Shown: positions 1 to 64,000 of the stretch, in pieces
Numbering within the stretch: position 1 is the first letter of the stretch
How the letters are laid out: each line of letters starts with the position of its first letter
Assembly: GCF_016859285.1 (NCBI RefSeq)
Contig: NC_053416.1
Coordinates: 16,820,501 to 16,884,500, forward strand
DNA from: Xiphias gladius
Taxonomy: Eukaryota > Chordata > Actinopteri > Istiophoriformes > Xiphiidae
Reading direction: 5' to 3'
DNA: 64,000 nt
Notes under the pieces: generated by a model
Told to the model about the DNA's origin: nothing
Databases searched by the model: none
The model's input: only the letters and a program-made list of their open reading frames with translations
Position numbers and translations under genes: made by a program

Positions 1-371
1 AGCTGGAATGGACTCTGACTTCTCATGGGTGCATGTGGCCCTGAGTATTCCCAAGGGGGATCAGTGAATTGTCATATTTTGCTACGCTCGCTTGCTTCCT
101 AGAATTTTTAACATCAAATAAAAATAATCATACGATGTTTTACATTTTTGGCTCCTTTTTTTCCTATATAGAGTTTGTATTTTAGCCAGCAAGACATCTT
201 TTTATTGTTTTTGCCTCTGAACAGTCACTTTGCTACATCATTTATTTGCGTCACATTGAAAAAGCCGCAGGAATGCTTGACAAAAAAAGTTAAGTCAAAC
301 ATCCATTTTTCAGATAACTGCACGGCCATCCTAATCTCACTTTATTTATCCTGATCTCTTTCTGCCTGCAG

Positions 372-3589
<3,218 letters not shown>

Positions 3590-6153
3590 CTCACCTGTCT
3601 CCTAACCTGGACATTACACCAGCACACAGGTGCCGCCATGTACTGAGAGCTCTCTGGATCCTCTCCTGTGACCCAATTTTGAACACGGACTCCAAGAGAG
3701 ATTGGCAGAATTTATTCATGACCAGGAAAAAAAAAAAAGATAAAGAATCAGTGGCATAAAGATGATTTTCCCATGAGGATGAGAGAGTCGTCTGGAAACT
3801 GGCATGTCCCTGTCCCCCCAGCCTGAAGGGGATGAAGCTGACAATGTGCAGACTGACTTTGCCTCATTTTGACAGTTTGTGGTCAGTGTTTTAATATCTA
3901 CCAGAGGTTAGGACCCAATAAATGTGCTAAACCAACAGGAGAGACAGATCAGAGTTTACAAAGTTTCTGTAGTATCATGTCATTTTGAAAACTGGCAGTT
4001 GACGGGTTGTTAAACGTCGCTTCACCAAAGGAGATTAAAAGGAATGCTGATACCAATTCAAGGAATCAGCTTTCATATTGTTGTGTAATAATGAATGAGA
4101 ACTGCTTTCACCCTGGGTGTCTTGCGTTATATCCATCTGGATTACATTACTAAATAGGCACCTTTCACATCAAGACTGAGCAATTTAACTGTTGGATTTT
4201 ACTTGTTTGTTTCCATTTGATTTCAACATTACCTCCTCTTTACTCAGGTGTGATGTGTAATGCAGACTTTGGAGAGGGCTGTACTTCTCCTAATCATGCT
4301 TCTCTCATCTTCGTCAGTCTGGCAGAAATCAGAAACTCAGAAATGTGTGACGAGAGGAGAGACGCAGACACATCAGCACTTTTGTCATTTCATAGTGAAT
4401 TGTAATCTTCAGTAACTCCATGTGTTTCCCTTTGAGGGTGGTTGGTTATTCCCACTGCCTGTGTTTCCGCTGGCAGCTCAGTTTTATTATAATTAGACTG
4501 AATGAGAACCAAGTGGACTCACAGACCAGAGAACACTGTAGAATTGGTTTTCTTTGTAGAAATTTGAAAAGGAAGCAATCTGGCCTCAAACTTGTTTTTT
4601 GTTGATATAACTGATACGATTTTTTTATTCTGTATCTTCCATCTTCCAGTGCCATTCAGTTGTCTTTGTGGACTTAAATGCCAGTTTCGTACAGCTGAAA
4701 CCTCTCATGAGTGATTCAATTTTGTCTTGTTTAAATGTACCTTAAAGGGTTACTTTGACATTTTGAAGTTTAGTGTATTTTTTCCTTCATCGGGTGCTTG
4801 TTGTGTGGATGGCACAATGTTTCTGCTTTTGCCCAGCTAGCTGCACAAAAATGGTTTCTTAAAATTTAGCATGGCAAACAATACACAACTAACAGGCTAG
4901 CTTGTAGCCAGCAGTATCCATTGGTTTCTGGGTGGAATGCTAACAACACCGTTGAACTCCTGATTGATTAGCAGAGCAGCCCCCCTTCACATTATTACGT
5001 GTGCTTGTTGAAGAAGAAGAATGGACTGGAGTTGAAAATGTCAAGGTATTTCTCAAAGACTTTATAGCTCTTGAAGGATAATACCAGCCTTTTTGACATT
5101 TGGGTCATGTATAATTTTCCCCAGGTGGCTCATAGACCTGTTGTGAATCTGGAAAATGGAGCTTAAACAGCTACTAAAACAACTATGTTGGATATAAAAT
5201 GCATAGTATTGCTTTCCTAAATGGTTTTTTCTTTGTGCCATAGTCAAAACAGTTCTTTGCGTTTTGTGTTTTGTAGTATTTTTTATTTTTTTATTTATTG
5301 TTCAGCTGACAATTTTTTTTTTTTTTTTTTTTTTAAATAATAGCTCCTTGGACTTTTACTTTGCATTTTTATCATATGTGATCATTCTCTAGGGTTTCAA
5401 GAGGTTTAGAGCGCCATTTACGCACAGCTAAAGTCCATTCAAATGTGATGAATAACATAAATACAAATCCCCTTAATGCACACCAAAAGTTTTGTGTTGG
5501 TAACAGCCGCACAATGACTTGAAGTGATTGTGCTGTCCATTTGAAAAAGCACAAAATATGGTCAAAATATCTGCTGTACCAAAATCATCTATTCTCTTTT
5601 CTAACATAAATTAGTTAGCCCTTAGACAAAAACGGTGGTATTGTCCTGCAAGAGTCTGAGAGAGTTCTATTATGGGAAAAGTGGTCTTCATATTGAAGAT
5701 CTCAGTAAAATCAGCTTTGAAATAATGAATAGATAAAATTATGCTTTGATTACTGCCCTGTGTGTAGGCTAATCTGTATTTGGTATTCATAATAAAGATG
5801 CACAGCAGTGTTTACCGTCAAGGACTCATTTTTCAGCTTATGAACATGTCAGATGGCCTCTGTAGATATTTAGTCTAATCAAAGTAATTCTTACTTCAAG
5901 TGGACCAAAACTGAAAACTGCACAAGTACAGTATATGTGGAGGTCATAGACGGGCTGGAGGTGTAGACGTCATAGGACATCCCTATTTGACCTGAAAGTG
6001 TAACCCACATAATTTACCTATATCCGGTCTGATAAGAGGCTGTTCTGTCCCGGCGACCCCAGTGACTCCTGTCCTGAATTCAACACGAATGGAGACTCAC
6101 AACAAAGCAGCCCCACCATTTCCAATACACACTGATGACTCTGGATTTGTTCA
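3590..6153 (+). other. ephb4 3' UTR and downstream spacer
   Basis: No coding exon is seen after the ephb4 stop. Two AATAAA polyadenylation signals are possible ends for the transcript, at 3917-3922 (short 3' UTR of about 0.35 kb) and 5791-5796 (about 2.2 kb). Around 4745-5100 there is repeat-like text beginning AAAGGGTTACTTTGACATTT, a style common at the ends of fish MITEs. A run of T lies at 5311-5332. Frames in this stretch are short and show no recognisable domain. Confidence 0.5.
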
Positions 6154-6335
6154 AGTAAAAACACGACGATCAAGAGCCATTTGTTTTGTTGGAATCTATG
6201 AGCACTGAAATAAAACTCAATTAGAGAGTAAAGGTTTAATTCTGTAATTGAACCATTATATCCCTAATTGAGTTTTATTCCAGTGCTCATAGACTCCAAC
6301 AAAACATTTGGTTTTTGATGGTCTTGTTTTTATCT
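6154..6335. repeat. Long near-perfect fold-back (hairpin) element
   Basis: The arm 6154-6224 is the reverse complement of 6264-6335 with few mismatches. Both arms carry, in opposite orientation, GTTTTGTTGG, CTATGAGCACTG and ATAAAACTCAATTAG. The 39-base centre can pair further (GGTTTAATT against AATTGAACC), so almost the whole 182 bases can fold on itself. Most likely a MITE-type mobile relic. A transcribed hairpin is possible but unsupported. Confidence 0.75.
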
Positions 6336-6718
6336 GTGGTCAGATAAGCCCCAGCCTGAACTGTCTAAGATCATAGCAGAAATGTGGAAGGAAAACATCT
6401 GACGGGGTATTTTTTCTCTGCTTGGTGGCTTTTGTCGCAAACATGCCTCTCATCTATCCCGGCACCCCGTTTTTAATAATGAGAGAGAAACAGGAGACTG
6501 CGAGGGCGAGAATTGAGTCTCACTCCCCCATACATTTCCCAGCTTTGCCATCTCTTGCCTTCTATTTCTTCAGAGAGCCTTTACCCCCGAGGGCTCGAAG
6601 ATTGTCCTCTCCTATGTTTCCCTTCCTGGTCCTCAGCCCTTTTAATCACGAGGAGATGTTCTTTTCTTCTCCTGTGCCTCAGGCTGAGAGCAGCTTATAG
6701 CGCAGCATAAGCTTAAAC

Positions 6719-7345
6719 TCTCTCTCTCTCTCTCTTTCTCTCACACACTCACTCTCAAACACTCACACACCCTTTTTTTTTCTCTCTCCTCCTATCTCCA
6801 AAGCTACCATAACCAGGCTAAGCTGCCAGGGCTTCGAAAAGTGTTTAGATTCATTGATTAATGTATTTGATTATCACTGTATTACTGACTCATTCCTCTT
6901 GTTCTGTTGCTCTCGTGTGGCCCTCACAGTACAGACCTGCCCAAGTGGAGCGTCCCTGTAGTGGATATATATAACGATGAGTAACAACTGTTCTTGTAAG
7001 CATGTTTTTTTGTTTTTTTTAATCCCCAAGTGTGTTTTGGTTTGTATGAATCCCTGTGTCAGGGTGGTTCAGTGTTTGAAAGAGAGATGGGCATTCATCT
7101 CTGGTTTCTACTTTGTGTGACCCTTGACACCACTGTAAAGTGCAAATCTAGCCTCATCTCTGTCTGTGTATCTGAATGGCCATTCATTAGGGCTGCTGTT
7201 GAGCGGCGAGCCGACAAGGCCGGCCAGGCTTTAGCATTTGGTGGGTTGTGTCATTCCCCTTGCATTCCTGTGTGCATTCAAGTGTGGTGTGCCGGTGTGT
7301 GTGTTTGTGTGTGTACATGTGGGTGGGTGGGTGTGTGGGTGGATG
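6719..7345. repeat. CT-rich tract (6719-6740) and TG/GGTG-rich tract (7284-7345)
   Basis: Low-complexity sequence: a (CT)n run with CACACTCA flanks, and an imperfect TGTG/GGGTG run. Translated frames here are artefacts of the simple repeat. Nothing else is recognised between 6336 and 7499. Confidence 0.7.
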
Positions 7346-7499
7346 GGGGTTAACCAGTGGGACAGGTACATGTGTGTTTGAAAACAAAGGGGGCAGGGAG
7401 GGATACGATCTGAAATGGTATCACTGTGTCTGGAGCAGTAAACAGAGCAGAAAGTCAAAGTCTGATCCTGCATCAAATGTGTATTGTTGACGTATTCCA

Positions 7500-8284
7500 G
7501 CGACAGTATCGCACTTTCATAAAGTTGGGGGACTCACAAGAGACAGATATTTTTGTTTTTTTTAAAACCAAAAAATTGGTCAAATTTGAAACCGCTTTTG
7601 GCCAACTTGTCCTGACTTGTAGCTTCTAGTATAGGTCAAACACAGGATTCTAAAATTCCCATAACGCAGCTATGTAGCATTTTTCATTAGACCTAGTCTG
7701 CCTCCTAAAGGCCCACTTCATTCAAAGTCCACATATCCATTTTTTTAATGCAGGTTTTCTGTTAATAATGTTATGTCTTAAGCCTAAATTGCGATGACCC
7801 TGTTGACTCCAGCATCAGGGTTATTTAGGACTATTTTATACAGTCTAAAGGTGCCAGCGTGCTCCAACTGAAGTGCTTGTCAGATGGTTGAACAACGCCT
7901 GAAACCCCCTCCCCTCACACGTTTCTCATGTCGAAATTCTCAGGAGCTGCATCCGACTATGCAGCCTTCGGAGACTGGCCAGGTGAGCAAGGCTTGGACT
8001 TCTCTCTCTCTCTTTAATTCTCTGCACAACTGTTTGTTTTTGTGCGTACAACCAAGTTAAACGCCGTGAGTATGAATCTCAGAAAAGACTGAAAGTGACT
8101 GCCACTATCCCTGTATTTGAATGATTATCATAATCTTTTCCCCCCACATTTGAGTGTGACCACTAGGAACAGATACGAGCACTTCTGTTTTCCATCGTTG
8201 TCTTACAACGTACAAATTAGTTCGTTTCGGTCATACCCTCGCCTTGAACTCCATGTGTAAAAATGGTGGAATACCCCTTTAACA
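7500..8284 (+). repeat. Dispersed repeat, family A, copy 1
   Basis: It shares ordered blocks with 53680-54065: GCACTTTCATAAAGT, TTCCCATAACGC, CATTTTTCATTAGA and a final TGTGTAAAA..TGGTGGA..CCTTTAA. A third, inverted piece lies at 48600-48800. The order of blocks and the shared right end indicate a mobile element. This copy is longer and has gained extra sequence. It contains a small exon-like piece (7946-7980, flanked by CTCAG and GTGAGC) that I take to be part of the repeat. Confidence 0.6.
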
Positions 8285-10485
8285 TGTAAACTTAGATTAC
8301 TTTTTGGAAACCACTGACTGATTTAATTCTTCTTTTGGAATCTGCAGCATAACTTTGATTTTCTTCAGCAGCAGTAGCTTGAAGATTGAAAGTTAGATTA
8401 GAGATTGTCATTCCTGTGCCACTCGCCCTCCGCCTTAGCTGCCAGATTTCCTCCCCGAGATGATCGAAATGGCCCAATATTTCTCAGCAAATCCGCCTAG
8501 CAGCCAGCTAAGATTATTTTTCAGCTGTGTGCGCACCTGTGTACCTGTGATGGTGGTCAAAGATTGGAGGCCCATTGCTCGGCAGAGCGCTTTCACTCTG
8601 TTTTGTATTAAATCTGATCACTGGGAAAGATGTTGCTACCCACTGTTCTACAGCATATCTGTTGACTTTTCTGGTGCTTTTGCCAGGCCATCACTGTAAA
8701 TGAGAATCTGTTCTTAGCTGACCCACCTGATCAAATAAATGTTGTTAGAATGTAATTATACTTCCATGCTGCAAAACACTTTGATGTGGAATTAGTCTTG
8801 TACTTTTCATCATGAACCTAATCCAGTTAATCAATGTAAACATTTAGATGACAGCCCCCTGCTGTCTCCCGCTTGTTACTATTGTTAACATTTGTTCGAG
8901 CAGGGTATTCAAATATTGTAATATTATCTACTTCCAGGCCGTCACCTTTGAAATCAATTTATTTTTGTATAATCTCAATAAATTTGGCCCTAGATACAGT
9001 TAGATAGATCCATGTTCAGCCTGCTCCTTTGGGATTCTGTTTCTTCATAAAAATTGATTATTCATAAAGAAAAAACAGTTTGCCAACACATATTATTACT
9101 CCAAAACAGCCATAAGTCAGATATACTGTATATACCTGGTATCCACTTCTCCTTCATCAGACTTCAAAGAACACAGAATGTTTTCGATGGAGGTGTTAGT
9201 GGGATGAAGAATGCAAATATGAACGTTAACACCTTCGGGATGAGCGACTGGCCCTTCCAAAGGCGTTTGCAGGCTCCCGCTCTGTCACGGCTTTCAGTAG
9301 ACTCACAGCAGACATCCATCTCCCCTGCGGCACCCTTTTGTTTTCCACTCTGCTAAGATGTGCCCGTTGCCTTCTGTGAGGACATGAAAGGAGTGTGACC
9401 TTCCCGCTCCTTATCCTCTCTATGCGAATCACCCCTTTTTCTGAAACTCAATCCACATGCGTCAAGGACCACTAGGCTAGGGGGGTTGGGAATTAGAAGT
9501 AGCGGAAAACTATCAAATTGCTGCACAAGTCCAAAGAAGAAGTAGAGAGGCTTTGTGTGACTAAAGGATTTTGTGTGTGTGAGCATGTTTCTGAAGTAGG
9601 GGAAAGTTGATCAAAAGACTGATGAGAAATGGCAAACATCTCATGTTAAAGATGTTTCTGCTCAGCGTGATTGATAGCTCTTTTGGACTCTGGGTATTGA
9701 ACTTAGATTGATGAGTTTACTGTGCGGTCATGTGCTTAACCTCTCTCACAGGCCTCACCTTTATGTCCTAACTCAACCCAGCTCCTCCGCACCCCTGAAC
9801 CCCACAAGTGTAAATCTTTACGTCAGCTGAAAAATGTCCGTCTGCCAAAAGTCATCTCGTCACAAATTAAGAAGCAGCCTTTTTATTGTAACCACCAGGG
9901 AGTTTTGAGGTTCAGTTAGATCAGACGGAGTTTGTAGAGCTTTCAAGATTTGGAGAAACTGCCAAACATCATTTTGAAAAAACTAAGGCTTGTTTTCTGT
10001 TCTGCAGTAAAGCCTTCAGCTTTGTCTGATTTGTTCTGTTTTTTGATGATTACAGACCAAGTCTGGTCTTTGTATTTGCACTGTGGTCACAGTTGTTTAC
10101 TTGCACTGGACTAGATATTTACCGAGCAATGAGCAGTAAGCACTGGATAGTCAAATGAAAAAATTATACACATATGTAAGTTACTGCACCGAGAGCAGAT
10201 TTTGCTCTTACATGTTAAGTTTCAGCATTATTCAGTCACTTTTTTGGGATGCATGAATGCAGCTCCTCTCACAACAGGCCTACAGATTAAAGCTACCCCC
10301 CTCTGTTCCCCTGTGCCCCCGCCCCCCAAAACCTACACCCACTGTTTCAGCCGTCTTTGGATAAATGACATCCTGTCAGAGCTGTTGATTATACTGTAAA
10401 AACATGACCACTCACGTCTAGTGCTGACCCCGTGAGCAAACTGTGCTTTTTGGCTCACATTGTGACAATCTGCAGGGCACTCAGG

Positions 10486-10490
<5 letters not shown>
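8285..10490. other. Spacer without recognised gene
   Basis: I find no exon with matching splice phases and no known protein motif on either strand. The sequence is AT-rich, with a possible dispersed-repeat segment around 9140-9310 that I could not place in a family. Confidence 0.4.

Positions 10491-10556
<66 letters not shown>
10491..10556. repeat. (GT)33 microsatellite
   Basis: Uninterrupted GT dinucleotide run of 66 bases. Shorter related runs follow at 10686-10708 and 11092-11137. The reading frames with long His-Thr runs on the opposite strand are artefacts. Confidence 0.97.
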
Positions 10557-10558
<2 letters not shown>

Positions 10559-11088
10559 CTTTCTAGGTCCCTGCACCATTGGTCAAAATGTGCAGAGTCC
10601 ACTTAGAAATCTGAGGAAGTAGCATATGGTAATGATTTAACCAGCATCTGGACACAATACAGCAAGGTTTTACAAAGTATAAAAAGTGTGTGTGTGTGTG
10701 TGTGTGTAGTATTGAATTTAACCAGGTTATAGAAATACAGTAACTGTAGTCAACGTTGGCCACAGTTTTACACAGCTCAAAAACAATGCCCACCGTCCCT
10801 CTCCAAATACATAACATACCGAGAACAGAAGAACATACTCCTCCACCACAAAACAAAACAAAAGGAGGAGAGGGGTTGACATGATTTACTGTGTGATGAG
10901 CTCCCTCTAGTGTGCAGAAAGCGCGCTCCGTTTATTCTAATAGTGAGAGCAAATCATAATTGCTTTACCTCACGTTTATTGTGACTCATACCTACAAGCT
11001 CTCCCGTGTGTGGAGCAAATAAACTCAGCTGAAGCTTTAAAAACTAAATACATGTGCATATCTTCTGCACATCAGACATGTAGGCTAC

Positions 11089-11091
<3 letters not shown>

Positions 11092-11137
<46 letters not shown>
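11092..11137. repeat. (GT)n microsatellite
   Basis: GT dinucleotide run of 46 bases, the third in a 650-base cluster of GT runs just left of a CpG-rich patch. Confidence 0.95.
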
Positions 11138-11140
<3 letters not shown>

Positions 11141-11254
11141 GGTAAATTAAGCTGTGCGTCCAGGCTCTCGGCATTATTTTGGATCCGAGGCATCAGTCCG
11201 ACTTCCCTGTCAGAGGACCTGCTGTGTGAATAACTAAGCCTGTACGTGTCGCAC

Positions 11255-11720
11255 CTACAGCAGATCATTTTCGCTGCTCACCTCCAGAAGGTACAACACG
11301 GTGCGCAGCCTGCGCCATTGCCTCCGCACGTCTGGATCGACAAAAGCGGGCAGAGACGCAGAGACAGGGGGGGCAGCATGAGTGAAATGGTCAGGACAAG
11401 CGATGCGAGCTCGTCTGTAGTGTTGACAAGTTATGCCAAACACGGGACTAATCCATAATCGATTCGCTCAGCGTGCGTCTCCTGTATAAAGGGGCTTTAT
11501 TCTTGCCTTTCAAGGTTGGCGCGTTCGACAGCATCTTAACTATTGATGGAAATGTCTGTCTCCTTGGCACATCAGAGGGGAGGGGTCGTCTCAGAATTCA
11601 GCTGTTCGCGATTCTTCCACAGCAACTTTGAATCGGCCACGACTGACGAGGCGCGGGTTTATTCATCTGCGCTACTTTGTCGCCCCCTAGAGGTCGCGGG
11701 GGGGAGATGCGGCGCCCTGA
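11255..11720. promoter_or_regulatory. CpG-rich patch with CTCF-like motif; candidate distal promoter/boundary
   Basis: CpG is clearly denser here than in the flanks (for example GATTCGCTCAGCGTGCGTCTC and GAGGCGCGGGTTT). At 11681-11693 the minus strand reads CCTCTAGGGGGCG, close to the CTCF core. A possible donor (CCAGAAG|GTACAAC at about 11290) and the acceptor-like CCAG just before 14644 would allow a noncoding first exon here to splice to the kcnab3 exon at 14650. That link is inference. Confidence 0.35.
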
Positions 11721-11878
11721 CGGAAAAACAGAGTCCTGTTTTCCTTGGCCGGCCACAGATGGAGGTCTGAGTGCAACTACAATAAAAACAAAAAAAAAAA
11801 AGTCTCTCTCTCACACACACACGCTTTCTGGTCTCTCTCTTGTTGTGCGGACACTCCTTGACATCATGCCTGCCCCTA

Positions 11879-11966
11879 GCCCCTGACCCTTACTCTAACC
11901 ATTACCACTAAAATGCCTAACCCTGGACCCTAACGCTAAGATAGACCTAATGCTAACCCTCGCCCC
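11879..11966. repeat. Degenerate telomere-like (CCCTAA)n tract
   Basis: The stretch holds scattered CTAACC/CCTAACCCT/CCCTAACG units in one orientation, resembling a decayed interstitial (TTAGGG)n or a related fish minisatellite. No exact tandem array remains. Confidence 0.45.
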
Positions 11967-14649
11967 GACTCCTTAGAAACAACAAATGTACAACACAAAA
12001 CAATAATAACAATAACAATTGGAGCCCCACGTTCCCTGACCTAAAAAACAGGTACTGGACGTGAGAGGTACATTTGAGTTAACTTGTGTTCTTCGGGGAA
12101 TGTACGAAGACAGACTGTCATCTGTCAGAGTCCTCTAGCAGCTCCCACCTTCACTTTATTTTGCACCTTAACAGAAAGCAGAGCTACCGTAAAGTAAGAC
12201 GTGTCCATTTGTTAGCTATGTGAAAATTATTTACTGACGAACATATTAAGGTTTAAATTGGACATACACCGTCTTAAGTTCTTTGTGCACTTTAGTCATT
12301 AATGGCAAAATTAACTAACATTCATAGTGTTCTAACAGGGGCATTATAACAAAGAAACAAAAGAACTTCTATGTGTCATTCTACAGTGCATGGACAATCA
12401 AAGCATTTTGTTGTTTAACTTGAAGAATTTGCTAAATAACTTTCATGCAGTCCCTTAGCGTGGTTTTATGATTTGCCACCCTTACTTTTTCAGACAATTT
12501 CCTGCCCCACCACTCCCACAGTTACAATAAAACACTGTAAAATCTGACACCCTTTAGTGTACGGTGTATCAAGGTGCTGGTGGTTGAGTAAAACTGAACC
12601 TGGCAAGGATCCTGAATTGTGGTGGCCTCATTTCTTATTAAAATTTGCGTTTTTTCTGCCACACTTGAGAAAAATGCCTCCCCCTGCAGAAAACCCACTT
12701 CTCTCACTAACAACTGAGCTTGCCACCCTTTCATCACTGTACAGTATGTAGACAGTGGCAAAAAAAAAAAAAGGAAAGGACTCCCTCATGTTTGTGTACT
12801 CTATATTCCTTACTATACCCTACTACAGTATACTGTCAGACTGACCAAAACTATCTTTGCACAGTTATGGAACAGATTACTATAAAACACACTGTTCTAA
12901 CCCAGATATCTGATACTTATGCACTGTGGAGACCGGGATCCATCAAAGAAATGCAAACATATACTTCTCTATCCACTACTTCTTCATCCAACCGCACATG
13001 ACAATATTCCCACTTCTGAGAACCGCTGGTTGCCACCATGATGCGCCCTCTCTGACCTGGAAACACCCGAGGTTGTAATTTAGACTGAAGATCAAGACTG
13101 ACCTCCACCAGCTGCCGCTGTGACTGTGGTAAATCAGAACAGCGATTATAGCAGCAGCTTAATCCCAGATGATCTCTGCTTTTAAAAGCCACTGTGGCAA
13201 AGGCAGAGAGGGCCGCATCTTTGGAACAGTGCCTAACCTCCATGACAGCTGAAGGAACAGAGACAGTTAAACAGATGCATGAATGGAATCTCAGTCAGTC
13301 AATGGTCTTGACCTTTGTGTACTGGTGTACATTCATTCAATCTTTAAGTCACTGATAGGTTTTTAATCCTATGTATCCAACCTTTAACCTACTGTATGTC
13401 ACTTGTGAGCAAATGTTTTCACCACCTTCAAAATATGAATCATGACTCCTCTGATTGTTTTATTTTGAAATGGTAAAGAGCAATCTCTTGGGGGGGTCAA
13501 AATAATAGACTGTAGTTGTTTCATGGTGGGAGAGAGTGAATTCATTATTTTTATGAAAGATGCAAATTCATTTTTGTTTCCGGTATTGGTTTTTAAGCTG
13601 GGACGTAATAGCTATGCATGTAGGAGATTAGAAGGTGGATTTTCTTTGCATATACTGTTGAGAAAATAAGTAATCCTCTCCATCAACACTGTCATTTTTC
13701 TAAACTGCAGCCTCCTGTGTTTCCCTATTGTTTTCTGTCCATATGTCTGTATTTCATCTGCTTTAGTATCGTTTCATTTTAGCACTCAGTTGATGTCCTG
13801 TCCTTTTCATCAGGAGTAAGAGATTTTAGTTTCCGCTACAGTGGATAGAGGTTCCCACATTCTGTGCTTCTTCATGGTTTGTGTGAAAAACGGGCACTGG
13901 GGGTTGTGGCTTGCACAGGAACCCAGACCCCGACAGTAACACTCAGCACTGGCCTGAAGGGAAGAGACCCTCTCTCTCTTTGTTGGAGCCAACAGTAGCA
14001 GGAAGGCAGCGGTAGCGTTGGTTATGATGGCATGCCCCTGCAGATCAACTGATCAATTGTCCGTATAGGTGGGGAAAAAAACACATTACTACTCAGTGTC
14101 TGAAGAATTGGTCAGAGAGCCGAACTCTCGCAGCCTTCAATGATTCAGATTATGTGGCAGCTGCAGAAGAATGTATACTTCATCCGGGCGCTCTCGTAAT
14201 CTGAACAAATGTAAGCTGGTGGGGTTTCAACACAAATCCCTTACTGTCCCTCCTTTGAAAGATAAAGAGAGAAAGATGCTGATTGCTTTTCCCATCCGCT
14301 TTTACTCAAAGAAGAACCTCACATCAGCAGGAATCATTGTTTGTGACTGGGTGTTGCTGCTGACATGTTAGGACTGGCTTTGTTTTATTTTGGATTTAGA
14401 CTCCACAAAGGAGCGATCGAGACCTTTGATATTTTAAAGGTGCTTTAAGTTCTTGTTTCCAGCAGCTTGATGTCTGACATCCTCGGGCCGGATGTTTCAA
14501 ATCTTCACGAATCTCTATCAAAATAGCACTGCCTTGTTGTTTTGTTTCTATCTCAGAAGCTGATTTTACCTAAAGCAGATGTAGCAGGTAAAACCGAGCA
14601 AAAGAGAAGAACGATTTTCATCAGTTCCAGCACTTGATTCCAGATAACA
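11967..14649. other. Spacer upstream of the kcnab3 distal first exon
   Basis: No coding exon recognised. The 5' leader of the 14650 start must be in here, either directly upstream or as a separate exon joined at the acceptor-like sequence ending at 14643 (TTGATTCCAG). Confidence 0.4.
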
Positions 14650-14945
14650 ATGTTTGCCAGCCGTGGTGGTAGTGGAGGGGGAAAGGGAGGGAAATACTCA
14701 GTGGAAGACCTCTATGGCATCAGTAAGAAGCCCAAGGCATCGTCCTCCTCAGGGAGTATTGTGGCCAAATCTGGGGCCCGGAGCAGCAAGACCTCGGACC
14801 AGAGGACTGAGTCCGAGGCCCTGGCTTCGCAGATCCTGGAGGCGGCGCACAGGCTGGTGGAGCGACGCCGACTGGAGCTCTACCTGAGAGAATGTGGCCT
14901 CTCCCTGGCCGAGTGCGAGGCTGAACGCTCTGCTATGGTATACAG
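14650..14945 (+). CDS. kcnab3: Alternative first coding exon of kcnab3 (distal isoform N-terminus)
   Basis: ATG at 14650 opens a 296-base exon encoding a 98-residue N-terminus that ends ...ERSAMVY plus two bases AG and a consensus donor (AG|GTGAGAG). The last codon is completed by the G that opens the common exon at 30086, giving [13 protein letters not shown]. This is the same phase and the same Arg as the proximal first exon at 19746. The peptide begins with a Gly-rich basic stretch, then Ser/Lys-rich text, then a probable amphipathic helix (LEAAHRLVERRRLELYLREC). The layout recalls the Kvbeta1.2/1.3 N-termini of KCNAB1, including a weak YLxxCxLSxxE match, but it is not the cysteine-containing 'ball' type. 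The isoform would have 426 residues. The AACAATG context has A at -3. Transcription is not proven. Confidence 0.75.
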
Positions 14946-16030
14946 GTGAGAGGGAAAGAGGCAGAACGAGGGGAAAAAGAGAGCGAGAGGTTTGCTCGTG
15001 CATGTGCGGCAAAGTTATGATGTGAAATCACAATGGAATTTGATTTTTTTGAAGATAAAAAGCATGTCAATTATGAGAAAATGATAAGAAATGTAAAACA
15101 TCTTTAAGTTAAACCTTTCTCTTAAACCTGTGAAGAAAGTGTCAGTGAAAGAGTCATAAAAGAGAGATTTTTGACAGATAAAAACAGCCAAATACGGGCA
15201 TAATAATGAAACATGAGGATTTTATAGTTTGATTATCAGCTGCTTCTAAGAAGTAGAAACTGCAGGATAGAGCGAGAACGTCAAACCACCCTGAGCACTC
15301 AGCCATCTGTGGATGATCCCTTTAAATAACATGATTAATATTTTTTCTAATATAATGCATGAATGTAGTTGAGTGTTTGCGAAAGACTGCAATTGAAGGC
15401 AGTGAGTGGAGACATCACTCATGGGTGAAAAAAAAGAAAGATATTTGCAGTTCTTATTTCCACCAGTGACCTAGAAAGACATATCAGGCGTCTATTGAGA
15501 TGTCAAAGCGCAGCAAACGCTGAATAAATGGGGCTGGACTGCAGACACATCGGCTTGCTCAGGATCCCTAGTGTTAATGCCAGATACACTAACTTAAATG
15601 GGACCTCCAAAATTTAGCCTGACGGTGGTCAACATCAGTGGGGCAGAAGTTTAGGATCAGTGATGTAAGATTTGACAGCAGGGGACAGGCAGTGGGTTGT
15701 TGCAGTGCTTGTATCTCTCAGTCAGTGCCCCGTGTAGCTATGTTGGGATGAAATGGTGGCCAAGTTTGGAATGAAACTAAAAGGAGGACACATATAACAG
15801 CATAAACACAGAAGATATATGAAGCATATGTCATCATTGTAGATTTGTTTGCATTTAAGAATATCAGTGGCTTATTTGTGAGTGTCACTCACGATTTATT
15901 GGCTGATGAAAATAATAGTATATAAACCAAATTTTTGGGAAACAGGGTTTTCATGATTCAGTATATCATTTAATTTGATGCACTGTATCCCAAACACACT
16001 AACGCAGTCACTAAGAGTCCAGTAAAGTTG

Positions 16031-16045
16031 CCTCTAGGTGGCAGC
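16031..16045 (+). promoter_or_regulatory. CTCF-like binding motif
   Basis: CCTCTAGGTGGCAGC differs at one position from the vertebrate CTCF core as I know it (CCACNAGGTGGCAGC). It lies between the distal (14650) and proximal (19746) starts of kcnab3, where a boundary could separate the two promoters. Motif only; no occupancy evidence. Confidence 0.45.
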
Positions 16046-17970
16046 GTCACCCTGGTGTGGAGACAAGTCAGCCGTGTGGCACAATCATTCACAGCCAGAG
16101 ATGGAACAAAAGCTGCTGCTTAAAGGGTATCCATTGTATGAACTAGTGACATTTGAAATTTCAGAAAATAAATGCCTCCTTTCCACTCAAATTGAGAACC
16201 TAATGTAGCATTTATTGACAGCATGCATTTGACGAGTGAAATAAATTTATGCCACGCCAGAGTATGATTCAGCTGATTCTATCAGCACTGCTTCCATCAC
16301 TCAAACCGGCTCTTGTGAATTCCCTCTCACGTTTAATGTCTTTAATGGCGGCCATCTCTACAGCCTCTGTGTGTGTGATGTGCTAGCTTCGCTTAATTTG
16401 GGTAATGATGCACCAGCTTTAAACTTCCTCACGACTGAAATTGATTACTTCTAATCAACACAACTGCTAACTTCCACCTTTCTAATTTGCTGGTTTTGCT
16501 GGAAACAACAATTTTTCCACACCAGCTGATCTGCTGAGTGCGGAGCAAACTCGGGAAAGTGAGACAGATTATCAGGGCCGAATGCATGATGTTGTCTTTG
16601 GATAAAATCAAGCTTAAAGGACATATTTAAACACAATACAGTTTTTCAGATGGATTCTGAATTTTGAGGGAGTTAAGTCAAAGCAATTCTACTAAAAGCA
16701 TTTAATAACTGTCCTCTGGCTGTCCTCTTCTTGATGAACTCAATGTCATGCTGAATCGCTTCAACATTAACCAAAACCGTAAGAAAAACAAGATGTCTGA
16801 GAGAATACTTCAAGTATTCCAGTTTCACTGAGGATAAACGCCTTCGGCTTTCTAAAACTACACGCACATTTCATGAAGAGGCACACCACAAACAATGCTC
16901 GGCATTCTTCACTTCTACTCTAGCACAAGCAAGTCAAAACCAGCTGTAAGCACCTTTAGCTACCAGAGAAGTGACCCCTGTGCTTCTTTACTCCATTTAG
17001 GTTTTCTACAGGCCAAAATTCACAATTATTTCGACCGGTTGTTACTGGGAATTGTCAAGTTTTAAAATGAAAATGTAGCCCCATGTGCTGCAGATAGGAT
17101 CAGGCCAGCATTATGCAAATGAGGTTGAGCATTTCATCTAGGCTTTAGACTTAGCAGTTTATAGAGGATCACCGGTAGGAGAGATATGCTTTGTAGTGAG
17201 CTTTGGTGCTGAGTCTGATGGCAGACTTGTATAAAACATCTACCCTTCAAGGACATTCTCATTATACAATCTGTTGCATAAAGCATCTCCATAAGAAAAG
17301 TGGTCATATTTTGCCTCAGTTCCTGAGATCTCAATTTAATGCGGCCTTCTTGTTTGCAGAAAAGTGAATAGACGTATCTAAAGACATACTCAGTTTTGAA
17401 GATGGAGCAGCTGGTGCTCTCTGTAAATGGTTGGATACACAAAGTGAGGCGACTCTTGGAAAACTAACTGATGTGGCTGTCACATCCCAATCTCTGTGCA
17501 GGTACTCGCTGTGCTTTACCAGGACGGTAGATCATTAAACCTCCTCTTTTTAAAATGTCCCAGTGGGTTTCACTCACATTTCCTTTCTGCACGTACAGCT
17601 GGAAACTTCCCATCCCAGCTTGTACTGAATGGCTCTTTAAAGGGAGCTGATTGCCAACTCGCTGGCAGCTCATCCTGGAACTGCAGATAGCTCCAAAGCA
17701 AGATGTCATTAGACGTGAGAGCGAGATGATAGAGGGGATGAATGTTTGTGTGTCTGTGTGCATTTTCATTTGCACAATTGGGGTTCTTTGCAGATTGTCC
17801 TGCTGTGAGAAACAGACGTATCAGAGCAAACACTTGATCAATGGCTGAAACTTTCTGGATTGACAGTCTTCTCTAAGACTATGGCAGCATAGTTTAGCTG
17901 GTAAACACCGCCTTAAAGGGACTATTATCATCGCCTGGTTACCAAATGACACATCCGTTTTATTTTAATC

Positions 17971-18051
17971 TGATGTGATGTGATCCAATATGATATGATA
18001 TGCCATGCTATGCTATGCGATGTGATGTGATGTGATGTGATGTGATGTGAT
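17971..18051. repeat. (GATGT)n pentanucleotide array with variants
   Basis: Six to seven TGATG units at 18019-18050 preceded by variants (GATAT, CATGCTATGC). A short-tandem-repeat locus. Confidence 0.85.
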
Positions 18052-18471
18052 TTAGAAGTCATGAATCTGCTCTTGGTTCTGAGATGATGACGATGGTGCA
18101 GTGTTTCAGTCTAATTTTGGTGTTTGGCCATATAGATACACAGCAGATCAATTGGGGGTAAAAAATACAACAGTTTTTGCACATCCAAACTGGGTGTGGT
18201 AGAAAAACAGATCCTTGCATGTGTGAAAAATTGGAGCCTTTGGCGATTTAACGTGCACTAAAAGTGAAAATTAAAGTGAATATAATGGCTGTAATATCTA
18301 CGCTGTACTAGGCGTTTTGTGTGCTAATATATAAAAAAAAAAATGGTGCATGATGATTTTTTTCGTTTTACTTTCTCAAAGCGCAATAATGCGTATAAGC
18401 TCCCGTAACATAATGTGACGATGTGATGAAATGTGTGTACACCCGTGTGATGAAAAATGTAGCGATCACAC

Positions 18472-18473
<2 letters not shown>

Positions 18474-18530
<57 letters not shown>
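18474..18530. repeat. (GA)n microsatellite upstream of the proximal kcnab3 promoter
   Basis: Uninterrupted GA run of 57 bases, about 1.2 kb before the proximal ATG. Frames translated through it (Arg-Glu or Ser-Leu runs) are artefacts. Confidence 0.96.
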
Positions 18531-18531
<1 letters not shown>

Positions 18532-18959
18532 ATCTCGCAAACCCCCACACTGTTCGTGTGTCGTGAACATTTTTGGAGCTTCTGAAAAAAAAGGACAGGA
18601 AAAAAAAAAAAAGTCGGACTCTGAACTGACAAGATGATGCTGAGGGAGAGCCAAGAGGCGGCATCATGGAGCGTTTGAAATGTCTGCTGCAGCTGATTTT
18701 TGGGCCACTATGCCGGCGTTTTTTTCAAATCCGTGCACCGTGAGATTTGGTCGAATAACAGGAGCCCTGCACAGTTGCTGCTGCTGCCGGTATGTGAGCG
18801 ACCTCACAAACTGAAGGTTACAAAAACCGGCTCTGTGTTTGCTCTCGAATTTGTTGCTGCTTCTTTTTTCCCTCTCTCCATCGCTCTCTATCTCTCTCTC
18901 TCCCTCTCTCTCTTGCATCAATTTGATGCTGCGTGAGGCTGCTGGGCGATGATGCATCG

Positions 18960-19745
18960 TTGGGGTCTGACTGTGTGAATTCGCTTCCTATCAAGTCTAT
19001 TTACCCTGTTCGGACCACGGCAATGTAAATTCGAACAATTGAGCCAGTTTTCTGCTGACCCACCTTGCGACAAAAAAGAGAGGGGGGGAAAAAAAAAAAA
19101 TGCCTTATTTCGACGCGAGGTGCGAAGATGCCTGTAGCTGTGATTGTGTCATTGCTGCGGCACACTCCGGAGCTGCTCGGCTCAAGTCCGCCACAACTAA
19201 CCTCAACTGAAGAGAAGACATTAAGCTGGCGAGTGCTCTACCACCCAACATAAGCCATACGAGCCTGTGCATGTATGTGCGACAAGGCCGAGCGACAGAC
19301 ACTCTCGAGGGAGGCATCTCTTGCACTGAGGTTCGGGGGCTTCCCAAGAACTGCCACATCCTCAGATCCGTCTGAGGACTGCTGCGAGCTTACAAGCTTC
19401 CCGACGATTTTTGGAGGGCAGCCCTGATGCATCTTGCGCGTGTGAAAACTCTAAGAGCCTTTTGCCAGGTTGGCATCATCAGACAAGAGACAGAGCAGAC
19501 GGTGACTCTGTGTGTGTCATGTTAGAGGCTGGACTCTTGCCTGCTCCCTCCAAATCTCTGACCTGCCCCGTCTGAGCCCTTTGTATGAGCATCACTGCTT
19601 TGCCACAACAGCACAACCGGAAACAGTGTCAAGCAGTACCAACAATTTGCAGACATTACTGTTTGTGTGACTTCCTAAAAAAAAAAAAAAAAGGTTTCAA
19701 ACCCCTCAACTCTCAAAATAAGAGACACCGGAAACCAGGGTCAGG
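18960..19745 (+). promoter_or_regulatory. Probable 5' leader/promoter region of the proximal kcnab3 start
   Basis: GC- and CpG-richer sequence directly before the ATG at 19746, with no splice acceptor needed. An upstream open reading frame of 36 codons runs from ATG 19100 to TGA 19208-19210. If the leader begins before 19100 it could dampen translation. Transcription start not determined; no clear TATA box. Confidence 0.4.
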
Positions 19746-22083
19746 ATGCAGGTGTCCTTTGCCTGCACCGAGCACAATCTCAAGAGTCGCAGTGAGGACC
19801 GGCTTTGTGGCCTTCGCACCGCTCCACCTCCTGGAGGAAGCAGTGGAGGAGTAGGGGGTGGCGGTGGAGGAGGTGGAGGTGGAGGCGGTGGTGGCGGTAG
19901 TGGAGGAGGAGGCGGTGGAGGAGGAGGTAGTGGACAAGGGAGCAATGGCAACTACATCTCGCAAGGCTCAGTCAAGACCAGGGAGGGGCCCGGGTCCCGT
20001 CAGATTCCACAGGGCCATGCCCACATGAAGGAGGCCATCGGGCGCCACACCAGTATGAAGTACAGGTGAGTGTGGGCCCGGTGAGGAGACGAGGAGCCGG
20101 AGCTTGAAGCGGTGGAGGGTTAATTCGCATCAGAGGGATCTGACTCAGAGATGGTTTTGATTATTAAGGCCTTTTGACCCCCAGATTATCTCTCAGGTAC
20201 TAGATTATCACAATGAGCATCAGTGAAAAATCCTCCACCAGAAACAAGGTGGAAGGTGATATTTGATCGGTCCTTGTCTAATCATGACGACCTACCAGCC
20301 AGGCTTCCTTTATTTCTCTTTCCGTCCATCTCTTTGTTGAGATGTGAGGCGGATTTAAGGTTAGTTTGAATTATCACCAGCATGCATCTGTAATATACTG
20401 TGCAGACTGCCTCCATGTCCATTAGCCAAGATGAAAGCAACTCGGTGCACATACAGCGATGATTCTACTGACCTTATAAAAAATATGACATTTACTCTTA
20501 AAAACGCTTACTCTGATGGATGTAAAAATGCTTATATAATCCATAGCAAACAGCCATAATGTTATCGCAGTATAACAGACAGAATGCATATAGGAGCATT
20601 TGCCACAGGCTTATGTGTTTAATACAGACTTTGCCCTGGCCCCTGGCTCTTCACCACAGATTAATAAAAAGCCTGCCTCCAATAACAGCTTCCCTAAAAC
20701 CACCCCAGGACACCCAGATTTTCTTGGAGGTTTTGAAAGCATTTAATTTTCATAAAACAGTGTTGCAGCCGAGTATCTCACGCACAGAAAAAACATTGTT
20801 GCACACAGCAGGTCTGAGTCATAACGTAGGAATGAAAAACAGACCAGGAAAACAGCAAGAAAAGACTGTCATTGTCTTTTTTGCCTCCTTTCAGTTTTTT
20901 TGGCACAGAAACAGATTCAGTTCACCTTGATGGATTAGAGCTTCAGCTTGACAAGGACAGCTGTTCGTGCGGCCCGCACTCACACAGGGGTTCTTAGAGC
21001 CATGGAAAAATAATGCACATAAAAACACTCAGCATGCACTTAACATTATATAATCTATAATCTATAGAACCGTAACCTCACAACCACCATCTCTGTCCTT
21101 AATTTTGACTCTAAAATTCAATAACTAGGAGGAGAGTTTTAATGACCTGTTTTCCTGTTAATCAGGTTGATTGAATTGCTGCCATTCTCTTCAGTCTATT
21201 AAATTTTCATTTAATAGGATGTTTAAAAAGGGAATGATGCACAAGATGAAACCCAGATATCTCCACTGCTGTTTCTTTTCTCCTTGAGAATTGCATACGT
21301 ACTTCTGATTGGGTTGGACTATTCTGGTTGTTCTGCTGTCTCTGGAAAAGTGTCAGTATTAGGGATTGCAGCAGCACAATAAGTCTATATAGCATATGGC
21401 CAACTCCAGTTGCCAGTGGCAACACCCCAGGCGTTGCCTTTAGTTTTTGTCTGTCTTATTTCCTAATCAGCCAGCGCTACTGTGACTTATCAGTCCCCTC
21501 TGCAACTGAGCCCGCTCAGAGCCCCACCACCCGGCCACAGAGTCTGTTTGTGGCAGCACAGTGGTCACACGTTCTCCATTTTACACTGTTGTCACAATCA
21601 GACTGTGGTCAGGAAGACACAGGAATGTCCATGAAACACATCCGCATGCTGTATGAATGAGTCTGTATATGTGAGCAGAGAGTAAATGTAGGAGATTTCT
21701 TGAGATGAGGCCAATTGAATATCACAGCAGAGCAGAAGTGAACAACTGCAAATAATTTTGATCTCATCTGTATTCCATTTTACAGATGGCGCCTATCGTT
21801 GCCTCTATTCACCCTGTTTGACTCCATGTTTGCGAATCCCCCCCTGGTATCTCATTAACCTGAGTATTCATCACTCACCAGCAGGTCACAGACAATGGCA
21901 CCTGCTGCCAGTTATCACTCCCATGAGCCCCTGCTGTCATCCCCGGCCCCGACTCTCTCTGAATCTCTCTCTTTAGCTCCTTTCGTTGATCAACGTTTCT
22001 AGATTTCTGACTAATTTTCCCTAAAATACTACAGTGAATACTCTTACAGTTGACTGCAGCATTCTTTGTTTGCAAAGTTGAAA

Positions 22084-22142
<59 letters not shown>

Positions 22143-23943
22143 GTTATGAATATTAGGAGTATAATAGAAAAACAGCTTCATTTATAATAATATAATAATA
22201 ATAATAATATAATAATTGTTACTGTAAATGAACAAAAATCAGTGCATTTATACATTATACATTATTGAATTTTTTGTATCTTAGAAGAGTTGGATAGATT
22301 TCATCTCAATACAAGTGTCACTATGTGATTATAATAATAATTGTAAAAACTGAAAGTTAAATTTCTGTGGAAATGGTGGAAAATCACCGAATAAAGTCTA
22401 CATAATATTAAATAAATGATATAAATATAAAATATAAATAAACAATTACACCCAGATGAACAATTCGTGTTCATATAACTATGTTGGATATCTTCAAATC
22501 TTTTTAAAAGTTCTGAAAACAAAGCAATTATAGTCTTTGTTTTTGTTGGGGGCGGGGGGAGTCTTGAAGTCGCTGAGGCAAAGTTCTGTCACTCAGCAAA
22601 TTGGCTGTTTCTATGGCAACAAGGCCCTCTCCTTTCAGCAACAGCAAACTGCAAAGCCGGTCAGGTTCACTTCCAGCGTAGTTTTATCTACCACTGGTGG
22701 ACATCTCTCATGGATTTTTGTACGTTAATGGCCGCAGGGCACATTGTGTCAGTGGCAGGCAGCTGGCTGCAACTTTCCCAACACATGAGCGAGAGGAGGA
22801 GCATGGAAGAAGGAGAGAAAGCCGTACTAACATAAAACATATGACACTGTAACACGCAGGACAGACAGTCAGACACTGTTAAAGAGTTAAACATTGTTTA
22901 ACAAAATGTCTGTATTGAGGCTGTAAAAAAAACTTCCACGACAGGAGGAAAGACAGACAGGAAGGGATTCAGGGATGATGACACATGAACACCATATCTG
23001 CTTCTTTTTAAATCTGTCATCCCCAGCTCATCTGTCGGCCTCAGCTCATAATTCGCCAGTGCAATAGTTCAGCATTTTGGGAAATAACCGTATTTGTTTG
23101 CTTGCCGAGAGTGAGATGAGAAGATCAGTGCCACGTCCGTACTGTAAATATGAAGCCAGAGCCAGTAGCTGGTTAGTTTAGTTTGGCAAAAAAGACTAAA
23201 CAGCTGATTAAACAAACAAGATATAACGTGTTAATTAAGTGAGCTTTAGAGGTAGGCAGATTTTGTTACCACTGGACAGAGCCAGGCTGGTTATTTCCCC
23301 CTTTTTTCTGGTTTTACACTATGCATTTTTATAGAGCTCTCGACCACATCTCAGTCTGATCGGTGTGAGTTTCATCGGATGCTGTGATGTGGCAGAAAGC
23401 TCTGGAAGAAGTTTTATGGTGGGCCTTGGGTAAGGACTATTTTGTTTAACTTCTATTTTCAAGGTCAAGAATGAACTCTCATGCTCACCTGTCTATAGCT
23501 TGTTTTATTTAAAGAGGAATGACATAATAAGCAGTAGTTAAGGCAGACAACAAATAGAAATGTGCAGTGAGTGGTGATGTACCTCAGAGCTAAACTCTGT
23601 AACAATAATAATAATAATAATACCCAATATTCAGTTGCATGTAGAGAACGAGGATCAGATGTTTTTGCATTTGTATCAGGAGTTGAAGTGTCCTGACATT
23701 CAACTATGCAGAGAGGTTCTGTTCTCTAACGGAGTACACTTGAACAGTGAGCTCTGAAAGCCTGTACTCTCAGCAGCTGATGAAGTAATGATGGAGTCAT
23801 TGGTACTGATGAACAGCCCTGTCAAGTTTTACAGATATACTGTGGTCATTTAGTGCTATGAAACAGTGATCCAGCCCCAGTCTTATTACTCTCACAGTAT
23901 GCCTGTTGTTACAGTTACCCTTTTATACACACTGAGGGCATAC

Positions 23944-23984
<41 letters not shown>

Positions 23985-26900
23985 CTTCACAGCTCCAGTT
24001 TGTTAATTTGCTTACTTTACTTTAAGTGATGTGGTTTTACAGTTGCCATATACATTAAGCTCTGAAAAGCTGTGGGGACATTTACCAGCAGATTATTCTC
24101 AATTTTATAAAACACTATGGAGACCATATGTATTTAACTTGTAATAAATCCCAACCAATGATTAAATGTGCATTCCACATTTGAGTCATGAATAATAATT
24201 AAAGGATAATGAAGTAATTTGGCCTCATATTGTTGTTGTGCTTAATAATGATTTGAAACAAATGGTTTGTGTAGCAGGGAGGAGAAACAGACAGCATGCT
24301 GCACCAACCTTGATCTTAAACTATCCTCTCACTGGGATCCGTGACATCACTTTGAGGTCCTGAAGCAAGTTTTAGACAAAGTCAGACTGTATCTTCACTT
24401 TTCAGAATTCAGCCTGGCCCATAACCAAAAGGTATCCAAACTCTGATCTGCTTTTGGCTGTTAAACTGCAAAAATCTGGCTGCTTATTTCATCTGTAATA
24501 TAACTAATATACAGAGCATTAGCGGTTTGCTAAATGTTATAGTTATTAATAATGAAACTGAACAATAGTTTAGACCATTATTATTTGTGCAGCTGCATGC
24601 TGGAGCTAGATATCAACACCACGTCAACCCCACAAAGATTTTAAAACTTGTACACAGAAAAATACATGAGGCAGATAACTTGTTCTTTTCAAAATGGGAA
24701 GTTACTGCCGGGTCAGTGTTGTTTGATGAGGCTTACATTTGTCAGTATTTGCCTGTAGATGGATGCGATGGCAGCGGCAATCAGCAGGCCCATTCTGAAT
24801 AATCAGGGCCAGAAAATCCACGTCACGTCCTCTGAATAGGCTGTCTAGTCAAAGTCAAGGTCTGATATTGTCTTCTGGCAGAGACAAAGTCATCATTGCA
24901 TTTCATTACTTAAGAGCGGAAACACAGACTAATGAAAGAGTCTCCACAGGTCCTAGAAAATTCTCAAAAAAGTATTTAAATATATGATCTAGATTTAAGC
25001 TCTTTACATGTCTTAAGTGTTTTAAAGTTATCAGTTTTTCTACTCTGCTATTAGATATACTTTTAATTAAAATTCATTTTGGTGTGATAATAAAATAAGA
25101 CTGTTCTGCAGATGGTTTACATAATTACCGAATAAGATGAATAACAAATGTTTGGATCATGTATTTGCATTTAGAAATAATGCTATTGAGAAAAAAAAAG
25201 AAATTACGTTTTTGACAGCTTTCATTTATTTTGGTTGTTGGGATATTCTAAACTGTAAAGACTGTAAAAGTATTTCAACATTTTCAACAAATGTTACTAC
25301 TTCATTGTAGCAAAGAAGCTCTGTTGAGACATTTTCAAGAAACAAAGAGAAACTAGGTAAACTGAGTCCCAGCTTGATGCTAAAAAACACCTTAGCATCT
25401 GCTTTTAATCATTTGAAATTCATCAAGCCGTCAAAGTTGGTATTTATGAGGCAGCAGACCAGGAAACTGGCATTTCATTCTAATATTCATCTTCATCCCC
25501 TTCTCAACAGACATAAAATGGGTCGGCAGGTAGCAGTGCGGTGACCTTTTCAGACAATAGGTTTCACTAATAAACTCCTTTTGAACATGTTGAGATGACT
25601 CAAAATTTAAAGTATATAGGCATTTTTGCATTGTTTCACCTTCAAGTCACATTTTACACCCAGTTTCACCTCAAAATCATAATCCATGCCAATGAAAGGA
25701 GTCTTGCACAAATCCTCATGTTCAGTCGCAAACTTTGAATAGAAAAACAGACACTTCACACAATTCTAAAAAGGTTCACACTTTTCATATTAGGCAGTTT
25801 CAGTTAATAGGAGAGTCACAACCAGCAATTAAGTTTCAGCAGTGGATGCATAACATAGGAGGGGAGCAGCTGAGTTTGCGTGTCTGTATGTGTGAGTGAG
25901 TCTTTGTGTTTTTTTTCCCCTCCATTTGCTCCGCTCACAGCATGTGTATTTTATAATTAGGACGGACCTACTTTCCTAACTGTTTTAATATAACTGAATT
26001 AAAAACATCATGTCATATGAATAGCTTTTTGTTTAGCGGAATTCATCAATAATAGCTGAAGCAAGAATTAGTACACTGTCAGAATTACACTGGGTTCTTG
26101 TCCCTCAGAGTTAAAGAGTCGGTTCACACAAAAAAACCACACATTTTCTCACTTATCTCTCTTGCCATAGAAATTTGGTTTATTTGTCCAGCCCTTGATA
26201 TATCTGTCTCTGAAATTTGTGCCTCTACCGCAACACAATGGAGGTGAAGGGAATTTTGTTTGTTTTGGTCACAGCATTGAAAAATAGTTTGTTTTAATTC
26301 GGCAGCATCAGAAACAGCGTGCCTGATACTCTGGATAATCTTATTAGTGAAACTACTTTCTACTGAAAAAAATAGTCCCTTTAAAAAAACGTTAACAGGT
26401 CTATTATCCAGAGTAACTAGGACACTGACTATAGAAACGAGATGTTGGAGTTGTTTTTTTTTTTTTTAAATTGAATTTATCAGTGCTGTGAGCACCACAA
26501 ATAACATTTATTCACCCCCACTGTGTTGAGGTGGAGGCAGAAATCTCTGCATGGCTAAATGCACGAGAGAACATTTCTTTGTAATTTGGATGAAATGACC
26601 ATTTAAAACCCAGAAACGGAGTAGAGAACAGACAGTCCACAATCGTCCCACAGTTTGTACTCAGAAAATGCATGTATAAGCACACACACACGCGCACACA
26701 CACACTCACACACACTGACGTGAGTGTTATTAATATCTAGGTGTGCTTCCCTCTGGAGAAGAGCCTGCTCAGCATGTGTGTGGCATTTTATGACAACTGC
26801 AGGAAAAAAAAATCCATCATTTGCATCTAACCATCTGTATAGAGTGTCTTCCTCCTGTCTCAGGTGAAAACTAACTGTAAATGTCAGCATAGGTTAAAAT

Positions 26901-28789
26901 GCTGACTACACCATGACAGAGCACCTGCGTGCCTCCTTTCTCCCCTCCATTAATAATGTAAGGAAACAGCCAGGTCCCTATAATCACCTTGTTTGGAGTT
27001 CATGATTTATGGTGAGAGAAAAAATGGACAAGAAAAACATGAGAAGCCCTACTTATAAAGGCTACAGAGAAGCATCTGTGTTACTGTGTGCCCTGCTCAT
27101 GAGTTCAGTCATGCATGACCGTATGTAGATCTGTGCCTGTGTCGGAGTGTAATTCCTATCAAGCGTGAATATCCTCATGAAAGCAACTACCGGCCCCACT
27201 GACGCTCGCACGGTATAGACCTCGTCAGTTTTCGCACAACGTATGCCGAAACCATGTCAGATGAAATATAGGCCGAGTGTCTGTGTACATGCGTGTGTGT
27301 GTGAGAGCGAGCGAGAGAGAGAGACAGAAAGTGTGGGAGAGACTGTCATGAGGGACATAGTGAAAGGAAAGAGAGAGCATGTGTCTCTTCAGACGAACTG
27401 ATAGTAATTTAGCAGACTGCAGCACTGCAGAGAGCGGTGGAGTTGAGAGCAGGGAGGGGGGGGGGCAGTTGTCACACACAGAAACAATGGCATCCTCCAT
27501 TGCTCAGAAATTTTAAAAAAAAAAGATATTGTATGTAATAACTCACCCACTAATGCATACTGGTTTCTCATTTGCTCCTGTCATGATGTGCTCATAGACA
27601 GTGTGCACCAGACATGTTAGTCTGTCAGCTTGGTGCACTTCTTTTAAAGTGCACAAAGCTATGTTCAACATGATGACTGCAAATCATATTGATTATGAGT
27701 ACACTGAAACAGAAGAAGCATTTGTGTAACAGTCGTGGATGCTACTGGATGCTTGACATTCTCCTAATGCTGACTCATGCTTTGTATTCGCCACACATAA
27801 CCTTTCTGTTTTTTCATCATGGTACGAATTTAAACAGGAACATTGAAAGAAGGTGGACTTTTGTGTGACGAAGGTGGGAAACACAGTTGGAATTGGGCTT
27901 TATTAATGTAATTGTTTAACATTTATTATGTACCATTACATGATAGCCGCAGGATAAATAATAGGCTTTTATACATTTTATACATTCTAAAGACATAAAA
28001 TTGTTTTCCATTAAATTTTCCTGAAATTTTTAAAATGTAGGCAATATAATAATAATTACTTCACAGAAACAACCAGTCTGCTGAATATAATGTTGTTGTT
28101 TTTTTTAAAGTTAATATAATATTCACCTTTAAAAATAAGGGTCTAGTTTGGGACTGCAGTTTGAGACAAAAAAGTGTCATGTTATTTATATGCTCTCTAT
28201 CTTGCAGGTGATGTTGAGACCTAAATGCAGCTATTTTTAATGAATGTCAAGCTTTTTACTTGATCAAAGCTCTTTTTTTACTCGCAGGGAGGTTTTTTTT
28301 TGGATGCTGTTATTGGTCCAACCTTGTCAAATGGTTAAAAAAAAAAACAGTTTCCTTTAATGTCCCCCGAGTGAAGTCAAGACAAAATTGTATAATTTGA
28401 TGGATTTCACAAAAAATGCCAGTAAAGGAGAACAAAACAGTGAAAAAAATATTTAAATAACTGACTTGAAAAAAGCTTTAGAAATGGTCTCTGATGTGTG
28501 TTTTTTTTCCCCATGTGCCTCATTTATATTTACTCCCAGTGTTCAAAGTGATTGTTAGTATGTGAGAACAGGCAGGGCTGTCATTGGTTGACAAATGGTG
28601 AACAAGTGCCAGATTACCATACAAGGAATCAGCGACATCAAACCTCACTAACATTTTTCCCTTAACATAGCATCTCCCACCTTCTATCTGTGTACTATTT
28701 TGACAGAGTTTAAAGTTATGACACAAACAATATGCGTTTCACACCCACAAACAGTGCATACATGAACGCTGATGCCCCCACACAGCACA

Positions 28790-28821
<32 letters not shown>

Positions 28822-31800
28822 AAGAGGGACACAAATGCTTACATATGCAGGAATCTAAAAATAGTTTAAGGTCAGGCATTAAAAATAGACCAGAGAAAAT
28901 AAAAGCAGGACTCGTTCGACTGAGTCTAAATGCTCTGACAGTCTGTCTTTCTACATTTGGCCATTTGTGGCGGACGCAGGCAGGAAGGCAGAGAGGGGAG
29001 AGGCGCTGGAGATGAAAAGACGGCAAGCGGCGAGTTGCACTGCAGTTCTGCTGCCTCTCCAGCTGGCTCCCCGGCTAATTAGAATGGGGGAGAGCACACA
29101 TGGAGGAGGAGAGCAAGCATGAAGCCACATCACACATCATTTTCAGCTGTACATGCTCCCGTGGTCAGAATTGCAGCTCTCCGCTTCTCCCTGCTCGCCC
29201 TTCAAAATCCACCTGTCTGGATAATCAGATGTGGCATGTTCGGTAATGGACTCCTCTGTAGCTTATGGAATATTTTTGACCATTTACGGTACAGACAAAC
29301 GAAGCTTTTGCCTTGACTCCATCTGAGCTGAGCTCACTTCCCTCCAGCTGATTCAATGACCCAGCGTAATACACTGAACTACTAACATATGAAGGATAAA
29401 AGGTCAATTGTTCAGAAATAATTAGACACGGGCTGTAATGCAACCACAGGCGAGAGAGACTTTAACTTATCAGCTGTAGTGGAGGAAGTATTCACATCCA
29501 GGACCACTGTGCTAATAAGTTATGTTAACGTTACGCTTTTATCTTGTGTCATACTTCAGTTTTTGCCTAACATCTGGTTTGTGTTACATTCTATGTAATT
29601 TATTATAATTCATTGTAATTCAAAGACTGAATATGTGTTCTTTCAGTTTAGATTTTTAGTACTCTTAGTTTTGCACGTACTTGGACAAGTGTTTTATGAA
29701 AGAACAAAAGTGAGTAAAGTACCTTTACCAAAACGTATAAATACTTTAATTCATCAATTCTAACTACAGCATTATCAGCAAAATGTGCTCAAGTATTAAA
29801 GATAAAAGTATTAATACCACAGTGTTATATCATTATATACAGTATATTATTAGATTACTTTACTGCTGCATTGACAAGTATGCAGCATTTTAATGTTGTA
29901 GCTGGTTGAGGTAGAGCTAATTTTAACTACTCACACAAACCACCGTACAGTAAGATGGGATCTCACGTATGACTGATGTGTGTGCAAACATATCCTAAAT
30001 GCCCACACATCATATGTAGTGTCTTTTTTTCGTTGGTTATTTCTGAGCTTCACAGCCTGCTTTTTCTTCCTTTTTTTTCCCACAGGAACCTGGGGAAGTC
30101 AGGCCTACGTGTTTCCTGCCTTGGGTTAGGTGAGTTGCCTTGAAGGCAGGAAAGTACCCGTCTCTGTTTCAGCTGCTCACACAAAACAAACGTCTCTGTC
30201 TCGCCTCTCATTCAGGCACCTGGGTGACATTTGGATCACAGATCTCTGATGAGGTGAGAGCTCTGTTGTCTCTCTGTTTGCATGAGGAGTCGATTCCCCA
30301 ACACCTTCACTTGGACAGTGCGAACGCAAATCTCAGTGTTTTCAATTATAGAAATGTCCCACAGACCTTGAAACTATAGTAGCTTGGTTAGACATTGTCT
30401 GCATCTCTACTGTATTATCCTCCCTGCATAGTGCCCTACACGGACAACCTCTGGATAATTGGAATTTATCCGTCGCCTCCCTCTCTCAGTCTCAATTTTT
30501 GTGCTCCCTCAGATGGCTGAAAACCTGATGGCCATAGCTTATGAGAACGGAGTGAACCTTTTTGACACGGCAGAGGTGTACGCCTCTGGAAGGTCAGTCT
30601 TCACTTTCGCTTCCAGTCACCAATTCAAACTTTTCCTCTTGTTGAATGTTTTTGTCCCAGTACTTTTATGTGAGCTGCATATCCTCTGATTGTAACTTTT
30701 CTCTCGAGGCAAATGAACAACTCAAAACAGATTGTTCAGGGTTTTTTTTAATCATATGACATGTTTGCAGATCTCCTGTATGCTTTATTATTGTTGTGCA
30801 GTGATGTGAGGTTAGCATCGACCTATCAAAATCAATGATGTATTTCTCCACAGAGCTGAAGTCACTCTAGGGAACATTATCAAGAAGAAAGGATGGAGGT
30901 GATATTACTCATTTTTCCAAACTGACTCACATGCATGTGAAAAGCTTTCTAACTCAATTAGATAATAAATATTTTTTTGAAATCTTAATAATCCATAATA
31001 ATTCATCACCTTTCTGAAATGCACTGCATTTCCGCATGTTTTTATTACTGTTGGAACAGAGGCACTATTAAATTATCTCAAGGGAAATTCATACTTTTTA
31101 GATGAATGAGGAGCTGTAGCCTCGGAGAGACTATAAAAGGATAAAAATGCAACCATGTGAAAATAAACTCCCAGTTCACAATACTGCCAAACACTCATTT
31201 ATGCGGGAAATCCTTGAGATATTTTTACTCTGGAGAAAAATATAAATTGTAAGTAATTACAAATCAAACTTTAAATTAAATTAAGAAAAACACAATACTG
31301 GTATAAATGTATTTTTTAATGTACCATACCAATGATAGCAGGCACAGAGAAACTGACTATTACTCACTTGTATACAGTAGACAAATTTAAAAAATTGAAT
31401 ACTGTATACAGTATAAAAAGTACAAATAAGGAGAAAAGATTGTCCTACTCAAAGTCTGTTTTTCCTACTGAAACTGCCCTCCTAACGCTCTTGTGTCCTT
31501 GCCAGACGTTCAAGTTTTGTCATCACAACAAAAATCTACTGGGGAGGCCAGTACGTATGACACTAAAAACTATAAACTAGACAAAACAGTGTTTGTTTTC
31601 ATTCAAAATCCTTGTTCTCTTTTATCATTTCAATAGAACATCAATAATGTGTATTTTCAACATTCCACAGAGCTGAGACGGAGAGAGGACTGTCAAGAAA
31701 GCACATCATTGAAGGTAAAGTATAACTTTTTTTTACAGTAAAGTACCTGGATTTAATGTATTAAGAATAATGACTAAATAAGGTTCAGGGTTAGGCCCAG

Positions 31801-34800
31801 GGCCTGAATCTTGAGTTTATCACTCAATACATCCAACAGCAGTCTGATAACTCAAATATAATCAGAAAGCTGCCAGAGCTGTGTATTATTACTGATTTTT
31901 TGTTTGTTTGCTGAACATATGTTAGGACATTAATTAAAATTTCAAAAGTCTGGTTTTATCAGATTGTGCAGAACTTTTAGTGTAGATGAAATGCTTCCCA
32001 TAGTGCATTAGTTCAACCCCAGAACAGGCCTGAGTTGTGATGCCACCTTAGTCTTTGAATATAAGTATTCTGTGTGTCGCTCAATTAAAGCCACTTCATG
32101 TCACGTCACAGCAAATACATCATCATGCCTTAAAACACACACACACAACAATAACTGTAAAACAATCTAACGGGCTATTGGCCTTGTATACGGTCATCTT
32201 CTTTGTTTGTTTTGTAAGTAGTATGGCCTTGAGGTGTCCATTTCCCAAAGACTTGAATGGGCCGTTTGACCGTCATTGTAATGAGGCTTTTCGTTTGAGG
32301 CAGTTGTGTGATGTGTGAACTACGTGTGACTCTCAATGTTTGCACGGCATGCAGAAACAGCGCTCATACGTGGCCTTCATACAGTGTGTCATCTCATTTG
32401 TGACTTTAACCTCTACATCAACTGCAGACAAACCAAGATTAGAAAGTTGGCAGACAATTACCTAAAAAAAATTGGCAGTAGAAAATATAGTGTAAAAATT
32501 TCAAAAACAGTAACGTCTTCCAGAATGGTTTATTTTTACCCATTTAGTAACATATTGTATGGAGTTTTACTAATGATTTCTTGGGAATCTGCAGTATGTC
32601 GTCAAAATGTTTAATTGTTGCTCAGATGCTCTTTTTAGCCACGCCAGCAACGTGGCTCTGTTAATGGCAATGTTGGTCAATCGGTCTGCCACTTTGGTCC
32701 AGACTGAAATATCTCAAGAACTGCCTCATAGATTCCCGTGAAATTTTACAGATAATCAGGGTTAAAAAAAAAATTAAAAAAAAATGAATGTCCCTGGAAG
32801 ATGAATCTCTGGCTATGGTGATCCCCAAGTACTTTGGTTTATGACCAAAACTGCAAAACTACTGACATTCCCATCAACCGTTCTTTGTGTTTAGTGCTAA
32901 TGGGCATGTTAAACATGGTGACATTATAACTGCTAAACATCAACATTTTCATAGTGAGCATGTTAGCATGCTGAGGTTAGCCATTAGCTCAAAGCACCGC
33001 TGAGCCTAAATGCAGCCTCCCAGAACCACTAGCATGGCTGCTGACTTTTAGATGATGATGACTAATAATTGACCATTGTTCATGACAGGTTTAAGAGGAT
33101 CCTTATCAAGACTCCAGCTAGATTATGTGGACATTGTTTTTGCCAACAGAAATGATGTCAACAGTCCCATGGAAGGTCAGTTGTTTGCTGATATGCAGAG
33201 ATCATGATGTAGTTATAGTGGCGTATTTTTATGTGTGAAAAAATTGCAATCAATCGTAGTACAGTGATTAAAAAAAGTGTAATTTCAATATAATGTTATA
33301 TACTGTGATTTTCAGAGATCGTACGGGCCATGACCTTTGTAATAAACCAGGGTATGGCCATGTACTGGGGAACCTCACGCTGGAGTGCCATGGAAATCAT
33401 GGTGAATGCTCATCTCCCATTCTTTACGAATTTAATGTCAGCTTATGGCACAAATGCTCATCGGTAACCATGGCATTTTGTTTGTGTCCATTTGGCACCA
33501 GGAGGCGTACTCGGTGGCACGCCAGTTCAACCTGATACCACCTGTGTGCGAGCAAGCGGAGTATCACTACTTCCAGAGGGATAAAGTCGAGGTGCAGCTT
33601 CCTGAGCTGTACCACAAGATCGGTCGGACATCCACAGTCTCACAGCTCTATTTATCTTTAATTTTTTGACTGAAGGTGGTTTAGTTCCAATGTATACCCT
33701 TATTCCACTCTTTCAGGTGTTGGAGCAATGACCTGGTCTCCACTTGCTTGTGGATTAATCACAGGGAAGTACAGTGATGGTGTACCAGAGTGCTCCAGAG
33801 CAGCAATGAAGGTCAGTTTGATTTGACTGGTCCTCCTCTGAGATCTATCTCCCTGATCAGCGAGGTATTGTAGTGTGAAATCAGTATTGGCGTACTGCAT
33901 GTTGCCTTATCAATGCATTTCTCCATTTTGCTCCTGGTGAAGGGATATCAGTGGCTGAAGGAGCGAGTGAACAGTGAGGAGGGCCGCAGGCAGCTCGCTA
34001 AAATCAAGGAGCTCCATCTACTGGCAGACAGACTGGGCTGCACTGCTGCACAGTTAGCCATAGGTACGACCCAGGCAAATGACATGATTATACAGTGTAT
34101 AGGTGCAGGGACTTGTTCTTTGTTTATTTTTTAGTTGTGTGACTGGAAGCTAAGATTGGGCTGTTTTCAGATTTGAATGTTTTCAAATCTTAAATGTGTT
34201 TGTGGTACTAGTAGGGTCACAAAACTACTGATTCAAAAATGTTATTTCACAAATAGGTAAAGTCCAGTCAAAATTTGAATCAAGGGGCTTTACAATCTGC
34301 GCAGCATATGAAATCCGCTTTCCTTTGACCCTCGAAGTGAATAAGAAAAAACTTTCCCAAATTATTATGCAAAGAGAAAGTTACACAAAAGATCTGAACA
34401 TGATTTAGCATGATTTAGTACACCACATAAATGTGTCCTATGTGCCCATCTGCATGTGCGCAGCCACTTTACTCCTGATCAAGTACTTTATTTGTTAATT
34501 ATATTACTTTTTTCCATCTTTGTGTTTATTCAATAGTGTGTATTTATTGTTTGAAAGCATGATTTGTCCAATGCATATCCTTGCTTATCTATTACAAAAT
34601 GCACTGATTTTGGATCACTGTCATGACCAGCTGATCTTAGACCAGAAGTCCTGCTCAAATACATTTGGTAGATACATGTTAAATTTGGCCAGTAGACTCA
34701 AACTTAAAACAGTGGCATGTGATCTGACTCCTGCAAAAAACTAAAAATTCTTGTAGTTGATATTCTTTGGTTATCAATGATATCACTCAGTTTTAACTGA

Positions 34801-35189
34801 GCACAAGTTCTATTGGTTTTCTCACTTTTTTTTACAGCCTGGTGTCTGCGCAGTGAGGGAGTCAGCTCAGTACTTCTGGGAGTTTCTAATACAGACCAGC
34901 TACTTGAGAACTTGGGTGCCCTCCGGGTAAAATTTCTTCCTTTTTTTCCTCCCACGTGAATAATTTTAAGTGACATACTTAGCTACAGTTGTCTAAACCA
35001 ATAGTTATGTCACTTTGTGTGCACTACAAAGTGGCAAAACTGACAGATCACAGCAGATCACATTTTTAACTGATTGCCATCCTTCCCTCCTCATCACAGA
35101 TTTTATCCCAAATGACCCCTCAAACCATTACTGAGATTGATGCCCTGCTGGGAAATAAGCCACACTCGAAGAAAGAGTCACGCGCTTGA
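19746..35189 (+). CDS. kcnab3: Voltage-gated K+ channel beta subunit, KCNAB3-like (proximal isoform)
   Basis: Cytoplasmic aldo-keto-reductase-fold subunit that docks on Kv1 channel tetramers and tunes gating. Exons: 19746-20065, 30086-30129, 30216-30253, 30513-30592, 30854-30898, 31506-31550, 31671-31714, 33089-33175, 33316-33401, 33502-33622, 33717-33811, 33943-34063, 34838-34926, 35100-35189; phases agree throughout and give 434 residues. The N-terminus [19 protein letters not shown] is the Kvbeta inactivation 'ball' with Cys7, followed by a long Gly-rich linker coded at about 19836-19935. The core has [20 protein letters not shown], the catalytic Asp and Tyr in [10 protein letters not shown], the Lys in [10 protein letters not shown] and the Asn in VFANR. 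The end, [20 protein letters not shown], and the Gly-rich linker fit KCNAB3 better than KCNAB1 or KCNAB2, as judged from memory. A second first exon at 14650 can replace the first one. Confidence 0.92.
22086..22141. repeat. (GT)28 microsatellite
   Basis: GT dinucleotide run of 56 bases in kcnab3 intron 1, followed about 40 bases later by ATA/AAT-rich sequence. Confidence 0.96.
23067..23304. repeat. Rearranged MITE copy, family B
   Basis: Begins AATAGTTCAGCATTTTGGGA and continues GCCGAGAGTGAGATGAGAAG...AGCCAGTAGCTGGTTAG, the left arm of the same family as 59945-60382. It then changes to inverted text (AACGTGTTAATTAAGTGAGC, GACAGAGCCAGGCTGG) that corresponds to the right arm. The inner parts are shortened. 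Confidence 0.65.
23942..23985. repeat. (CA)n microsatellite
   Basis: CA run of about 44 bases with two G interruptions in kcnab3 intron 1. Confidence 0.93.
26112..26606. repeat. Fold-back MITE-like element in kcnab3 intron 1
   Basis: The left arm (26112-26292) and the right arm (about 26484-26606) are inverted copies. The left reads GCCTCTACCGCAACACAATG with GTCACAGCATTGAAAAAT; the right arm, reversed, reads GCCTCCACCTCAACACAGTG with CTCACAGCACTGATAAAT. The outer ends also correspond (TAAAGAGTCGGTTCACAC against TAAATGGTCATTTCATCC). Divergence suggests an old insertion. Confidence 0.65.
28794..28820. repeat. (CA)n microsatellite
   Basis: Short CA run in kcnab3 intron 1. Confidence 0.9.
32618..33055. 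repeat. Dispersed fish repeat in the kcnab3 intron before the 33089 exon
   Basis: Contains TTTGGTCCAGACTGAAATAT, CTCAAGAACTGCCTCATAGA, GAGCATGTTAGCATGCTGAG, TTAGCTCAAAGCACCGCTGA and CTAGCATGGCTGCTGACT, phrases that I recall from a very common dispersed teleost repeat. Orientation and family name cannot be fixed without a library. Confidence 0.6.
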
Positions 35190-35810
35190 AGACGCAAATC
35201 TGAGTGACACATGATGTTTCAAGAAGATGAAGAAGACAATGACATTGGGAAAAATCGCTTTTTGCTCTGCTGTATACTCAACAACTTGCATGTCCTCAGC
35301 AACATTATGCTTCCAGTATGTGCGCAGATCCATTTTGCGCAGTACATTGTGTCATCTATGAAAAAAAGAAAATCTTTCGATTGTGAAAAAAGGTCATACA
35401 TTGCTCACTGCCAATTCTTCAGATTAATTATTTCTACAGAGAGGGAGGCTAAAACTGGTTGGAGTGACAGGTCTCTGCAATCTATAGACCGAGAGAAGAC
35501 AAAAAAAAATTCAAGTGATCTGACTCTTGTTCAATGAAAAGTTCTAAAGTGGAAAAAACCCACTTCTGTGCTAAAATGAAACTTTACTGCGTGAACGGTG
35601 CTTTCATTGGACATCTGACGTCTCTTCCCCTCGCAGCTGCCTGTTATTCTGTATGATGTTTAGTACCCAGCAGCCAGAGAGCCAAAGGTTAGTACTCATG
35701 TGTCTAGCCTAACATTTCCCATAATGTGCATGTGACTGGTCTGCCATGCTCACTGCTTTACAGGGTTGGGAACAATGGATGACTTGTAGAGTCTTTACAG
35801 TCATCTGACT

Positions 35811-35842
<32 letters not shown>

Positions 35843-38800
35843 TTAATCCAGTCGGGTGTTACTTTAAAAACAAGATCAGATCACATACTTTAAAAGAAAA
35901 TAGGCCGATTCCTTTAATGCACCAAGACACACACATAACATATTTTACACATACTGAAATAATGATTGATTTCGGCATAAATTACTTGATCGAAATTAAA
36001 ATGAATGGATCGCATTGCAAATAATAACTGCTAGATTGGCTTTTAAATTGAAGTATCTCAGTGCATTATATTATTTATTACTATTTAAAATTGTCAATGG
36101 AGAATCAAAAGTGGGTGAGATTTTGAAAGTAACTTTCCCAACCCTGCTGCTTTCTCGGCAGTCTTTTTGCCTCCTCTGTTTGTAAACTGTGCGCATGTCC
36201 CTTTAAGAGAGAATAGCCCTAACAGGGTGTAAATGTGGCATGGCTTTTATGGCTTATGTAGATTTGCAGTGCCCTTGTAAGCCATTTTTTACTCTAAATT
36301 TGATTCAGGATCCGTGCTGGTGGGCACTTTTGCTTTAAAGACTCTCTGCGGTCTGCAGACACGGCTGTGTGTCCATCTGAAATGTAATCTTTGTATTGTC
36401 CTAAACTGTATCAAAAGATGTTGACATCACTTTCAAGGATGCCATTCTCGCGAAGAGCATCATTGTTCCTAAATCAGAGGTCTGAGACAGGTGGACTATA
36501 TGGAAAGGTGACTGAGCATCTGACACAAAGATCTGGACACACTGTGGTGAACAAGTAGTTTTCAAGTGATAGGACATAAATGATATGTCTGAGTTTATCA
36601 AATGTGATATTACTCTTGCCACAGGTCACTTGGGGTAAGATTTAGCAAATGTAACTTTTTTTTGTGGAAGCCTAAAAATATAGCTTCTCTGCTCATTTCT
36701 CTGGGAGTTTTCTCTCTCTGTATTATTTGTTCCCTTGATTCTTGCACACATGCACAACTCATTTTATACTGTGCTTCCTGTGTCTTTTCCGTTTAGTTTT
36801 TGTATTGATTTCAGTACTTTGTAATGTGAGGGGGATTTGTTCCTTTTGTGGTTTCCCATGAAAACAGCACTAATCTCCAAGGCGGGGTGTGTTTTGATAC
36901 ATGAAGTTATTTTAGTCGGCACAAGTTTACATTGTAATGTAAATAGGCTTATCTGTTTCGCAGTGAGATAAGATATAAGTTAAATTTATGAATGAAGAAA
37001 TTCCTGAAGGAGCAGCTGAAACATTGCCCCCCTTTGTGACTCTGTGATGATGTACAGTTTGACTGAATTTAGCTTCCCATGTGCATAGGTACTGCAATCA
37101 AACCTTGGAAATGTCACTTTGCCTGCATAACTTATATTTTACTGTCTTGCGAACAAAGAAAAAACCAAAAGATGAGAAGAGACAACTCATACTGAATGTA
37201 TCACATCTGTTGTTCAAACCTATCTAACCTAAAGGGACAAAGCACATTACATGTTTTAAAAGGGGTTTCTTTTTGTGCCTGAACCTGTTACATAAAAACC
37301 TGAAGAGCTCTCATGCAAACATTTACGTTGGGATTCGGACACAAGGTTATTCACAGAAGCTTCATGCATAAATACTATTCTGAGTCAAATATGTACTCAC
37401 CTGCTTATAGAAAGTCAGATAAGGTTTTGTATTTACTGTTCATAACCAGAACATATTAGCTGAAACAGGCTAATCATAGCTGTTATGTTGAACATTAAAG
37501 TTAGCTTATCTGTACAGCTACATATAAACAACCTTTCCCAAAAAATGGACTGCTACCCACAATGTGAATTGTAGGATTATAATCTCAACCTCCACTCTCA
37601 CATACCATGTGCGCCTATGATGGTTCTCTGCTTCCTTCTGCACATTTTACTTAACACACTCTTGAAAGCATACACTCACTTAATGACTTGAGAACTAACA
37701 CACTTTATTTGTAAAAAAAACTCCCTGAGATTCAAAACTAAGAATTTTAATTTTGGATTTCATGCAGATACAAAGTAAAACAAGCAGCAGCGGCTCCTTC
37801 AGCCACAGCTTTTTCTCATTGTGGTTAAACAGTCCCTGAAAAATTGGCACTGCCCGGCATGCTTTTACAACTAGTCATTGTTCATAACTTAAGCTAACAA
37901 ACCTCGACACCAGTGGATAACATTCACACCACAATGCATACATCCACATCTTAACAAACACTGAATCTAACTTTGACCCCGAGCAGGTTTTCTACACCCA
38001 GTGAGGCTCATGACATCCCTTTGTATCACTGCTGCAATAGCAGAACTGTTTCATGATGTCTTACGCTAAAAAGGAGCAGATTTTTTTTTTTTTTTTCACG
38101 TGTAGAAACGGGCAGCAACATTTACTGCGCATGGAAGAGCATGAAAATAATACCACGAGTTTGTCTGTGCTTCTGTGTATATGAACTGAAAAAAATATAT
38201 TCCTTTTGGAGATGTTTTTCATCTTCTAGCTAGATTTGGCCCATCAAAAGCTTGATTATCAAAATATCAATATCAATATCATGTCAAAATGTTCTCTTTA
38301 CCATCTTAGGATATATTTTGAGGTTTGGTAAGTAATGACTCATGTCGATTTATTAAATCAGAGGATGATTATTTTATGTAATGAAAAAAAGGCTGCTTTA
38401 CAAGGACTATATAACAATCAAAGTGGATGAAAGAAACATTTTCAACTTGCAAATAAAAAAGGCATGCGGTATTTTTTTGCTTAAAAAAATGTTTAAAAAA
38501 AGAACTGTCATCCTCACATGCTCCCGAATGTCTGTCAGCCCTTCACCTGTGGACCCCAGGGTCATTCAAATGGATGGTACAAGAACAATATCACAGCCGT
38601 GTGCCCAGTGCTGTCTGTGCTGCTAAAAGAGCAGAGCCTTCCAGGACGCCCCACACCCTTACCACAAACAAAAAATATCTGCCACGACAACACTGGTAAC
38701 CTCTCTGTTACTGGATCCATAATGCCATCGGAGTGACAGATGAAACATATGCGTGTATTAGAGTAATTATCGTATTTGTTGAAAAATGTTAAATGACTCA

Positions 38801-41446
38801 CCGCCAACACTGTCAGTGAAAAACAGGTTTCACCACAATTCATCCTTCCTGTGAAGCAGGTTAAACAGAGTGATGAAAAACAGAAATGAAGGAAGTAGCC
38901 ATAGACAGTTAATAAGAACATTTGAGATTTACAAGCTCCCACATCTAATAAAGTACACTTCATACCTTGCCTAGTGCTTGCCTTTGTATCAGTTCAGTGA
39001 TTCTTTTATTATTCTATTAGCCTGTAGATGCTGCTGTGTACCCAAGGACACAGGACACAACTGAAACAGTTGGTCAAAAATGCATTTCAACACTTGCTCA
39101 GTTACTTCTAGAGTTATTCTGTTTCTTCACGTTTGCAATTTAAGTTGGATAAGGCTGCTAATGTTCTATATTTTTCTTATTGTCAAAAAACCCAAACAAA
39201 AGCCCAAACACTGAATTTATCCTACTAACAAGTATCGCCTGCGCAACAAAAGCCTGATCGCTTATTCATCTGTGCCATAGAGCTCCATTGTTTCCAAAAA
39301 TACATCAATGAGCCACTCCATCACACCGGTCGACATATTCCTTCTTGCCATGAACATAGCCACTGCAGTTTATCTTAAATTAATCCCATATACATCATCC
39401 CACTACCACAGACACTCACTAGAGTACCAATTGGGTATTCATCCACTGCTGCAAACAGTCCCCAAGAAATGCAGTTTTTACTCCTGTTTTAGTAACCTTT
39501 GATAAAAACTAGTGCCCAGAAAATTACTAACCCTTAAAAAATAAATAAATAAATAAATGATGTACTTGTGACCCATAAAGATTTACAACTTCAGTAGGAG
39601 CTGCAAGAAAACAGAAAGAGGGACACAGATTAACATACTGTTGGTTTTGGTCTTTTCATGGGATTTGTTGACAATAAGACAAATTTGGAATAAAATTAGC
39701 CTTATCCTTTGAGCTTCTACTGAGCGTGTGAAATTAGTTGTAGTTGTATCAGTGAGTTATTTTTTATTATCTCATTTATCTTATTTTACCAGATACTCAG
39801 ACAACATGCAAATCATGTCATGACACAGCTGGTTTTCATTTGTTACCTGCAGTTTATCATACATTATCACTTCCTTAACAGTACAGACATATCATTTGGA
39901 AAACTTTAAAAGCATAAAATATACAGATTCCACCCTCTGCTAAAATGTTCCTCCCTGTCCTTAATTCATCCCTGCTGTCTGCACATCTGCTGAATCACAT
40001 TCAAATCCCCACAGATCGCTTTACAACAAAATTCCTTCACATCATTTCAACACACTGCAGCTATTACCTCTTTTGCCTGCTGAGGGAATAATATACTCCC
40101 TACAGCTGATAGTGTTTGTCATAGCTGCTTTTAATACCATAGTCGAGAAATGATTATTGTTTAACTTGTCTTCCTAAATTTATCCCAACAGTCAGCTGTT
40201 ATTATAGTGTAATTAAAGTAATTTTAAGAAAAAAGGTATACAAAATTGAACAAAGGATGAGTTAGGTGATCACAGGTTACTTTTATTTTCTACTAAAATA
40301 CATTTTTCATGCAGGTTTTGTCACTTTCCACAACAATCAACAAAAACACAATGAAACTAGTGTTGCCTCACAACATTAGCAAAGAGGGATGTTAAAGTCG
40401 CTCAGTACAAGGTTTTGTGTGTGTGAAAATTCCTAGTGGCTTAATAAATAGTGAATCTTCATCTGCTGTAGCATGCTTTCATTTGATAACCAACAGCCAG
40501 CCAATCATACCTGGTCATAATACTGTACTTAATTAATACATCTGGGGAAAGAAATGCTTGTTCAGAAAATCATGCTAAATGTGCTGGAAAACTGAAAATA
40601 AATAAGTAAATAATGTAGCCAAGTGAAATATTGCTTTTGAAAATTAATGTAATAAAAATCAGTGTACAGTACAAAGTAGCCCAACTGATCTTGGCAGAAG
40701 TAGCTGGCTAGAAGGTAAATTATCTCTCTCTACAGATCCATCAGTGGTTGTAAGAACTCAGATCTGGTACAGTTTAGATGGTCTCTTGATTAGCTGGATG
40801 TGGCGAGGCAAAAAAGTAAATGTTATCTTTTCTGTCCAGTTTTGTTGTCAACTTTGTGGCTCCCACTTTAACCGACTTAAAACGTTGTGTACTGACAGGC
40901 TGTGGTGCAGCTTAAGTTTAAACAGTGGAATAAAAGGCATATGTGGATCAGAGTATAGTAAATGTAGAGGAAAGACTGAGCATGGAGGAAACCCTACGCT
41001 CTACTCTACAAGGCCTGCTATGATCTTATGAAAATAAAAAGAGGTAGGCAAATTCTCTCCAATGCTCAAAAATACTGACAGTTTAATAAGATGCAGAAAT
41101 GGGTATGAAGTGCTTGTCAAACATGCTACACACAAAGCCTGTTTAAAAAAATCACAGTCCAGTACAGCATGCTTAAAATCAACCACCCTACCTTATAAAA
41201 ATGGTTTCCTTTCCTTGTGCAAGTGGTTGCATATTAACACTATTGAGACTTGAATTACGTTTTCATGTAAACAAGGAGACAACAAAACACACGACTCATG
41301 CATTATCATCTCCAGAATGTAGAACAACAGTAAACACAGACAGATGTTACTGCACAGCATACCTATTTAGTGGCTTTTTCTTAGATTTTTAGGTTGCAAG
41401 AGAATGTCAGAGAGCTTTGTTAATACACAAATAAAACAACCACCAT
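35190..41446. other. Intergenic region between the 3' ends of kcnab3 and neu3
   Basis: The genes on either side point toward each other. Possible poly(A) signals for kcnab3 (+) are ATTAAA at 37494-37499 and AATAAA at 38452-38457; for neu3 (-) the complement of 40282-40287. A (AAAT)n run lies at 39534-39558. Apart from the hAT-like element at 35761-36146 no gene or repeat is recognised. The longest frame (minus strand, 38562-38963) has no recognisable domain. Confidence 0.45.
35761..36146. mobile_element. Non-autonomous hAT-like MITE
   Basis: The ends are inverted: CAGGGTTGGGAA at 35761-35772 and TTCCCAACCCTG at 36135-36146. They are flanked by an 8-base target duplication, CTGCTTTA (35753-35760) and CTGCTTTC (36147-36154), matching at 7 of 8. 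The CAGGGTTGGG-type end and 8-bp duplication are hallmarks of hAT transposons. The 386-base body has a 27-A run (35815-35841) and codes for nothing, so it would rely on a transposase elsewhere. Confidence 0.82.
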
Positions 41447-42783
41447 TCAGCGCATCTTCTTTTCTTTCTTATTGCCTGTCTGCATGACATCGTTAAGGGT
41501 AAATGACATGAAGGCAATCTGCTCAAGTTCACTCTCTTTCCCGCACTCTATCAGGCACGAAAACTGATCCTTGTCTCCGTTGTAGGCCAGGTCCGAGTAG
41601 CCACTGGGTCCGCTGTGGATGATCCTGGGCCTGTCCCAACCTGATGAGTGCAGGGGGGACCGGTTCAGATACACGCCCATGTCCCTTCTACTGGACCTAT
41701 TAGTTGGATGCATGAAGAGGAGCCAGGTTTGTGTGTCTGGAGACAAGAGCGATGTGCCACAAGCTTTGCTTTCGGCGTCATCATTTGGGACAAATTCAGG
41801 AGCAGGAAAGCCAACGACGCTGCCTTGACACCCTGAAGGTGGTTCGATGAGCTCCTGAGCCATGTGGGGCTTGTCAAAATACACACCGCTGTTTTCACTC
41901 AGGGCCTCACATCTGTGGCCTCCAGCGTTACGAGCATTGCAGTAAAGATGACTCCGGCCCTCATGGTCTATGATCTCTGCCATTTCACATTCACATGACT
42001 TTTTTCGAAGCATTTTACCTATATGCCACGTCTGTCCAAAGTCCTCACTATAAATAGACAGTGAGCGTGGGTAGACTGTAAATGGAATGGGGAAGGAACA
42101 GCATCTGTAAGGGATGTAATAGGCATATGCAGGAATGATCAATCTGCCATTCTCCATCTGAACACCGTGGCCGGGACCCACCGCGAATGTGGCCCACCTA
42201 TGGATGGTTTCGCCAACTACACTCTCTGTTAAGTCTTTCGCTTGACTCCAAGTTTGCCCATCATCACTGCTGCTAATACAGCAAAGACGTGCCTTGTTCT
42301 TACCTGTAATGACTTGCCTAGTCTCTGTGGTGTTTCCCCAGATGCAGATGAATAATAAAAACAATGTTTTGCTGTTTTTCTCATACACTGGGCAAGGATT
42401 CATGGTGCGGTGGTTAGGTAGACATGCTGTCAACAGCTCCTGACTGGAGGACCACTGCAAACACATTTCAAAGGACAACAATTAAAAAGATGAGCACACC
42501 CAATGCTGATGGTTTTTAGTGTTAAAGCAAAGGCTTACGCAAAGGTGCGAATAATTACCTGAACAGATCCATCTGCTTTTAGTGTTCCTCTTCTCATAAC
42601 AAGAATTTTGGCATCATGGTCAGAAGGTGAAGATCTTTTCTCTGCAAAGGCGAGGAAGGTGTGACTGTGCCTCAGATAAATGAGAGCAGGAACTCTGTAT
42701 GTTATCCCATTTGCCTCCTTTTCAAACAAAGTTGTTTTGGCTAGGTCCCCTCCAATGCCACTCTTTGATGGTGTGTTTCCCAT
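41447..42783 (-). CDS. neu3: Sialidase-3-like (plasma-membrane ganglioside sialidase)
   Basis: Removes terminal sialic acid, in NEU3 chiefly from gangliosides at the plasma membrane. Two coding exons: 42783-42559 (75 codons) and 42454-41447 (335 codons plus TGA), phase 0, 410 residues; human NEU3 has 428. Residues 29-32 are YRVP, a conservative form of the family's (F/Y)RIP motif. Asp boxes SSDDGQTW and SEDFGQTW are intact. WATFAVGPGHG, LIIPAYAYYIP, EPPSGCQGSVV, GPSGYSDLA (nucleophile Tyr) and the Arg-rich HPTNRSSRRD are as expected for an active enzyme. The acidic FAEKRSSPSDHDA region matches NEU3 rather than NEU1 or NEU4. The protein starts MGNTPSKSG, which fits the N-myristoylation pattern, and ends in a basic tail. 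Teleosts have several neu3-like copies; which one this is cannot be told. Confidence 0.93.
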
Positions 42784-42985
42784 GGTGGATCAGAGTTCCT
42801 GTGAATAGAAAATGTTCCAAATGTATGACAAGTCTTAGCTTGTGATGTTTAGTCTGGCAATGAAAAATCTTTAAAGCACAAGACTAACAGAGTTCACACT
42901 CCAGCAGCTCATCATAGCCACATATGATTGCATTGGTACAAACAGCAGTCTAGCGTATAATGTGCGTGCATAACAAATCCCTTAC

Positions 42986-43100
42986 CTTCACTTGCCACTC
43001 TTCACATTCGTCACCCTTGGTCTTTGAGGGAACGGCATTATACCGTCTGATTTCACGCCAAACCAAGGACCTCTAATGTTCACGACACTGATGCTATGGG
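42986..43100 (-). other. neu3: Probable noncoding first exon of neu3
   Basis: On the minus strand a donor (GTGAAG|GTAAGG) ends an exon at 42986. A matching acceptor (TATTCACAG|GAACTC) opens the coding exon at 42798, 15 bases before the ATG at 42783. The right end (transcription start) is a guess, placed in the CpG-rich text near 43100. Confidence 0.5.
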
Positions 43101-43781
43101 ATCATCCGAAAAGAAGACGACGCTCAAGCGAGAGGTACGCTCACACGCTCTTCCGTTTTCGCTTGGACGCGTCCTGACTAAACTAGACGTCCGGTCTTAA
43201 CTAGATACGTAAGCAGAAGCACCAAGGAGTCCCTGTATCGTGTATTTCCCCGTGAGTATGCCAACACAATAACTACGTAACAGACAAACTAGCTGCTTTT
43301 TGTTACAGGAGTAACCAAAAACAGAATCCCACTGCAACCACGGCACATCCTGATTTACGCATGCGCATTGTGGTTAGTTCTGCTCTGACGCTACCTAGCT
43401 AAAAGGTTTAAACGAATAATGGTCGGAAGTAAATATGTCTTGATGAGTAATTAGACACTTTGTGTTAGTGATAGGAAAACTGCATCAAAATCGTATCTAT
43501 AGCTGTCTAACGTCTCTAAATACTTATCTTATTATTGAATTCAGTCTTCGAACAGCTCGGCTCACCGGTCCCTTCCACCATTAAGAAAATACCCACGTTG
43601 ACCTTTTACCGCCCCCCGCTGGACGTGAGGGGAAGCTCTCGTCTTACGTGTTGTTGCTAGGAAACGGAACACTACAGTGGAGCTGCAGCAAGTAGTTGTG
43701 TCAGTTCGGTGCGTGGAAAGCGTAGTTAGCATTTGCTCCAAGAGTTTTTTCGTGATAAATGGATTTACACAAGCAAACAAG
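43101..43781. promoter_or_regulatory. Divergent neu3/xrra1 promoter region
   Basis: About 680 bases of relatively CpG-rich sequence separate the presumed neu3 start from the xrra1 ATG. It contains a CTCF-like motif (minus strand of 43609-43622, CCAGCGGGGGGCGG) and an RFX X-box-like site at 43653-43665. No TATA box seen. Shared control is inferred from layout. Confidence 0.5.
43653..43665 (+). promoter_or_regulatory. RFX X-box-like motif upstream of xrra1
   Basis: GTTGCTAGGAAAC is two inverted half-sites, GTTGCT and GGAAAC, with a one-base spacer, matching the X-box bound by RFX factors that drive ciliary genes. It is 117 bases before the xrra1 ATG, a typical distance. Confidence 0.55.
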
Positions 43782-46700
43782 ATGACTGCTGCATCCTATA
43801 AAATTGATGATGGGCAGAGCTATCCTACCAAATGCTTCCCTGCCCGAACATTACTCCGTCGAAGGAAAGACGGTAGGTTAAATTAACTTAAGTGAAATGA
43901 TGCAAGAAAATAACTAGTCCGCATAGTTACATGAAATTATCAGCAACAAGGACAGTACCGCAAACAATAGGGAGAACCATTTTAGTAGGTTAATATAATG
44001 AAAACAAGATATTACGGTACTACTTTATGAAAAAGCACCATTTATAAGGCTTTAAAAAGCTGTAAGTAATGGCTTTACTACTGCTTTACAGATCAGTTAT
44101 AAGCCATTAATATCAATAACCTTTGGGTTGCCAGGTTTTTGAAAGTCGTCCTACAGCATGACACCTTATCAACACTTATATTCAGTAGGGCGACCCCTCC
44201 TAGCCGTCAAGTCTACAGTAATAAATGTTAGTAAGTCAAGGGTACCATATTTCTCACTTTCCAATAAGTCGCCTTTGGTGCAGTTGGTCAGTATGGCATT
44301 AATAAAAGGTAATGGGTTTCTCAATTTGTAATAAGCCGTCAGCAAAAGCTGCAAAAAGTCAGTCAACTATAAATGTTGATAAATCATTAATAAATAGTTC
44401 TACTATAATCCATCAAGTTATAAATGTAAAGCTATGTATGAACGGATTTTGGTCCAGATGCCCTGCAGCGCCTTTCCAGAAGGTGAGTGGTCAGAGCCAG
44501 CTAAAAGATGAGGGTCTTGCAGAAGGAGGATTTTCAGCAACCTGGCATCCCAAAAGTTGTTTAAGTAATGGCTTATACCTGATTTATAAAGAATTAGTAA
44601 ATGATTTATTATCCCTTAATAGAGCCAATAATTAAAGATTATAAACCCTTTATAAATGTCGCCTTATCAGAAAGTGGTATGACATTACAATATGGGCTTT
44701 ATAAAATGCTGGAAATAGTGTGATGCCACTGGAGTTAAAAAGCATTTAGCATTTTAAGGCACTTAGCAAATATATATTACTAACTATAGAAAAAGGGCTG
44801 CAAAAGTCATATTCAGTTAACAATCAGCCCATTGATTAGTTGCTTAATGAAATCACCCTTTAGTCTGTGATGAAAAAATAATACCCCGCGAAAGATATCA
44901 GGGCCCAAATGGTATTTTCAGATTTCTTATTTGTCTGTCCGAAACAAAACAAAACAGAACAAAACAAAACAAAACAAAAGAACAAAACCTGCAAATTTTC
45001 TAATATTTGTTGTCATCAATTCATTTTCTGTTGGTTTAATGACCAAACATTGAAACTTCTGGAAGGCAACATTAGTTTGTCTTAAGGGAGACAAAGTTCA
45101 GGCTAATACCGATGATCACTTTTAAAATGGTTTATGGTGTTATGTATCTATAGAAGCTGCCCAATAAATTATTCCTTTAAATATAACTGAATGAGTATCT
45201 ATTATATACTGTGCATTAAATCAGACAGAAGGTATTAAACTATGAGATTAATAAATTATGAAACTGCACAAACAGCAAGCATGGACATTTTAACATTCAA
45301 CAACTGGCGGGGAGGGACTGCAAATTCAAACGCAGTTTCCATGACAGATGACTCTGAAGCAAAAAGTTTGCAAAAGTTAGACAGCCATCAAGTCCCACTG
45401 AGGGACTTTTGCAGTTAAATCATTACAAGAAAAACATGCTCTATTGATCTCTCACACTCTTAGATAAATGATTAAGGATCTCTACCTTGGCAAATGATCT
45501 GGGACATATATGAGCAAATTTGTCAACAGTGCATATGTTATTTGATTATATAAATCATAGCTTTGCTGATCGTTTGTACAGTAATATACTTTGTTTTGCA
45601 CTACACAGTAGACTGTAGATTTGAAACATTTAGTGGATTAACTGAAAAGTTGATTGACAGAAATTTAATCTGCAACTGTTTTGATAATCATTTAACTGTT
45701 TGAGACATTAATCAAACAAAATTGCCAAAATACTCAAATTTGATGATTTGCTGCTTTTCTCTGTTTTATATGATTGTTAATTGACTATCTTTGGGTGTTG
45801 GACTACTGGTAGGACAAAAGAAGCAATTTGAATGTCAGCTTCGGCAATGAGAAATTATGATGGCCATTTTTAACTATTTTATTGTATTTTACAGACAGCA
45901 CGATAAACTATTAATAAGAGAATAATCTGAAAATGAATCAGTCATGAAAGTAATTGTTAGTTGATGCCCTAATAGACTGTTGACATTTGTAAATCTGAAC
46001 ACAGTATCTGCTGATATTATTTTATCCAGTTTTACTTTCCTTTAAGGTGGTGGTCATTGGCTTGTGGCTTACACAAAGGCAGAGGAGCAGAGGTATAGTA
46101 ATGTGCGCAGAAGAATAAAAGAGACTCATAAAAAACGTTTGAACAGCAGGGTGGCTGATCCTCCTCATAGTAGTACTTTAGATGGACCCTTCCTGGTAAG
46201 TCGCTGAAATGAGACTTCTGTGTGAGACTTGCTTATTTGACAAAAGACAGCAAGATCAGTTGTCTTTTGGTGGCCCCCAGACAATTACAATTTTCAATTT
46301 TCTTTTGTAGCTCCAGTTACACTGTGTTGATAAACCCTCTGAGCTGTGCTCTGTTGACATCAGTGAACAGAAATTGAATTCTGTAAGAGTCACTTTTCAC
46401 ATTTTGGTCAAAATTATCTGGTAGTCTGAGGGTAAGCCTGAGTAAAGATTGTTTTCTAACTGTGCACAGGTCAAGCCAGAAGACCTCAAGGTGTTTGATA
46501 ATGTAGCATTCATCGATGCTTCTATTAACTCCCTCTCTTTAGGTGATTATTTTTACATATCATGCAAACCTTAAATAAAGTCTTCTCTTGCAAAGAAGTG
46601 AAGAGTTTCTGAAATGTCCATTCTTTTTCTACAGGGTCTTTCAGCAGTTTTGTGTCTTTAAGAGAACTCAATCTGTCTGTAAACAGGATTTGCAACATGA

Positions 46701-49700
46701 CCTTTGATGCCTCTGACTTCCCTTATCTGGAGGTAGGATGACTGATTTTGACATACTGTACTTATTAGATACACTATTGTTATTACTATTTTTAATATTT
46801 GTTAATAGTCCCTCCAACATGTTCTCATTTTATTTATGATGCTTCTTTCACAACTCCACTTCTTTCAGAGCTTTTCTATGATCTGGTGACAAACAAAGAA
46901 ACTATGTACGGCCAGTTTAATCTCCAGTGATGTCTACATCATGCCTTTTAAAAAGAGAACTTCAGTATTTGTGCCTGTTTGATGTTTGAACAAAGCTGAT
47001 TATGAGGGAAGGGGGGTGGGATTCATAATTAACTCATGCTAGAGCAGTGTGTGTAACATCTGTAATATTTCAAAGTGCATTGTCTTCCACTCTGCTAATG
47101 GGTACTTGTAGCAATAACTTCCTTTTTCCATTTCATCTTCTTGATGTGGTCATGTTTATCTAAATGATTTATTGAAATCCTCACAGGCTTTGGATTTGTC
47201 CTACAACAGTTTGTCAGCTGATGATATTGTTTCCATCGGTTGGCTTCCACGTCTAAAAGTCCTTCATCTGACTGGAAATCATCTTCATCATCTTCCTCCT
47301 AATCTGGGTTCTTCCAACCTTGACCCCACTCAACTGTTAGTACAAAACCTTATTTTCCGTGAAGCAGCAATATAAGAGTGACTAGGTATAGAGTTGGTCA
47401 TGGGATAATTTTATTTATAGCATTCCTACTACTAATGGAAAAAGCTTCATCTATGATCAGACAACTTGCCATTTCAGTGCATAAAATTGCTCTTTTTGCT
47501 AGTTGTTTTAGTCTTAAGTCTGGCTACTTTTATGTAAATTTATGCTAATAACCAACACAAATGTCTTCTAATAGTATTTGCACATTTGTTCTGGGAAAAA
47601 ATGGCACATACATAAGTAGATAATTGATTAAATTAGCGAGTGTGGTCTTTTTTTTAATTTATTTTTTTTATCCCAACTTCACACTCAGGTCAGTTCTATC
47701 AAGCACTTTTTTGTGTAATGCTTGTTTTGCCAGTGAGATGGTGGCTACTTTCCATATAACAGCTAAGTTGAAAAAACACTGACATAAGATGGCGGAATGA
47801 AAGACAACTACTCTGTTTCAATACATATTTTCCACATCAAAATGCGAATTGATTCTCCAATTACAGTCTGATGTTGCCTCCAGTTTCTTTTTTCAATTAT
47901 TACTGCAGAAAATATCTTAAGCAGGCAGCATACATGATCCAGTATCCAGTAGTGAATGAGGAAGAATGAACGGCAATGTATTCCAAGTACTTTAACCAAT
48001 AATGGTGCAAATGTTTTATAGTTTTATAGTGATCTTTCAAACTATTTGTGTCAGTCATCATTTGGTAGGCTAACTCTTCATGTATCAAACATGCTTATAC
48101 TTGATCAGTAAATTGTTTAGAATAAGGCGAAACAGTGAATTAGACAGAAAGGACAAAACGTCAAGATGCATTTGGAACAGTTTTCAAATTGACCAAAAGG
48201 GGGTGCACAAATGTTCCAGATTCACACTCCTGATTCTGGTAAAGCAAATGTAATGACATTCAATACACCTGCTTTACAGCCAGGTATATAAATGGTGTGC
48301 ATGCATGTATATTCGTAGCATGTTAATGTAACTTTATGACTTTAATTGCTTTATAAAATGCTTTTAGTGTTTATTAGTATACGCACTGTACTGGATTTTA
48401 TGATGTTGGTTGATTGTACTGTTGTACTTTTGCTTTTGTTTTTTTTTGTAGACTGGCTAAAGAAGAAGACACACAATTTAGAGCTCTCGAAGTCCTGATG
48501 CTTGATGATAACAAACTGTCCTCCGGCGTCTTCAGCAGTCTTACAAACCTTAAGAGGTTATGATTTGGTTTTCTATATAGTATTTTAAGTAAATAAGTAT
48601 TACTTAAAAGGACACTCCACCAAGTCATAGTCATATCACTAGAGTACCTTTTAGCCTGTGAAAACAATAATAGCGTATAACCACTTTTGGGAGCATAGAG
48701 TTTGTAAGATGTGGAGATTTATCATGCAGGGAGGTGCTATCACCTTGCATTATGGGAAGTGTAGGATCCAGTGTTTTTTGGAGATTGACTCATATTAGGG
48801 ACTAAAAAATGGGATATTTCAGCCTCAGCTGCATCAATTTTGAACATTCTTTTTTAATTACCTCCACCAAGGAGGTTATTTTTTCATCTGTGTCTGTTTA
48901 TTTGTAAGCAGGATTACGCAAAAAGTACTGAACCGATTTGCTCCAAACTTGGTGGAGTACTGGGGCTTGGGCCAGGGAAAAACCCATTCATTTTTGGGCA
49001 GATCCAGATCATTTAGTATGAATTTGAATTTTTTTTCTCGTAAGTCTTGTGTATGTTGTTTTTTCATTGGGCTTGGTGGAGGTATGCACGCCACTGAGGG
49101 CCAATTTTGTTTAAAATATGTCTGTTTCAAATATCCCAAATTCATGGAAATACAATACTAATTCATTTTAAATTGTCAATTACAGGCTAAAGTACTTAAA
49201 CCTACAGGGGAACTGTATTTCTGAAATACCATATTTCCAACCAACGGGCTTTTCAAAACCTGTGCAGACTTCTAATGAAAGGCATGCTGAGGAAGAGGGA
49301 CCTGGTAAATGTTATGAAGCTGCTTGATGTAATTTGTAATCAATTTAACAACAGACCTGCATGTTAGAGTTTCCTTAGCATCCTCTGAAAAAAATTTGAT
49401 TTAGTCATTTTTATCCATTCACACCAGTCTACATTGAGCCAGATCCTAACAATGGTGAAAATTTCAAGAGAATCTCACAGGTAATTAATTCTGCAGTTGG
49501 TGTTTGAGATGGTTCATCACTTTGTATCTATAGCCCACATTTTACATCTGTTCGTAAAACTTGTGTGTGATCAGTCATCCCAGATCTTTCAGAGGGAAAA
49601 CCTGGAGGAGTACTGCAAAGGATCCAGTTTGCCACTACCCGAGCTTCAGTTCCTCAATTTATCTGACAACAAGGTATGTCTGCTATTTTATATAGATAAA

Positions 49701-51379
49701 CAACAATTTTTGAAAAATTAGCTAACGTGTCTCAACAGTGTTTTTGTCATCAGATTGAAGCAGAAGAAGCACTGATGGCTGTCGCTCTTTTCCCAGTACT
49801 TTGTGAACTTGATATTTGCTCCAACCCTCTGACCACACAGAGAAGTGGTAATCTTCTTCTATAAAAGAAAGTTTTTAATGATTGGTTCTGAATTGGGATT
49901 GCTGAAATTGCTTTCATGTCTTTGTTTAAACACAGGAGACCCCCCCTTACTGACCTATTATCTCCAAGAGAGACTGGGGATAACAATAAAGCGTAAAAAG
50001 ACCCAAGAAGTTGTGAAGCCCCCGTTGAAGGTGTCCACTGACCCAAAATGGAAGGTTGGATGTGTTCTGCATAGTTAATATTGTCTGATCATGACCCTCC
50101 AGATTTCACTATATGAAAGTTAAACAGTTATGTCAATGATTCGTCTTTTTGTTGACATGTTTGTTTTGCAGGTGAAAGAAAGAATCCCAAAGATGTCAAA
50201 GAAGCTGTTGTTGATGGCTGCAACTTGTCCTGCACCAACTCAGGATGAGGAAACTGAGGTGACTGTCAAGAAAACACCAGAACCTGAGGGCAGAGATGAC
50301 ACCTTCCAAGAAGATACAGAGCACTTCTTTGTTACTCAGGTATGTATACGTCCAGTGTCTGTGATTTTCATATTGCTCCTGTTGGTTGGGAAATACGAAT
50401 TCTAAAACCTTTAGGTTTATAAATGCTGTTCAGAACTACACAGTGGATTAGTGTCTACACAGTTTCTTTGTCTCGTTACTGAATGTTATTTAATGTCCAG
50501 GTAGCAGACATTTCTGATTATGAGTTTGATCTTCGAGCTGATGAGAAAGTGACTGCAGAGAACAAGGGGAGAAACGAGGACGATACCATCCCTGTAAAAT
50601 TCAACTGTTATAAAATGTTGATTAATGCAAAACCAAATCCTGATGTGGTGGAGTCCATTGGTGAGTACTGTAGTTTCACCTGCAGCTGTTTATTTTTTTT
50701 ACATTTTACTCAAGCCCTAAAGAGTTTGGCTATACAATGGCCCCATAGTGAAGGGGAATATTCATGCTTTTTTTCTCCCAACAGGAATTCAAACAGCTGT
50801 TCGGATGCTGGAACACGCACTGAAGAATCTTAATGTTTACAGAGACTCAAAACCAAAACTTGATAGCATCCAGATGCCACACAAAGAAAGACAGAAAAGG
50901 GTTTGATATTTTGCTTCCCAAATTTAATTGCATTCCCTATCAATGTTATTGTCAAATTATAACAAATCTAACAAGAACGGTAAAGAACAAGGAAAATGAT
51001 ATCACCTTCTTGTTATTTTCTTTACACAGATTAAGGAACTTCCACCTTTGAAACTGATAAAGAAGCCAGTTGAAAGGGTTGACCAAATGATCAAAGAAAT
51101 GAAAGAGAGTACAACGATAAGAGAAGTCACCTTGAGTATGTACATTTCTGATACAAACCCTGTCAGCTAACTTGACCTTTCATGACCTTACTTTTCTTTA
51201 TGTAACACTTTGTTTTCTGTACAGGCAGTGCCATACAGTGCACAGGTGTTAACAAGCACGAATATAAGGAAGCTTTATCGCTGCTGAGCGATATGAAGAC
51301 AAAGTACAAGATGGTCCATAAGAAAACAATGGAACAAGCAGCCAGTGTTGAGTCCAATAGACCCACCAACCTAAACTGA
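43782..51379 (+). CDS. xrra1: X-ray radiation resistance-associated protein 1 (leucine-rich repeat)
   Basis: Seventeen exons: 43782-43872, 46047-46195, 46311-46382, 46470-46542, 46635-46732, 47187-47335, 48452-48556, 49186-49304, 49428-49480, 49575-49673, 49754-49847, 49936-50054, 50172-50339, 50501-50660, 50785-50900, 51030-51135, 51225-51379. All phases agree, giving 641 residues; human XRRA1 has about 790. The start YKIDDGQSYPTKCFPARTLL and GGHWLV match the human N-terminus. Leucine-rich repeats follow (LRELNLSVN, ALDLSYNSLSADDI, LKVLHLTGNHLHHLPPNL, LEVLMLDDNKL, LKYLNLQGN, LQFLNLSDNK), then PPLLTYYLQERLGI and a Lys-rich C-terminal half (SKPKLDSIQ, NKHEYKEALSLL). Function is little known; the gene was linked to X-ray response. 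The 49575 exon could instead start at 49584, in frame. Direct neu3 adjacency supports the identification. Confidence 0.9.
44020..44690. repeat. Fold-back repeat in xrra1 intron 1
   Basis: The left end (TACTTTATGAAAAAGCACCA, then TTTATAAGGCTTTAA) corresponds to the reverse complement of the right end (TACCACTTTCTGATAAGGCG, then CATTTATAAAGGGTTTA). Repeated TTATAA and AATAAAT motifs run through both halves. The inner 44440-44560 part is GC-richer and unrelated to the arms. MITE-like. Confidence 0.6.
44797..45075 (+). repeat. hAT-like dispersed repeat, family C, copy 1 (5' part)
   Basis: Starts GGGCTGCAAAAGTCATATTC and contains CAGCCCATTGATTAGTTG, matching in reverse the right end of the copy at 45600-45974 (TAGTTGATGCCCTAAT). 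An (AAAAC)n run lies inside at 44941-44989. This is the style of the common fish repeat whose ends read AGGGCTGCAACTAA. Confidence 0.6.
45600..45974 (-). repeat. hAT-like dispersed repeat, family C, copy 2
   Basis: Contains GATTTGCTGCTTTTCTCTG, TATCTTTGGGTGTTGGACTA, AGGACAAAAGAAGCAATTTG and a terminal AATTGTTAGTTGATGCCCTA, phrases I recall from a widespread teleost element. It is inverted with respect to copy 1. Confidence 0.65.
48600..48800 (-). repeat. Dispersed repeat, family A, copy 3 (inverted)
   Basis: Starts TTAAAAGGACACTCCACCA, the reverse complement of the right end of copy 2 (TGGTGGAGTGCTCCTTTAA at about 54040-54060). It also holds GCATTATGGGAAGTG and CCAGTGTTTTTTGG, matching copy 2's CACTGGATG..TTTCCCATAACG reversed. 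In the xrra1 intron after exon 7. Confidence 0.65.
48862..49110 (+). repeat. Dispersed repeat with CCTCCACCAAGGAGG / GGTGGAGGTATGC ends, copy 1
   Basis: Left end CCTCCACCAAGGAGGTTATT, then GCAGGATTACGCAAAAAGTA, CCAAACTTGGTGGAGTACTG, and right end GGCTTGGTGGAGGTATGCAC. It is a very common fish repeat as I recall it. A second copy lies at 51985-52135. Confidence 0.7.
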
Positions 51380-51840
51380 GCTCAACCGCCACCTGTGCAG
51401 ATGATCTAATTGATATTCAAATGCATAGCTAAACTCTGATTCTCTTCCTGTCTTGAATACCACCTTTTTTATGTTGGCATACAAGTGTGTGGGGTTGCAT
51501 TGAAATCACTGTGTTTCTGTCTGTTCACATAGTTCTGTCTGATTAACACTGTGACAAGCATACAGGGATGGTTTTGAGCAGCTGCACCGATGCTGCTATG
51601 ACCAGATTCAATCCAGTATGGACTGAATGCATAGTATGCATCCACTGTTTGCTAATAGAGTTCAGCTGTAAGAGTTAAATGGGTCGTCTTTGGGGAGAGC
51701 CAACGACAGTTTGTGTACATTTGTATCTTTTCAGTCCAAAAAGAAGTCTCAGTGATTCCTCTGGCCCAACCTGTTTCCATAAGCATGCCCTTGAACATCC
51801 CAGAATGAAATTATTAGTGATGTCTTCTATTCTACTATAG

Positions 51841-51936
51841 GCAAACGGACTTTGATAATCAGTGAGAAAGATGTCGGCTCCAGCAGCCATGTTCCACTGA
51901 AGTGTAATTCAGCAATGAAGAAATGCAGCTTCATGG
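51841..51936 (+). other. Exon-like 96-base segment in phase with xrra1
   Basis: Preceded by a good acceptor (TTCTATTCTACTATAG) and followed by G|GTAACC. It is open in the one frame that would join to the single overhanging A of exon 16 (ends 51135), coding KRTLIISEKDVGSSSHVPLK and on. It could be an alternative 3' exon that bypasses the stop-bearing exon 51225-51379, or chance. Confidence 0.25.
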
Positions 51937-51984
51937 GTAACCGTGTGCTCGAACGTCCTTAATTCCTTTCACTTTTCATTTTCC

Positions 51985-52135
51985 TCCTTGGTGCAGGGAT
52001 GGGGCAAGGGCCGGGGAAGAAGCCAGTAAATTTTGAGGCCACTGTGAATTTGAATTTTTTTCTCTGAAGACTGGTGTATGTTGTTTGACACAGACCTGGC
52101 GGAGGTATGCACTCTACTGAGTGCCGTTCTAGTTA
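51985..52135 (+). repeat. CCTCCACCAAGGAGG-type repeat, copy 2 (3' part)
   Basis: Shares GAATTTGAATTTTTTTCTC, TGTATGTTGTTT and GGCGGAGGTATGCACTCTAC with the right half of 48862-49110; the left half is mostly gone. Confidence 0.65.
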
Positions 52136-53679
52136 CCATGTAAATTTTTTTGAATCCTTGAAATCAGCTAGAGAACATTTTGATAAAACCTTGATCCACT
52201 ATCTCATAACTCATAATTAAAACTCATATCTTTTGCTTTGTTAGTCTGGCATTACTGTAGCTGAAACCTTTCATTGGTTTCAGATACAATAATGCAATTG
52301 TATGAATTCAGTGTTATCCTTAAGTGAAGCTAGCTGTGATCGTTTCTATCAAGCAGGGACAAGAGCATTTAGTGTTAAAGTCATTGTTCTTAATTTTGAA
52401 CAGACCTCTACAGTTCAATATGATTTACAGTCAAATGATCATGTCTTATTACACCAGAATTTGATATGTCATAGGTGACATTCCAACACGTTTACAACAG
52501 AAGCTTTTTAAAATTTTTCTAGTCATGTTTTTGTTGTTCATTCCCATTCTGATTTCATGGTCTTGTCCTTCATATGATTTCAATTATTTTTCTTGAGAGC
52601 AGCTTGCAGATGTGGAATGCACATTCAGCCCAGGTGGAATAATTCAATAGATACTCTGTATTACATACATTTTTACTTTACTCTACCCAAAAGGACAGGT
52701 TACAAATAATCTAAAATATTTAAAAATGTGTGTTTGCTCTGGTAAAAAAAAATCTGCTACTGAAAACATTCAGTAATTCCCTGATCTGTGCTACCAGACA
52801 AACACATGGCCTTCAGTCTGAGGGTTTTATTGTTTTTAGTGGTATATTTGATGGTTTTTATTTTGCCTGAAAAGAAAACTGTTGCAAAGTAATTTTGAAG
52901 TGATAATGGTTGCATAAGTGCAGTGTTTTCATGCTGGAATTCAATGATGTAAGAAGAAAATGGATATGTACTATTGTGCAAGAGGTTGTTTTACATGTCA
53001 GTTTTCCACAGTTTTGCACCAGTCACAGTAATGGCTGTTATAATCCATGCAGTAAGTAGGCATTCACTGACCTCATCGCAGACTCACAGAACTCTTAGGT
53101 AATTTATCAGAAACACCTTTTTCCCACTTGTAAAAGTTCACAAGACGAAGGATAATATGAATGTGTTTAGGTAAGTGTTTACTTTTCAGCTTCTGTCACC
53201 ATTTTTTCTGACAAATAAACTTTCTGCCTTGGTCTGCTTGTGTTTGCACCATCTATTATAAGACCACAAAACCCTGCCTCAGCCCCCCAGGTACTATCTT
53301 GCATTGCCTTCTTAATACACGCATCAAAATAATCCTGGTCACACACCCTCACCACTACCTTTCTCTTCAATCCTAAAAGAATTTGGCATCAAGAGAAGAG
53401 TCAGAAGTGTGTGTACAAAAGCAATGAACCACTCCAGATTCCCTTATGAGTCTGATCAGGTGATTGATACATAATCAAAATGAGTCCTATTTAAATCTGT
53501 CAGCACAGTTTAAACTATATGCCGGGAGAAGATTTTAATTCACTTTATATAGACACAAATGTAAGCTAGAGAATAGCCAAAAATACTCATAATCAAATAT
53601 GAGTACAGAACATCAAGACTGCCATAAAATAAATACATCATCAGGAAAAACCACCAAAAGGAGCAACTGATTTTCTATT

Positions 53680-54065
53680 GCACTTTCATAAAGTGATAAA
53701 GAGACATATGACAAAAAAGAATAGTCAAAGTTGAAGCAGCAGAGGTATCCTGACTTTAGTCCGTACAGGTCAACTTCCAAAAACACTGGATGCTACTGGA
53801 TTTCCCATAACGCCACTTGATAGCATCTTTCATTAGAACTGCCCTGTCCGGTTATGCAGACGTTGTATTAAAACTCCACACCCCCAGTCTGTAACGCAGA
53901 CGTTCTGTTATAACTATGACATCATCAGGGTTTGGTTTTTTTTTTCAGACTGGTGAGCTCCATCCAGAGCCACAACGACTGTTTTGTCAGTTAGTAGTAC
54001 TCCTTATGCCGAGTAAACTGAATTTGGTGTGTAAAACTGGTGGAGTGCTCCTTTAAGATTCTTTT
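53680..54065 (+). repeat. Dispersed repeat, family A, copy 2
   Basis: Runs from TTGCACTTTCATAAAGTG to TAAAACTGGTGGAGTGCTCC. Contains paired GCAGACGTTGTATTAAAACT and GCAGACGTTCTGTTATAACT half-repeats. See copies at 7500-8284 and 48600-48800. Confidence 0.65.
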
Positions 54066-57000
54066 TTATCGTTAATGTTACTTTGATCGGTGTCCAAAGT
54101 TAATCCCCATTTCTAATTGTATATTGTATGTTGTTTCTTTTTCTTTTGGAAATAAAAGTTCAAACATCACTACTACCTCTTTGCTTTCCGGGGCTGTTAA
54201 TCCTAATCTTGGTGATTTACACTGACTGACCTCATGGAGGCATGCACGCTAAAGATGTGAAAACGGTCTAATAATGTGACAAATCACTTCAAGATAGAAG
54301 ATAATTACACAATCCACATATGTCTGTAATTTATTTCCTATAAACATGGAAAGTTTTTCCAGAATTTCATTTTAATAAGCACAAAGTTAGATTGACTTTA
54401 TGTTGTAGAGTGAATCCAATAGAAATTCATGTCTGTTTATTTTTATTGGACTCTTCCTTACATTAACATCAACTCAGAATAAACGGACAAACAAAAAGGC
54501 TCAGTTATGCTTGTCCTCTGTAACCTCTTTTGCTCTTACCATGAAAAACTGATGAGGTGAGTTATTAACTGAAAACACATTTTATCCATGCTCTCAGTGA
54601 TATAACAGAATCTGGCAGGAGAGCCGGATACAGTGTCCAAAAGCAAAAATAACAAAAGACGTGGTGGAGAAAGGCATCGATGGTCTGTGTCTTAGACAGA
54701 GCAGTGTTTATATATCTATACGTTTTCTTCTGTATATTTGAATGCAGTACACTTTCACATCTGGAGCAGTCATAGCGGTGATCAAGCCTGATAAACCTTT
54801 GGGTAAGATTTGTTTGACTCTCAAATTGAGGGCTAACAGTTAAGCTTTGAGAATAACCCTGTGGAGACTCAGACACCAGATTTGGCTCAGGAAGAATAGG
54901 CCTGAATACCTCATCAACACTCCTCATTACTCAAGTGCCAAATGAGTTCACTGCAGACCGGACCTATTCATTATTTCTTTTGATGGACAATTGAACTGTA
55001 ACACAATTATCATGTAATCCTGGAGAGGCTTCGGATACCCTAGCTGACATCTGAAAGGAGGCCATTATTAATTGCAGATCATAACTGTAAAGTTGTCGTC
55101 GGTCTTCTTTATTCGTTTGAAACAAAAGATCTCACTGTGGTCTGTGTCTTTAATAGTTTACAGTCATTATAAGCATGTGTTTAAAATGATGACCTTTATG
55201 CTGAGTCGCTCAGGATAAGGGGAGGAAGACCAAAGTGTTCATGACATATATCCAGGTATTGTCCATGTTTTCTTGGCCAGATTCCAACCATCAGCTAAAA
55301 TGATCAGGGCCAACTTAATTAATGAGAGGGTAAGGGTGTAAAAAACAGAGCCCTTGATAGATTTCGGAAGTATTTTGATGAAGTATAAACTCAGGGGCTC
55401 TGCTGAGCACCTTAATCAGCTATGAAAGCAAACGCATCTATCAGACTTAATTAACTTAACACAATTTGGCTCCCTTTGAATCAAAAGACTGCCTGATTGA
55501 TTTGCAATGCTTCAGTTCCTCACAAACACTAACATCTGCGAGGAAGTACGTGCTGCAGCAGACGAGGATGCTTTATTCATACTTTTGAAATAAGTTGAAG
55601 TCAGCAAGACTGCACGATTATTGCAAAAGCTACAGAAAGTAAATCTGTATGAACTTTGACCTTAAACATTTCAATGTCTTTTCTGTAACATGCAGGAATC
55701 GATTCATTTTCTCTGACAGTACCACAAAGGAAGTGACATAGAAAACAAAAGCAAAACAGATTTGTTAATATCATAATAATGGCTAAGAGGTGCCTCCAAT
55801 CCTGAGCTGAGCCGTGACCCCGAGTCTCACATTTTCTTCACTTCTCACTGAATCTGGGCTACATGGGCAGCAGGGTGGACTACACATTCACAGAGAGCTG
55901 ACCGACTGCATGATTTATACCTACTGACTACCCCCAGCTGTTACACTTGCCAGAGCCAAGATTAAGCATGCATAGCTAAATTGGCCCGTGAGACAAATTC
56001 CAACATCCACAAAATGTGGACTGATAGGACTTCCATCAAAAATGACAGATAAAGATATTGAAACATGCAGTGCCAGATACAACATGTTTGTTGAAAATAA
56101 AACTGGTTTTAAACCTGAACATTTAATATCCATCTTTTGATGACCGGCATGGGAAAATGACAACATGAAAATGTTAATTACTAATTTAAGTTGGCAGCAA
56201 TAAAGTAGAACACCACTTTCTCATCCTTTTGACTGGAACAGCCACTGTGAATAACTAAGGGAGATACTGTCAGGTCCAGCAGCTTGCACAAAAATATTTG
56301 TGAGTAATGAAGGCATAAAAGGGAAGTGCGTTTGTTTCAAAATATTGTTTCATGCCTTCAGTGAGAGACGGACAGAGCTGTCTGGCGCAAAGTGTGAAAG
56401 AAACACAATGAGTCATTGTGGAAGGGGAGGGGACAGAGAGAGCATGTCAGGAGTTCACAGAGAAAGGGAAGCAATATTTTTCTGAAGTGCCCACTCAGTC
56501 TAACAAATCTGCAGTTGCACACTGACTGAGTCATGGGAACCACAGTGATAATTTGACACCTGTTGATCAAACCGGCCTGCGGACAGACTGCACACAGTGC
56601 TGCTGAGCAAATCGACTGTTTCTGGGCTTAGGGGAGCTCTTTTCCACAACCAGGCTACTTGTCTATGTTATTTCAAAGTTTAAATGAGTTTTTGGTGGCA
56701 CCAAACTAATTATTGAGTATGCTCTAGGCTACATCCTTTGCTCTGTGTTTTGGAAATATAGATGTCCTTCAGTTTCCTGGCCAACATTTAGATCCACCAG
56801 TACAATCCTACACATCTTAACAACATTGCAAACCCCACAACAGAAATTCAAAACATTTAACTGAAGATATGTTTTTCATCTTGTTTTGATTTGTAGAATT
56901 TACAATGGGCCCTCTGACAGCCAAAAAAAAGGTTTGCAGGAAAAAATGTAGATTCAATAGGCATATATTTGCAGCTATGTTGCAATATACCCATTGTGTT

Positions 57001-57099
57001 GTCAGTTACTTCAAATTGCTTTTTCATTTTTGCAGTTAACGGAATTTGTTGGAAATTTTTTTGGATTGTTTTTCTGCAGTTTTGTCAATTTTCTCAAAT

Positions 57100-57725
57100 G
57101 GTTGTTAAAATTAAAAATTGGGCATCCCCTAAAGCAAATTTTGGCCACTTGGGGGCAGCGGCACCAAGTTATATACACGACACTGACATAACAATCACCT
57201 TTTCAGTTGATATGGCTCATGTGTTAGCAAACAGTTGCCTATTACACATCCAGCAGGTACAGAGCAGCATTGCCATTGTCGTGTTTCTAACAACCTGGTG
57301 AATGTAAGTCTTATATCATCTCTTCTTTAAATCGGTTTTTGGTCTCTACCAACTCAAGAGAAAAAAAATATCTGGCTCTTCAGCGGCTACGTGCTCCAGT
57401 ATGTTCGCTGGCTAGTAGCCAACCTTGTCCCTCTGCTGTTTGATGCTTTGCAAGTAGTGCACAGTGAGTTTTTTGAGCTTTTTTACTGAGAGTAGCTGCT
57501 GCTACTTGGGTTAAAAAAAAAAAAAAAAAACTATGAGAACAATGGGAGTGGACCAAAACAGTAAAGCTCTGTATCAAACTTTGAAAACAATGAGCTCAAA
57601 GACATTACAGAGCTCCATTGAGGGGGAACTGCAGATTCAGGTGATAATTCTGTCAGCAACACTTTTTGTATAAAAGCAGTCATTTGATCGTTTGTTAATA
57701 TAAAAATATTGATAATAGTAGCTTT
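57100..57725. repeat. Probable dispersed repeat
   Basis: GGCCACTTGGGGGCAGCGGC (57141-57160) and the closing AAAATATTGATAATAGTAGC TTTAA are phrases typical of a common fish element. A run of 18 A at 57513-57530 divides it. The boundaries are estimates. Confidence 0.45.
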
Positions 57726-59529
57726 AACATTGGTTAACCAACATTTTAACACTGGGTTTTTGTCACTGGTTTGAAGGGTAATTAAAAATCATACTGTATA
57801 CACAGTTAAATGAATGTTAATAATTCACCCGGCCAACAATTTCCATAGTGTGACTGTTGAATGGATTTACGCAGGAAGCTGTGATTGCTTTGCAACTCAA
57901 AGAGGAATTTCTCTATGGCACAGAACAGGAAGAGAGCACTGTTTTGCCAGTACACATAGAAGTAAAGTTTCAGTTTCTCGCAATATCAGACGGTGGAACA
58001 AGTGAAACGCTGTTTCATCAGCTTCTATACGTCATACTAAATGAGCTATAACTTATCAGAAGAGAGATTTAACTGAAACATGTAAGGACAAGGTGTTATG
58101 CGGCAATAATATCTCACCTATTAACTGTTTAATTTTTAGGAAAAAGCGGGTGTGAGACGGACACGACCAGTACTGTGCACCATGGTCTCATCGAGGTACA
58201 ATAACTAACAACAAACAAATTTTTAAATACTGGCGCTGGGAAAATATTGCATGTGTGTATGAGTTTAGGGGTGAAGGGACTTTCAACTTCTGCTTTTGAT
58301 TTCCATTGTCTCTGATAACATTTCATCTCCAGCAGGAACACAGTTTATCCGGCCTTCCGGAGCTCCATTAAATGGAAGCCTTGAGGCGAAGACGGTGTTA
58401 GGACCGCTCTGCTGTGACCAGCATGTGGACCAAAGATGAATCAGCAAATCGTTTTCAAAAACAACTATGAGCTCTGAGCCACATGCCTGTCTCAAATACG
58501 TGTCCCCACTGTCTTACTATGTTTGACTCTATGCAAATGACTGCAACACAACAAATCAGACAAAATGCTGACTGGTGTAAAACACTGAAAAAACTTTATG
58601 GGTTAAAACTGTGAGCAGAGGTACTAAGTGCATTCAGCTACATCAACAATGACCACTTTAAAATACAAATACTTCTGGTATGTGGAGTTGTTAAATGTCA
58701 TTAGGCTATGATAACAAACCAAATCCTGTGGCTGTATAAAAATAGCTACAGTAGGTCTATATTCGACATCAGAAAGAAAGGAAGGCTGTTTTCTCACTAA
58801 CCAACACACAGTTTTGACAAAGCTGTGTATTTACTAATGCAATGCTTCTTGCTAATTCAAGCAAAGAAAAAAAACAACATTCAAACAGTCAGATGTATAT
58901 ACAGAAATCATACGAGAACCAATACACTTTAAATAAGGTGACAAATCCTTAATTTGTATTTACAATAAATATGTTGATCATATAACATCCTTAAAAAAAC
59001 CCTTTACATTCTAAAGAGAACGTGGCCCCTTGTCCAGCATATGCTAAAATACAAATTATACTCATATAGTTAAGCAAAGGGTTTGTTTGAGAAATATTGA
59101 TCCCAAAAGCGCCACTGAGTCTACAAAGTCTCAACCCACCGACTCAGAGCTAGATACTGAGGCCGTCTCCGGCTCTAACCTCTATACTCCGCATTCACAT
59201 TTACCTTTTGTTGCATTTTGTTTAGAGCTTTCAACTAAATCCACCCAATCTAATAATGTTTGAATTATGACAGGTGAAGGCAGAACTATCTTCCAGTTTA
59301 TGACCAAGACCACCACCCTGCTATAGCCTTTGCTCTGAAACCCAATAATTAACAATTAAAAATAAGTGATGATTAAAACATGAGGGAAAATGATGTATGA
59401 ATTAACTGATAAGCAATAATAATATAAATGAGAAATTCCACGATTATGACGCAGTCAACATGCATGACTGAAGTAGGTACTGTATGTCAACCATGTACTT
59501 ATGGGGAGTATCAATATAAAGAGCGACTA

Positions 59530-62419
59530 TTAGGGTGAACACAGGCCTTCAGTCTGCGTGGGATTTATGAAAGTCACCACCTCCCGAATGCCGTCTTCAC
59601 AAATTGTGGTCTGAGGAGCTTTACTCAGATTTTCTCCCTCCTCTTTAAATTTTTTCCATGTCTCTGAAAAATGAATTAATGTAATTTCATTACAATTCTT
59701 TCAGTCACATTAAAATAAATCTAAAAGTCTAATAAATTACCCAGAATACAAACATATATATGCATCATAAAATCATTTTTAACATACCTTCATCAAGTGT
59801 TGTAAGCATTGTGTAATTTTCTGGATGATCCATGATATCTTTTCTTTGCACATCACCGATTTCCATTAATTGTAAAACACCTGGATGAATGAAAAATCCA
59901 GATGAGAACCAAACACTGGTGTGTCAATACTGTATATTTGTCCTGAAGAAATATTTTTGGCATTTTGGAAAATACTCTTAATTACTTTCTTGACGAGTTA
60001 GATGAGAAAAAAATCGATACCGCTCTCCTGTCTGTACACTAAAGATAAAATTATGGCCAGCATACAGGAGGTTAGCTTAGCAGGGCATAAAGACTAGAAA
60101 CAAAGGCAAACAGCTAGCCTGGCTCTGTCAAATGGTAGAAAATTCACCTACCAGCACCTGTAAAACTCACTAATGACCACTTGATACGCCATTTGTTTAT
60201 TGCTTACAGATTGTTGGTTAGCTTCTATCCCGTTTCCACTCTTTATGCTAAGTTAAGATAACCAGCTGCTGATTCTAGCTTCATACTAAATGGACAGACA
60301 AGAGATGCGCATCCATGTTCTCATCTAACTCTCTGCAAGAAAGCAAATATGGAATTTTCCTGAAACGTCAGACTATTCCTTTAATATCGGTCCCACCAGT
60401 GGTTACAGTACCTTCTACAGACTTCCATACTTGCACTTCAACTTCAGCAGTACTTTGTCTTTCAATGGCAATGATCTTAACCGTGTTCGGTGAGTCAACT
60501 CTCAAAGATGATTCTACTTTATACACCAAGAGGCTATTTTTAAATCCAAGATAGCACTGGGTCTGGTTACTTTCAGCTTTACTCTCTAGAGAGCAAAAAC
60601 AGAAGGAAGTTGTGTAGATGATGTACATATACAGCCAATCAATATCATATCGCTATAAACAGTTCATTATGTTATGAGCCACGTTTGACTACCTGGACAA
60701 GTCTTGCAGCACTTTCCCACTAACTTCATAGGATGTTGGCATGGATACTGGCTGGGGCAAGTGATCCGTTTGCAGTCCTGGATGCCATCAGTACAAGTGC
60801 ACAGGATGCATTCCAGGACCTTCCCCAAAACTGGGTGCCACATGTCTCCATGAGAGTACGTCTTGCCATTGTATAAACATGCTGAGAGAAATGGAAAACA
60901 TCTGAGCGTTGTGCTGCATATGGAAATGATCGAAAAGTCGTGAGGAAGATGTCCATAAAATCAAACACCTATAACGGATCTCTCTGTTTTTACAAAGTCT
61001 CACCTCTTTGGTGTTTCCTCTGCAACAAAATCTTCACAGTGGTCTCTGAAGCCCCTTTGAGGTTGAGTTTACTCAGGCTCAGGCCACTGGGAGAAGTCCT
61101 GACCCTGGGTGGAGTGGCACGGTCTGACCGCGCCTTGCTTGGCTCTCCAGAACACTGGTCGACTGAATGCCTCTTTTGTAAACAAACATATAATAAAATG
61201 CAGTTATCTTTCATCTATTCAGTTGTTGGCTTTACTTCCTTCTTCCCAGAGTAATAGCTGAAGGAGCATCATATTTAGGCAAAAATCTAAACGGTTCATA
61301 GCTTGGCTCCAGATCACTGTGTCACTGCCCAGATCTCAGATTTTTTCAAAAATTCAAATAAAACGACATTCCAGCTTAGTCTGATTATCAGGCCAAATAG
61401 TCCATGATTCTTGAGTGAAAGTTATTGTTTTTAATGATCACAGCGAAATGGATGTCTCAGTACTAATGTAAACAATGTGATGCCAAGTTGAGCATATTAT
61501 CCTTGCAATTTCTCAAGGGAAAATAAACGATGTGCTTGTCCTTTTGCACAGGGAGGTAAATGGTCACGGTCAGCTACATAGCAGCTCCCCTAAAGATTGC
61601 AGTGACCTGTGTCACATTCGAGGACACTTCATCAGAGCAGACACTTGCCTGTGAGACTTGAAGCCAAGTTCTGTGAAAGTAAAGTGGCGTTACTCAACTT
61701 CAACACTTTGCTACCTTCCAGTACATTTAAATGTGTTTTCAGAAATAGGCAAGTTTCATGTGAAAGCAATGTCTAAGATATGTTAATTTTATGAGAAATC
61801 AGCAAGCACATACAACGCCTCTGTTCAGTTGCTGGTTTCCATCCTCAGCTGATGAGGACCCACTGGTGCCGTGATCTAAGGGGAAGAAAACACCAAAACC
61901 AAGCATGAGGAACTTGTAATTAACACAGAAAAACATGGCAGTCTGAGTTCATTTACATTAGGGCTGGGCTATAATTCAATATTATTGTATATCAACCTTT
62001 AGTGGAAATTTATCATAATGATATGATCATATTGTGATGTTTGACAAAATTACAAGTACATTGTAATTAAAAAGTTTTGTTTGCATTTTCCTAACATATG
62101 TGAATATTTTATCTGATTTATTGCTTTACATTTAAACAAAATTCAAAGCACTGAACAGTAATTTGACCATTTTAAGTATAAGTTTGCATCTATTTGCATA
62201 TTCAGTTTATCAATATCACAAAAATATCAGCCCTGAGCTACAGTTTAAATTCCTAAAAAATATTATTCCAAGTTGGAAACAGAGAAAGAGACATTTTCTC
62301 AGGTCGGAGCTTGGAGTTTGACTACCTTTACACACCAAACAGCAGGTATCTGGAACTGAAACTGGTGAGGAACAGAAGATTGGTTGGCATGTTTTCAAAG
62401 CGCAGAAGATGTTTCGATT
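59530..62419 (-). CDS. chrdl2: Chordin-like protein 2 (3' exons)
   Basis: Secreted BMP-binding protein with von Willebrand C (VWC) domains. Minus-strand exons in transcript order: 62419-62326, 61875-61814, 61172-61004, 60881-60693, 60585-60412, 59880-59788, 59663-59530 (TAA 59532-59530); all phases agree. The first holds the end of a VWC domain ([12 protein letters not shown]). Next comes an acidic/Ser-rich linker (RGVRHSVDQC, then [16 protein letters not shown]), then a complete VWC domain ([45 protein letters not shown]), then a C-terminal region ([15 protein letters not shown]). The linker and KILLQRKH segment match CHRDL2 more than CHRDL1. The VWC core lacks a few residues before the ECILCTC segment compared with human. 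The signal peptide, first VWC domain and start of the second lie beyond base 64000. Confidence 0.9.
59945..60382. repeat. Fold-back MITE, family B, in a chrdl2 intron
   Basis: Two inverted arms of about 190 bases. The left has GGAAAATACTC, GAGTTAGATGAGAAA, CTGTCTGTACACTAAAG and GGTTAGCTTAGCAGGGCATA. The right, reversed, has GGAAAATTCCATATTTGC, AGAGTTAGATGAGAAC, GTCTGTCCATTTAGTATG and GGTTATCTTAACTTAGCATA. It sits between exons 59788-59880 and 60412-60585, ending only about 30 bases from the latter. A partial relative is at 23067-23304. Confidence 0.75.
61967..62236. repeat. hAT-like MITE relic in a chrdl2 intron
   Basis: Starts TTAGGGCTGGGCTATAATTC and ends ATCAATATCACAAAAATATCAGCCCTG; the ends are inverted (AGGGCTG/CAGCCCT), with AT-rich ATATCA/TGATAT text inside. 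It resembles the common fish element starting AGGGCTGGGCGATA. Confidence 0.6.
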
Positions 62420-62649
62420 CTGAGAAAAGAAAGGGAGGGAAAGTTTCTTTTTTTTTTTTTTAATTCCAAGTATGTGCTCCAGAAGGTGAGGTTTAAGTAA
62501 TCCAATGTTTCTGCCTCTCTAGACCTGTTTACGTATTTATATGGACTCTTATTTAAGTATATGACTTGGAATAATAGAAACAGAGTCCACACAACATAAT
62601 CACAGTATCTTCTGAGATCTAATGTTCTTGAAATATATCAGCAAAAACA

Positions 62650-62858
62650 TAATGAGACCTTACGTTTATTTGGCTTTTGTCCCGAGCAATTTACATTTTC
62701 TTTCTCCAATGACAGACACACTCATACACCAGCGGTGGCAGAGCTGCTGTGCAAGGCTCTGGCCTGCTCATTGGAAACAATTAAGGGCTAAAAGACAGTC
62801 GAACCAGCAACCATATGAATAATGGTGATCCTGCTCTACCACCTGAGCCACCTCAGGG
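62650..62858 (-). mobile_element. tRNA-derived SINE
   Basis: Read on the minus strand, the head has a polymerase III A box (TGGCTCAGGTGGTAGAGC, core 62850-62839) and a B box (GGTTCGACT, 62805-62797) at tRNA-like spacing. The body then reads CAGCTCTGCCACCGCTGGTG and TATGAGTGTGTCTGTCATTG, a style typical of fish SINEs. The B box departs slightly from consensus, so it is probably inactive. Confidence 0.78.
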
Positions 62859-63129
62859 CAGCTAAAGACATGTCTTGAAAAACTCAAGACCACAGAGGGA
62901 TCCATTTTAAAAACTGTAGTAAATCATACTCATATTCCCAGTTTTTTCTGCAATACAAAGGAAACTTATGTCACAGCAATAAGCAAAGCTGTGAACATGT
63001 TGCATTGAAGTCAAGGCCTGAACAGAAACTGCAGTGCTCTAACAGTGAGAATGCAACAAGTAATTACTGACTAAGAGATACATGAAATAAATGTATCAAG
63101 CTAAACATGATTAGTACTGTTCTAAAATG

Positions 63130-63303
63130 TTTACTGGGAATCATTTTGTTAGGTTTATTGTTATGTGTAGTCTCCTTGGAGACTTAGAAACATCTGTTAA
63201 CAAACACCACTTAACAACTCATAAAATTAACTTCTCACATCATGACAACTCCAGGGTGATCACCAGCCGCGATAACTTGGCTGGGATTGTGTTCACCTTG
63301 TGA

Positions 63304-63369
<66 letters not shown>

Positions 63370-63760
63370 CGTCATGACAAAATGTGGTCCCGGAGACACA
63401 TGCTGTTGCAGGAACTCCCACAGAGGCAGTTTTAAGTACTTTGGCAGGTGTTTATATGTCTTACAGTCTGTCTGTGGAGAGATTCTGTTAGCATGATAGC
63501 GTCACAACTGTGCAAGGTAAAGTCACAAAACTTTACAGATGTGTAGTTAAAATCAAAATGAAGGCCAAGTTCGAAGATTGCCGAGGTATGACCCATGAGT
63601 ACCGAGGACTCATGGGTGAGAACGTCAACATGTGGATGGGCGTCGTGGCTGCTGTGATCCAAAAGCAAGATGGTTTTTAGTTTCAGTTTTGGCTTCACTT
63701 TGGCGTTCATCTCCAGTATCTGCCTTTTTGTTTTCTAAATCAAAACTTTCATCCATTCTC
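63130..63760 (+). repeat. Dispersed fish repeat containing a (TG)n(TA)n microsatellite
   Basis: A (TG)n run at 63307-63356 passes into (TA)n to 63369. The flanks (GGAGACACATGCTGTTGCAG, GATAGCGTCACAACTGTGCA, AAAACTTTACAGATGTGTAG, TGGCTGCTGTGATCC) read like a common teleost interspersed repeat with a built-in microsatellite. The microsatellite is certain; the family and boundaries are less so. Confidence 0.55.
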
Positions 63761-64000
63761 TTGTGCCAATCACAAACAAGCTAAGCCAACACACAAACCA
63801 AAGCAAGATGCTTTCACCAGCCACAGTATTCATAAATAAATGGAATTCAACAATACATTTCCACTTTGACTGCATATCATTAGCAGCAGAAAGTTAGTGG
63901 GCAGACATATTCTTCATGTATCTGCAGTAACATTATGCAGCAATGGCAACCTAAAACACAACACACACACAGACACAAAATTAACTTTAGAAAAATCTAA

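What the first reader, a model, noticed from the sequence alone, without database searches (positions are those of the whole stretch)
14650..14945. kcnab3 has a second, distal first exon giving a different channel-gating N-terminus
Two exons 5 kb apart each begin with a good ATG and end in a phase-2 AG|GTGAG donor, so both complete the same Arg of the common exon at 30086. The proximal one codes a cysteine 'ball' peptide. The distal one codes a basic, Ser-rich region with a probable helix and no comparable ball. From memory, alternative N-termini are well documented for KCNAB1 and KCNAB2 but mammalian KCNAB3 is usually described with one. If real, the fish gene could make a non-inactivating Kvbeta3 form.
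Basis: partly seen in the sequence, partly recalled or inferred. Interest (0 to 1): 0.72.

Follow-up and report, generated by a model that had tools for sequence, protein, structure and literature searches.

The report
Extra first exon in fish kcnab3
A fish potassium-channel helper gene has a second, genuine starting exon that gives the protein a different tip, of a kind known from a sister gene, so it probably lets the fish switch how its channels shut off.

Summary
14650-14945 is an intact 98-codon exon with a phase-2 CAG|GTGAGA donor; it joins in frame to the common exon at 30086 and gives a 426-residue kcnab3 protein. Three results show a real coding exon. (1) In frame it has coding-type codon use. 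(2) A second kcnab3 gene in the same genome (contig C12) has the same exon in the same place and order: 48 of 90 residues identical, dN/dS 0.29, equal to the accepted first exon. (3) Open frames of the same class, all ending TAC-AG|GT, lie upstream of the four other kcnab genes found in this genome. The class is the Kvbeta1.2/1.3 first exon of KCNAB1, which in mouse also lies distal to exon 1.1. The new tip begins MFASR (paralogue MFAGR), resembling the Kvbeta1.3 ball (recalled MLAAR), whose Arg5 is the reported PIP2 contact. I expect a Kvbeta1.3-like inactivating tip without the cysteine ball, not a non-inactivating form. Transcription, junction use and gating were not testable here. In the papers searched I found no second Kvbeta3 N-terminus.

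The parts
14650..14945 (+). distal alternative first coding exon (Kvbeta1.2/1.3-class N-terminus), phase-2 donor
   Evidence: ORF and donor, codon use, conserved paralogous exon with dN/dS 0.29, same-class open frames upstream of the four other kcnab genes found
14650..14694 (+). putative ball tip MFASRGGSGGGKGGK; Met1, Phe2, Ala3 and Arg5 shared with the C12 paralogue
   Evidence: low-confidence, unstructured in the model
14788..14937 (+). helical linker, residues 47-82 and 86-96, of the Kvbeta1.2/1.3 class
   Evidence: AlphaFold2 single-sequence model, pLDDT block means 63 for residues 41-50, 92-98 over 51-90 and 82 over 91-98; end-anchored similarity
19746..20065 (+). proximal first coding exon (Kvbeta1.1/3.1-class cysteine ball, poly-Gly linker)
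30086..30129 (+). common exon 2 ([15 protein letters not shown])
30216..35189 (+). remaining 12 common exons (30216-30253, 30513-30592, 30854-30898, 31506-31550, 31671-31714, 33089-33175, 33316-33401, 33502-33622, 33717-33811, 33943-34063, 34838-34926, 35100-35189) coding the aldo-keto-reductase core
   Evidence: open spliced frame; Kvbeta2 structures match at E down to 3.9e-182

Best explanation
The exon at 14650-14945 is a genuine alternative first coding exon of kcnab3. Transcripts that start upstream of it skip the proximal exon and splice 14945 to 30086. They give a Kvbeta3 subunit whose cysteine-ball tip is replaced by a Kvbeta1.3-like tip: a mobile, Gly/Ser/Lys-rich stretch beginning MFASR, then a long helix that joins the core. 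The architecture (1.2/1.3-class exon distal, 1.1-class exon proximal, common exon 2) is the one known for KCNAB1. Because the six kcnab genes found in this genome all have an open frame of the class on the upstream side, it probably dates from the single ancestral Kvbeta gene. Shown: the exon, frame, splice phase, paralogue conservation, class and order. Inferred: promoter use and the splice junction. Also inferred, with less certainty (about 0.55): the tip still plugs Kv1 pores, with Phe2 and Arg5 in the roles of Leu2 and Arg5 of Kvbeta1.3 (Leu2 recalled), and is tunable by PIP2 rather than by the redox state of Cys7 (recalled).
For: Intact exon, donor and frame. Codon use. The C12 paralogue has a distal exon at 19370991-19370687, a proximal exon at 19364117-19363900 and exon 2 from about 19359663, all minus strand, same order. 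The distal exons are 48 of 90 aligned residues identical, dS 1.43, dN 0.42, ratio 0.29; the proximal exons also give 0.29; the only three blastn matches between window 13000-21000 and 50 kb of C12 are two inside the distal exon and one over the end of the proximal exon, running 5 bases past its donor. A recalled Kvbeta1.2 query against the 690.8-Mb genome returned five matches at E up to 10, and four of the five lie upstream of the four other kcnab genes. All four are open frames ending TACAG|GT in phase 2. The window exon's last 30 residues match those of kcnab1-C7, kcnab2-C21 and kcnab2-C469 better than any of 5,000 shuffles. Mouse Kcnab1 exons 1.2 and 1.3 lie 132 and 169 kb upstream of exon 1.1 (PMC6509479, passages). 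Tip similarity to Kvbeta1.3. Arg5 of Kvbeta1.3 reported critical for PIP2 (PMC3456799, passages).
Against: No RNA evidence. No other fish species could be searched. The window tail is closest to Kvbeta1.2 (local z 7.7) while the tip, and the C12 exon as a whole, are closest to Kvbeta1.3 (global z 6.6), so neither one-to-one orthology is settled. The last 26 residues also resemble recalled Kvbeta1.1 (0 of 20,000 shuffles as good), so the tail alone does not exclude the 1.1 class. With the recalled 1.3 tail the distal exon is only among the best places of the window, at 22 against 25 elsewhere. Three of the four whole-genome Kvbeta1.2 matches have E above 1, and neither kcnab3 distal exon was returned by that query; the window peptide as query returned only itself, C12 and a weak C9 place. 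Kcnab1-C14 does not match the window exon by local alignment (4,679 of 5,000 shuffles as good; end-anchored 43 of 5,000). C12 matches C7 locally (1 of 5,000) but C14, C21 and C469 weakly or not at all, and none of the four end-anchored. PIP2 control of Kv1.5/Kvbeta1.3 was not reproduced in intact cells (Kruse et al. 2012 as told in PMC3456799). In mouse cortex only exon 1.1 of Kcnab1 was detected (PMC6509479). The human Kvbeta sequences were recalled, not fetched.
Confidence: 0.78

Rival explanations
1. The exon is real, but its tip does not enter the pore. It gives a non-inactivating, Kvbeta2-like subunit that dilutes the ball-bearing form.
For: No cysteine near the N-terminus (Cys only at 82 and 89). 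The first 15 residues are Gly-rich and the tip is unstructured in the model. The tip differs from recalled Kvbeta1.3 at positions 2, 4 and 6.
Against: Met1, Phe2, Ala3 and Arg5 are kept in both kcnab3 copies, and the tip resembles Kvbeta1.3, a variant reported to inactivate Kv1.5. Ball domains need not carry cysteine (established knowledge, recalled).
Confidence: 0.25
2. Chance open frame or a dead relic exon that is no longer used.
For: One of 200 shuffled sequences gave a frame as long. Three upstream ATGs lie within 200 nt. No transcript data.
Against: dN/dS 0.29 at dS 1.43 against the paralogue, codon use, an intact donor in both copies, and similarity to three further exons.
Confidence: 0.04
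3. The distal exon is not an alternative first exon. It splices into the proximal exon, or belongs to another upstream gene.
For: Read by eye, an acceptor ending at 19738 (AAACCAG|GGTCAGG) would also be in frame.
Against: No pyrimidine tract precedes that AG (by eye, not scored). The last residues MVY(R)-NLGKSG match the Kvbeta junction, and KCNAB1 uses such exons as alternatives.
Confidence: 0.04

Closest known systems
KCNAB1 alternative first exons 1.2 and 1.3 (Kvbeta1.2, Kvbeta1.3)
   Same: Distal position, phase-2 donor ending Tyr/His-Arg, helical linker, Kvbeta1.3-like tip, order distal to the 1.1-type exon
   Different: Lies in kcnab3; one exon shares the tail of 1.2 and the tip of 1.3; 4.8 kb upstream of the proximal exon instead of 132-169 kb as in mouse
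Kvbeta3.1 (KCNAB3, single described N-terminus)
   Same: Same core gene and same proximal cysteine-ball exon
   Different: The distal first exon is not listed for mammalian KCNAB3 in the review passages read (PMC13031570)

Membership tests
Kvbeta (KCNAB) subunit gene | Aldo-keto-reductase core with [10 protein letters not shown] start | tested here: met
   Spliced protein matches Kvbeta2 structures, E down to 3.9e-182
KCNAB3 rather than KCNAB1/2 | Core groups with KCNAB3 | tested here: met
   ML tree joins fish and KCNAB3 (human cores recalled; four taxa; topology test not completed). Shares 15 of 48 KCNAB3-only residues, 4 of 15 KCNAB1-only, 4 of 20 KCNAB2-only; overall identity is 78.9, 79.2 and 77.7% (to KCNAB3, 1, 2), which does not separate them
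Kvbeta alternative first exon, 1.2/1.3 class | Own ATG, phase-2 donor in frame with exon 2 | tested here: met
Kvbeta alternative first exon, 1.2/1.3 class | Sequence similarity to the class | tested here: met
   Kvbeta1.2 local z 7.7, 0 of 2,000 shuffles; Kvbeta1.3 global z 5.8, 0 of 2,000; kcnab1-C7 and both kcnab2 frames 0 of 5,000 end-anchored; kcnab1-C14 not met by local alignment; tail also resembles Kvbeta1.1
Kvbeta alternative first exon, 1.2/1.3 class | Transcribed from its own promoter | not testable with these tools
   no RNA data held
Kvbeta1.3-type inactivation ball | Hydrophobic residue 2 and Arg5 | tested here: met
   MFASR and MFAGR in the two copies
Kvbeta1.3-type inactivation ball | Fast N-type block of Kv1 pores, relieved by PIP2 | not testable with these tools
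   needs electrophysiology
Kvbeta1.1/3.1 cysteine ball | N-terminal MQVS.AC with Cys7 | tested here: not met
   Distal exon has Cys only at 82 and 89

The most novel reading that the evidence does not exclude
The single Kvbeta gene before the vertebrate genome duplications already had two first exons: a cysteine ball and a helix-linked tip. This fish keeps the second in all three gene families (kcnab1, kcnab2, kcnab3; six genes found). Each gene could then choose between a redox-sensed ball and a lipid-sensed or silent tip; the KCNAB3 copy would have gone undescribed, or been lost, in mammals.
Probability: 0.5. Interest if true: 0.55.

Novelty: new member of a known kind. Interest (0 to 1): 0.42.

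Why it matters
KCNAB3 is described as a one-tip gene, and a study of paddlefish electroreceptors, which express it with Kv1.5, proposes that the pair forms a rapidly inactivating channel (PMC5429088, passages). A second, conserved tip means one gene could set two kinds of channel closing, and models that assume one form may miss the other. It would also date the alternative-tip system to before the split of the Kvbeta genes.

Tried and rejected
Chance open frame: rejected. PDB search with the peptide gave two matches at E 1.3 and 8.6 (a Gly/Ser linker and a leucine-rich-repeat protein); Pfam gave none up to E 1. A PDB search with the recalled Kvbeta1.3 N-terminus gave none up to E 0.01. Bacterial/archaeal genome and viral collections: pattern matches but no relative. 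A third first exon in the window: scans with 1.2, 1.3, 1.1 and 2.1 tails pointed to nothing convincing beyond the two known (ungapped, so a divergent one could be missed). The same kind of scan of 50 kb around the C12 gene found its proximal exon but not its distal exon, whose tail is five residues shorter. Kcnab1 first exons in the 35 kb before exon 2 of the C7 gene: none recognised. The IQ-TREE topology test printed an error; only the ML tree is used. Searches for Kvbeta1.3-type and 1.1-type exons of fish kcnab1 did not complete. Literature on a second KCNAB3 N-terminus: 20 of 20 listed; 20 of 20,601 listed; 15 of 1,576; 1 of 1; 6 listed of 9; none seen in the listings, and the long lists were not read through. 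led to PMC6509479; one search asked about KCNAB2 (listing only). Nine papers were opened (PMC3634772, PMC9317154, PMC5429088, PMC4614385, PMC13031570, PMC3456799, PMC3437463, PMC6509479, PMC3711925), passages only.

Full report
What is there. The window is C17:16820501-16884500 of a 690.8-Mb assembly. It holds a complete kcnab3 coding frame on the + strand. The distal candidate, 14650-14945, reads 98 codons from ATG plus AG, then GTGAGA; the proximal exon, 19746-20065, does the same with 106 codons and GTGAGT. Both end TAC AG and complete Arg with the G at 30086. Splicing either one to 13 common exons gives one open frame to a stop ending at 35189. The core matches Kvbeta2 structures and groups with recalled human KCNAB3 in a four-taxon ML tree. 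Overall identity alone does not separate the three human genes (78.9% to KCNAB3, 79.2% to KCNAB1, 77.7% to KCNAB2), but the fish shares 15 of 48 KCNAB3-only residues against 4 of 15 and 4 of 20 for the others.

Is it more than chance? In the 30,085 bases before exon 2 only three ATG-to-phase-2-donor frames of 25 or more codons exist, and only the two first exons exceed 50. Among 200 dinucleotide shuffles 13 had a frame of 50 or more codons and 1 had 98 or more. Codon log-odds, trained on the common exons and a neighbouring sialidase frame, is 31.2 in frame, at most 13.7 in the other five frames of the same DNA, and at most 11.1 in 19,500 overlapping non-coding windows (the windows were not required to be open frames, and part of the gap to them may be composition).

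The paralogue. A whole-genome DNA search returned one place besides the exon itself, on C12. It is a second kcnab3 gene with the same layout: distal exon 19370991-19370687 ending TACAG|GTGAGA, proximal exon 19364117-19363900, exon 2 from about 19359663. A query with the 327-residue core gave 43 matches on six contigs: C17, C12, C14, C7, C21 and C469 (the tool scores only the best candidates, so this is a lower bound). From exon peptides, by eye and without a tree, C7 and C14 look like kcnab1, C21 and C469 like kcnab2, a pair of each as expected after the teleost duplication. A SAM domain, probably of an Eph receptor (recalled), lies near both kcnab3 copies, though with a different relative orientation; the neighbouring sialidase was not found in the C12 stretch fetched. 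Between the two distal exons 48 of 90 aligned residues are identical; dS 1.43, dN 0.42, ratio 0.29, the same ratio as for the proximal exons (33 of 63 identical). Three blastn matches link the two loci over the stretch compared: two inside the distal exon, one over the end of the proximal exon and 5 bases beyond. This is purifying selection on a protein, and it does not rest on memory.

Which class. Against recalled human N-termini, the window exon best fits Kvbeta1.2 in its last 29 residues (local z 7.7, 0 of 2,000 shuffles) and fits Kvbeta1.3 over its whole length (global z 5.8, 0 of 2,000; local 8 of 2,000). It fits Kvbeta2.1 and 3.1 weakly at best (67 and 107 of 2,000 global). Kvbeta1.1 is intermediate: 8 of 2,000 global, 65 of 2,000 local, and its last 26 residues align end-anchored better than any of 20,000 shuffles (1.2: 1 of 20,000; 1.3: 3 of 20,000). 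The proximal exon fits 1.1 and 3.1. The C12 exon fits Kvbeta1.3 (global z 6.6, 0 of 2,000) and not 1.2 (162 of 2,000). Scanning six frames of the 64-kb window, the recalled 1.2 tail picks 14869-14943 as its best place (40 against 27 for the next); the recalled 1.3 tail does not (22 against 25 elsewhere). 1 of 300 shuffled 1.2 tails reached a best score of 40 somewhere in the window. Searching the whole genome with the recalled 1.2 N-terminus gave five matches at E up to 10, four of them upstream of the four other kcnab genes: C7 at 1.5e-7, C14 at 1.7, C21 at 3.0, C469 at 8.1; the kcnab3 exons were not among them, nor did the window peptide as query return the other four. The DNA at the four places reads open frames that all end TACAG|GT in phase 2. 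Compared with each other, the window exon matches C7, C21 and C469 with 0 of 5,000 shuffles end-anchored (local 15, 2 and 5 of 5,000); against C14 it does not match locally (4,679 of 5,000; end-anchored 43 of 5,000), but C14 matches C7 (0 of 5,000). The C12 exon matches only C7 well (local, 1 of 5,000) and none of the four end-anchored. So the class is shared, though not every pair shows it.

Known parallel. PMC6509479 (passages) reports three alternative first exons for human KCNAB1, finds the mouse counterparts of 1.2 and 1.3 at 132 and 169 kb upstream of 1.1, and says neither was annotated in Ensembl. The fish kcnab3 order is the same. PMC13031570 (passages) lists only Kvbeta3.1 for mammals. 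PMC4614385 (passages) counts Kvbeta1.2, 1.3 and 3.1, with 1.1, as able to induce N-type inactivation.

How it most likely works. The AlphaFold2 model of the 98 residues (single sequence, mean pLDDT 75.4) has low confidence over about the first 50 residues, a helix at 47-82 and a second at 86-96. That fits a mobile tip on a helical linker joined to the core. The tip starts MFASR here and MFAGR in the paralogue, like recalled MLAAR of Kvbeta1.3, whose Arg5 was reported as critical for PIP2 (PMC3456799, passages; the same text says a later study in intact cells found no PIP2 effect). The distal form lacks the cysteine ball. My reading is a switch of the sensor on the ball, not loss of the ball. 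This step is inference, as are promoter and junction use.

Novelty. The kind is known (KCNAB1); its presence in kcnab3 was not seen in the listings I searched (of which 18, 40 and 58 were only partly listed). Gene databases of other fishes were not available and may already hold predicted models. The broader reading, that the two-tip system predates the split of the three Kvbeta genes, is supported by an open frame of the class on the upstream side of each of the six kcnab genes found in this genome, and needs other species. Whether the kcnab2 frames are known first exons of kcnab2 was not tested.

Noticed in passing
L056 (C21:13705413-13705190) and L057 (C469:240268-239928), minus strands: Both kcnab2-like genes have a first-exon-like frame of the same helical class (tails MEDFLKMNGLALEECVSYQTGMKY and LEDFLRMNHVSLRDSMSYSTGMIY) with phase-2 donors.
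   Followed up: partly
L054 (C7:9681160-9681431) and L055 (C14:13332062-13331806): Kvbeta1.2-type first exons of the two kcnab1-like genes; the C7 one lies about 67 kb before exon 2.
   Followed up: partly
19843-19928: Gly-coding tandem tract inside the proximal exon; the C12 copy has only short Gly runs at the matching place.
   Followed up: no
L002:1-1480: A long repetitive tract (units like GTCTAACACTGTCTCACCT, seen by eye) sits directly next to the donor side of the distal exon in the C12 copy.
   Followed up: no
2909-3217: SAM domain (Pfam SAM_1, E 1.1e-9), probably the end of an Eph receptor; a similar SAM lies about 46 kb from the C12 kcnab3 distal exon (L015:6691-6831).
   Followed up: partly
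41447-42481, minus strand: Sialidase-like (BNR_2, E 4.4e-35) long exon downstream of kcnab3.
   Followed up: no
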